Made by a program: the position numbers and the translations under genes. A DNA stretch of 64,000 nucleotides from Manihot esculenta (taxonomy: Eukaryota > Streptophyta > Magnoliopsida > Malpighiales > Euphorbiaceae): positions 26,919,027-26,983,026 of the forward strand of contig NC_035174.2 in the NCBI RefSeq assembly GCF_001659605.2, given 5' to 3'. Below, one piece after another: positions 1 to 64,000 of this stretch. The first letter of the stretch is position 1; each line of letters starts with the position of its first letter. The notes under the pieces are model-generated. The model ran no database searches. It was not told the DNA's origin and saw only the letters and a list, made by a program, of their open reading frames with translations.

Positions 1-120
1 AACACCTCCCAGGAGGAGGCTGAGTCTGCGGCAGAATCAGAAACATGTGTTTGGAGTGTCATTGCGACTAGAAATGGTAGGTCTGTTGATCTGGTTAGTT
101 GTCAGACACTTAATCTTTAG
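1..120 (+). CDS. 3' end of an unidentified protein-coding gene (partial)
   Basis: Frame 1 is open from the first base to a TAG at 118-120 and encodes about 39 residues. They begin with an acidic Ser/Glu/Ala stretch (SQEEAESAAESE) and continue with a well-mixed segment (WSVIATRNGRSVDLVS). Base composition is much less AT-rich than the sequence that follows, which looks like 3' UTR and intergenic DNA. The GGTAGGT at about 86-92 could instead be a splice donor, in which case the real end lies elsewhere. I do not recognise the family. The gene would extend left of the window, convergent with the aminotransferase gene. Confidence 0.35.
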   Translation, partial: NTSQEEAESAAESETCVWSVIATRNGRSVDLVSCQTLNL

Positions 121-1715
121 GTTCATCTTATCGTTTCTGTAATTCAGTCTGCTGATAAATGTGTTGTATGCATTATTACATTCTTCTTACGGTTGTGAAG
201 AGATGATACCTGAAAGGAAAAGAAAATGATCTCAGTATTCAATATCTATGATGTGATCTATTATATATAAGCACTTGTAAACATTTCTTGAATTCTTGTG
301 TGCTTAAAGGGGTGGATAATTTAATGGAAGGAAATTGTTTGCCCCTCTTCCTGCATGTCGATTATCGGTCGAATAGATTTATTGTTGCCTTTTGAATGAT
401 CTCTTCTCTATGACATTTTCTTGATGTTCAATTACTCGCCAACCTGAACGGGGCATTAGCACCTTTGCCTTGCAATATAATAAGGTTATACTAGCAGCTA
501 ATACATGATGCTTGATGTGCATTCTTCAATTGATTTAGTATTGATTTTTACTTGCCAATTCCACTAGAAAGAACATGTTTGATACTTAACAACTGTGTGT
601 TACCTCTAAGTTTTCACATTTATTGCTAATTTTGTCATCTGGGAAATCCTGGGTTTACTGGTAAAGCTTACATAAACTAAGAATTTGTTGCTGTGAAGGA
701 AATATTCTTCTTATCTCATGCTAGGGTTAGTTTATGATGTTAAATGAGACCATTATTTGAGGCATGTAGAACCTATTTCTTCACAGAAAGCTCACCTCAT
801 TTAAGATTGGAAAACTATTTACAGGTCCCTGAAGTTTTTGAGAATTGACGATTGAACTTCTATTCTTCAATTGTGTGCTATTGAAACCATGTACTTTTCA
901 ATATGAAGACATCTTGCATTTGCACCTGCTAACTTACTATTCAAGGACATTAAGAACTTGCTATAGTAAAATAATGAGAAATTTGTAGATTTACAGAATA
1001 ACTCTGAGGACAAAATCCAAAATATCCTTGCGCTTTGGATGGGCTTTTCCTTTCATCCAACCTTGAATTTTCAAAATCTTCAAGGCAGCTATTAATTAAT
1101 CTCTCTTTTTTGAATTTATATCCTTGAATGAGTGCATAATGTATGTAGAATTGAGAAGTTATATTAAATAAGCCAAACTTTGTAAAAAAACATATTTAAT
1201 ATTTTTTATAACCAATATTTATATAGAAATTCATGCATAATCAATTAAAATGTGGCCTAAGAATTACTAAATTCTTGTATATTAAGCTTATAGTAGGCAT
1301 ACTAGACAAAACGTGAAAAATCCAAGGATTTGGATTTTTCCTTTTAAACCTTATGAAAATTCTTAAGCAAGGGACAAGGAGAAAAGCTTGACGCTTTCCT
1401 CTCCATTACCATAGAATAATTTTCAGCCAGAATTAACCAATGATACAAATACATGGTTTTCCTTATAGACCTGGTCTTCTTATACAGTCCCATTAGCATT
1501 TTGAGATGATCTTCATATTTTTAGAAAGAAACATATTAGTTTAAGAAAATTTTCAGAAGGATAATACAGTGAACACGCATTTCGAAATTACTTAAATAAC
1601 CCCAATGTGAAATATGGATGGATGAACTTGATCCATCAAGCTAGAATACAACTCAATGATCTTATTAGCTAGATAAGAATAACAACAATAATAATCACCA
1701 GGCAGTGTGAATTCC
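121..1715. other. Intergenic region between two convergent genes
   Basis: AT-rich sequence with no convincing ORF, RNA gene or repeat array. The first few hundred bases are probably 3' UTR of the partial gene at 1-120. It contains scattered T-rich and A-rich tracts only. Confidence 0.5.
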
Positions 1716-1721
1716 TTTATT
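1716..1721 (-). terminator. Candidate poly(A) signal of the ALD1-like gene
   Basis: TTTATT on the + strand reads AATAAA on the minus strand, about 50 bases downstream of the TAA stop of the aminotransferase. The position is normal for a plant near-upstream element. Assigned by motif and position only. Confidence 0.4.
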
Positions 1722-1770
1722 TAGTCCTTAAAGCTGTGGCTTAAACTTGTTGTAAGGTTTTTTTCTTTTC

Positions 1771-10530
<8,760 letters not shown>

Positions 10531-10750
10531 TTGCCCTTCCCTTTTGAGATACTTGCTCCTAGATTACCAATTTTGCTTTTCAAAAGCCTGCAAGACACAA
10601 AGCTTTATCTTCCCAGAAGAAATCTGCGTAAGCCGGAGAAATTTTGGCTTGCTGCCTGATAATCTATCACTAAGCATCGCTCCCATACCCATTGCCTCTA
10701 TATATTATTTAAAGTTTTACACTTTACTTGAGTTTTTAATGCTTATTATT
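10531..10750 (-). promoter_or_regulatory. Candidate 5' UTR and core promoter of the ALD1-like gene
   Basis: Upstream of the chosen ATG (10528-10530) the minus strand has about 150 bases of moderate-GC sequence and then TATATAGAGG, a TATA-box-like word at about 10695-10706. This would place transcription start near 10665. The inference rests on position and motif only. Confidence 0.35.
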
Positions 10751-11097
10751 TTTACAATTTATATCAGATGAATTTGGAAATATAATTTGTATAAAATAAA
10801 TAAATATTTAAGCTAATTGCCAATTTGAAAATAAGAGGATGATTTTTGGTGTTTGGTTTAGATTTTGAAGATAGTTGATAAATATCAAACAATTAAATTA
10901 AATATTTCGTAAGTTTTAAGAAAAATAATAGGCAACTGTATTTCAATTAAAGTTATTTGTTATAGTTGTTTTGACTTTATTTTTATAATTATATTACTTA
11001 TTTAAAATTTTTATTTTTTAAATTAAATTTTCAAAAAAAATATTTAAAATTATAAGATAAGGTAAACAAATTAAAAATATAATAAATAATAATTAAA

Positions 11098-14020
11098 TGA
11101 TGTACTTTGATCCTTCCTTTGGGTAGTGGATCTACAAAATAACAAATATCGAGTCTTAAAGTTAGTAAGGGATCCAAGAAGAATTTAGAGAAAATATCAG
11201 ATAAAGAGATCCTCACATATCTAGAGATTGCCTCTTTAAATAGTTGGTCGGTAGTTTCATCCTGGTAAGATTTTGATTTTGTGATTGAGTTTTAGTGAAA
11301 CAAGAAATCCTATTATTTAAGACTTTAGTCTGAAACGGGCCTTGAGAGTATGATTAGTTTGGAACAGATCGTAAAGAGGTCCATCCAGCCTTTTAGACCT
11401 TTAATGGTTCCTTTGTTAATATCATTAGTCCCTCTATTTATCCATGAATCTTTAGGTTCAAGAAGCTTTATTCTTATTTTTCTTCTTCTTTTTTATATCA
11501 TATTATTACGTTGCTTTTGAAGGATATTAGGTTAAGAAAATGAAAGGTTGTTCCCTTGCTCATATTGTTCACTTCCTATGGGGATGCATAGGGCTCATTT
11601 GCCCCTCACCATTGCTCAACTCTCCTCCTTCTCTTTTTATATTCTCTCTCTAAAGAGTAGACTTCTCCGGTCGTCCGATTTTGAAACTTGTTCTTCGTAC
11701 TCTTTTGCTCAAGGTATTTTTTTAAATTTATTTCTAAATTTTACTTATGGTTTTTTCTTAGGTGTTTTCGATTTTTGAGATTTTGTACTATTGGAACTCT
11801 CTAGTTTCTTGGGTCTTGGTTATTTTTTGCTTTTCCGACCTTGTTGGGTTTTCAGCCTCTGACTTCAAGCTTTTTTCAAGTTTGATTTCAGTTTTCGGCC
11901 TCCGACTTTGGGTTTCAACTTCTGGTTTTCAGCTTTCCGGCTTTGAGCCTTTTCTGGTTTTCAGCCTCCGGCTTCAAGCCTTTCTTTGGGTTTCAACCAG
12001 TTGGGTTTGGTAAGTTGGCCAATTGGGTTTTCGGACTCTGAGATTTTGGCTTGGGGTGTTTTGCCGAGATTTCGGCTTGGGGTGTTTTGCCGAGGAGGTT
12101 TTCGGTCAGCTGGGTTTTTGGCCAAAGGTGTTCTTCAAAGAAGGTTTTCGGTTATTACAATGGATTTCTCCTTGTTAGATTTGGCAGAGGACGAAGAATT
12201 TATTAGAGCCTATCAGTCAGAACTAGTAGCAGCAGAGGTTTCTCCTACTACAACCTCATCTGACTTGCCTTATACTTCTCGCCTCTCAGCTACCCGGTTG
12301 ACCTCTACAGTCTGCTAAGAAGATATTGCAGATATATCATTAATCTTCCGTATTCCAAAAGTGTTTAAAGAGTACCCTTGTTAAGAAGAACAAATGGTCA
12401 ATGATATAGTGACAAAATGTAGATGTATTATAGTCTACGTAGAGCAGCTGAAGACGGGCTACACTTTCTCTTAGATCTTTTTGTTGTGCAGGTGTTGTCC
12501 CCCTTTCATCCCAGTGTAGCTCAAATCCATCCCAATGATTGGAGGATTTTACTTTCGTTCATGTCTCTTTGTCGGTTTCATTGCATAACGCCCTATGCTC
12601 GTGCGTTTGCTTCGATGTATGCCTTGTCTCATAGGAGAGCTGAAGTTTTTTACTATTTCATTCCTAAAAAAGGAAGCGGTCTCTTTGATGATTTTCCTCA
12701 GTCTCTTAAAAGCTGGAAATCAAAATTTTTATTTTGAGGCATCCTTCACAGGAGGGTTAGGGTAGCTTTCTTGATAGTTGGAATTTTCATTCGTAGAGGT
12801 TCAAAGGGACTCTTCAAATGACAGAGGATAAATTTATTGTTTATTTACATCTCTTGGCCATTGCCTCATTCCAAAGGAAACAACCCTATCAGCCTTTTAT
12901 TCATTCTGAAAATAGAGCTCATCTGATTAGTGTTATTGGTCTATCTCCGGAGGAGACTAATGATGGTATTTATTCTTCGTTCTTTATCTTTTTATTCTCT
13001 TTTCTAACTTAATGATTTTCATTTTCCTTTGCAAAGATGGTTGGGGATAACGCTTCGTGGATGAGGAAACTTGTAGAAAAAAGGAGAAAAGAGGCGAGTC
13101 AATAGGACCCTTTTAAGAGATCCATGACCGTCAGAGAGTCTTCCAATCCAAATCCTACTCCTCAGGTTCAAATCAATCCTGAAACTCCTTCTCAATCGGC
13201 TGGCACTAGGGTTCCTCCTATGCCTTCTTCTCCTACTTTTGACAGATTATTGAGGGGTCACTCTATGGTTGTCAACAATTACCTTCTGGCCGAACATATA
13301 GGAAGGAAGATTATGCTTCCTAGAGACTGAGAATGACTTGACACAGAGGATGCTCTGGCTACAAGCTTGGAGGCTATGACTTGTTCAAACAGAAAAAGAG
13401 AGATTACGTAGGCTTAGAGGAGAGCCTATGGGGAGCTTCAAGCATAGAACATCCTCCTCAGCACCGAAATGGGTAATCTGCAAACCTCTCACAAGAACAT
13501 TAAGGCAAAGCTGGTGAAGTTTTAATCCAGCTTAAGGAGATGACCCTTTCAAGGGATGCCGAGAGAACATGCTATAAGGAGCCTGAAAGGAAAGTGGATG
13601 CTGCTAATGACAGGATCGCGGATATTTATATGAGTTTGCAAGGTTCAATCATGACTAAGTTACATCATCAGGATCTTGTTGGGACTATAGTTAGGTTCTA
13701 GACATGACTCAGGAGGCGACTATGACCGCAAATGAGGAGTCTCATCACAAGAGTAGCGGGAATGAGAAGTAGGTCACTAGGTTTCAAAATTTGTATTTTA
13801 GCTCTTTAGACTCTATCCAATTGTTCTTCTATAATTTCATTGTTCATTTGCCTAGTCTAGTATCCACTTTATGTTTACATTATATCGAACTTTTTGCATA
13901 ATAAAAAAAGGCCGCCAATTTCCTACTTGTATGATCTAGTGGTATTGTGCATGAATGATTTAGACTAAAATATACACATGCTTCTGTCGAGATACATGTC
14001 TCAATAAGTGGAAATTTAAA
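11098..14020 (+). mobile_element. Decayed retroelement relic, copy A (with transposon-protein pseudogene)
   Basis: Starts TGATGTACTTTGATCC and is homologous, base for base in long stretches, to the reverse complement of 14890-19570 (copy B). Shared landmarks include GATTGAGTTTTAG near 11285, the repeated TTTTCGG / CTCCGACTT pyrimidine-rich leader at 11800-12150, the pseudogene at 12159-13773 and the trailing AAATTTCCTACTTG-type segment near 13915. The layout (terminal TGATG, leader, spliced gene) matches the antisense gene of element 1 in this window, so it is probably the 3' part of a Tat-type element. Confidence 0.5.
12159..13773 (+). pseudogene. Pseudogene, putative gypsy-type transposon protein (copy A)
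   Basis: Starts at an ATG with MDFSLLDLAEDEEFI and is followed by a second block with VLSPFHPSVAQIHPNDWRILLSF and an FYYFIPKKG end. This is the hallmark of the plant 'putative gypsy-type transposon' domain (Pfam Transposase_28). A third block (KQPYQPFIHSENRAHLIS) ends at a GGTATTTA donor-like site. An intron-like segment ends at GCAAAG before MVGDNASWMRKLVEKRRKE. There are frame breaks after the first block, and an in-frame TAG at 13103 that copy B lacks. The tail is lysine/glutamate-rich and ends near 13773. It resembles the antisense gene of element 1 in architecture. Non-functional as it stands. Confidence 0.6.
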
Positions 14021-14029
14021 TGTTACCCA

Positions 14030-14870
14030 TTGTTATCAAGGTGAAAGGTGATCCTAAGGCGATAGAGCCTCCTATGGTTTTAAGCGAGAGGCGAGGCGAT
14101 ACCTTTTTAAAAAATGCGATAAAATTAAATTTTTCTTATATATTTTAAATATACATGTATATATGGGCATAATGTATCATCAATAATATTTTATATATTA
14201 AATTAAAATATATAAACTATAGTTTGATTTTATATATATATATATATGATATTAATAGTAATTTAATATTAATTTTTTAATATATATATATAAAAATAAA
14301 ATAACATATAAATTTCTAAATTATACATAATATAATCTATATGATAAATAATAATATTATTATTTAATATAGAATATAAATAGTATATAATATAAAAAAT
14401 AATATAATATATAAAATAAAAAATAAAATAATAATAAATATATATAAATATAACTAAATAATTTAATATTAAATTTCTATAAATAAAGACTATTTATAGT
14501 ATATATTAATATTTTCAATATTAATATTTTATTTTCATGTTTCTGATACAAAAGCAGTTTATTATATAAAATAAAAATAAAAAAATAAAAAGTCAAAAGA
14601 TTCTATGTCTCTTTTTCTTCCAAGGACAAAAAGCAACTTTTAAATAGCATTTAAACTACTTTCTCTTCCACCAAGGCATCTTCTTTCTTCTTCTTCCAAC
14701 GAGATTCTATTGTTGTGCTCTTCTTTTTTCCCCTTTTCTCTTGCTGTTGAAGTAGAAAAACAAAGGAGTGGCGCCAAGCAATGCCTCGCCATCTGAGGCG
14801 CTTGCCTTAGTGGGAGACACCTTGCCTGGCGCCTCCCATCTCCTTCACTAATGTTTCTTGACTTAAATGT
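14030..14870. repeat. GGCGA-ended AT-rich element
   Basis: The two ends are rich in GGCGA/GCCTC words (AAGGCGATAGAGCC, AGGCGAGGCGA on the left; TGCCTCGCCATCTGAGGCG, CTGGCGCCTCCC on the right) arranged in inverted orientation. They flank about 600 bp of nearly pure A/T with (TA)n runs at 14230-14310. No ORF. It separates copy A from copy B. A MITE-like origin is likely but not proven. Confidence 0.4.
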
Positions 14871-15749
14871 CTTTGTTGTTCTAAAGACTTAAATGATTCG
14901 TCAAGGCTTGTTTGGTGTTGGCATGATTTCATTGAGGCATGTATCTTTATAGAAGCATGTAATACCCAGCTAGACCCCGGCATCGGAATTCCTACCTTCC
15001 GACGGAATCTCCATTGGAATCCGGAATTCTCGGATGTTGGAGCCTTCTAGAAGGGTAAAATAAAGGTTTTCTAAAATGTTTTTATGTTTTATGGTTTTAA
15101 TGAAGAAAGAATTGAGTTTTGAAAAGAAAAAAGCTTGAGGGAAAAAACCAGGTTCGGCCGCCGAACCTCATGTTCAGCCGTCGAACATGGGGCGGATGCG
15201 GAGGCACTTTTGGCCCCCGAAAGTAGTCTGGCCAGCCACCTATAAAGGGCCCCCTGTCCGAAAATGGGCGAGTTTTCTCTCTCGATTTCCAAGCAAGGAG
15301 AGTCTCCGCCACCCCTTGTCGATCTTGTACTTTTCCTTCAAGTCTCTCATGATTTTTATGAGTTTTTACCTTTATTTTGAAGATTTTAAGCTAAGATCAA
15401 AGTTTTGAAACTTGGAGACCCCCGGAGCTCATTCCTCCATATCTCCAAGTTTGGGATCGCATCTCCTCTCGATCTTCAAGAGGTAAGTGTAGATCCTCCT
15501 CTTCTTTTAGATTTTAAGTAAGTTTTAAGGGATTTTAGGGGTGTTTAATGCATGTTTAGGCTAGTTGTAAAATGTTAGGGTTTATGTTAGTTTGATGTTA
15601 AATGTGATGTTTGTTGGGGTATAGACTAGTTTTATACCCCTATATGCTTGATGATGTGTTTATGCATGCCTTTGAGTGTTAAGTACAAGTTTGGAGGGTT
15701 TTGGGAGGCTAGATGAGAGAGGCGAATCGGGTTCTACCATTCTGGAGAA

Positions 15750-15990
15750 CCCAGGTTCGGCCGTCGAACCTGCCTGTGGAGGCAGCTTTAGGCCGCCTAA
15801 ACTCGCCCCCGAAAGTTGGACTTTCGGCTCTGGAGGGGAGTTTCGGCCGCCGAACCTGTCCCCGAAAGTGCCTGACTTTCGGCTCTGGAGGGGAGTTTCG
15901 GCCGCCGAACCTGTCCCCGAAAGTGCCTGACTTTCGGATCTGGAGGGACCTTCGGCCGCCGAACCTGCCGCCAAAAGTCCCCTGCCCAGC
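15750..15990. repeat. Tandem repeat of about 54 bp with CCGAAAG and GTTCGGCCGCCGAAC words
   Basis: About four imperfect units, each with CCCCGAAAGT..., GACTTTCGG, a CTGGAGGG linker and TTCGGCCGCCGAACCTG. The word GTTCGG-CCG-CCGAAC is a near-perfect palindrome, and CGAAAG/CTTTCG are also mutually inverted, so each unit can fold. A related pair sits at 15154-15190 in the same LTR. Confidence 0.7.
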
Positions 15991-16360
15991 CTTCCTTTAT
16001 TTGTTTTGCATGCATGTTTCATGATGTTTTAGAGGGTTTTTGGGGAGTTGTTTAGAGTCATGTTAGAGTATGTTTGGTCCCTCATTTGAGTCCACCTGTG
16101 TAGGATCGGACCTGAGGAACCGAGGTGATCAGCAGTGAGGTAACTGCTTCAGAGTTAGTTCAGAGTCAGCCAGAGGTGAGTGGAACTAAACTAATCTTTT
16201 ATTTTGAGGAATCGAATGTTTTAAGCATGTTCATGCATCATGATATATAACAGGTTGTTTGCATTAGAATTCACGAATATGACGCATTGCATTATTCATT
16301 GTGGGTGTGGATGGACAACAGGACTACCCATTAGCCCTCTAGATATCATGTTATGTAATA

Positions 16361-16452
16361 GAAGTCCTGAGGAGCCCCACCGAGGGCCGGACACAGAGCT
16401 TATGTATGTAATAGAAGTCCTGAGGAGCTCCACCGAGGGCCGGGCACAGAGT
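16361..16452. repeat. Two-copy direct repeat inside the solo LTR
   Basis: AATAGAAGTCCTGAGGAGC followed by CCACCGAGGGCCGG and CACAGAG occurs twice, about 53 bp apart, with two or three differences. Confidence 0.7.
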
Positions 16453-17330
16453 AGAGGGATTTTTGGGTCAATCCATCTGTGATGTGATTTGTTTGTGATG
16501 TGATGCATTTCATGAAAGCATATGTTTATTAAATTGTTTTTATTGTTCTGCTCACTGGGCTTTTGTAGCTCACCCCTCTCCCCTAACCCCCAGGTTTGCA
16601 GGAGCACAGGTAGCTATGAGAAAGTCGGCAAGGCTATGTTTATGTAATAGATTAGTAGTGGACATGTAATGTAAAATGGTATAATGTAATGTAATGTAGA
16701 GAAATGTTTCATGGTTTAGCATTGTGCTTGGTCCTATCAGTAGTGGTAATCCTTTTTGTATATGATCTATATGAAATGTTTTAATGATGAGAAATGTTGA
16801 ACCAACCTTGATGTATGTTATGTTGACCCACTAGAGCATTTGATGAGGGCTCTAGTATGGGGTTTTATGTATATAGTTATGGTGCATGCACAGGTCAAGC
16901 TTGGTGTATGAAAAGTTTAAAATTTTTAAGCAAAAGTATGATTATGTATGGGATTTTATCAGATGTACAAGATGTATATTAGGCTTGCTACGGGTTCCGG
17001 CGACCTTAAGTCGATCTGAATCCTAGCGCCGGTAGAGGTCCGGTTCCCGGATCGTTACAAAGCATGTGCATACTCTTACATCTATCACATGGAATAGTCA
17101 ATTATGCAAGAAACTTCATAAAATGTTTTAGCCTAAATCATTCATACAAAAGTACCACTAGATCATGTAAGTAGGAAATTGGCGCCCTTTTTTCATTATG
17201 TAAAAAGTTCGATACAATGTAAACATAAAGTGGACACTAGACTAGGAAAACAGGCAAACGAAATATAAAAACATAGAAGAACAACTAAATAGGGTCTGAA
17301 AGCCAAACTATAAATTTTGAAACCTCGTTA

Positions 17331-18518
17331 CCTACTCCTCATCCCTGCTCCCCTTGTGATGAGACTCCTCATTCGCGGACATAATCGCCTCGGGAGGCAT
17401 GTCTAGAAACCAACTATTGTTGGAGACCATAGAGTAACCCCTTAATAATCCGTCAAAAGTAGGAGAAGAAGGCATAGGAGGAACCCTAGTGCCAGCCATA
17501 TGAGAAGGAGATTCAGGATTGGTTTAAACCTGAGGAGCGGGGTCTGAATTGGAAGACTCTCCGACGATCTTGGATCTCTTAGAAGGGTCCGATTGACTCA
17601 CCTCTTTTCTTCTTTTTTCTGCAAGCTTCCTCACCCATGAAGCCTCCCCGGCCATCTCTGTAAAGAAAAATAAAAAAAAAATCATTAAGTTAAAAAAGAA
17701 AATAAGAAGGCAAAAAACTAAAATAAATACCATCATCAGCCTCATCCGGAGATAGACCAATAATATTAATCAGATGAGCCCTCTTTTCAGCATGAATAAA
17801 AGGCTGATAGGGTTGTTTCCCTTGGGATGAGGCAATGGCCAAGAGACACGAATAAACAACAAATTTATCATCTGTTATTTGAAGTTCCTTTGAACCACTG
17901 CGGATGAAAATTCCAACTCTCATAAAGCTAACTCAACCCTTTAGTGAAGAATGCCTCAACATAAAAAATCTCAATTTTCAATTCTTAAGAGACTGAGGAA
18001 AGTAATCAAAAAGACCACTTTCTTTCTTAGGAATGAAATAGTATAAAGCTTAAGCCCCCCTATGATACAAGGGGTACATTGAAGCAAGCACACGAGCATA
18101 GAGCGTTATGCAATGAAACCGACAAAGAGACATGAATGAAAGTAAAATCCTCCAACTATTGGGATGGATCTGAGCTATGCTAGAACGAAAAAGGGACAAC
18201 ACCTCCACAATAAAAGGATCTAAGGGAAAGCGCAGCCCCACTTTCAGCTGCTCCATGTAGGCTATAATACATCTACGTTTTGTCACCATACAATCGGCCA
18301 TCTGTTCTTCATCTTAAAGGTACCCCTTAAACACTTTTGAAATATGGAAGATTAGTGTTATATCTGCAATATCTTCTTGGCTGACCGTAGAGGCCTCGAA
18401 GAGCATAAGGCAAGTTAGATGAGGTTGTAGTAAGAGATGCCTCCGCTGTTATTGGTTCTAATTCATGGGCTCCAATAAATTCTTCATCTTTCGCCAAATC
18501 TGACAAGGAGAAATGCAT
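17331..18518 (-). pseudogene. Pseudogene, putative gypsy-type transposon protein (copy B)
   Basis: On the minus strand it begins MHFSLSDLAKDEEFIGA at 18518, then breaks frame. It continues with LDPFIVEVLSLFRSS and IAQIHPNSWRILLSFMS (the Transposase_28-like core), then KQPYQPFIHAEKRAHLIN up to a donor-like GGTATTTA. After an intron-like segment ending TACAG comes MAGEASWVRKLAEKRRKE, a basic segment with DPSKRSK that could act as a nuclear localisation signal. Each block has a counterpart in copy A. Several frame breaks make it non-functional, although the codon that is TAG in copy A is intact here. Confidence 0.6.
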
Positions 18519-19570
18519 TGCAATGGCCAAAAACCTCCTTCACAGAACACCCCTGGCCGAAAACCCAGCTGACCAGAAACCTCCTTGGCATAACACCCCA
18601 TTCCGAAAACCTGAGAGTCTGAAAACCCAACTTGTCAATTGACCAAGAACCCAACAAACTGAAACTCAAAGAAAGGCTTGTAGCTGGACGCCGAAAACCC
18701 AAAGTCGGAGGCCGATACCTGAAGTTCGAAGGCCGAAAAGCAAAGCAGGAGGCCGAAAATTGAAATCGTCGAAACCCAAAAAAGGCTTTAAGCCAAAGGC
18801 CGAAAACCCAACAAGACCGGAAAAGCTGAAAATCACCAACACCCGAGAAATCAGAAACTTTCAATGGCACAACACCCCCAAAGATTGAAAACACTCAAGA
18901 AAAAACTACAAGCAAAACTCATAAATAAATTTTTTAAAAAAATTACTTTGAGCAAAAGAGCACAAAAAAAACAAGTTCCAAAATTCAGCAACCGAGAAGC
19001 CTACTCTTTAGAGAGAGAATATAAAAAGAGAAGGAGGAGAGTTGAGGGTTGGTGTGGGGCAAATGAGCCCCACACACCCCTTATATAGGAAGTGAACAAT
19101 GTGAGTAATGAAATGACCCTTCATTTTCTTAATATAGTATTACAAAAAAAAAAAAAAAAAAAAAGAAAAAGAAGAAGAAGAAAATTTCCTGAACATAAAG
19201 ATGAAAAAATGGCGGACTAATGGTACCAACACAAGAACCCTCAAAGGCCCAAAAGGCTGAATGGAGCCTCTCTATAATCCGTTCCAAACCAAACAAACCT
19301 TCAAGACCCGTACTAAAGTTCTAAATAGTAAAATTTCTTGTCCACCTAAAACTCAATCACATAATCAAAATCCTACCAGAATGAGACTACCGACAAACCA
19401 TTTAAAAATACAATTTCTAAGCATGTGAGGATCTCATTATCTGACCTTTTCTCGAAATTTATCTTAGATCACTTATTGACTTAAAGATCAAAAGTTTTAC
19501 CCACCAAACCATCCGGTATTTTTTATTATTTTGCATATCTATTACCCGAAAAAAGACCAAACGAGCATCA

Positions 19571-20095
19571 ATAATATTTATTTTTTTAAATTTATAATAT
19601 TTATTATTATATTATAAAAATTATATATATTTATAAAAAAATTATATTTTAAAATTTATTTTTAATTATTATATATTTATATAATAAATTAATATATATC
19701 TACTTATTAGTATTTTACACGTCAACAAACGGTATGAATTTCTTTTAATTATAATTGATAAATATTTTTTTTATTAAAAAATAAAATAAAGATTATATAA
19801 TGACTGGATCATATATAATAGCAATATAAAATACTTTAGTAATTTTTAGAGTCTCAACCATTATTAATAGACTAATACATTATTAACATATTTTATTGGT
19901 CAAATATAATTGACCATTAATTTTTATTTAGAAAGTTAGTTGACATCCTAATATTTTTATTATTAACTTTTAATACCTGATCTTTATAAAAATATAACTA
20001 TTTAATTTCTTAATTCTGCCTCAATTTTCAGATTATTATTGTATATTATATATGAAATTATTCGGTGTATTCAATTCATATATGCACTTATTTTT
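19571..20095. other. AT-rich spacer
   Basis: Very AT-rich, with many TATATT/AATTAT words. No ORF, RNA or repeat structure that I can support. Confidence 0.5.
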
Positions 20096-20870
20096 TTTTA
20101 ATAAGCATCATTTGGATTAATCTAACGTAAGAGTACAACATGGAAGCCCATTTGAGTAAAAGAACTAAGGCCCAAAGGCCGAATAACAAGCCCACAAGAA
20201 GAACAATCTACCCAATTGAGAAACCCAAAAAGTCTAGCTAATTCCATCACCTTCTAGAAATCTCCACTCACCAGCAACACCAGAATACCAATGACACAGT
20301 AAGACAACTCAGTTTCACAACCAAAAGCACTAGAATTAGCACAAAAGAAACCTACAAGAAACTCACCTAGCTCGAACTGAATGATCGAATCTCAGAAACA
20401 AAACTTCACAAGCTTAACATTGTTTGCCACCAGAGAGAAGGTCCGACCCATGGCACTTCTGATCTTTTATAACCATGGAGCTGCTGTTTTGAGGCTTTCT
20501 GCACTTCGACGCCTGTCCATCAATCTTCTACGCCTCCGATAGCAGTCAGTCGACCAGAGTAAATGGATGAAGATAGCTCCACATACAAAACACTAAACCC
20601 AAATCCAAAGAGACAATCTCACCATGCATACACCGGTTCTGTGATCCAAAATCTATGACAACAAAACCAAGCTGAGAAAAAATCGAGGTTGAGACTTCCT
20701 TTCGATGACAACAAAGCCTCGCTTGCCTTGCTCCAGAAGCCGATGAGAAAGCTTCAATTGTATTCCGAAGAAAGAAAAAAAACAAAAGAACAAAATTCAA
20801 AGATAGAATTTCCTTTCTCTGGAAAAGCGAAAGAGAGGAGTAATTCATAATTGGAGTAACTGGTTCTGTA
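20096..20870 (-). repeat. Possible 3' end of a retroposon (minus strand)
   Basis: A block of moderate GC between AT-rich neighbours. Read on the minus strand it ends ...GATGCTTATTAAAAAAAAA, i.e. a poly(A)-like tail after an AT-rich 3' end, as expected for a 5'-truncated LINE or other retroposon. A 100-residue open frame on the minus strand (20546-20848) shows no family motif. No reverse transcriptase motif is visible, so the assignment is weak. Confidence 0.25.
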
Positions 20871-21184
20871 ATTTAATTTTGTAATAAAAAGGCTGATAAA
20901 TTTTCATTTTACTAGCAAAATGATTTTTTTTATTTAATAATATTAATAATTATTTTTATGACACTTAAAAATAATTTTAATGGGAATAAGTTATATTTTA
21001 GTCTTTAAAATTTTATAAAAATATAATTTAGTTAAAATATTTATAAATTTAGTTATAAGATTTTATTTTATAATAAAGTAGTCTTTAGTTTTAATTTTCG
21101 TGAATCAGTTTTTAAATGTGCTCGTAAGGCAACAAGTTGTTACTAATGTAGTACACGACCCACCCTCTCAATACTTTCTATCTC

Positions 21185-21415
21185 TTTAATAAGCATTGCT
21201 CCTAAGGCTATTTCTTCCATAAACAAGTGCAGGGTTAAAGGAATACCAAGCACAAGTTGAGACAACACAAGAGGATTTGCCAGGTACTGCGTGATCTTCT
21301 TAAAGGCTTCTTAACATTCATCATTCCATTTGATTGGCTAATCTTCCTTAATAGCTTGAAAATCAGCTTAAAAATGGTTGCAAGCTTGGCAATGAATCTT
21401 CTGATGTACCGACTT
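21185..21415 (-). pseudogene. Decayed gypsy pol fragment (RT connection / RNase H start)
   Basis: The minus strand reads RYIRRFIAKLATIFKLIF, then (after stops) KWNDEC, EAFKKITQYLANPLVL and LTLHLFMEEIALGAML. This is the usual order of the end of the reverse transcriptase 'thumb' and the start of the RNase H domain of Ty3/gypsy elements. At least two stop codons interrupt it. No LTRs or other domains of this copy are visible nearby. Confidence 0.65.
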
Positions 21416-21944
21416 GCTTTTCAATATGTGGTGTATATATCTCTATAATGAACTCACTTCTATTCTCCTCTGACTGATTTAATCTCTGATTAATTTAATG
21501 ACTTAAAAGTTTCCTAACAATCATCGTAAACACATACTTAGGAATTTCTCTAAGAATTCAAAGTGATCTTCTTTTATAGCTGACTTGATATGTTGTCTAT
21601 ATATATATTTGTATCTCCTTGTAAATTATGTCTTAAAAAAGCATAGTTGTCGTTCTTTAATAGATCTCTTCAACATTTTTTAAATAAAAAAGCATCACCT
21701 TATAATAGTAAATTTCCTATCCAGTGATAAAAGAGAGTTTTATCTTGTATTTAATATTCATCATAATCTGATTGCACCAAAAAAAAACCATAGAAAAAAG
21801 GTACATTGCATTATATATCATCACTTAAATGAGCTAACTCAAGCTCGAATTGTTAACAAACTCATTTAGTTTAAACTTAATTAATTTAAAATTTTAAACT
21901 TTAAACTAAAAATTAAAGACTTAAAATAAAACTAAATATAATTT

Positions 21945-22985
21945 ATTGGCCAATTGACCTAAAAAAAAAATCCAATGTTTGTGTGTATTTATATTTTAAT
22001 CTAAATCTTTTAATTTTGATTTAATTGGCACAATCTTTATATTTTAGTGCAATTTTAGCCAATCTGTAAATTCGTAAATTTGATAGTCTATGTGACAATT
22101 TGATTGTCTAGCTGACATGTTATGTGTATTATTATAATTATTTTTTAATTAGTCAATTGATCGAAAAAACCTAACATTTGTATCATTTGCATTTTAATCC
22201 AAACATTTAAATTTGGCCTAACATTTATATTTAAATATAATTTTGATCAATTTTCAAAATCAAAATTAAAAATAAACAATATATAATTATTAAATATGAA
22301 GTTTACATTTTTAACGGTGATAAATTTTATTTTATAATAATAATTATGAATATTTTATAATAGATATATTATTTAATTCAAAATAGCATTATATATAAAA
22401 TATTTAAAAATAATATATCTATATAAAATTTTTATAATTATTAATGCAAAATAAAATTTATATTGAAGTTATCCACGACATATTTACGGTTAGATTACTA
22501 TTATTTTTAAAATTAAATATACCATTTAACTATGATTAAGTATGAGTTAATATCATTTTCATATATATAATTAGTCTAATTTAAAAAATAATAAAATATT
22601 ACATTTGATATTCCATTTGAACTCTTATATTTTAATTTTTGAAAATTGACTAAAATTATATTTAAATATAAATGATATTCAAATGTAAATATTGGATCAA
22701 TTAAATCAAAATTTAAATATTTAGATTAAAATATAAAATAATAATATAACATTGAGATTTTTTAATTATTTAGTAATTAATTTATATAAAAATAATAATA
22801 ATAATAATAATACATGTGGCATATCAACTAAACTATTTTAATTGATGTAGATTGATTAAAATTATATTAAAATATAAAAGTTAGGATAATTAAATCAAAA
22901 TTAAAAAATTAAAATTAAAATTAAAATATAAATACACATCAACGTTGAATTTTTTAAATCAATTGACTTAATTTATTTAGAGTCT
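21945..22985. repeat. AT-rich terminal-inverted-repeat element of about 1 kb
   Basis: The left end (CCAATTGACC, then ATCCAATGTTTGTG, then TATTTATATTTTAATC) is matched by the reverse complement of the right end (GTCAATTGATTT, then TTCAACGTTGATGTG, then TATTTATATTTTAATT). Internally, further copies of the same motifs occur in both orientations (around 22150-22200 and 22600-22750), so the element may be a nested or rearranged foldback. No ORF. Confidence 0.5.
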
Positions 22986-23128
22986 CTCCTAATCAAGATC
23001 TTAATTTGAATCATAATAGAATAGGAATTCTTTATTTACCGAGAAGTTTCCGATATGGAATGTGCGAAATGGTTCAGCAACTAATTTGAATGTATATGTA
23101 ATGTTACGTGGAGTGGAATGTTATGCAA

Positions 23129-23212
23129 GGATGGGCCTATGGTCTAATTGTTAACGTGTTGGAGCTTTTCTTTTGTTGTGGTTCTGAGTTTGATTCCCGG
23201 TAAATGGATTTT
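23129..23212 (+). repeat. tRNA-like sequence / probable SINE head
   Basis: TGGTCTAATTGTTAACGTG is a good RNA polymerase III A-box, and GAGTTTGATTCCC about 45 bases later is a good B-box. A T-rich stretch follows at 23215-23245, as at the 3' end of several plant SINEs. The acceptor stem does not pair, so this is not a functional tRNA gene. Confidence 0.4.
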
Positions 23213-23969
23213 GTTGAAATTTGTTTTATTTTATTTTTTTATTATTTAGATAAAAAAATATTATATGATAAAATATTAAATATTTTAAGGTTTCAATATT
23301 TATTTATAACTTTAAATATTTTTTATTAAATATTACTTATAAAATTTTTAATTAATTATATAAATTGCATTTAATATAAAATTGATTGACGTGAATTCAA
23401 TAATTATTTGTTGAAATATTGATAACAAATTAATTATATAAAGTGCATTTAATAATAACAATAGCTAATTAAGAGAGACTTAATGTAGATACTTTCTAAA
23501 AGTATAAAGAGAGTATGCATTTAAATGAGACATATATGAAATAATAAATATATAAATTAATAATATAATTATATAATAAATAGATATAAATATATAGATA
23601 AATAATATATATGGTTACATAATTTAGTATTATTAAACCTTTTAATAGTTCAAAAATAACCATTTCAAAAAAACAAAAATAGTTCAAAAATAAAGGAAGA
23701 GAGACAAATAATACAAATATATATTAAATAGTATTCATAAAATTACTTAATTTTTAAAGAGATATTACTTAATATTTATTAGTAGTATTTATTATTTTAC
23801 ATTAGACATATTTTTATATGATACATTAAATTTCTTTCTATATATAGTGATTGTATTAATTTGTTAATTTTTTATAAATTTAAAATAAAATTATAAATAA
23901 TTATATTATATTTTATAAATATATATTTTTATAATACCCATATTTAATGAATTCATATATGAGACTATT

Positions 23970-24440
23970 AGGAGTGAGCAGCATTCGGTTTAAATTGAAA
24001 AAATTGATCAAATTGAATTAATTTAAAAATTCAATTTGGTTTTTTATTCATTTTGATTCGTTTCGATTTGATTTTTAATTTTAAAAATTTTGGTTATTTC
24101 AATTCAGTTCGGTTTTGATCAGGAAAAAATAGAAAAAACTGAACCGAACCGATTAGTAATAATAATATATTATTTTCAATAATATAGAGATGTTAGATCA
24201 TATTAAGGTTAAAATATTTCAATTAAATTTTAAAATATTAAAAATAAAGTGTAAAAAATAAAAAAATTTATTAAAAATTCAAATTGATTAAATCGAATTG
24301 AATCAGAATGGTTTAGTTCGATTCGATTTCTGATCAAAATCAATTCAGTTTAATTTTTATAAATATTAAATTTTTAATTTTTGGTTTATTCAATTCAGTT
24401 TGATTTTGAACCGAACCGACCGAATGCTCACCCTGTAAAC
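23970..24440. repeat. MITE with GGGTGAGCATTCGGTT-type termini
   Basis: The left end GAGTGAGCAGCATTCGGTTT matches the reverse complement of the right end GGGTGAGCATTCGGTCGG. The interior is a degenerate run of TTCGGTT/AACCGAACC and AATTGAA words. ACTATTA occurs on both outer flanks and may be the target duplication, which would suit a hAT-type MITE. No ORF. Confidence 0.5.
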
Positions 24441-24538
24441 TATTATTAAATCTATTAATAAGCCTTATAAATAAATTTAGCTCGCACGAGCTTTTTAACG
24501 AGCTAACGTGCAAGTCTCTTAACAAGCTAAAAGTGGTC

Positions 24539-24658
24539 TAATTTTTATCGAGCTGAGTCTTAAATAGCTCATCAAAACTTGATTCATTTTCACTCCTCTA
24601 ATTTTTATCGAGTCGAATCTTAAATAGCTCATCAAAACTTGATTTATTCCCACTCCTC
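24539..24658. repeat. 60-bp tandem duplication
   Basis: Two copies of a 60-bp unit starting TAATTTTTATCGAG and ending CACTCCTC, with about five differences. No coding potential. Confidence 0.8.
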
Positions 24659-24659
24659 A

Positions 24660-25541
24660 GAAAATAAGACAAAAATTAATAAAATAACCTGTATATACGA
24701 GCAGCAATAATGTCTAAGTTATACCAATAAGGAATTCTACATAATTTGTTGGCCTCTCTTAACCACAAATTAGAATGCACATATGTTTGAGTAATATCAT
24801 GGTTCATTTAATCAGAGGTTCCAGAAGAAAAAGGAATAGAAAGAAATAATAAGGAAAACAGAGAAAAAGTGAGAAGTGCAAGAAAAGAGTATGGGATGGT
24901 GGTGTTATACTCTTTCTTTTCTCAGTCTAGTGATGAAATCTTTTAATTATATAATAAAATTATGATTAATTTACTAATGAGAAGAGAGCTTCTAAAATAT
25001 ATACGTAATTTACGATAATTTTTTATTAATATGTAATTAAAATAAAATTAAGTTGATAAAAATATGTTTACTAATTGGTTTGTGATGAATAATTTTAATT
25101 GAGATTTGAATTTGAATCAAAGGAAACAAACTTTTAATCACAATATAAATTTGGATTTACAATGAATTACCATTTATTGCAAGTTAGCAACTTAATTACA
25201 ATTAATATTTCATTTATTATTTGAGTACAAATTTTCTCATTACCAACAAAGTAAAAATGAATTTTCAATTATATTATTAAATTTGATGGCTTTTAAAATT
25301 TATTACTAAATTATTTTATTTTATCAACAAATTTAAAAATGTATGATAATTTAAATTTACCAATAAATTTTAGACTTCGTTAAAAAAACTTTTGATAAGA
25401 AAAACATAGGTAAAGAATTTTTTAAGAAATATTTAAATTCATTGCTAACTTACAAAAAAAAAAAGCCTATAATTCACAGTTAAAGTTTTTAAAATTATAC
25501 TAAATTTATTAACTTAAAAATTTTAGGCATTCAACATATTT
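24660..25541. other. AT-rich spacer before element 1
   Basis: No ORF, RNA gene or repeat array seen. AT-rich sequence with scattered homopolymer runs. Confidence 0.5.
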
Positions 25542-25546
25542 CAAAT

Positions 25547-26038
25547 TGATGATCTGAGATCCAATAGAGTAGGGTTTTACAAGGGTTTTTGTATTAAAAG
25601 ATAAAACTTAAACTTTCTGGGGGTTCCCCCTTTTATCCATTTCGCTATGCTTGCTGATGACGTGTAAAGGCCTTTCCATGATTGGGACACGCGTCTCTGA
25701 CATACAGATTTGGATGTACGAGGGTATCAGCAGCCTGCTTCATGCGTAACGACCTCTGATTCTCCTCGTGCGTACGTTCGAGCGGATCTGCTAGGCTGTC
25801 TGGATATGGCTCTGGATACTAGACTGGGCCGAGAGTCGGGCCGGACGCTGAGTCTGAGAGGAGAGGGCCTGCTGGTCGCGGACTGGGCCGATTTGGGTGA
25901 AGGACCTTGGTTGAGCCCGGCCTTGAAGGTTGAATGAGCCAGGCTTGTTGTGCATATCAGGTGCGTGGGCCTTTGCAAGATGGGCTTTTGGCTATGATCC
26001 AGGCCCTGGGCCAGGATGGAGAAATCCAGCGGTCATCA
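25547..26038 (-). repeat. 3' LTR of element 1
   Basis: Starts TGATGATCTGAG and ends CGGTCATCA on the + strand. On the + side it is followed by ATTGCCCCTTCACCTTCTC, whose reverse complement is the purine-rich tract expected upstream of a 3' LTR (26039-26058). That fixes the element's orientation as minus. Confidence 0.92.
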
Positions 26039-26339
26039 ATTGCCCCTTCACCTTCTCGGTAGTTATTGCCCCTACTGCCGAGGGGGTGAATATCAAGAAC
26101 CATTATGACCGCGCCTGTTCGTGGTCAGGTGCCTTAATAACATCCTTTCATCTTTCTGTCATTGTGCAGTTTCCGAGTCCTATCTGCTCTTTCCCTTTTC
26201 TGGCTTTTCTTCATTCTTCGTGTTCTTTGCTGTCTTTATTTTCCTGTCATCATTATCTGGACATGTCCTTTCTTTCCTTTTCCATGACTATCTTTTAAAA
26301 TTCTGACACCGTTAGCTTAGAGCATAGCTCTGCTCCGTG

Positions 26340-27400
26340 CTAAGGTCTCAAGCTCTGGATGTATATCAACGCTAGCTTTTCTTCATTCTCAAATCTTCTG
26401 TTGGAACAAGAGGTTCTTCCTTTCCGTTTCTCTGCAAAGGATCCATTTGACGCCTTCTTCAAACGGAATGAGGTGAGCTTGAGTTTGCATTGCTTTGTTG
26501 CCCCAAAGGTTAATCTTGTTTTTATCATCTCGATGGAGAATTGTTTCTGACTTGTCTCTGTTTTGAAACTTTTTGCAGTACCTGAGATAAGAATGGGTCA
26601 GTTCAAAATTCTTGAAAATTTGATGTTACCTCTAAGGAGTCTGGACGGTGCTTCGGAGATCCTGCTGGTAGGACGGCCGATGTATGGGATTATTCGGCAA
26701 GCTATGGAAACTGTTTTACCCAGGTTGTCTGGCCGGCCTCCTCCTCAGTTTGCTGTCCGAACTCCAAAGAGGTTCTGGGCCGATGAAAGGTCTGCTCCTT
26801 CTTCCGAGAAGAAAAAGGAAATTTCCTTAATGCCCCCGTCGCCTTCTTTTGATATAAATGGAAGTGGAGAGAATGATCAACTTATTGTTCCCTTTGATGT
26901 GAAGTACCAGTATTATGCAAGACTTTGGTGTGAAGTACCAGTATTATGCGGGACTGAGATCTGCTGCGCTCAGTCAAGCTTCTGGCGATACCTTCGAATG
27001 TATGCTCAGCGATCTCCTTGGAGCCGTAACTTGAAAGCTCGTGTTTTCATGGTACATACGGACAAGCTCGGATATTATATCCTGTCCGTATGCATCGTGA
27101 ATCACATCTGGGCAATCAGGGTGTCGACCTATTATAGGGGAACAGTGAGAAATACTTATGGGAATCAACTTGTTCAATTCCCCTATGATAGCGAGACATA
27201 TCTTGGCCTTTTCTGCCAAACTCACATTTCGAGCTGCGAGAGTTCTTCCGAGCTAAAGATTAGAATAGTAGGATAGGTGGTGAAATATCCGGACATGTAA
27301 ATCCCTTAAGGATAGTCTTCCATTCTGTAATGTAGGTCCGGACATGTAAATCCTTTAAGGATAGTCTTCCATTCTGTAATGTACTTTTCCTTTAATGAAA
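26340..27400 (+). pseudogene. Relic of an upstream antisense gene unit in element 1
   Basis: Transcribed opposite to gag-pol. A first open block (26359-26470) encodes MYINASFSSFSNLL and ends AFFKRNE before a GTGAGC donor-like site. After a TTTTGCAG a second block (26576-27273) runs PEIRMGQFKILENL and is open for about 230 residues. The blocks do not join in phase as they stand, and no domain is recognisable. A 3'-UTR-like tail with a duplicated 45-bp segment follows. The leader upstream (26040-26110) and the tail resemble those of the next antisense gene, suggesting a decayed tandem copy. A 21-bp segment with GTGAAGTACCAG is duplicated at 26899-26950. Confidence 0.35.
27293..27384. repeat. 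Direct duplication of about 47 bp
   Basis: GGACATGTAAATCC followed by TTAAGGATAGTCTTCC and ATTCTGTAATGTA occurs twice back to back with one substitution, in the presumed 3' UTR of the relic antisense unit. Confidence 0.8.
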
Positions 27401-27499
27401 TTCTTGTTTTCCGTTCATACTTGAGCTTATTCTTTTCTTTGTTGTGGATGAAGTACTGGTACTGTTCTCTTCATAGTTTTAACCAACTAAACTTTGTTT

Positions 27500-27800
27500 C
27501 GTTTCGTCCGAGCTGAACTGACCGTACTTATGAACTCTCGCTTTTAATCAATGAGCCGAGCTTTGGACCTACTTAGCCAACTGGGAGGTCAGTTTGCTTT
27601 TCCGAGCTGAACCAACCGACCTGTAAGCTCGGCCCTTATTTGATGGATTGAGCTCTGAACCTCCTTAGCCGGCTGAGCTCTCAAGTTTCGTTTTCCGGAC
27701 TGGACTGGCCGACTTGTGAGCTCTATTTCGGTTTGCTTTTTCCGAGCTAATACCGACTTGTGAGCTCTATAAGTTGAACTCAGAGCCCTTAGCTCTGTAT
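27500..27800. repeat. Degenerate repeats of a CCGAGCTGAAC / GAGCTC motif
   Basis: Words such as CCGAGCTGAAC, CCGACTTGTGAGCTC and GCCGAGCTTTG recur about every 50-70 bp. A similar GAGCTCGGCC-rich stretch occurs after the second antisense gene (about 31640-31740), so this is a spacer shared by both units. Confidence 0.45.
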
Positions 27801-28281
27801 GATTTCGAGGTGCCCTTATTGCCTCCGATCTCGCAGTATTTGTTCAATAACAATCGAGTCAGAACTTATAACTTTTTAAATAGTAAGCAGGTCTGACCTT
27901 TATCATGCTTCCATCTGTGGGCTAAGTTGCTCTGATTGCCGAGTTGGGATTGTGGACAGCAAATGGGCTCTTGAGTGATGGGCTGTTATCACGAATTTGG
28001 CCTTTAACGGATGTGGAGGAGTCTAGCGATTATCTCTTTGCCCCTTTACCTTCTCACCAGTTATTTATCTAACCGTTGAGAGGGTAAACTTCGAGAGTAA
28101 TTAATGATCGCGCCGCTCCAAGACAAAACCGTTCAGATCAACGTTCCGTCTCATTATTGCCTTTCATTTCGAATTCCTTCTGTCTTCTGAAGAAACAAGT
28201 TCTTTTCTGCTCTCTGTCTCCCTGCAACTCCTTCTGCTTTTTCACCTTATTGCATTTTCAGGTACGCTTCCTTGTTCTTCC

Positions 28282-31200
28282 ATGGCCCTTTCAGAGCTTC
28301 CTGATGTTGTTAACATTGAATCACGTATTACTCCTTCCAACATAACTAAGTACATTTCTCGGAGGCTCTTAGATACTCCTCTGTATCTGATTCGAGCCCC
28401 CCTTTCAAACGAAAGGATAGTCCTTCCTTATCCTCCCCCTCCGGGTTTGGTGGATCCCCAAGAGAATCGTAGTATAGTGTTTTTCTTGAAGCAGAGAGAA
28501 TTCGGTTTATCGCTTCCTTTTACCCCTTTCTTTGTTGAGGTTTTTGAATACTTCGGGGTGACTCCTCGGATGTTATCCCCAAACTCTATTTTGTTCATGT
28601 CCTGTTTCGAGTCCATCTGCCTGAGTTGGGGTTTTACACCCACAGCATGTCTGTTTGTTACTTTTTTCCGTTTGGTTAAGGCGGTTCAAAACTTCTATTA
28701 CTTTTCCCCCCGTAGGGGGTTATCTCTTCTCACGGGCTACAAGGATTCTATAAAGGGATGGGTAGAGAATTTCCTTGTGGCGGAGCTGAAATTAGGGTCC
28801 GCTCAGACGTGGGAGGTGGATCTAAGTTGGGGAGAGATTTATCCGGGTTGCAACGACCTGCCCCAATTGAGTCTTATTGAGCAAGTGGGGTTGCTTCGAC
28901 TGACTTCCTTTGAAAGGAAGTATGACGTCGAGAAGTGTTTGTTCGTGTCCAATCGTAGGGACGTCCGGGCCATGGGTATAGCACTTTGTCCAGTTATTCT
29001 GTTTTCTCTTTGCCCGTAATATCAGAAAGTATGATGACTCTTCATAATTTTGTATTTTTGCAGCTTCCGAAGTAAAAATGGACGACATAAAGTTTCCCAA
29101 GAACTTTGTCCTCTCTCGGGACAATATGCATGCAATTTTTGATGCCTTTGGGGATGGGCGTTCGGTAACTGAGATTGCTGCGGAGTTGGTTCAGGCTGCT
29201 TCCTCCAAGGAGGTTAGCCGACCTCCCGCCAAAGCTTCTTCTCAAGCTTCAAAGCCGAGCTCCCGCAGCACCAAGTCGTCTCAGCCATCTAGCCGTGGTG
29301 GGTCGAGCTCAGCTCTTAGGCCTGTTGAAGGGTCTAGGTCTGCTCCAGCCTCCTCAGAGGGCGTGAGGGAAGCTTCCCTGGCTATTGCGGAGCAGTCCTC
29401 CGTTGTTGAACAGGTGGAGCGGGGTACTGCCCATTCTTCTGGAGAGGTATCGGGGGGAAAATCTAAGTCCCCTATTGAAGACAAAGAGGCCTCAGGGACA
29501 GGGCTGGAGATCGTCCTTATAGAGGACTCAGCTCTAGAGGTTCCTACCCAAGATGCCCCTGCCCCTGCGAGGACTGAACCTGAGGGTTCTGAGGGCGTTC
29601 CGTCAAAGACCGGGGACAAGCGCCCAGCCCCTTCTGGAACAGCTGCCCCATCTCCTGCTCGGAAGAAGTCCAGGGCTGCTGCAGGGTCTTCTCCGGCTCT
29701 TCCTTCCATTGGGAAAGGAAAAAGTGTGGCTGCCGAGCCTCCGTTGTTTTCTTCTGACAATTCTCTGAAAGCACCAGACATTACCTCCGAGTCTCCGGCC
29801 AGTGCTGTTGCTGACTTTCTCAGAGAGCAAATGTTTGGTGGAGTTACAGAGGCTTCGGACCCTCGCCTTCTTACCCTGACTGGTCTTTTAGCCAGTTCTA
29901 CTAAGGAGCAAGCATCCTTCCAGTCTCGCTCTCGTGAGGAGCTCGGATCCTCGATTAGGGAAATGCTTCTGATGGTAAATCATTTTGCCCCTTTTTTTTT
30001 CAGTTTGTTCTTTTTCCTTTTCCTGACAGTTGTTCTCCTGTACTAGGTGACGGGCCTCCTTATGGAGGTGGATATCCGTGATCGTTCCCTCCGGGAGTCC
30101 GTAGACCGCCGGATTGAAGAGGCGCGTCTGGAGGAGAACATATCTGCAACCAATGACGCGAGGGGGAATCTGGTAGCCGCTCGGGAGCAGATCCAGTCCC
30201 TCCAAGTGGAATTGCACTCTGCACTGGAAGCCCTAAAAAAGGCTGAGGAAAAAGCAGCTGAGACAGCAAAGCATACCTCGTCCTTAGAAGCAGAGCTGTC
30301 TCGAACTCGTGGGGTCCTCAAAGTGTCTGATGAGAGGGCAGCTGCCTTGGAGGTTCGCTGCAAAGGAGTTTCGGAGCAGCTGTCCTCTATGGCAGATGCT
30401 CGTCAAGAGAGGAATGAGGCTTTGAGCCAAAAAGCTAAGGTCCAGCGTCAATGTGATGCTGTAAAGGCCGATTTTGAAGGACTTCAGGCGCATCTTAATG
30501 AAGTGAAAACTCAGAAGGAAAAGGCCCTAGCTCGGATGGAGGTCCTTGAGCAGGAGTTGAGTACGAGCTCTGATCGTATCAGAGACCTGGCTTCATCGGC
30601 TGAAGAGTTCAACCTTCGCCACCAGCAGCTCAACCATGAAGTCAGGACCTTGGAGCGTAAGTGTTCAGCCCTGCTTAAGGTAGTAAAGCATTTTGAAGAC
30701 AAATCTCAGCTGGTGCGTGAGCAATGCATAGCGGAATATCAGGAGTCCGATGAGCTGAAAAGGAAGATCGAGCAGGCCTGTGAGGCTCACCTCCAGGACT
30801 ATAAGGACTCTTCTGAGCTTAAGGAATTTGTAGCTGAGGCCTGTGAAGCACATCTTGATGAATTTAGGGCTTCTGGTGAAATGAAAGCGGCTGTTCTTAA
30901 GAAAGCCTTCCGTATGTATGTAACCGGCTATAATCGCGGTTTAAGAGAAGCCAAACACGCTCCTGATACTCCTTTGGCCGAGCTTCGCAAGTACGAAGCG
31001 GACTCAGATGGCGAGCCAGTGTTGTATGGGGAGGATGATTTTCCTATGCCCCGAGGAGATTGTCGGAGGGACATATGCCGGCCAGCTGAGTCTTCTTCGG
31101 AAGAGTCCGAGCTAGAAAGAGAGGACGTGGAAGTCCTTGGGTCGAAGGATGATGACCCTGTTTCTGAGGGGGAGAACCCTAACCTTGGGTCAGAGGTTGC

Positions 31201-31348
31201 TCCTGCTGTTAATATTGAGAGCTCTGATCCAAGGGATACCGAGCTTCCTGCAGATATGACTGCCAATAGAGATAATGTAGGCGAGGAGGTTTTAACTAAT
31301 GTAAGTCCTTTAAGGACTATATATCCCCCCACCTCGTCAAAGAGATAA
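28282..31348 (+). CDS. Intact spliced antisense gene of element 1: Transposase_28-like / coiled-coil protein, 968 aa
   Basis: Encoded opposite to gag-pol, between pol and the 3' LTR. Three exons join in phase: 28282-28975 (donor GTATAG), 29064-29974 (acceptor TTTTGCAG, donor GTAAAT) and 30047-31348 (acceptor TACTAG). There is no internal stop. Residues about 70-180 (FGLSLPFTPFFVEVFEYFG, LSPNSILFMSCFESI, VQNFYYFSPRRG) match the plant 'putative gypsy-type transposon' domain. Residues about 250-500 are Ser/Pro/Ala-rich with a basic KRPAPSGTAAPSPARKKSR, a likely nuclear localisation signal. From about 570 to 840 the chain is Lys/Glu/Leu-rich in heptad style, a long coiled coil. The C-terminus is acidic. 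Function is unknown. Extra antisense ORFs are known in Tat elements such as Grande; whether this protein helps or hinders the element is open. Confidence 0.75.
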
Positions 31349-31929
31349 ACTGTAATAATTATTTCTAATGAAATATCAATTTTTCTTTTTTCTCAAACTT
31401 TTCTTGTTCTACGTATATCTTGGAATTTAACTCTACTTTTAATGTATGCCACGTATGCACAAACTTTGAATTGATCTTAAGTTACGGGCTCAGCTCTTAG
31501 CTAATAGTCTGAGAAATCAAATTTCATACCTTTTAATGGCGATTAGCATGTCTGCCTTTTGCTTTTAGCCTTTTCTTCTTGGTTGTGAATTTGGATGTTT
31601 GTTCCAGATAAACAAGTTTCTTCCTTTATGAACCTTTTGAGAGAGGGAGCTCGGCCTTTTGTTTTGGCTTTCATGCCTTGGGTTTTTGATGATGCAAGTC
31701 TATCCGAGCTGGGAGCTCGGCCTTTTGCTCGATAGCCAAACTTTTAGCGTTAGCATCTATTTTGAGGTCGACGCTTTTTTAACCATTGTGCCCCGAACCT
31801 CGTCATGAGGTCGAAACCTGCTTTTGTCTTGGTAGCTCTGGGCTCCTTTCGTTTTTGAGGTCGGAACTGTGTTTTTATGAGTTTGTCCCTGCATGGAAAA
31901 TTTTCATTTCGAGAGGCTTTTAAGCCCTT

Positions 31930-32600
31930 CACCGACCATTTTTGTTTTCAGGGGATCTTACGAGATCCTGGCTGTTGTTGTTCCGGGGTGACCTCAGGGC
32001 CCTTCCCGCGGTTTTTCGTTTTCCCGGGAGTTCTGGGGGATCCCGGTCTTCATGCTCCGGGAGGCATCCTTATGATCCTCACTGGCCGTTCCGGGGTGAC
32101 CTCGGGGCCCTGCCGGCTGTTTTTTGTTTTGTTTTGTTTTCCCGGGAGTTCTGGGGGATCCCGGTCTTCTTTGTTTACCCGGGAGTTCTAGGGGATCCCG
32201 GTCTTCATGCTCCGAGAGGCATCTTTATGATCCTCACCGGCCGTTCCGGGGTGACCTCGGGGCCCCGCCGGCTGTTTTTTGTTTTGTTTTGTTTTCCCGG
32301 GAGTTCTGGGGGATCCCGGTCTTCTTTGTTTACCCGGGAGTTCTAGGGGATCCCGGTCTTCAAGCTCCGGGAGGCATCTTTATGATCCTCACCGGCCGTT
32401 CCGGGGTGACCTCGGGGCCCCGCCGGCTGTTTTTTGTTTTGTTTTGTTTTCCCGGGAGTTCTGGGGGATCCCGGTCTTCTTTGTTTACCCGGGAGTTCTA
32501 GGGGATCCCGGTCTTCATGCTCCGGGAGGCATCTTTATGATCCTCACCGGCCGTTCTGGGGTGACCTCGGGGCCCCGCCGGCTGTTTTTTGTACCTTTTG
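31930..32600. repeat. 155-bp tandem array in element 1
   Basis: About four units, with GGGGTGACCTCGGGGCCC recurring at about 31986, 32093, 32248, 32403 and 32558. Each full unit also holds two copies of GGGATCCCGGTCTTC and a TTTTGTTTTGTTTTG tract. 155 is not a multiple of 3, so the open frames rotate between units and are not a gene. The same words, in the same orientation relative to the element, build the 72-bp and 117-bp arrays of element 2. Confidence 0.88.
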
Positions 32601-32817
32601 AGGTTTTGCGCAAGATTCAGGCTCATTGGCCTTACTGTCGCTTCGTCATCTCAGCTGGTTTTGGACCTAACTGAGGTCTTGTTTTTTCAGGGGATCTCTC
32701 TGAGCCCTGTTCTTTTCTTTTTTATGGAAGAATATTATTCATAGAGACAATCATGTTGAATAAACAATTTTATTTACTCATATTCATCAAAATACAATGT
32801 TTTTCTTTACAATTACT

Positions 32818-35800
32818 TCAAGGAAAATACCTCTTTAGGTGCTGGATGTTCCAAGCGTGGGGCTCGGGGTTTCCTTGCATATCTTCGATTCGGTATACCC
32901 CTGGCTTGACCACTTTTGTCACCTTGAAAGGACCTTCCCAGGTCGAAGCTAACTTGCCCGCGGCCACTCTTTTTCCTGTAGCTTCCAGGTTTCTTAGGGT
33001 CAGGTCTCCCACTTTTAAGCTTCTTTCTCTGACTTTTTGGTTGTAATATCTTGCTGCGCGTTGTTGATAAGCGGCAGTTCGGACTTGGGCTTCTTCCCTG
33101 ACTTCCTCAAGAGCATCCAGGTTGCTTCTTAACTTATCCTCATTGGTATTCTCATCAGCAAATTGGACTCGATGAGTGGGGATCTGCAGTTCAACTGGGA
33201 CTACGGCTTATGTGCCATAAGCAAGTGCAAACGGTGTTTCTTTAGTGGGCGCTCTGGGAGTGGTTCGGAGTGCCCATAGTATGCTATTGAGTTCTTCTGC
33301 CCAATTCTCCTTTGCGCCATCCAGCCGTTTCTTTAATCCTTGAAGGATAGCTCTGTTAGTGACTTCTGTTTGGCCATTAGTCTGAGGGTGAGCCACGGAG
33401 GAGAACTTATGCCAGATGCCTATGTTCGTCGTGAAGGCTCTGAAAACGCTGCAGTCAAATTGTCTGCCGTTGTCTGAGATAAGTACTCTAGGTATGCCAA
33501 ATCTGCAGATGATATGCCCCCATACGAAATCTATCATCTTGCGAGCTGTGATTGTGGCTATTGCTTCTGCCTCTGGCCATTTCGAGAAGTACTCCACAGC
33601 CACCACTACAAATTTCCTTTGCCCCGTAGTCTTGGGGAAAGGTCCCAGGATGTCGATTCCCCATTGTGAGAAAGGCCATGGACTGGATATGCTTGCTTGA
33701 GGAGTGGCGGGGGTTCTGATGGCATTAGCAAATCGCTGACATACGTCGCACCTCCGGACAAACTCTTCTGCTTCTTTTGTAACAGTGGGCCAATAATACC
33801 CTTGCCTGAATATTTTGTTGGCTAATGTCCCTGCTCCCTCGTGAGCCCCACATAGGCCTCTATGTATTTCCTCCATTACCTTTGCAGCTTCTTCCGGACT
33901 CACACACCGGAGCCATGGGCTGGACTTCCCTTTTCTGTATAGGGTTCCCCTTATTGCTTGGTAGTTGGCAGCACGAGCTGCTATCTTTCTGGCTTCATTT
34001 TTATCTTCGGGGAGCTTGCCCTCCTCCAAGTATCTCAGGTATGGGGTCATCCAAGTTGGGCTCTGTTCTACTTGTAGTACCGTGTTTGTCGTTTTAAAAG
34101 CAGGTGTGCGGACATGCTGTATATATACTTCATCGGGAAGCTGTTCTAACTCCTCTTTGGTCAATCGACTAAGCAGGTCTGCTTCCTCATTTTCATCCCG
34201 AGGTATTCTTTGAAATCTGACGATAACTCCCCGACCCGTGAGCTCGGCTTCTATAGTTTTTACTTTATCGAGATAATTCTGCATGATGGGGTCCCTAGCC
34301 TGATATACTCCCTTCACCTGGTTGATCACCAACTGAGAGTCGCTATTCACCTCGAGGTCTGTTACCCCGACCTCCGAAGCTACCATCATTCCATTTACCA
34401 GGGCTTCATATTCGGCCATATTGTTAGAAGCCGTGAATTCTAGACGCAAGGCATAACATACTTTAAAACCTTCTGGCCCCTTAAGCATTATCCCAGCGCC
34501 ACTACCCTCAGCGCCTGATGCTCCGTCTACATACAGCTTCCAGCTAAATTCTTGGGGGGGCTCTCTCTCTTCCTCCGTTCTTGATAACTCTGAGGATGAT
34601 CCTCCTTTCTCCTCATTGAATGCGCATTCTGCTATGAAGTCAGCCAGAGCTTGGGATTTTATAGCTGTTCGAGGTCGGTACTCTAGACAGTAAGGGCTAA
34701 TCTCTACAGACCATGCCAACATCCGCCCTGAGGTTTCCGGCCTATGTAGAATTTTCTTTAAGGGTTGGTCTGTCATCACGACTCCTTGGTGGCCTTCTAG
34801 ATAAACTCTGAATTTTCGGACTGCTAACAATAAGGCGTAAGCCAATTTTTCAATGTTCGAATATCTGACCTCAGTGTCTCTGAGTACCTTGCTAACGTAG
34901 AAAACAGGCTTCTGTTCTTCTTCTTCCACCCTTACTAGCACTGCGCTGATTGCTTGTTCTGAGGCCGCCAGGTATATCAGAAGTTCTTCTCCTTTTATGG
35001 GACTGCTGAGCACGCGAGGCGAGCTGAGATATTTTTTAAGCTCTGCGAAGGCCTTTTGGCAATCTTCTGTCCATTCGAAATTCGGTACTTTTCTCAACTT
35101 TTTGAAGAATGGCAAGCATTTCTCTACCGACCTCGACATGAATCGGTTAAGCGCTACTACTCTCCCGGTTAGTCTCTGAACATCTCTTACACAGGTCGGT
35201 TCTAGCATATTCAGTATGGCTTCCACTTTCTCCGGATTAGGCTCGATGCCTTTACCGCTCACCATGTACCCCAAAAATTTTCCTCCCCTAATGAAAAAGA
35301 CACATTTTGCCGGGTTCAACTTCATTCTGTACTGATCTAATACCCCGAATACCTCCCTCAGATCTGCTATGTGTTGTTGGAAAGTGGAACTTTTGACCAC
35401 CATATCGTCTACATACACTTCCAGATTTCTACTGATCTGATTTTTGAAGATTTTATTCATCAACCTCTGATACGTTGCCCCGACATTTCTCAATCCGAAG
35501 GGCATAGCCCTATAACAATAAGTTCCATCTTCAGTTATGAATGAGGTCTTTTCCTCATCTGACCTTTCCATTGGGATTTGATGATAACCCGACATAGCAT
35601 CCAAAGAAGACATATAATCAAAACCGGCCGTTGAGTCGACCATTTTATTAATATCGGGTAAGGGATAACAATCTTTAGGGCAGGCCTTATTTAGGTCGGT
35701 AAAATCTATACACATCCTGTATTTGCCATTGGCTTTTTTGACTAACACAGGATTTGCCAACCACTGTGGGTACATAACTTCCCTAATAAAGCCTGCCTCT

Positions 35801-37521
35801 TCTAGCTTCTGCACTTCTTCCCGGGTGGCCTGCTGCTTCTCTCTTTCCACTACTCTCTTCTTCTGCTTTACTGGTCTGGTCTCGGGGAGAACATTCAATC
35901 GGTGTGTCATCACTTTGGGGTCAATTCCCGGCATGTCTGAAGGCTTCCATGCGAAGGTCGGCGCGTGACTTCGGATCAGGGCCATGACTTCACCTTTTTG
36001 TTCTTTGGTGAGGCTGGCATTAAGACTGAAGACCTTGTTTGCATCTGCTTCTGACAAGGGGAAGGTCTCCAATTCTCCAACTGGCTCTGTCCGGGCTTCT
36101 TTTGTTTCATCCCTGACCTCCAGAACTTCCGAGTCGAGTGCTTCTTCAGTTGAGCTCGGCTCTGTTACTGTGGCCAAGTATACTGCCCGTGCTTCATCCT
36201 GGCTACCTCGAACCATTCCCACTCCTTCCTCTGTTGGGAACTTGAGTGCTAAATATCTGATGCTGGTGACAACTTCAAAGTTGAACAGCGCAGGCCTCCC
36301 CAAAATCGCATTGTAGCTCAGTGGGAGTTTGACCACCAAAAACACCTCATGATGGGTGCGATCTCTGGGTGCTTCTCCCAAGGTAAGAGCCAGCTTTACT
36401 TTTCCCTCTACAAGAACCGGTGCTCCTCCGATCCCCTTGATTGGTGACTGGTCCCGAACCAGCTGTTCCTCTGGAATTCCCATCTGCTGAAACACTCGGT
36501 ATGGTAGCAAGTTGACTTTACTCCCATCATCCACTAAGACCTTCTTTACCCGATAATTATGAATGACAGCTTCAATGACAAGCGCATCATCATGGGGCAT
36601 CTGAATACCCTGAGCATCTTCTGGGGAGAAGGTGATGATCATGGGAGAATGGTTAACGATTTGCATGACTTCACTACTGCTAGTCTCTCCTTCCCGGTTT
36701 CTCTTCTTTCCTCGGCGGCTCATCCTTCCTCCCATTCCTCCAACAATCATGTGGATGGTCCCACTGGACCCATCATTCACTGGTCCAAGTCCTATTCTTC
36801 TAGGCGTCTGAGTTGTCGGACCAGACTGAGGCCTCTGTCCCTCTGGTTTTTTCACAAAATTTTTGAGGTGTCCCCTTTTTATTAGCCTCTCAATCTCCGC
36901 GATTAACTGAAAACAGTTATTCGTATCGTGCCCATGGCTCCGGTGGTACTGACAATACTTGTCAGGATTTCTTTGATCTGCTTCCGACTTCATGGGTTTG
37001 GGCCATTGGAGGAACTCCTTATCTTGGACTGCCATGAGCACTTCGGCTTTGGACGCGTTGAGGGGGGTTGGCTTCTCGGGAACCCAAGGAGGGAGCACTC
37101 TTGGTTCAAGAGCCCGAGGAGGAGGTGGAGGCCTTTGATCCCTTTTCTCCCAAGCCTGTTTGTACGGCTCAGGCCTCTTTCCATGTTTCTTCTCGTGTCT
37201 CTCCGGCCTTCTCTCCTCCAGGGCTTTTTCTTTTCCGGCCATCCCTTTAGCAAATCTACTCGTCACCAAGGCGTCATCCTGCCTTATATACTTCTCCGCC
37301 CTCTTCATCAACTCAGCCAGTGAGGTCGGAGGTTTTCTGCTCAAAGAACCAAAGAACTCGGCAGAGGTTGTTCCCTTTTGCATGGCCTCCACCGCTCTTC
37401 CTTCATCCAGCTCGGGAATCTGCAGGGCCTCCGTATTGAAGCGGGCAACATACTCTCTGAGTGATTCACCTTCTTTCTGTTTCACTGTTTCTAGATAGCT
37501 CGTCTTCCTATCAGCTGGCAC
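32818..37521 (-). pseudogene. gag C-terminus and pol of element 1, with an in-frame stop
   Basis: Open on the minus strand for 1437 codons from 37521, then a TAA at 33208-33210, then open in the same frame to 32818. In order by residue: retrotransposon gag remainder (1-90), Cys/His knuckle CQYHRSHGHDTNNC (190-203), aspartic protease with VDDGS (330-334) and AILGRP (405-410), reverse transcriptase with SLDAMSGY, MPFGLRN and YVDD (703-706), first RNase H (about 850-950), second RNase H (WKLYVDGASG, NMAEYEAL, NSDSQLV; about 993-1120), integrase HHCC (H1220, H1227, C1258, C1261) and the D1290, D1350, E1386 triad with 35-residue spacing. The stop removes the integrase C-terminal domain, whose coding remains open beyond it. 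The protease has D-D-G at the active-site position instead of D-T/S-G. Confidence 0.9.
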
Positions 37522-37526
37522 CCCGG

Positions 37527-38363
37527 TTATGAACCGGCTGATGAAGCGGATGGCAAGATCTCCAAAACTTCTAATGCTTTCGGCCTCCAGGTTGTTGGGA
37601 ACACCTTACACATTAAGGCATCTGACAGGGTTTGCAACTCCATAAAGGTCTTATAGTTCATGACATGCTCTCTCGGGTTACCAGCTCCATTATAGGCCGC
37701 CATTGGCGGCATCATAAACTTCTTGGGAACGGTCTCCTGCTGCACTATCTTTGAGAAAGGAGAAAAGGTGGGCAAAGAGGTTTGGCTCTGATCTTTCTTA
37801 CCTAGCTCGGCTAAGAGCTGCTCTTTCAACCTTTTCAGCTTTTGGTTCATTTTCTCGTCTTCTGGGCTGGATCCTTTGCCCCAGCTGTATTCCTCCTCCT
37901 CTGTTTCAGTTCTCGTTTCCCTGGTTGTTCCGGCAGAATAGTTGTCCGCCTCCTCATTTTCTATCAACTCTCTTGCCCTTCTCCCATGGATTCGGGCCTC
38001 CGGTTCTTCCTCTTCCCCGGCATTGTGGCTGTTAGTTTGGAGGCGGTCAAAGGTAGGTCGGGGTTCATTGATTCTGGGTTCCTCCACTACTGGGAGTGCA
38101 TTTACTGGGGTGCTAAGGCCCCTCTGTTGCATTATTTGCCCCAACCAGTGAGCAGTAGTCTGTAGCTGGAGGGCCATAGTTTGAATGTCCTGGTTAGACA
38201 GAGTCATGGTGGGAGTATTCCCTGCCAAGCTTGGCGAGGGATTAAGAGGAATAGGCGTTTGGTTATTCAACGTTGTAGGGCTAGAGAAAGGGAACTGCTG
38301 CCCATCTTGGGCAGAGCTCAGGTCATTTGGAATGTTAAGGTTACTTTCTTGGTGGTTTGCCAT
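37527..38363 (-). pseudogene. gag N-terminal part of element 1, broken by a frame shift
   Basis: Starts at the ATG at 38361-38363 (MANHQESNLN), about 60 bases after the primer-binding site. It encodes a Pro/Asn/Ser-rich head, an acidic Glu-rich middle (TRTETEEEEYSW) and the beginning of the gag core (AYNGAGNPREHVMNYKTFM, DALMCKVFP). After DALMCKVFP the frame is lost near 37600 and ends at 37527, while the downstream gag residues (IRSFGDLAIRFISRFI) follow in another frame. The usual aromatic WF segment between the two is missing, so a short out-of-frame deletion is the likely cause. A near relative of this gag head occurs at 47511 in element 2. Confidence 0.82.
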
Positions 38364-38421
38364 CGTGGATCTCAGTGGGTTTTGAAAGTGAAAACTCCGG
38401 TGATGAAAAGATCTCCTTCGT

Positions 38422-38440
38422 TTCCCACAGACGGCGCCAA
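38422..38440 (-). other. Primer-binding site of element 1
   Basis: On the minus strand TGGCGCCGTCTGTGGGAA begins just after the 5' LTR end. It is complementary to a tRNA 3' end with CCA. The identical site sits next to the 5' LTR of element 2. Confidence 0.8.
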
Positions 38441-38441
38441 T

Positions 38442-38936
38442 TGATGATCTGAGATCCAATAGAGTAGGGTTTTACAAGGGTTTTTGTATTAAAAGATAAA
38501 ACTTAAACTTTCTGGGGGGGGTTCCCCCTTTTATCCATTTCGCTATGCTTGCTGATGACGTGTAAAGGCCTTTCCATGATTGGGACACGCGTCTCTGACA
38601 TACAGATTCGGATGTACGAGGGTATCAGCAGCCTGCTTCATGCGTAACGGCCTCTGATTCTCCTCATGCGTACGTTCGAGCGGATCTGCTAGGCTGTCTG
38701 GATATGGCTCTGGATACTGGACTGGGCCGAGAGTCGGGCCGGACGCTGAGTCTGAGAGGAGAGGGCCTGCTGGTCGCGGACTGGGCCGATTTGGGTGAAG
38801 GAGCTTGGTTGAGCCCGGCCTTGAAGGTTGAATGAGCCAGGCTTGTTGTACATATCAGGTGCGTGGGCCTTTGCAAGATGGGCTTTTGGCTATGATCCAG
38901 GCCCTGGGGCAGGATGGAGAAATCCAGCGGTCATCA
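38442..38936 (-). repeat. 5' LTR of element 1
   Basis: The second LTR copy, 495 bp. By eye it differs from the 3' copy by about seven substitutions and a G-run length change (CTGGGGG versus CTGGGGGGG). Followed by target duplication CAAAT. Confidence 0.92.
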
Positions 38937-38941
38937 CAAAT

Positions 38942-39740
38942 TATCATAATTTACCTATAATTTATTTTATAATTAGTAGGAAATTGAAGATTTAAGACTT
39001 AAACTTATGTCCCATAAGTAATTATTATAATTATTTTTTTATTGTTCATCTTTGTCTAATTTCACAATCTTTTCATAATTTTTTTTCTTAATTTTTTTAG
39101 AGCAATCGCCATGATATTCCTTTATTTTTCATAATCATCATCTTTTTTAGTATTTGATTTTCAAAAAACAACTTTTATCTCATGTTTTGTTTTACATCCT
39201 ATTCTTCGCACTTTATCTTGTATTTACTTTCATTTTGTTTATTTCATTTTTCATTTTTCACTTATTTTGTTTTTCTCATTTTTATTATTTCATTTTTTTT
39301 TCTTTAATTTTTCATGTTCTTTCTCTATTTTCTAATCAAAACAAAGAAAAATAGTATTCAATTTCTACCACTTTTACTTACCTCAAATTCCCCGATCACA
39401 ATAAAAGTGTTTGATATCTACCTCTTTCATTTCACTTTTTATTTTTATCTTTGAACGCCTAATTTTAATAGTGTTTTATTTTTTAATTTCAACGTCAAAA
39501 AATAAATCTCTCAAAAAAATAAATCTCAACTCGATTTCAATATAAATATATTAATGAAGATAAGAAAATATAATTCTCAAATCTAAATTTAACTTACCCA
39601 AAATTTCTCACATTATTCGCCCATTTTTCTCTCTTCAATATCTATTGATTCATAGCCTTAAACTTCCACCAACCATTTACAAAAAAGTGATAGGAGTTAA
39701 TGGGATTTTGATTTAAAGTATTTAAATGTGAAAATTTGAG
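38942..39740. other. AT-rich spacer right of element 1
   Basis: T-rich sequence with many TTTTCATTTT words (39050-39340). A 66-residue open frame there is a composition artefact. No gene or repeat array seen. Confidence 0.5.
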
Positions 39741-40690
39741 AAAAAAAAAAAGATGGGAGAAGCCTCGAAAGAGTATGGGTTTGAAAGGGAGAAAGAAATC
39801 TTCTCTCTCCTATTTTTAGTTTTTAAAATAAAAAGTATAGTTAGGATTAGTTTGTAGGCTATTTTATCCAACAATCATAATTAATTTCTTTTTAATTTCT
39901 ATAAAATCTTCTATTTACCCCAATTGTTCTTTTCCTTTTTAATCCTACCATATGTATGCTTTCATATATTTTACATTTTATTCATATTTACCATCATTTA
40001 ATATTTTACATACCTTTTAAATTTTAGCCTAGTCAATATTATCAATTTTGACCCAAGTTAAAAATTACCCATTTCTTGAAATTACTATTCATCTTTTTAA
40101 AAATACCATTTAAATCTATATTTTGATGTCTATTTTGAGTTTTAGACCATCTTTATCAACCTTTTATATCCAATATTCATATTTAAATATTTATTAATCA
40201 ATACTATTCATAAATGAAAAGAGTATATATTACCTTCACTATCCTGTACAATTTAAGACTCAAAATTTTAGGATGTGATATACATCCACGACATCATCTT
40301 TTTCGATCATTGTTAAAAGCATCCAATTATAAGCTAACTCAATATATTTATTATAACTATATTATACACCACAGAGTATTTCTCTATCTTAGGCCAAAGC
40401 CTCCTTCTCCTCCATGGGAAGGCACTTCTCTAGAATGGGCAAAAGTTTGTTATCACAAAGTCCATCTCTTCAATTAGGCAAGAGTTGATGTCTATTATGG
40501 ACAAAGAGCCATATCTTTCAATCATACTCTTATTTATAGTGTTAAACCTTTTCATTGTAATCTAATTAAGAATCTTATCCAATTTAAGAATAACACATAA
40601 ATAAGAGATCTACTCGCAGTTAAGCCTTCAGAATAAATTTTTCACTTTAATTAAAATATAATACTTAGGATTATGAGTTCTCATATATTG
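39740..40690. repeat. Direct repeat A bordering the AT-rich array
   Basis: Contains landmarks that recur in the same order at 45900-46725 and again at 62360-63340: AAGAGTATGGGTTTG, TCTTCTCTCTCC, AATATTATCAATTTTGACC, AATACCATTTAAATCTATA, then TTTCTCTATCTTAG and ACACATAAATAAGAGAT. The copy on the right is interrupted by element 2. Two long direct repeats on either side of a non-coding array suggest a large non-autonomous LTR element or segmental duplication. Confidence 0.45.
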
Positions 40691-43600
40691 AGAAATAAAT
40701 CTTGCACTAGGAAAGAGTATCTTATTAATATTTTGAGTGACAAATCTAAGAGCTTCTTTTATGTACACGAATGAATGATTTCAAAGAATACTTTCCTAGA
40801 TATTTAGGTTTTTGAATTCCAATTCATATCTCTATCATTTGGCATTAAAATTCTTCTCACTATCACAAAATCATCTTAACAATGAAAATAATAATAATAA
40901 TAATAAAATAAATTGTTAGAAAATAACAATAAACAAAGAGTATAACGAGATTAAAGTACTAAAACAAATACAATTTTTATAATATTTTATTCAAATGAGA
41001 TGAAATAATATATATAGATTTCTTAGAATTTAGCAAAAAAATTAGATATAATATTTAGAATATTAGCTCCCATTGCATAAAACATATAAAAGGAAGGGAC
41101 ATCAAATAATTAATCATGTGCAAAACAAGATATGATAAGATAATTCACATTTTGCTACCAACATGATAATCACCCAAAAATAATAAAAGGATGTGATCAT
41201 GTAATTACACAAATTAAACTAGACCTAACTGGTATCAATTTTTTCAAATTCATTTCATGTCAATTTTTTTATCATTAACTATCAAAGAATTTTTTTTTTT
41301 TTTAAAAAGTCTCCATATATTGAGTATTTAATTAAGACCATGAGTCTTTATATATTGAGCCATAAATCTTTGAATAAGAGAAGAATATCTCATTAATATT
41401 TTGAGTAAAAAATATAAGAGTTTCTCTTATACAAATGAATGCATGATTTCAGAGAACACCCTAATGTTTCTAAGTTTTTGAATTCAAGTCATATCATTAT
41501 CGCAAACATTTGACATTAAAATGTGACGATTACAAACTCATCTTAATAATAATAATAATAATAACAATAATAATAATAAATCAAATTGTTAAAAAATAAC
41601 AATAATAATAATAAACTAAATTGTGAAAAAAAAATAATAATAATAATAAATCAAATTATTAAAAAATAACAATAAGAAATAACGTACAAGTTAAAGAGTA
41701 TTACAAGATTAAAATCCAAAAATAAATATAGTTTTTTACATATTGTTTATTTTATTGTTAGAAAATAACAATAAGGAATAACAAGTTAAAAGATTATTAC
41801 AAGATTAAAATCGAAAAACAAATGTAGTTTTTTACATATTGTTTATTTTATTTGAAGAAAAATAACATATATAGATTTCTTAGAATTTAGTAAAAAAGAA
41901 ATTTAATATAATATTTAGAATAGTAACTCCCATTAAATAAAATATATAAAACAAAGGAACATAAAATAATTAATATAGCCATGTGCAGAATAAACTATGA
42001 TAAATTCATAGTTTGCTCTCAATCTGATAATCACCCATAAATAATAAAAGAATGTGATATGTAGTTACACAAATTGAATTAGACTTTGACTAGTGTAAAT
42101 TTTTTCAAATTAATTTTATATCAATTTCTTTATCATTAATTATCAAAAAAATTCAAAAAAAATGTCTCCATCTATTAAGTATTTAATTAGAATGATGAGT
42201 TCATATATTGAGAAATAAATCTTGCATTGAAAAAGAGTATCTCATTAATATTTTAATTCGCAAATCTAAGAGTTTCACTTATACAAATGAATGCATGATT
42301 TCAAAAAATGCTTGCTTAGATGTCCGAATTATTTGAATTCCAATTCATATGGCTTCTTCTTATCACAAACTCCTCTTAATAATAACAATAATAATAAAGC
42401 AAATTGTTAGAAAATAACAATAATAATCAACATCACAAGATTATACCCGTTTAAAGAGTATAACGAGACTAAAATCCTAAAACAAATGCATGTTTTTACA
42501 CATTATTTATTTTATTCGAAGGAGAAACAATATATATAGATTTCGTAGAATTGAGTAAAAAAAAAACATAATATTAGCTCCCATTAGATAAAATATGTAA
42601 AAGAAAGAAATATAAAACAATTACCCACAAATAATAAAAAAAATATGATTATATAGTTACACAAATTAAACTAGACCTAACTAGTGTAAATTTTTTCAAA
42701 TTCATTTTATGTCAATCTCTTTATCATTAATTATCAAAAAATTTCAAACAGAAAAAAGAAAAAAAGAAAAGAGTTTCAAAAATTGAGTACTTAATTAAGA
42801 TTATGAGTCTACATATATTAAAGAATAAATTTTGCACTAGTATCATTAATATTTTGAGTCAACAATAATAATAAAACAAATTGTTAGAAGATAACACTAA
42901 GTATCAGCATCACAAGTTTAAAGAGAATAACAAGATTAAAGTTCTAAAACAAATACAGTTTTTTATATATTGTTCGAGAGAGAAACAATGTACATATAGA
43001 TTTCTTAGAATTTATAAAAAAAATTAATATAATATTTAGAATATTAGCTCACATTAGATAAAATATGTAAAAGAAAGAATCATAAAACATACCCACAAAT
43101 AATGAAAGGATATGATCATATAGTTAGACAAATTAAACTAGACCCGACTACTAAATTTTCCCAAATTCATTTTATATCAATCTCGTTATCATTAACCATG
43201 AAAAAATTTCAAAAAAAAAAGTTTCCATATATTAAGTACTTAATTAAGATTATGAATCTCTATATATTTAGAAATATATCTTTGCACTAGAAAATAGTAT
43301 CTCATTAATATTTTGAGTCACAAATCTAAAAACTTCTATTATACAAATAATACATGATTTTAAAAAATACTTGCCTAGATAAAAATTTAGCATTAAAATT
43401 CTCCACATTATTACAAATAATAAAGCAAATTATTAAAAAATAACAATAAGTATCAGCGTTACAAATTTAAAGAGTATAATGAGATTAAAGTCTTAAAACA
43501 AAGGTAGTTTTTTATATATTGTTTATTTTATTCGAATGAGAAATAATATATATAGATTTCTAGAATTTAGCAAAAAAAAATTGCCATAATATTTAAAATA

Positions 43601-44021
43601 TTAGCTCCCATTGAACAAAATATATAAAAGAAAGCAACATAAAATAATCACACACAAATAAAAAAAAAAGATATGATCATATAGTTATACAAATTAAACT
43701 AGACCCGACTTGTGTAAATTTTTCCAAATTCATTTCATATCAATTTCTTTATCATTAACTATCAATAATTTTTTTTTTAAAAAAAAGGTCTCTATATGTT
43801 GACTACTTAATTGAGATATACTGATTAATAAATCTTGCACTAAGAAATAGTATCTCATTAATATTTTGAGTTACAAATCTAAGTTCTTCTCTTATATAAA
43901 TACAAATGAATGCATAATTTTAAAGGATACTTGCCTAGACATTTCAAGTCTTTGAATTCCAATTCAGATTGTTATAACAAGCATTTGGAATTAAAATTCT
44001 CCTGACTATTAGAAACTCATC

Positions 44022-44090
<69 letters not shown>

Positions 44091-45720
44091 CAAATTGTTA
44101 GAAAATAACAATAAAATTCAGTATTACATAATGAGATTAAAGTCCTAAAATAAATGTCATTTTGTACATATTGTTTATTTTATTTGAAGAAAAAATAATA
44201 TATATATGATTCTTAAAATTTAGCAAAACAAATTGACATAATATTATCACAACCTCATTTTAACAATAACAGTAATAATAAAGCAAATTGTTAGAAAATA
44301 ATGATAAGTATCAATATTACAAATTTAAGGAGTATAATGATATTAAAGTCTTAAAACAAATACAATTTTTTATATATTATTTATTTTATTCGAATTAAAA
44401 ATAATATATATATATAGATTTCTTAGAATTTAGAAAAAAATAATTTACATAATATTTAAAATATTGTCTTCCACTGAATAAAATATGTAAAAGAAATCAA
44501 TATAAAATAATCCCACACAAATAATAAAAGAATATAATCATATAATTACACAAATTAAACTAGATCCGAATTGTTTAAATTTTTTCAAATTCATTTCATG
44601 TAAATTTCTTTATCATTAACTATCAATTTTTTTTTTCAAAACGTCTTCATATATTGAGTATTTAATTGAGATATACTGAAAAATAAATCTTTCATCAATA
44701 AAGAGTATCTCATTAATATTTTGAGTTACAAATCTTAAATGCTTCTCTTATATAAATACAAGTTTTTGAATTCCAATTCAGATAGTCATCGCAAGCATTT
44801 GAAATTAAAATTCCCCACACTATCACAAACTCATCTTAATAATAACAATAATAAAATAAATTGTTAGAAAATAATAATAAGATTCAGCATTATATAACGA
44901 GATTAAAGTTCTAAAATAAATGCAGTTTTTTATATATTATTTATTTTATTTAAAAAAAATAATATATATATAATTTTTAAAATTTAGCAAAAAAATTGAC
45001 ATAATATTTAGAATATTAACTCCTATGAAATAAAATATGTAATAGAAAGTGGCATAAAATAATTAATACCGGTACTTGCAGAACAAAATATGATAGGTAA
45101 TTCACATTTTGCTCGATCTCTATAATTAAATATCAATGAATTTAAAGAAAAAAAGAAAAAAAAGAAAAGAATCTTCATATATCAAGTACTTAATTGGGAT
45201 TATGAGCCTCCATATATTAAAGAATAAATATTGCACTAAAAAAGAGTATTTCATTAATCTTTTGAGTTACAAATCAAAGAATACTTACCAAGATATTTCA
45301 AATCTTTGAATTCCAATTCATATGGTTATCACAAGCATTTAGCATTAAAATTCTCTTCACTATCGCAAACTTGTATTAACAATAATAATAATAATAAAGC
45401 AAATTGTTAGAAAATAACAATAAGGTTCACCATCACAAGTTTAAGAGTATAATGACATTAAAGCTCTAAAACAAATACAGGTTTTTACATATTTATTTTA
45501 ATCAAAAGAAAAATAATATATATAGATTTCTCAAAATTTAACTGAAAAAATTGACATAAATTTAGAATATGAACTCCCATTAAATAAAATATATATAAAA
45601 AAGAGATATAAAACAATTAATACAGCACAATAACCTAATTCACATTTTGCTCACAATATGAAAATTAAATTGGACCTGACTAGTGTAAAAAATTTTTAAT
45701 TTACTTTTATGTGAAATTTT
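40650..45720. repeat. Degenerate tandem array of AT-rich units, about 0.45-0.87 kb each
   Basis: A conserved block reading (G)A(A)ATAAATCTTGCAC...AGTATCTCATTAATATTTTGAG recurs about eight times (near 40690, 41355, 42210, 42820, 43270, 43825, 44690 and 45225). Each copy is followed in order by TTTGAATTCCAATTCA, a (TAA)n microsatellite, AAATTGTTAGAAAATAACAA, TATATAGATTTCTTAGAATT, TTAGCTCCCATT, a CACAAATAATAAAA block and ACTAGACC. The longest (TAA)n run is at 44024-44090. No coding capacity. Confidence 0.7.
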
Positions 45721-45899
45721 AAATACTGAATGCAAAAAAGGTAAGTGTCTCTTCTTAAAATCTTGCGGTCTAAATAGGAAGATTTGACTGCTGAGGTGTC
45801 TGCACATCTTTAAACAAGAAAATAAAGATTTGCAATTTGAATTTTAAATAATCTGCTTACTTCTGCACTTTTCTGGAAAAAAAAAAAACATGATGAAGA

Positions 45900-46729
45900 T
45901 GGAAGAGGTCTTGGAAGAGTAGCACATATGGGTTTGGAAAGCATAATAAGATCTTCTCTCTCCCCTTTTTAATTTTTAAAAATTAAAAATATGGTTAGGA
46001 TTACTTTGAGTGCTATTTTATCCAAGAATCATAATTAATTTCTCTTTAATTTTTATAAAATTTTAAATTTACCCCTACTCTTTTTTTCTTTTTATTGCTA
46101 CCACATTTATACTTTCATGTATTTTACATTTTATCTATGTTTACTATCATTTAATATTTTATATATATTTTTAAATTTTAACCAAGTCAATATTATCAAT
46201 TTTGACCAAAGTTAAAAATTTACCCATTTCTTGAAATTATAATTTATCTTTTTCAAAATACCATTTAAATCTATAATTTAATTTCTATTTTTAATTTTCT
46301 ATTATGTTACTCAATTTATTTTAACCCTAAAATTTATATTTAAATATTTATTACTAATCAATATTGTTAATGGATAGAAAAAGTGTCTGTACTATTCACT
46401 CCCCAACACTGGTATAATCATAATTAATTTCTCTTTAATTTTTATAAAATCTTAAATTTACCCCAAACTCTTTTTCTTCTTTTTATTGCTACCCCATGTA
46501 TATTTTCATGTATTTTACATTTTATCTATGTTTATTATCATTTAATATTTTACGTATCTTTTTAAATTTTATCCAAGACAATATTATGAATTTTGACCAA
46601 AGTTAAAAATTTACTCATTTCTTGATTATTCATCTTTTTAAAATACCATTTAAATTTATAATTTAATTTCTATTTTGAGTTTTCTAGTCTTACTCAACTT
46701 ATTTTAACCTTAAAATTTATATTTAAATA
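45900..46729. repeat. Direct repeat B (left part), interrupted by element 2
   Basis: Homologous to 39740-40170. An internal segment is also duplicated: TAATCATAATTAATTTCTCTT to TTAAAATTTATATTTAAATAT occurs at about 46027-46350 and at about 46413-46730. Element 2 inserted in the AAATA of the second copy; the sequence resumes at 62360. Confidence 0.45.
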
Positions 46730-47432
46730 TGATGATCGCTGGATTTCTTCACCCCGGTTTAAAAGGCCAGGCCCATGAAAACAGTCCATGATCCGAAGGC
46801 TTCAAAATTTCCTTCGAGAGCCAGGTCCAGCCCGCTCAGTCATAGGGCCGGACTCCGCCTAGACTCCTCAATCAAACCGGCCCAAACCTCTCGGCCCAGT
46901 AATCAGGCCCTCACCAGGCCCAACTTCAGCCCTACCATTCAACCTAGCCCGGAAAGGGGAAAATGACCAAGATGCCCCGCTGGTAGGTCCTTCCGCATGC
47001 GTATCAGAGGAGAATCATACGTATCAGAGGAGAATTAATGGCCGTTACCCATGGAGCAGGCGCCTGACACATCCGTACATACGGAGCTAGGCGACAGAAG
47101 ACAGCTAGCATTGTGGCAGAGAGACAGATATATATATCATTGTAGAAGCCACGCAGAAGGGGGCTCTCTTCTTCTTCCTTCTCCTTCCTGGACACCATTT
47201 TTATTCTTTCTGTAACCCTTGCCTAAATATACTACTCTGAGCCATAAAATCTGACTTGAGCGTCGGAGGGCCTCTGCCGGGGCACCCCCCGGTAGGCCCC
47301 TGACCATTCTTTCTTATTTTACAGGTCCTTTCACCAGATAGAACATGGAGAGACCCATCAGGGAGCCCAACAAGAAAGGACCCAGAGGAAAACCAGATCT
47401 ATCATGGACCAGGAAGAGGAAAATATTTATCA
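46730..47432 (+). repeat. 5' LTR of element 2
   Basis: Starts TGATGATCGCTGG and ends AAAATATTTATCA, followed after two bases by the primer-binding site. A 63-residue open frame (46775) occurs in both LTR copies and has no recognisable domain. Confidence 0.92.
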
Positions 47433-47434
47433 AA

Positions 47435-47452
47435 TGGCGCCGTCTGTGGGAA
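47435..47452 (+). other. Primer-binding site of element 2
   Basis: TGGCGCCGTCTGTGGGAA directly after the LTR, identical to that of element 1. Confidence 0.82.
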
Positions 47453-47510
47453 ACGAAGGAGATCTTTTCATCACCGGAGTTTTCACTTTCAAAACCCACT
47501 GAGATCCACA

Positions 47511-47750
47511 ATGGCAAACCACCAAGAAAATAACCTTAACGTCATTCCAAATAATCTGAGCTCTGCCAAAGAGGGGGAACGGTTCTTATTTTCCAGTCCT
47601 ACAACTCCAAACAACCAACCACCCATTCCTTTTAACCCCTCGCCGAGCTTGGCCGGGAATGTGCCCTCCACGAAAGAGATTTTACTATCTCAAAAGTTTT
47701 CAGATCCACCCATTGAGATCCACATAAGGTACGAAAGTTTGAGCAGATAA
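47511..47750 (+). pseudogene. Truncated gag head of element 2
   Basis: MANHQENNLN is followed by LSSAKEGERFLFSSPTTPNN and IPFNPSPSLAGN, closely matching the first 50 or so residues of element 1 gag. After that the sequence diverges and stops at 47748-47750. No gag core, protease or pol follows. The retained 5' leader and gag start may serve packaging, as in other non-autonomous elements; that is inference. Confidence 0.75.
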
Positions 47751-49040
47751 CCCAGCTGAAAAGAAAGGTTCATTGTGCTAAAGAATATTTTGATGGTCTT
47801 TCAGATAATTTATTTTAATATTTATTAGATTTTATTACGGCTGATTTTTTCTTTGAAGTCTGGTGAATATTTTCTGTAAAAGAAAAAAAAAAGGGTGAGG
47901 AATATGTGTATTGTTGAAATTCTGAGGTCCGCTGTATATATATATATAAAAAAAAAAAGAGAGAAGAAGAAGGTGAGAGAAAGAGAAGAGGAGTCCGTGA
48001 GAAAAAAGGAGGTCGGAGCCGTGTTTAGCAAGACAGAAAGGAACTCAGCAAATCCGACGACCACAGCGATAGATTGCTCGTTGAGGTCGGATCCATGTTC
48101 GAAACTAGATTCGTGGTCGAGGTTGGAGTCGCATTTCAGGACAGATGGAAAGCATCGGGGCGACAGGGAGACAATACAAAAAAGAAAGCTTACACAAAAA
48201 AGAAAGCTGGAGATTTACAGTAACCCAGCTGAAAAGAAAGACCCAGCTGGTTCAAGAATATTTTGATTAGTTTTTAAATAGTTTATTTTAATATTTAGTA
48301 AATTTTATTATTACTAATCTTTTCTTTGAGATTTAAAGAAGTGAAATTTCAGATGATGAATATCTTTGTTAAAAACTGTGAGATCAACAATACACATATG
48401 TAGAGATTGGATGGGCAGATCTATTGTGAAGTCCCAGGTAACAGGTTAGATAAGAGGAGTCCGCGAGGAAAAAGCAGGTCGGATGGTTGGAACAGCAAGA
48501 GTGGAAGGAGCTCGAATTGCTAAAGACGCGCCAACCTGAGGAAGAAGTGGCTGATTTGGTCGAGCTCCAACAGGTGAGGTTGGCGAAACCTTACAGCAAT
48601 TAGACCATGTAGGTCCGCGCGGAAACGAATGAGATCGGTTATGGTCGGAGCAGAAATAAACGAGGTCGGTGCTGCCTATTTCGTCGCCATCAATCTTGAG
48701 GTGACCGGCGTCACCAGCGCTCCATGGCGCGGGTCCTTCTAATTCGATGTCGGGAGCATTACTCCCTCATCACCACCCATCTCCTCTCTGAGCAGCCACC
48801 CATCTCCTCTCTGGTTGGTCGGAATAGCAAGACAGAAAGGAGTTCGGCAAATCCGACGACCACAGCGTTAGATTACTCCTTAAGGTCGGATCCGTGCTCG
48901 AGCTTAGATCTGTGATCGAGGTCGGATCCGTGTTTGAAGCGTTACCTTTCTTCCTGGGTTTTGGCTTCTGGAATCAGTGTTCTGCAGAGAAATATTTCTG
49001 GGTTTGGTTCTTTTCCATTCAATGCGCTTTTGCTTGTTTA
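47751..49040. repeat. Repeat-rich unknown filler of element 2
   Basis: Two segments occur twice. AACCCAGCTGAAAAGAAAG with AAGAATATTTTGAT and TTTATTTTAATATTTA is at 47749-47840 and 48222-48310. CAAGACAGAAAGGA with GCAAATCCGACGACCACAGCG and GAGGTCGGATCC is at 48028-48095 and 48829-48925. The word GAGGTCGG recurs throughout. No gene family is recognisable. A (TA)n and A-rich stretch is at 47934-47960. Confidence 0.5.
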
Positions 49041-49041
49041 G

Positions 49042-49233
49042 GGAGATCCTGTACATGCTGAGAAGATAAGCCGCGCTTGTTTCACTGGGCTAATATTCGA
49101 GCAGGGATTGCTAGAGGAACTCAAACTTAAAGAAGATGAGTTGCAAGCCAGATGGCAAAAGCAGCTGCAGGAGATGGAGAAAACCAGTGAATCTCCTTCT
49201 CAACAAGAAAGCACTAGGAAATCCACTCCCTAA
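49042..49233 (+). pseudogene. Captured last exon of an unidentified host gene
   Basis: After a pyrimidine-rich stretch ending TGCTTGTTTAG, the frame is open from 49042 to a TAA at 49231-49233 and encodes 63 residues. They begin GDPVHAEKISRACFTG, pass through the charged helix-like LKLKEDELQARWQKQLQEME and end SPSQQESTRKSTP. Composition and codon use look like a genuine plant exon, unlike the surrounding repeat. A 3'-UTR-like segment of about 275 bp follows, ending in a run of 20 A (49509-49528). I do not recognise the parent gene. As it stands it has no start codon and is a fragment carried by element 2. Confidence 0.45.
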
Positions 49234-49508
49234 AACTTCATAGAAGTGACCCCTTGCCTGGAACCCGCAATGTGTTGTGGAAGTAACCTCGAATCCGTAA
49301 TCTAGTTGCACGACCTGGATGCCAGCGGTGATTTGAAAGACTTTAATATGTCACTGTGAGTTTCTCTGCCACAGAGCTTGGAAATAGGGAATCTCAAGTA
49401 AAATTTCAATTTTCAATTAATGTGTGGACCTTTCATGTCTTTTCTTAGAGAAATTTGAGACCTGTAGTCTTTTCATGATTTTATTCATTGAAGTATGGGA
49501 ATATATTC

Positions 49509-49528
49509 AAAAAAAAAAAAAAAAAAAA
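49509..49528 (+). repeat. Run of 20 A after the captured exon
   Basis: Follows TATATTC and precedes (GA)n and the GAGGAAAAA / GAGGTCGG type of element 2 filler. It may be the poly(A) tail of a captured transcript. Confidence 0.6.
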
Positions 49529-49940
49529 GAGAGAGAAAGGAGATTCACGAGGAAAAATCAAGCAGGTGGGATAAATTAGACAGCTCTGAACAGCAAATAG
49601 ACGAGGTCGGACCGCACCACAAATGATGAAAAATAAGTCGATGGAAGAACTTGAAATAAAGGTCGATGGAAAACTGCAGAAGAACACGAGTGAGGAGTTC
49701 GGACTACACCAGCTCGGCCAAACACCAAAATTATCAATTTTTCAAGATTGAATTTGGTGGGATCAGAGTAAAGTAACACGCCCATACAATCCATGCAAAA
49801 GTGGTCGGCGTGGCTCTTGATCACTGGGAGGTAAGTACCCAAATACTTTATAAATATTACAGCAATGCCATTATAAATGATTTATTAAAATTAGTTTATG
49901 CACGATCCACAACTACTGCAAGCAATTAATTATTTATCAT

Positions 49941-51444
49941 TGATAGGCGGTTGTCGAAGCCGTCAAAAATAAACCTATTAAACAATCAACAATAAACTTG
50001 TAGATAGTGGCAATAGGGTCGAACCACAGGGAATTGACACTAACGATCTTCCTAATAATAACCAAGATGAGTAAATAATGAATAATTAAAAGAGGGGGGT
50101 TTGAGTTGATGAATTAAAACTAAATAGCAAAAGAAAGCAATAATTTAAAGATGAGTAAATCAATAAGAGAAAAGCTTCTAGTTGAAGTATGGATCTTATT
50201 TCAGATTGTTTAGAATTGATCATTGATTCTTTAACTCTCCTATTTATTCCAATAAATTAGTTTTGGATGTGGAAGACGCTTCTCACAATCCAAATTCCTC
50301 CTTAGTTCTAGTTTGATTAGGAAACGTTCGCTAATCAAACACTAGTTAACAAGTTGCCAAGGAACGTCCTTGGGGCATTATAGCATCGAACAACTGTTAA
50401 CTGCATTAAGACTTAGAGAAACCTAATTCTATCCTTGCCAACCGCGTGGTCAAGTTTAGATTATGCAATTTGATTAAATGTGTATTTGAATAACCTAAGC
50501 AATTACGGACCTAAACCATTCAAACAATATTACTTAAGCAATTTAAAAGCAATGGGCCCTTATTGATTCTAAAAGCAAAGTAATATTTATGGAAAGCTCA
50601 AATTGCATAAATATTGAAAATAAATAGAAGTTTAACAATGGAGATTTAAATCTCCCAATTCATCACAAAATCTGAAATTCACCAACTTCAACTAGAAAAG
50701 AAAGAGTTTAGCCACTCATGGTGGACTAAATACACAAAAAGATGAAAAGAAAAGAAAAAAGGAAGATGCTGGAGAGTTTCTGGCGAGTTGAGTTGCTGAT
50801 CAGAAGCTGCCTTTGCTGGTTTTGAGACTCCCCTTTTATAGCTGAAGAATTCTCTAGGGTTTTGAAATCCCTTTTTGATTTGGTGTTGGACTCCTCTTTT
50901 GATGTTGAATTTAATTGCAATTGGATTTCCTTGGATGAGAAGCTCTTTCGTGGCTCTTGGATTTGTGTTGGAAGTGATTGGATTGGATTTGGACTTCTGA
51001 AAATTCGGATTTCTGTTTGCTGCCCATTTTCCCGCTCTGCTGCAATTTTCTGCTGTCAAAGTGATTTGCCCGGTGCTTTGACCAGTTTCTTCAAGTGATT
51101 GGGCAAATCACTGACCAGATCGCTTCTCTGTGAGTCAGTCCTCTGTGTCTCTGCGAGTGATTTGACCAGTGATCTTCGAGTTTCTTGGGCAAATCACTGC
51201 CCATATCACTGCTATCTGTTGCCTCCGGGTTTCTGCCTTAGCTTGATCAGAGCAGTGATTGGAGCAGATTTTTGGGCAAATCACTGGGCAGATCACCTTT
51301 TTGTAAATTTTCTGCACTTTTTCTCCAATTTTCCAATTTCTTCCTTTTCTGTAAAAACAAGATAAAAACCATAAATTAAACTAAAAAATGTGTAAATAAG
51401 CAATAATAATTATGATAAAAATGTGGCTAAATTATGCTTGATCA
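49941..51444 (-). repeat. 3' LTR of element 3
   Basis: Contains a 123-residue open frame on the minus strand (50688-51059) and several inverted AGTGATTTGCCC / GGGCAAATCACT words at 51058-51285. The open frames have no known domain and are duplicated in the other LTR. Confidence 0.94.
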
Positions 51445-52603
51445 AATACCCCCACACCTAGCTTTTTGCTTGTCCTCAAGCAACAAATAACTTAGCCAAT
51501 CAAGCCCCCTTTTTCCTTAGAGCCTAAGTACCACTTAATCAACCCCCCCTAGACTCCTAATTTGAATTATCACAGTATAGAGTACATGCACTAAGGTCAT
51601 CCTCTCCTTTCCTTGTTTCCTTTCACCTACCATGGTCAAGAGAAAGGTTTTTGGCTCAATCATGCTTATTCCTTTATGTTAGTTTTAATGCAACCCCTAG
51701 GAGTGACTTGCCCCTTTTCTTCTCTATTTCTTTTTATTTTTGTTTTTATTTTCAGCAGCACTTATTCTTATCCTTGCCTGAAAAAGTCACTAACCTTTTT
51801 ACGCGATTGTGTACATGGGTGATACACCCCCGGTTACTCAGTTAGTCACTTGTTCAAGTGGCTACTAGCTCTGTTCATAGTCTAGACCATCGAAACTTAT
51901 TTGCTTGAAAAAAATTACTGACCTTTTTACGCAATTGTGTACATGGGTGATACACCCCCGGTTACTCAGTCAGTAACTTCTCCAAGTGGCTTTTAGGCAC
52001 AGTTCATAGTTTTAGACCATTGGAACAGGTTTATGATTTGTGCTTTGTGCTGATTTTTTCTTATGATAGTTTGGGCAAATCAACTCATAGGGAGTTACAC
52101 TAGCTTTATGTTTGCATGCATTTGTATTTTTATTTCTCTTGACCTTAGGACATTTAAGGATTCAATTCAAGAGAAAAACTCCCTAAGTGAAGGTAACATA
52201 CTGTGAATGATTCAATTTAGGCTTAAAGGGGTGGCAAATCAATGGGGTCATGAGATAAGGAAACTCTTTCAACCTTGTTATCTATGTTGAGTAGAGCAAT
52301 TAGCTAAGACAAAATTCTGTGTGTGTGTGCAAAAAGTGAAAAAAATTCTGGTGTGTGCAAAAAGGGGTAAGAACAATGCAAAAAGAAACAAAAAGAAACA
52401 AATAAAAAGAAACAAAAAGATGATGGAATCGATGCAAAAATAACCTAACAGTACCCCCACACCTAGTCCAAACATTGTCCTCAATGTAAAACATATAAAG
52501 GAAAAATTTAAGAATGAAAGGGAAAGGGACTTCCTGGCCTGGGGGTGATTTGACCAGTGACTTGGGCAAGCACCGGGCAAATCACTGGGCAAATCGCTAT
52601 CTG
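51445..52603 (-). other. 3' non-coding region of element 3
   Basis: Read on the minus strand it ends with the polypurine tract CTAGGTGTGGGGGTATT next to the LTR. A near copy (GGACTAGGTGTGGGGGTACTG) lies at about 52449-52470, resembling an additional polypurine tract. A segment of about 115 bp containing TGTACATGGGTGATACACCC is duplicated at 51780-51890 and 51905-52020. Confidence 0.6.
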
Positions 52604-55030
52604 TCACGGTGCTGGGGCAGAAAGTGTTGAACCAGCAGCTGCCACATGCTTTCCATGTGTTGCATCCTGTCTTGAGCCTCCACCGAATGGTCTTGAGGTG
52701 CCTTTTATGTCCTCCAAGGTCCACCCAATTGCCTTTTTGTGTTTCCTCAATACATCAAGGAGCTTTTCCTCTTCTTCTTGGCTGAGCTGGTTGGAAATAA
52801 TTACTGGAAGTGTATTTCCAGCTCCCAAGTAGGCATATTTGAGGTGGCTAGGCAAGGGTTTCAGATCTGGTGCATTCTCTGTCTGCTGGTTTTTTGTCTG
52901 CTTACTGTCTGATTTGAGCTGTGATTTGAGCAGATTTTCTGGTATTTTGGGCAAATCACTGGGCAAATCACTCACTTCCAGCAAGTTACAGCAGTCTGCT
53001 GTTTTCTTTGTTTCAGTGATGTTGCTGTCCACTTCTTCTCTCCTGCAAAGACCTTCATAGAGTAAGTTTTCTTGATCAAAATCAAAAATTTCTTGACTTA
53101 AATCATCAATTATATCAAGGCCATAAACAGGAGAAACATCATTGGGGAATTTCATGGCATCATAAACATTAAATTTTATAATTTCCCCTTCAAACTCCAT
53201 GGTCAATGTGCCATCATGCACATCAATTTTTGTTCTTGCTGTGCTCAAGAATGGTCTCCCAAGTAAGATATCAGAGGTGATGTTGCCCTTGTCCTCCTCC
53301 ATGTCAATCACATAAAAATCACCTGGGAAGACTAGTTGGTCCACTTGCACCAACACATCTTCAAGCACTCCCTTGGGGTAGACAATGGATCGGTCAGCCA
53401 ATTGGATCACAATGCTGGTGCCCTTGAGTGTACCTGCATTCAACAAGTTAAAAATAGACAGAGGCATGACATTTATTGAAGCTCCAAGGTCACACATGGC
53501 CTTCTTTATTCCCACATTGCCTATTTTGCATGAAACCGCGAACATTCCTCTATCCTTGCATTTGGTTGGAAGTTTCCTTTGGATGACAGCTGAAACACAC
53601 TCCCCCACACTTACCTTTTCACGTTCAGCAAGTTTCCTTCGGTTGGTGCATAGCTCTTTGAGAAACTTAGCATACCTTGGTATTTGTTTGATAGCATCAA
53701 GTAGAGGTATGTTGATTTCTACCTTGCGAAGTGTCTCCAATATCTCTTTTTCCTCTTTCTCCTTTTGGGACCTTGCAAATCTCTTTGGGAAGGGAGGAGG
53801 TACCTTGAATTTCTCCATAGGTTGCTGTTTCTGCCTTTGACTTGATTCTGCCTGGTCTGTTGATTTGGGCAAATCACTTTCTGCCTTCTCTGGAGAATTG
53901 GGCAAACCACTGCTGGACAGCTTAGTTTGCCCAGCGATCGGGTCAGTTCCTACGAGTAAACTGGGCAAATCACTGCCCTGATCACTTTCTGGCAGAATTT
54001 CTTCCATGGTCTGTTTTTGCAATTTTTCAGCCCTATTGTCTTGCAACTCCTTTCCACTCCTCAATGTGATGGCACTAGCATTTTGCCTTGGATTTATCTC
54101 AGTTTGGGAGGGTAGACAACAACTTACCTGTGCTAGCAATCTAGTTGTGCTGGATTCTCCAGGGGGCTGGTTTGTTTCAGAAATTTCAGCAGATTTTGGT
54201 TCAGTTGGGGCACTTCCGGCAGTTGCTGGTTTATGGACAGCAGCAGGGGATGTAACAGGTACTTCGGCTGGTGCTGATTTATGGGCAGCAGTGGTTGTGG
54301 CAGTTTGACAGCAGTTGCTGTCTCTATTTTCAGCAACTTGGACAGCAGCAAATTCTGTAATTTCTGGTGTAATTTTGGCAGTTTCAGCAAGTGCAGCAAC
54401 TTCTGGTTCAGTTGGGGCAATTTCTGAGGTGGCTGATTTTTGGACAGCAGGTGCTGTTTTTGCAGCAGGAGCTTCGGTTGGTGCTGATTTTTGGACAGCA
54501 GCAGGTTCTACAGTGGTGATTTGTGCTGCAGATTCAGCAGCTTGGTCTGTTTCTTCGTCATCGTCCCATAGATCTTGAAGCTCTTCCTCTCTTCTTAATA
54601 TGTATGCGTCCACTGAGTTGACCGCTTGATCCACTTGCTGTTGGAGAATTTTCCCAGAAATTTCCAATTTCCTCACCATCTCTTCAAGTTCCATATTGGA
54701 GTTTTGAGGTGTTGCTTGGGCTTGATAGTTTTGGTAGTAGTCAGCCCTTGCATAGCCATAATTCGGATTGTCCCCCCAACATGGATTATATTGCAGATCT
54801 CTTTGGTAGTCATGGTAGTGGTCTGTCCTAATATAGCCATAGCTCAGATTGTCTCCCCAACCTATATTGTATGTGTCAAGGTAGGGATTATGTCTTGGTT
54901 GTCCATAGAATCCTTCAAATGCATGTGCTTGTTGAAGTTGTTGAACTTGTCGAGCTTGACTATAATTTCTCACAATAGAGGTTAGTTCAGAAATTTGAGA
55001 AGAGAGAAAAGACATACTTACCGTAGCCAT
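52604..55030 (-). CDS. gag-related / aspartic protease ORF of element 3, 808 aa, truncated at RT
   Basis: One open frame from the ATG at 55028-55030, about 100 bases after the primer-binding site. The N-terminus (SQISELTSIVRNYSQ, WGDNLSYGY and a second WGDNPNYGY) resembles the C-terminal part of Athila gag. The usual gag core helices are missing, and no CCHC knuckle is seen. The middle is Ala/Glu/Thr/Pro-rich low complexity with four SDLP motifs. Around residues 500-620 is the aspartic protease: AMCDLGASINVMPLSIF, then DILLGRPFLSTA. Near residue 770 the RT lead-in (KHKKAIGWTLEDIKG) runs directly into unrelated Gly/Ala-rich sequence. This marks a deletion junction, and it removes RT, RNase H and integrase. 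Confidence 0.85.
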   Translation of the reverse strand: MATVSMSFLSSQISELTSIVRNYSQARQVQQLQQAHAFEGFYGQPRHNPYLDTYNIGWGDNLSYGYIRTDHYHDYQRDLQYNPCWGDNPNYGYARADYYQNYQAQATPQNSNMELEEMVRKLEISGKILQQQVDQAVNSVDAYILRREEELQDLWDDDEETDQAAESAAQITTVEPAAVQKSAPTEAPAAKTAPAVQKSATSEIAPTEPEVAALAETAKITPEITEFAAVQVAENRDSNCCQTATTTAAHKSAPAEVPVTSPAAVHKPATAGSAPTEPKSAEISETNQPPGESSTTRLLAQVSCCLPSQTEINPRQNASAITLRSGKELQDNRAEKLQKQTMEEILPESDQGSDLPSLLVGTDPIAGQTKLSSSGLPNSPEKAESDLPKSTDQAESSQRQKQQPMEKFKVPPPFPKRFARSQKEKEEKEILETLRKVEINIPLLDAIKQIPRYAKFLKELCTNRRKLAEREKVSVGECVSAVIQRKLPTKCKDRGMFAVSCKIGNVGIKKAMCDLGASINVMPLSIFNLLNAGTLKGTSIVIQLADRSIVYPKGVLEDVLVQVDQLVFPGDFYVIDMEEDKGNITSDILLGRPFLSTARTKIDVHDGTLTMEFEGEIIKFNVYDAMKFPNDVSPVYGLDIIDDLSQEIFDFDQENLLYEGLCRREEVDSNITETKKTADCCNLLEVSDLPSDLPKIPENLLKSQLKSDSKQTKNQQTENAPDLKPLPSHLKYAYLGAGNTLPVIISNQLSQEEEEKLLDVLRKHKKAIGWTLEDIKGTSRPFGGGSRQDATHGKHVAAAGSTLSAPAP

Positions 55031-55130
55031 GCTTGTAAGGTCTTGGCAGTGCGTTCAATTTCAGGATCGTAAAGAAGAGCTTCTTTACGATCAGCCCTGA
55101 TCATAAAAGGAAAATACGTTAGTTTAAATC

Positions 55131-55152
55131 AATTCCCCGGCAACGGCGCCAA
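55131..55152 (-). other. Primer-binding site of element 3
   Basis: Minus strand TGGCGCCGTTGCCGGGGAA, four bases from the 5' LTR; the Asp-tRNA type site known from Athila elements. Confidence 0.85.
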
Positions 55153-55156
55153 TTTT

Positions 55157-56660
55157 TGATAGGCGGTTGTCGAAGCCGTCAAAAATAAACCTATTAAACA
55201 ATCAACAATAAACTTGTAGATAGTGGCAATAGGGTCGAACCACAGGGAATTGACACTAACGATCTTCCTAATAATAACCAAGATGAGTAAATAATGAATA
55301 ATTAAAAGAGGGGGGTTTGAGTTGATGAATTAAAACTAAATAGCAAAAGAAAGCAATAATTTAAAGATGAGTAAATCAATAAGAGAAAAGCTTCTAGTTG
55401 AAGTATGGATCTTATTTCAGATTGTTTAGAATTGATCATTGATTCTTTAACTCTCCTATTTATTCCAATAAATTAGTTTTGGATGTGGAAGACGCTTCTC
55501 ACAATCCAAATTCCTCCTTAGTTCTAGTTTGATTAGGAAACGTTCGCTAATCAAACACTAGTTAACAAGTTGCCAAGGAACGTCCTTGGGGCATTATAGC
55601 ATCGAACAACTGTTAACTGCATTAAGACTTAGAGAAACCTAATTCTATCCTTGCCAACCGCGTGGTCAAGTTTAGATTATGCAATTTGATTAAATGTGTA
55701 TTTGAATAACCTAAGCAATTACGGACCTAAACCATTCAAACAATATTACTTAAGCAATTTAAAAGCAATGGGCCCTTATTGATTCTAAAAGCAAAGTAAT
55801 ATTTATGGAAAGCTCAAATTGCATAAATATTGAAAATAAATAGAAGTTTAACAATGGAGATTTAAATCTCCCAATTCATCACAAAATCTGAAATTCACCA
55901 ACTTCAACTAGAAAAGAAAGAGTTTAGCCACTCATGGTGGACTAAATACACAAAAAGATGAAAAGAAAAGAAAAAAGGAAGATGCTGGAGAGTTTCTGGC
56001 GAGTTGAGTTGCTGATCAGAAGCTGCCTTTGCTGGTTTTGAGACTCCCCTTTTATAGCTGAAGAATTCTCTAGGGTTTTGAAATCCCTTTTTGATTTGGT
56101 GTTGGACTCCTCTTTTGATGTTGAATTTAATTGCAATTGGATTTCCTTGGATGAGAAGCTCTTTCGTGGCTCTTGGATTTGTGTTGGAAGTGATTGGATT
56201 GGATTTGGACTTCTGAAAATTCGGATTTCTGTTTGCTGCCCATTTTCCCGCTCTACTGCAATTTTCTGCTGTCAAAGTGATTTGCCCGGTGCTTTGACCA
56301 GTTTCTTCAAGTGATTGGGCAAATCACTGACCAGATCGCTTCTCTGTGAGTCAGTCCTCTGTGTCTCTGCGAGTGATTTGACCAGTGATCTTCGAGTTTC
56401 TTGGGCAAATCACTGCCCATATCACTGCTATCTGTTGCCTCCGGGTTTCTGCCTTAGCTTGATCAGAGCAGTGATTGGAGCAGATTTTTGGGCAAATCAC
56501 TGGGCAGATCACCTTTTTGTAAATTTTCTGCACTTTTTCTCCAATTTTCCAATTTCTTCCTTTTCTGTAAAAACAAGATAAAAACCATAAATTAAACTAA
56601 AAAATGTGTAAATAAGCAATAATAATTATGATAAAAATGTGGCTAAATTATGCTTGATCA
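55157..56660 (-). repeat. 5' LTR of element 3
   Basis: 1,504 bp, the same length as the other LTR and apparently identical except for one base. Confidence 0.94.
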
Positions 56661-56665
56661 ATCAT

Positions 56666-56970
56666 CATCACCACCACACAAACCTCAAAATCAAGAGCCC
56701 TTTACACTACCTTCATTTATTGTTTTACAGATTACAGAATTATAAAGTGTAAATAATACTTACACTGTTCACAATATTTTACATGTTCGAGCATAGTATT
56801 TTATAAATTAAAAACGGAAATATAAAGCTAAAGTGTCTGGGGCAACATATTATTTATTGATTGATATCATTGAATTAACAACGAGCACCCTCGTTATATG
56901 TGCTCTGTGCAAGTTCTTATTTTGCAGAAAAATCCTGAATCTTTCAGAAGACTCTGAGACATAGAGACCT
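56666..56970. other. Element 2 sequence between element 3 and the arrays
   Basis: AT-rich, no ORF. It continues the element 2 filler that was interrupted at 49940. It begins with the target duplication of element 3 within an ATCATCATCACC repeat. Confidence 0.5.
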
Positions 56971-56979
56971 CAGAGGTAC

Positions 56980-57465
56980 AAGGCTGGCACAAAAGCAACC
57001 GGCGGGGCCCCGAGGTCACCCCGGAACAAAAAGACCAGGATCCCGTAAGAACCTCCTGGCACAAAAGCAACCGGCGGGGCCCCGAGGTCACCCCGGAACA
57101 AAAAGACCAGGATCTCGTAAGAACCTCCTGGCACAAAAGCAACCGGCGGGGCCCCAAGGTCACCCCGGAACAAAAAGACCAGGATCCCATAAGAACCTCC
57201 TGGCACAAAAGCAACCGGCGGGGCCCCGAGGTCACCCCGGAACAAAAAGACCAGGATCCCGTAAGAACCTCCTGGCACAAAAGCAACCGGCGGGGCCCCG
57301 AGGTCACCCCGAAACAAAAAGACCAGGATCCCGTAAGAACCTCCTGGCACAAAAGCAACCGGCGGGGCCCCGAGGTCACCCCGGAACAAAAAGACCAGGA
57401 TCCCGTAAGAACCTCCTGGCACAAAGGCAACCGGCGGGGCCCCGAGGTCACCCCGGAACGGCCGG
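56980..57465 (+). repeat. 72-bp tandem array of element 2
   Basis: About 6.5 near-identical units. CCGGCGGGGCCCCGAGGTC recurs every 72 bp from 56999, with AAGACCAGGATCCCGTAAG and ACCTCCTGGCACAAAAGC. 72 is divisible by 3, so both strands are open with a 24-residue repeat; no protein is implied. The unit core is the reverse complement of the 155-bp unit of element 1, hence the same orientation relative to each element. Confidence 0.93.
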
Positions 57466-57955
57466 TGAAGATCTTAAAAGACCTCCCGGAGCGTGAAGAC
57501 CGGGATCCCCTAGAACTCCCGGGAAAACAAAATAAAAACGGCCGGTGAGGATCTTAAAAGACCTCCCGGAACATGAAGACCGGGATCCCCTAGAACTCCC
57601 GGAAAAATAAAGAAGACCGGGATCCCCTAGAACTCCCGGGAAAACAAAATAAAAACAGCCGGTAAGGATCTTAAAAGACCTCCCGGAACATAAAGACCGG
57701 GATCCCCTAGAACTCCCAGAAAAATAAAGAAGACCGGGATCCCCTAGAACTCCCGGGAAAACAAAATAAAAACGGCCGGTGAGGATCTTAAAAGACCTCC
57801 CGGAACATGAAGACCGGGATCCCCTAGAACTCCCGGAAAAATAAAGAAGACCGGGATCCCCTAGAACTCCCGGGAAAACAAAATAAAAACAGCCGGTGAG
57901 GATCTTAAAAGACCTCCCGGAGCATGAAGACCAGGGTTCCCAAGATCTCCTGGCA
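57466..57955 (+). repeat. 117-bp tandem array of element 2
   Basis: About four units with GGCCGGTGAGGATCTTAAAA, GACCTCCCGGAACATGAAG and two copies each of GACCGGGATCCCCTAGAAC. The junction with the 72-bp array falls inside GGTCACCCCGGAACGGCCGG, a string also found (reverse complemented) in element 1. Confidence 0.9.
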
Positions 57956-60545
57956 AGAGAAGACCTCACTGAGGTCCTAGCAAAGGAAGACCTCAATAAG
58001 GTCTTAACAAAGGAAGACCTCAATAAGGTCTTGACAAAAGAAGACCTCACCGAGGTCCTACCAAAAGAAGACCTCACCGAGGTCCTAGCAAAAGAAGACC
58101 TCACTGAGGTCCTAGCAAAGGAAGACCTCAATAAGGTCTTAACAAAGGAAAACCTCAATGAGGTCTTAACAAAGGAAAACCTCAATGAGGTCTTGACAAA
58201 GGAAGACCTCACTAAGGTCTTGACAAAAGAAGACCTCACTGAGGTCCTAGCAAAGGAAGACCTCAATAAGGTCTTAACAAAAGAAGACCTCAATGAGGTC
58301 TTGACAAAGGAAGACCTCAATAAGGTCTTGACAAAAGAAGACCTCACCGAGGTCCCACCAAAAGAAGACCTCACCGAGGTCCTAGCAAAAGAAGACCTCA
58401 CTGAGGTCCTAGCAAAGGAAGACCTCAATAAGGTCTTAACAAAAGAAGACCTCAATAAGGTCTTAACAAAAGAAGACCTCAATGAGGTCTTGACAAAGGA
58501 AGACCTTAATAAGGTCTTAACAAAAGAAGACCTCAATGAGGTCTTGACAAAGGAAGACCTCAAAAAGGTCTTGACAAAAGAAGACCTCACCGAGGTCCTA
58601 CCAAAAGAAGACCTCACCGAGGTCCTAGCAAAAGAAGACCTCACTGAGGTCCTAGCAAAGGAAGACCTCAATAAGGTCTTAACAAAAGAAGACCTCAATA
58701 AGGTCTTAACAAAAGAAGACCTCAATGAGGTCTTGACAAAGGAAGACCTCAATAAGGTCTTGACAAAAGAAGACCTCACTGAGGTCCTAGCAAAGGAAGA
58801 CCTCAATAAGGTCTTAACAAAAGAAGACCTCAATGAGGTCTTGACAAAGGAAGACCTCAATAAGGTCTTGACAAAAGAAGACCTCACCGAGGTCCTACCA
58901 AAAGAAGACCTCACCGAGGTCCTAGCAAAAGAAGACCTCACTGAGGTCCTAGCAAAGGAAGACCTCAATAAGGTCTTAACAAAAGAAGACCTCAATAAGG
59001 TCTTGACAAAGGAAGACCTCAATAAGGTCTTAACAAAAGAAGACCTCACTGAGGTCCTAGCAAAGGAAGACCTCAATAAGGTCTTAACAAAAGAAGACCT
59101 CAATGAGGTCTTGACAAAGGAAGACCTCAAAAAGGTCTTGACAAAAGAAGACCTCACCGAGGTCCTACCAAAAGAAGACCTCACCGAGGTCCTAGCAAAA
59201 GAAGACCTCACTGAGGTCCTAGCAAAGGAAGACCTCAATAAGGTCTTAACAAAAGAAAACCTCAATAAGGTCTTAACAAAAGAAGACCTCAATGAGGTCT
59301 TGACAAAGAAAGACCTCAATAAGGTCTTGACAAAAGAAGACCTCACCGAGGTCCTACCAAAAGAAGACCTCACCGAGGTCCTAGCAAAAGAAGACCTCAC
59401 TGAGGTCCTAGCAAAGGAAGACCTCAATAAGGTCTTAACAAAAGAAGACCTCAATAAGGTCTTAACAAAAGAAGACCTCAATGAGGTCTTGACAAAGGAA
59501 GACCTCAATAAGGTCTTGACAAAAGAAGACCTCACTGAGGTCCTAGCAAAGGAAGACTTCAATAAGGTTTTAACAAAAGAAGACCTCAATGAGGTCTTGA
59601 CAAAGGAAGACCTCAATAAGGTCTTGACAAAAGAAGACCTCACCGAGGTCCTACCAAAAGAAGACCTCACCGAGGTCCTAGCAAAAGAAGACCTCACTGA
59701 GGTCCTAGCAAAGGAAGACCTCAATAAGGTCTTAACAAAAGAAGACCTCAATAAGGTCTTAACAAAAGAATACCTCAATGAGGTCTTGACAAAGGAAGAC
59801 CTCAATAAGGTCTTGACAAAAGAAGACCTCACTGAGGTCCTAGCAAAGGAAGACCTCAATAAGGTCTTAACAAAAGAAGACCTCAATGAGGTCTTGACAA
59901 AGAAAGACCTCAATAAGGTCTTGACAAAAGAAGACCTCACCGAGGTCCTACCAAAAGAAGACCTCACCGAGGTCCTAGCAAAAGAAGACCTCACTGAGGT
60001 CCTAGCAAAGGAAGACCTCAATAAGGTCTTAACAAAAGAAGACCTCAATAAGGTCTTAACAAAAGAAGACCTCAATGAGGTCTTGACAAAGGAAGACCTC
60101 AATAAGGTCTTGACAAAAGAAGACCTCACCGAGGTCCTACCAAAAGAAGACCTCACCGAGGTCCTAGAAAAAGAAGACCTCACTGAGGTCCTAGCAAAGG
60201 AAGACCTCAATAAGGTCTTAACAAAAGAAGATCTCAATAAGGTCTTAACAAAAGAAGACCTCAATGAGGTCTTGACAAAGGAAGACCTCAATAAGGTCTT
60301 GACAAAAGAAGACCTCACTGAGGTCCTAGCAAAGGAAGACCTCAATAAGGTCTTAACAAAAGAAGACCTCAATGAGGTCTTGACAAAGGAAGACCTCAAT
60401 AAGGTCTTGACAAAAGAAGACCTCACCGAGGTCCTACCAAAAGAAGACCTCACCGAGGTCCTAGCAAAAGAAGACCTCAATAAGGTCTCGACAAAGGAAG
60501 ACCTCAATAAGGTCTTGACAAGAGAAGACCTCAAATAAGTTCTTG
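57955..60545 (+). repeat. 27-bp tandem array with higher-order structure (about 96 units)
   Basis: Each 27-bp unit contains a palindromic core of the type GACCTCANTGAGGTC and an AAAGAA linker. In one + strand frame the unit reads EDL(T/N)(E/K)VL(A/T/P)K, open for 880 codons; the minus strand is open for over 1000. Units form higher-order blocks that start with EDLTEVLPK and contain 7, 9, 10 or 11 units (11 units = 297 bp). One-unit changes such as EDF, ENL, KDL and EYL are private to single blocks. No start context or domain supports a real protein. Confidence 0.95.
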
Positions 60546-61015
60546 ACAAGAGAAGACCTCACTGAGGCAGAAGACCTCAATGAGGCAGAAGACCTCAAAG
60601 AGGCAGAAGACCTCAAATGAGGCAGAAGACCTCAATGAGGCAGAAGACCTCAAATGAGGCAGAAGACCTCAATGAGGCAGAAGACCTCAATGAGGCAGAA
60701 GACCTCAAATGAGGCAGAAGACTTCAATGAGGCAGAAGACCTCAATGAGGCAGAAGACCTCAAAGAGGTAGAAGACCTCAAATGAGGCAGAAGTCCCCAA
60801 TGGGGCAGAAGACCTCAATGAGGCAGAAGACCTCAAAGAGGTAGAAGACCTCAAATGAGGCAGAAGACCTCAATGAGGCAGAAGACCTCACTGAGGCAGA
60901 AGACCTCACTGAGGCAGAAGACCTCACTGAGGCAGAAGACCTCAGAAAAGTAGAAGACCTCTCGGAGAGGTAGAAGACCTCATTAAGGTAGAAGACCTCA
61001 CTAAGGTAGAAGGCC
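60546..61015 (+). repeat. 18-20-bp tandem array, derived from the 27-bp repeat
   Basis: Units such as GAAGACCTCAATGAGGCA and variants with AAATGAGGCA repeat about 25 times. The shared GAAGACCTCA core shows these are shortened versions of the 27-bp unit. The array ends at AAGGCCGGCGAAGATCTC, where words of the 117-bp unit reappear. Confidence 0.9.
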
Positions 61016-61652
61016 GGCGAAGATCTCAAAGATCTCCCGGAGCAAAAAATGGCCGGAATCCTCAAGATCATCCGGTGCTACAAGCAAAAACAACTCATAA
61101 GAACACAGTTCTGATCTCACATAAAAGATTGGGGCACGGAACCATAAAAAGCTAAACTCCGACCTCCCAAAGGACCTCGAGTCATCAGGTAGAGAGACTT
61201 TGATCTCACACAACAGCCAAAAGTACCAAAGCACCATGCCAATCTCAAGAAAACGAGCGCAGTACTGGTAAAACCAATAGGCAGACCGAATTAAGGCAAG
61301 GCGATTCTTAAGCAAACTGCATACCAAAATACAAAGCCAAAACAGAGAATCAGGGGCAATCATAAGAGGCACCGACCTCGGGAATTGACCGCTCACACTA
61401 AACCAACTCAGCTGGCCTAGAGAAAGGTCCAGGCAACAAAAAGCCCGCAAAACGCTCGAGAGAAGACAACCCATAAATACTCAAGGGCAAAAAACATACA
61501 CGAGAGTCCGACGCTCAGACAAAAATAATAAAAAGGCAAGAAAGGGATACCTTCGACAAGAACAGTTCTCGGACCACACGGTCATAAATAGAGTTTAAAG
61601 ATTTATCCCCTCACCAGTCATGGAATAACTGCTGAGGAGATAAAGGGGCAAT
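61016..61652. other. Region between the arrays and the 3' LTR of element 2
   Basis: Corresponds in position to the leader of the antisense gene in element 1. On the minus strand, reading in from the LTR, it has TTGCCCCTTTATCTCCTCAG and CAGTTATTCC, like ATTGCCCCTTCACCTTCTC and TAGTTATTGCCCC of element 1. A 157-residue open frame on the minus strand (61001-61474) shows no domain. The antisense gene body seems to have been lost. GAGGAGATAAAGGGGCAAT next to the LTR is the polypurine tract. Confidence 0.5.
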
Positions 61653-62354
61653 TGATGATCGCTGGATTTCTTCACCCCGGTTTAAAAGGCCAGGCCCATG
61701 AAAACAGTCCATGATCCGAAGGCTTCAAAATTTCCTTCGAGAGCCAGGTCCAGCCCGCTCAGTCATAGGGCCGGACTCCGCCTAGACTCCTCAATCAAAC
61801 CGGCCCAAACCTCTCGGCCCAGTAATCAGGCCCTCACCAGGCCCAACTTTAGCCCTACCATTCAACCTAGCCCGGAAAGGGGAAAATGACCAAGATGCCC
61901 CGCTGGTAGGTCCTTCCGCATGCGTATCAGAGGAGAATCATACGTATCAGAGGAGAATTAATGGCCGTTACCCATGGAGCAGGCGCCTGACACATCCGTA
62001 CATACGGAGCTAGGCGACAGAAGACAGCTAGCATTGTGGTAGAGAGACAGATATATATATCACGGTAGAAGCCACGCAGAAGGGGGCTCTCTTCTTTTTC
62101 CTTCTTCTTCCTGGACACCATTTTTATTCTTTCTGTAACCCTTGCCTAAATATACTACTCTGAGCCATAAAATCTGACTTGAGCGTCGGAGGGCCTCTGC
62201 CGGGGCACCCCCGGTAGGCCCCTGACCATTCTTTCTTATTTTACAGGTCCTTTCACCAGATAGAACATGGAGAGACCCATCAGGGAGCCCAACAAGAAAG
62301 GACCCAGAGGAAAACCAGATCTATCATGGACCAGGAAGAGTAAAATATTTATCA
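61653..62354 (+). repeat. 3' LTR of element 2
   Basis: 702 bp, nearly identical to the 5' LTR; differences include CAACTTTAGCC versus CAACTTCAGCC and GAAGAGTAAAAT versus GAAGAGGAAAAT. Followed by target duplication AAATA. Confidence 0.92.
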
Positions 62355-62359
62355 AAATA

Positions 62360-63340
62360 TTTATTATTAATCAATATGGTTAATAAATAGAAAAAATGTT
62401 TGTATTATTCACCCTCCGACATTGGTATAATCATAATTAATTTCTCTTTAATTTTTATAAAATATTAATCTTCTTTTTATTGCTAATACATGTATATTTT
62501 CATATATTTTACATTTTATCAATATTTATTATCATTTAATATTTTACATATCTTTTTAAATTTTATCCAAGTCAATATTATCAATTTTGATGAAAGTTAA
62601 AAATTTACTCATTTCTTGAAATTATTATTCTATCTTTTTTAAAATACCATTTAAATTCTATCTTTTTTAAAATATCATTTAAATCTATAATTTAATTTCT
62701 ATTTTGAATTTTATATAGTCTTACTCGATTTATTTTAATCATAAAATTTATATTTAAATATTTATTATTAATTAATACCGTTAATGGATAGAAAAAAGTG
62801 TGTACTATTCACTCCCCGACGACACTCATGACTCAAAAATTTTGGGATATTACATACATCTATGACTATACATTTTCCACTGGCATCAATAAAATTATCA
62901 AATTACAAGCTCAACTTAGCTACTCATTAATTCATTAGACGAATCAACCTCATATTCATAATAAATATAAATAATTATTTTCTCTTAATTTTCTTTAAAA
63001 ATAATCTAATATATTTATTATAATTATATTATATACCACAAAGGTGTCTTCAAATCCCTTCTCTATCTTAGCTCGAAACCTCTTCCTCCCTCTTTAGGAC
63101 TGCACTAGAGTAATATGGAAAAAAACCATTTTCTTCATTTAGGTAGAGCCACCTCTATTATAGAGGAGAGCCCTATACTCTTTCAATAATACTCTTATAT
63201 ACAGTGTTAGAATTTTTAATTCTAATTTAATTAAAAATCTCATTCAATTTAGAAATAATACATAAATATGAGATTACCCTAATTATAGTTACACTCATTC
63301 ATTCAGGAATAAATCTTTCATTGTAATTAGAAAAAAAAAT
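62360..63340. repeat. Direct repeat B, right part (continuation after element 2)
   Basis: Resumes the sequence interrupted at 46729 and matches 40030-40690 in order: AATATTATCAATTTTGA, AAATACCATTTAAA, then TTCTCTATCTTAG near 63060, ATACTCTTATATACAGTGTTA and ATAATACATAAATATGAGAT. No coding capacity. Confidence 0.45.
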
Positions 63341-64000
63341 ATTATTAAAATTATGAGTTTTCGAGAAATAAATATGAGAAATTGTACCATTACGATTGTA
63401 AGTCACAAATCTAACATCATCGCTTAAAATTATAGTGGAATTTTATGGTAAATTTTTTTTTTCATTTTAAATAAAAGAGTTGATAAGAAACAATCAATTG
63501 AATTAAATTCTTGCAAAATTCTTATTTTCAATAAGGGTAATTCATAAAAATTCATATCCCATTAATTCTGCATTACCTCTAAGCATTCATTCATGTATAA
63601 CTATTATACTACTTGCTCATTTCCATTATAATTGCGTAATTAATTTTGCACTTAGTAAGATGTGAAATTGCTAGAAGTAGCAACAACTAGCCAAATGAAA
63701 CAAGATTTCTAGAGGAGAACAAAATTCAATGAATTCGATCGAATAGGAGTGTCTTGTAGCTATAATTCTTATTTTTTTTGTATAACTAATTTTGTTAGAA
63801 AAATTTAAATGAATTTTTGTAAAATTATACAAGATAAAAAAATTAAATTTCTTTAATTCCAAATAAAATCATTGTTAGAAAAAGAATTTAATTTAAAATT
63901 TTTAATTCTACACGGACGGTATAGGTACAAAATAAAGTAGAAGAAAAATTAATAACTCATTAAGTTGAGTTGGACTTTTACTACTAACTAACTAATAACT
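63341..64000. other. AT-rich tail of the window
   Basis: No gene, RNA or repeat array seen. It contains ordinary AT-rich sequence with short homopolymers. Confidence 0.5.

Follow-up and report, generated by a model that had tools for sequence, protein, structure and literature searches.

A 13.4-kb retrotransposon of cassava carries, on the strand opposite gag-pol, a gene whose 968-codon frame runs uninterrupted through three exons. This observation, made in a 64,000-nucleotide stretch of cassava DNA (the window), is real and confirmed as a whole, and the interpretation put forward in an earlier note on the same DNA is partly supported. The element is very probably a young member of the Retand lineage (Tat clade, Ty3/gypsy retrotransposons), and the gene its antisense accessory gene of the Transposase_28 type (aORF-3R). 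Sequence comparison further makes it likely that the ORF with Transposase_28 and the one with the coiled coil are exons of one spliced gene, with short introns common to related copies. More tentatively, and by analogy, the product might be a protein that multimerises in the nucleus and regulates the element. The whole explanation, a spliced Retand antisense gene encoding a regulator that would work in the manner of the viral protein HBZ, has in our estimate a probability of roughly 0.7. Published work is cited below from the available parts of each text.

A young Retand-lineage element with two visible lesions

The gene sits in an LTR retrotransposon that is complete and lies on the minus strand (25547-38936), with intact ends and a 5-bp target duplication that reads CAAAT on the plus strand (25542-25546 and 38937-38941). 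Its minus-strand LTRs, delimited by alignment of the pair and by their TG..CA ends, measure 492 bp on the 3' side (25547-26038) and 495 bp on the 5' side (38442-38936). They are identical in 488 of 498 alignment columns (98%), and the differences comprise seven mismatches and one 3-nt gap in a G run. The corresponding divergence (K 0.0144) places the insertion roughly 0.55-1.0 million years ago at the plant substitution rates that we take to apply. Immediately inside the 5' LTR lies a primer-binding-site-like stretch starting with TGGCGCC (38416-38439, minus strand). The same strand carries the 5' part of the gag frame (37527-38459; first listed ATG at 38363), which breaks near its end, and a frame for the end of gag, reverse transcriptase (RT), RNase H, a second RNase H (RVT_3) and integrase (33208-37521), which an in-frame stop closes at 33208-33210.

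In pol, the Pfam domains are ordered as RT, RT_RNaseH (846-944), RVT_3 (1000-1119) and Integrase_H2C2 (1208-1265), and this order supports the Tat-clade assignment proposed previously. In Ogre and Retand, an additional RNase H of archaeal type is described between the first RNase H and integrase (PMC6317226), and the cassava element has this arrangement. Between pol and the 3' LTR it also has an antisense Transposase_28 (TRP28) ORF, on the plus strand with gag-pol on the minus strand. The 492- and 495-bp LTRs and the internal region of ~12.4 kb fall inside the ranges published for Retand (315-1194 bp and 7380-12869 bp, respectively; PMC11963269). The distance from pol to the 3' LTR, 6779 or 7169 bp by choice of the pol end, is slightly above the maximum of the published 2933-6566 bp. 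Gag and pol had been described as broken in the earlier note. Lesions are indeed present, but just two are visible, the gag frame break at ~37.52-37.6 kb and the integrase stop, upstream of which the pol frame is open over 1437 codons.

Several other repeats share the window. A tandem repeat of 155 bp x 3.7 (32018-32592) lies between pol and the antisense gene, and the GC-rich tandem-repeat region at 31949-32592 recurs in opposite orientation, at 77-92% identity, in a second LTR element (57020-57888). This second element (46726-62356) has LTRs that are 98.7% identical and a leader resembling that of the first; it holds a gag-like frame of 808 codons (52604-55030, minus strand), a 27-bp tandem array (57954-60567) and a direct duplication of 1506 bp (49940-51445 and 55156-56661, 99.93% identical), and it contains no match to the antisense-gene proteins. 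An AT-rich tract with diverged direct repeats (40639-45063, about 60-86% identity) adjoins the first element. Finally, the window includes an inverted pair (11154-13279, plus strand; 17416-19487, minus strand) whose copies are 79% identical. Each copy holds a decayed Transposase_28-type gene with ~30% amino acid identity to that of the element, and within neither copy is there a match to the pol of the 25547-38936 element.

Exons, junctions and the predicted protein

The antisense gene lies on the plus strand between pol and the 3' LTR, with gag-pol on the minus strand. Exon 1 (28282-28975) encodes the Transposase_28 domain, exon 2 (29064-29974) a low-complexity linker rich in Ser, Pro and Ala that includes a bipartite-NLS-like motif (KR-x12-RKKSR), and exon 3 (30047-31348) a long coiled-coil-like helix and an acidic tail before the stop. 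Two GT-AG introns separate them, one of 88 nt in phase 1 (28976-29063) and one of 72 nt in phase 0 (29975-30046), with T contents of 44% and 53% against 23-33% in the exons. Joined, the three exons give 2907 nt, that is, 968 codons and a stop with zero internal stops, and this translation confirms the long uninterrupted frame that had been claimed opposite gag-pol. The individual open runs of 231, 303 and 433 codons compare with maxima of 180, 245 and 205 in 500 first-order Markov simulations for each exon. As claimed, both introns have consensus GT-AG borders, but the frame by itself does not fix the junctions. If introns may measure 60-200 nt, the frame stays open with 19 different GT-AG pairs at intron 1 and with 27 at intron 2, and the length of intron 2 is divisible by three, the intron being open save for its last codon. 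Placement of the junctions therefore depends on relatives.

Protein searches returned 17, 4 and 7 proteins, the last with exon 1. The full conceptual protein found 17 relatives, all cassava gene models, among the 7991 scored candidates sharing most words, and because scoring was confined to these candidates, relatives from other plants may be missed. The 17 full-protein relatives and the seven exon-1 proteins make up a comparison set of 24. In these models, which may be partly ab initio, the second junction (29974/30047) lies within an ungapped match in 11 of 17 (P0001-P0003, P0005-P0008, P0011, P0012, P0014 and P0015). The first (28975/29064) does so in three of 17 (P0006, P0014 and P0016), where the frame passes directly from exon 1 into exon 2, and two of the three are identical at 9 of 16 residues flanking the junction. 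The seven exon-1 proteins, 69-87% identical to the exon, span neither junction, and six of them continue beyond the exon-1 donor to end 14-20 residues on, at a stop or a contig end. In both decayed TRP28-type genes of the inverted pair (12.4 and 18.2 kb; ~30% identical), a T-rich stretch with GT..AG borders (71 and 73 nt) follows the domain at a comparable place and in phase 1, and from the sequence we read it as an intron. The short introns noticed at this locus are thus used again at related loci, and they are probably real and older than this gene family. Among viral and prokaryotic contig collections, DNA searches gave 3 and 66 pattern matches, none of which was confirmed by tblastn.

Introns in such a position would escape removal during the retrotransposition cycle because genomic RNA comes from the other strand. 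The stronger argument, that introns of a retrotransposon gene survive only if that gene is transcribed from the opposite strand, goes too far: the plant LTR elements Ogre and EVADE carry functional introns that yield subgenomic RNAs (PMC12786077).

The domain make-up previously assigned to the protein was largely borne out. Exon 1 matches PF04195 (Transposase_28) over residues 66-131 with E 2.2e-12 and 47.4 bits, against a gathering cut-off of 26.2, and no other Pfam family matches this exon at E up to 0.1. The nuclear-signal-like segment is the bipartite basic motif at residues 417-435. Residues 536-840 are proline-free and show a hydrophobic period of 3.5 residues that was reached by 5 of 1000 shuffles (81 and 20 of 1000 when the halves were taken alone), as expected of a coiled-coil-like part, and the acidic tail (residues 841-968) has a net charge of -20. 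The best Pfam match of exon 3 is Filament, below its cut-off, and bZIP is not among the matches to this exon at E up to 0.1. A sequence search of the PDB returned nothing significant (best E 0.024). Structure prediction of exon 1, suggested earlier as a check, was of limited use: a three-helix core (residues 82-134) recurs in both AlphaFold2 predictions, but their mean pLDDT values of 40.0 and 37.7 give no usable fold. The transposase label comes from the Pfam name alone, and nothing seen here indicates a transposase.

Selection, youth and alternative products of the locus

The contrast between an intact antisense frame and a broken gag-pol had been taken as a hint of selection, a reading that the numbers leave unsupported. 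At the gag-pol rate of two lesions per 5546 nt, 1.05 lesions are expected in 2907 nt, and the chance of finding none is 0.35. About 21 substitutions are expected in the coding sequence since insertion, and 56% of 4000 neutral histories simulated with substitutions only stayed free of stops. An indel-based estimate points the other way, since the LTRs differ by one indel event (3 nt, within the G run), which taken as a rate predicts about three coding indels and a combined chance of 0.03-0.08; coming from one event, the estimate was given little weight. With these rough estimates of neutral escape of the antisense frame ranging from 0.03 to 0.56, intactness was not accepted as proof of selection.

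Conservation among relatives speaks to the family rather than to this copy. In the distant paralogues P0012-P0016, the linker is 34-50% identical to that of the element, exon 1 is 54-69% identical (four of the five cover part of it) and the region of the second junction is 60-75% identical, all in local alignments with unequal cover. The bipartite basic motif occurs in 16 of 17 models, P0017 having a gap at the site, and the seven exon-1 proteins end before this region. For the TRP28 block of the decayed inverted pair (11154-13279 versus 19487-17416), omega is 0.36, and the shifted frames give 0.47 and 1.62. The patterned conservation suggests that the protein of the family was under constraint at some time; the claim of a preserved function in this particular copy is not supported. 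It is, moreover, somewhat probable that the frame was merely inherited from an active parent and that the copy is idle, its intactness reflecting youth. The low LTR divergence, the 56% of stop-free histories and the chance of 0.35 from the gag-pol rate all agree with this. The open-frame chance of 0.03-0.08 obtained when the LTR indel event serves as the rate does not, nor does the constraint suggested by the diverged members. Such a history is compatible with the reading that we prefer, that of a spliced antisense gene, which concerns the family.

Deposited models complicate the view of what the locus produces. One of them, P0004, named 'A-kinase anchor protein 200-like', matches the locus at 616 of 618 residues, and the other two fall at split codons. 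Its six exons have GT-AG borders (26704-26909, 29064-29091, 29195-29974, 30191-30541, 30710-30911 and 31059-31348). It shares the acceptor at 29064 and the donor at 29974 with the three-exon structure, and joins 26909 to 29064 with omission of exon 1. The plus-strand stretch 26593-26909, with a donor GT at 26910, is accordingly a possible upstream exon of the antisense transcript, of which P0004 uses 26704-26909. It is carried by 7 of the 24 proteins (P0002, P0004-P0008 and P0010), and four further proteins match it weakly through another part. Its presence in the models implies that the transcript may begin closer to the 3' LTR than the earlier note supposed. Two further roles for this exon were discarded: spliced at 28262 as an N-terminal extension, it is out of frame with the ATG at 28282 in this copy, and its 19% identity to the element's own exon 2 (E 0.19) does not justify calling it a duplicate.

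The models make it likely that the locus is alternatively spliced, or else poorly modelled. A protein that fuses all three exons might be rare or might not be made at all, given that P0004 omits exon 1 and that P0021 runs from exon 1 into intron 1. A stricter version of this idea, which we consider doubtful, is that the locus makes two proteins, a 245-residue Transposase_28 protein from exon 1 with intron 1 retained and a separate linker/coiled-coil protein from the upstream exon joined to 29064. P0004 fits the second of these at this very locus, P0001 and P0009 start within exon 2, and P0021, a cassava model, extends from exon 1 into intron 1; P0018-P0020 have 245 residues and end similarly. 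Against it, P0006, P0014 and P0016 read without a frame change from the end of exon 1 into exon 2, and P0018-P0020, which come from short contigs, need not be proteins. We keep one spliced gene as the preferred structure.

An action of the antisense RNA itself, through double-stranded RNA formed with the genomic RNA, is improbable. Such a mode has been raised as a possibility for this class of genes (PMC7264820), and antisense transcription would oppose the 3' part of the element, but an RNA mode needs neither a 968-codon frame across exons nor a basic motif present in 16 of 17 models. Least probable by far is a host gene recruited from the element or captured by it (domestication or transduction): although NCBI assigns these loci ordinary names (e.g., golgin-like, MAP7-like), the gene occupies the standard aORF place within a complete recent insertion with target duplication, the 17 models are spread over contigs of ten distinct lengths, and no relative clearly outside mobile elements is among the matches listed, the surroundings of the relatives not having been inspected.

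Sequence of the mobile gene recurs in related cassava models called golgin-, MAP7-, triadin- and flocculation-protein-like. The gene would thus account for wrong names among cassava genes (golgin-like, A-kinase-anchor-like, MAP7-like and flocculation-protein-like).

Proposed mode of action and comparison with known antisense genes

In the mechanism that we propose for the spliced antisense gene, a promoter near the 3' LTR would produce the mRNA, and the bipartite basic signal would bring the protein into the nucleus, where the coiled coil could multimerise it. The Transposase_28 helices would then act on DNA or RNA of the element, or on host chromatin, with the acidic tail as a contact surface, and the protein would tune expression of the element. 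The split structure makes the role of the gene easier to test.

The kind of gene is already known. The survey in PMC11963269 found antisense Transposase_28 ORFs in 97% of its Retand clusters; it calls their function unknown and suggests DNA binding and a regulatory role. The cassava gene resembles them in its place between pol and the 3' LTR, its antisense orientation, its PF04195 domain, the nearby tandem repeats and the large internal region of the element. In that survey, ORFs were scored by ORF Finder, whereas the cassava ORFs probably join as exons of one gene. The same survey lists 11 Smc (coiled-coil) domains among antisense ORFs, most of them apparently outside the TRP28 ORF. In maize, GENE23 of Grande is antisense and 3' of pol, has its own promoter and yields a nuclear product, and ORF4 of Silene Retand carries pfam04195 (PMC7264820); by these descriptions, the cassava gene is like both in being antisense and 3' of pol, and like ORF4 in its pfam04195 domain. 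The earlier verdict that the function is unknown holds, yet the class had already been described, with a nuclear member in Grande. Ty3/gypsy elements of common bean have an ORF2 of up to 939 aa in opposite orientation between the retrotransposase and the 3' LTR (PMC4093653). Its place and orientation are as in cassava and some copies have an SMC match, but the bean ORF2s are reported as single ORFs, unlike the probably split cassava gene. TRP28 and the plant mobile domain of Ogre eORFs are both named in PMC6317226, and the two might conceivably be kin.

The exon structure, in contrast to the class, appears under-described and is seemingly new in the searched texts. In the available texts of PMC11963269, PMC7264820 and PMC4093653, introns in the antisense gene are not reported. 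The main text of PMC11963269 lacks the terms 'intron', 'Manihot' and 'cassava' and has 'splic' in its reference list only, and that of PMC4093653 lacks 'intron', 'exon' and 'splic'. Likewise, titles and abstract starts among the matches listed mention no antisense-gene introns; the original descriptions of Grande and of Silene Retand might include them. A search for antisense and spliced transcripts is urged in PMC7264820. Should the ORFs prove to be exons, work on expression, localisation or deletion would have to target something other than what an ORF finder returns. An extension to the whole lineage, which we hold to be unlikely, is that a single ancient gene with alternative splicing underlies the antisense TRP28 and Smc-like ORFs across Retand, these being its exons. 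It would encode nuclear regulators of the element, with TRP28-containing and TRP28-skipping isoforms that act differently.

The closest functional parallel may be viral. HBZ and APH-2/3/4 of the human T-lymphotropic viruses are antisense, spliced and wholly or partly nuclear, and HBZ has a bZIP and an activation domain (PMC10186651). The cassava gene is like that of HBZ in orientation and place, being antisense to gag-pol on the 3' LTR side, while gene models and an NLS-like motif hint at splicing and a nuclear product. Its protein, known here from sequence, is much larger and gave no bZIP match. Thus, a mode of action like that of HBZ is possible, but the protein is not an HBZ and is unrelated to it. 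If the lineage-wide extension is true, giant plant retrotransposons would have evolved, independently of deltaretroviruses, a regulator comparable to HBZ that is likewise antisense and spliced.
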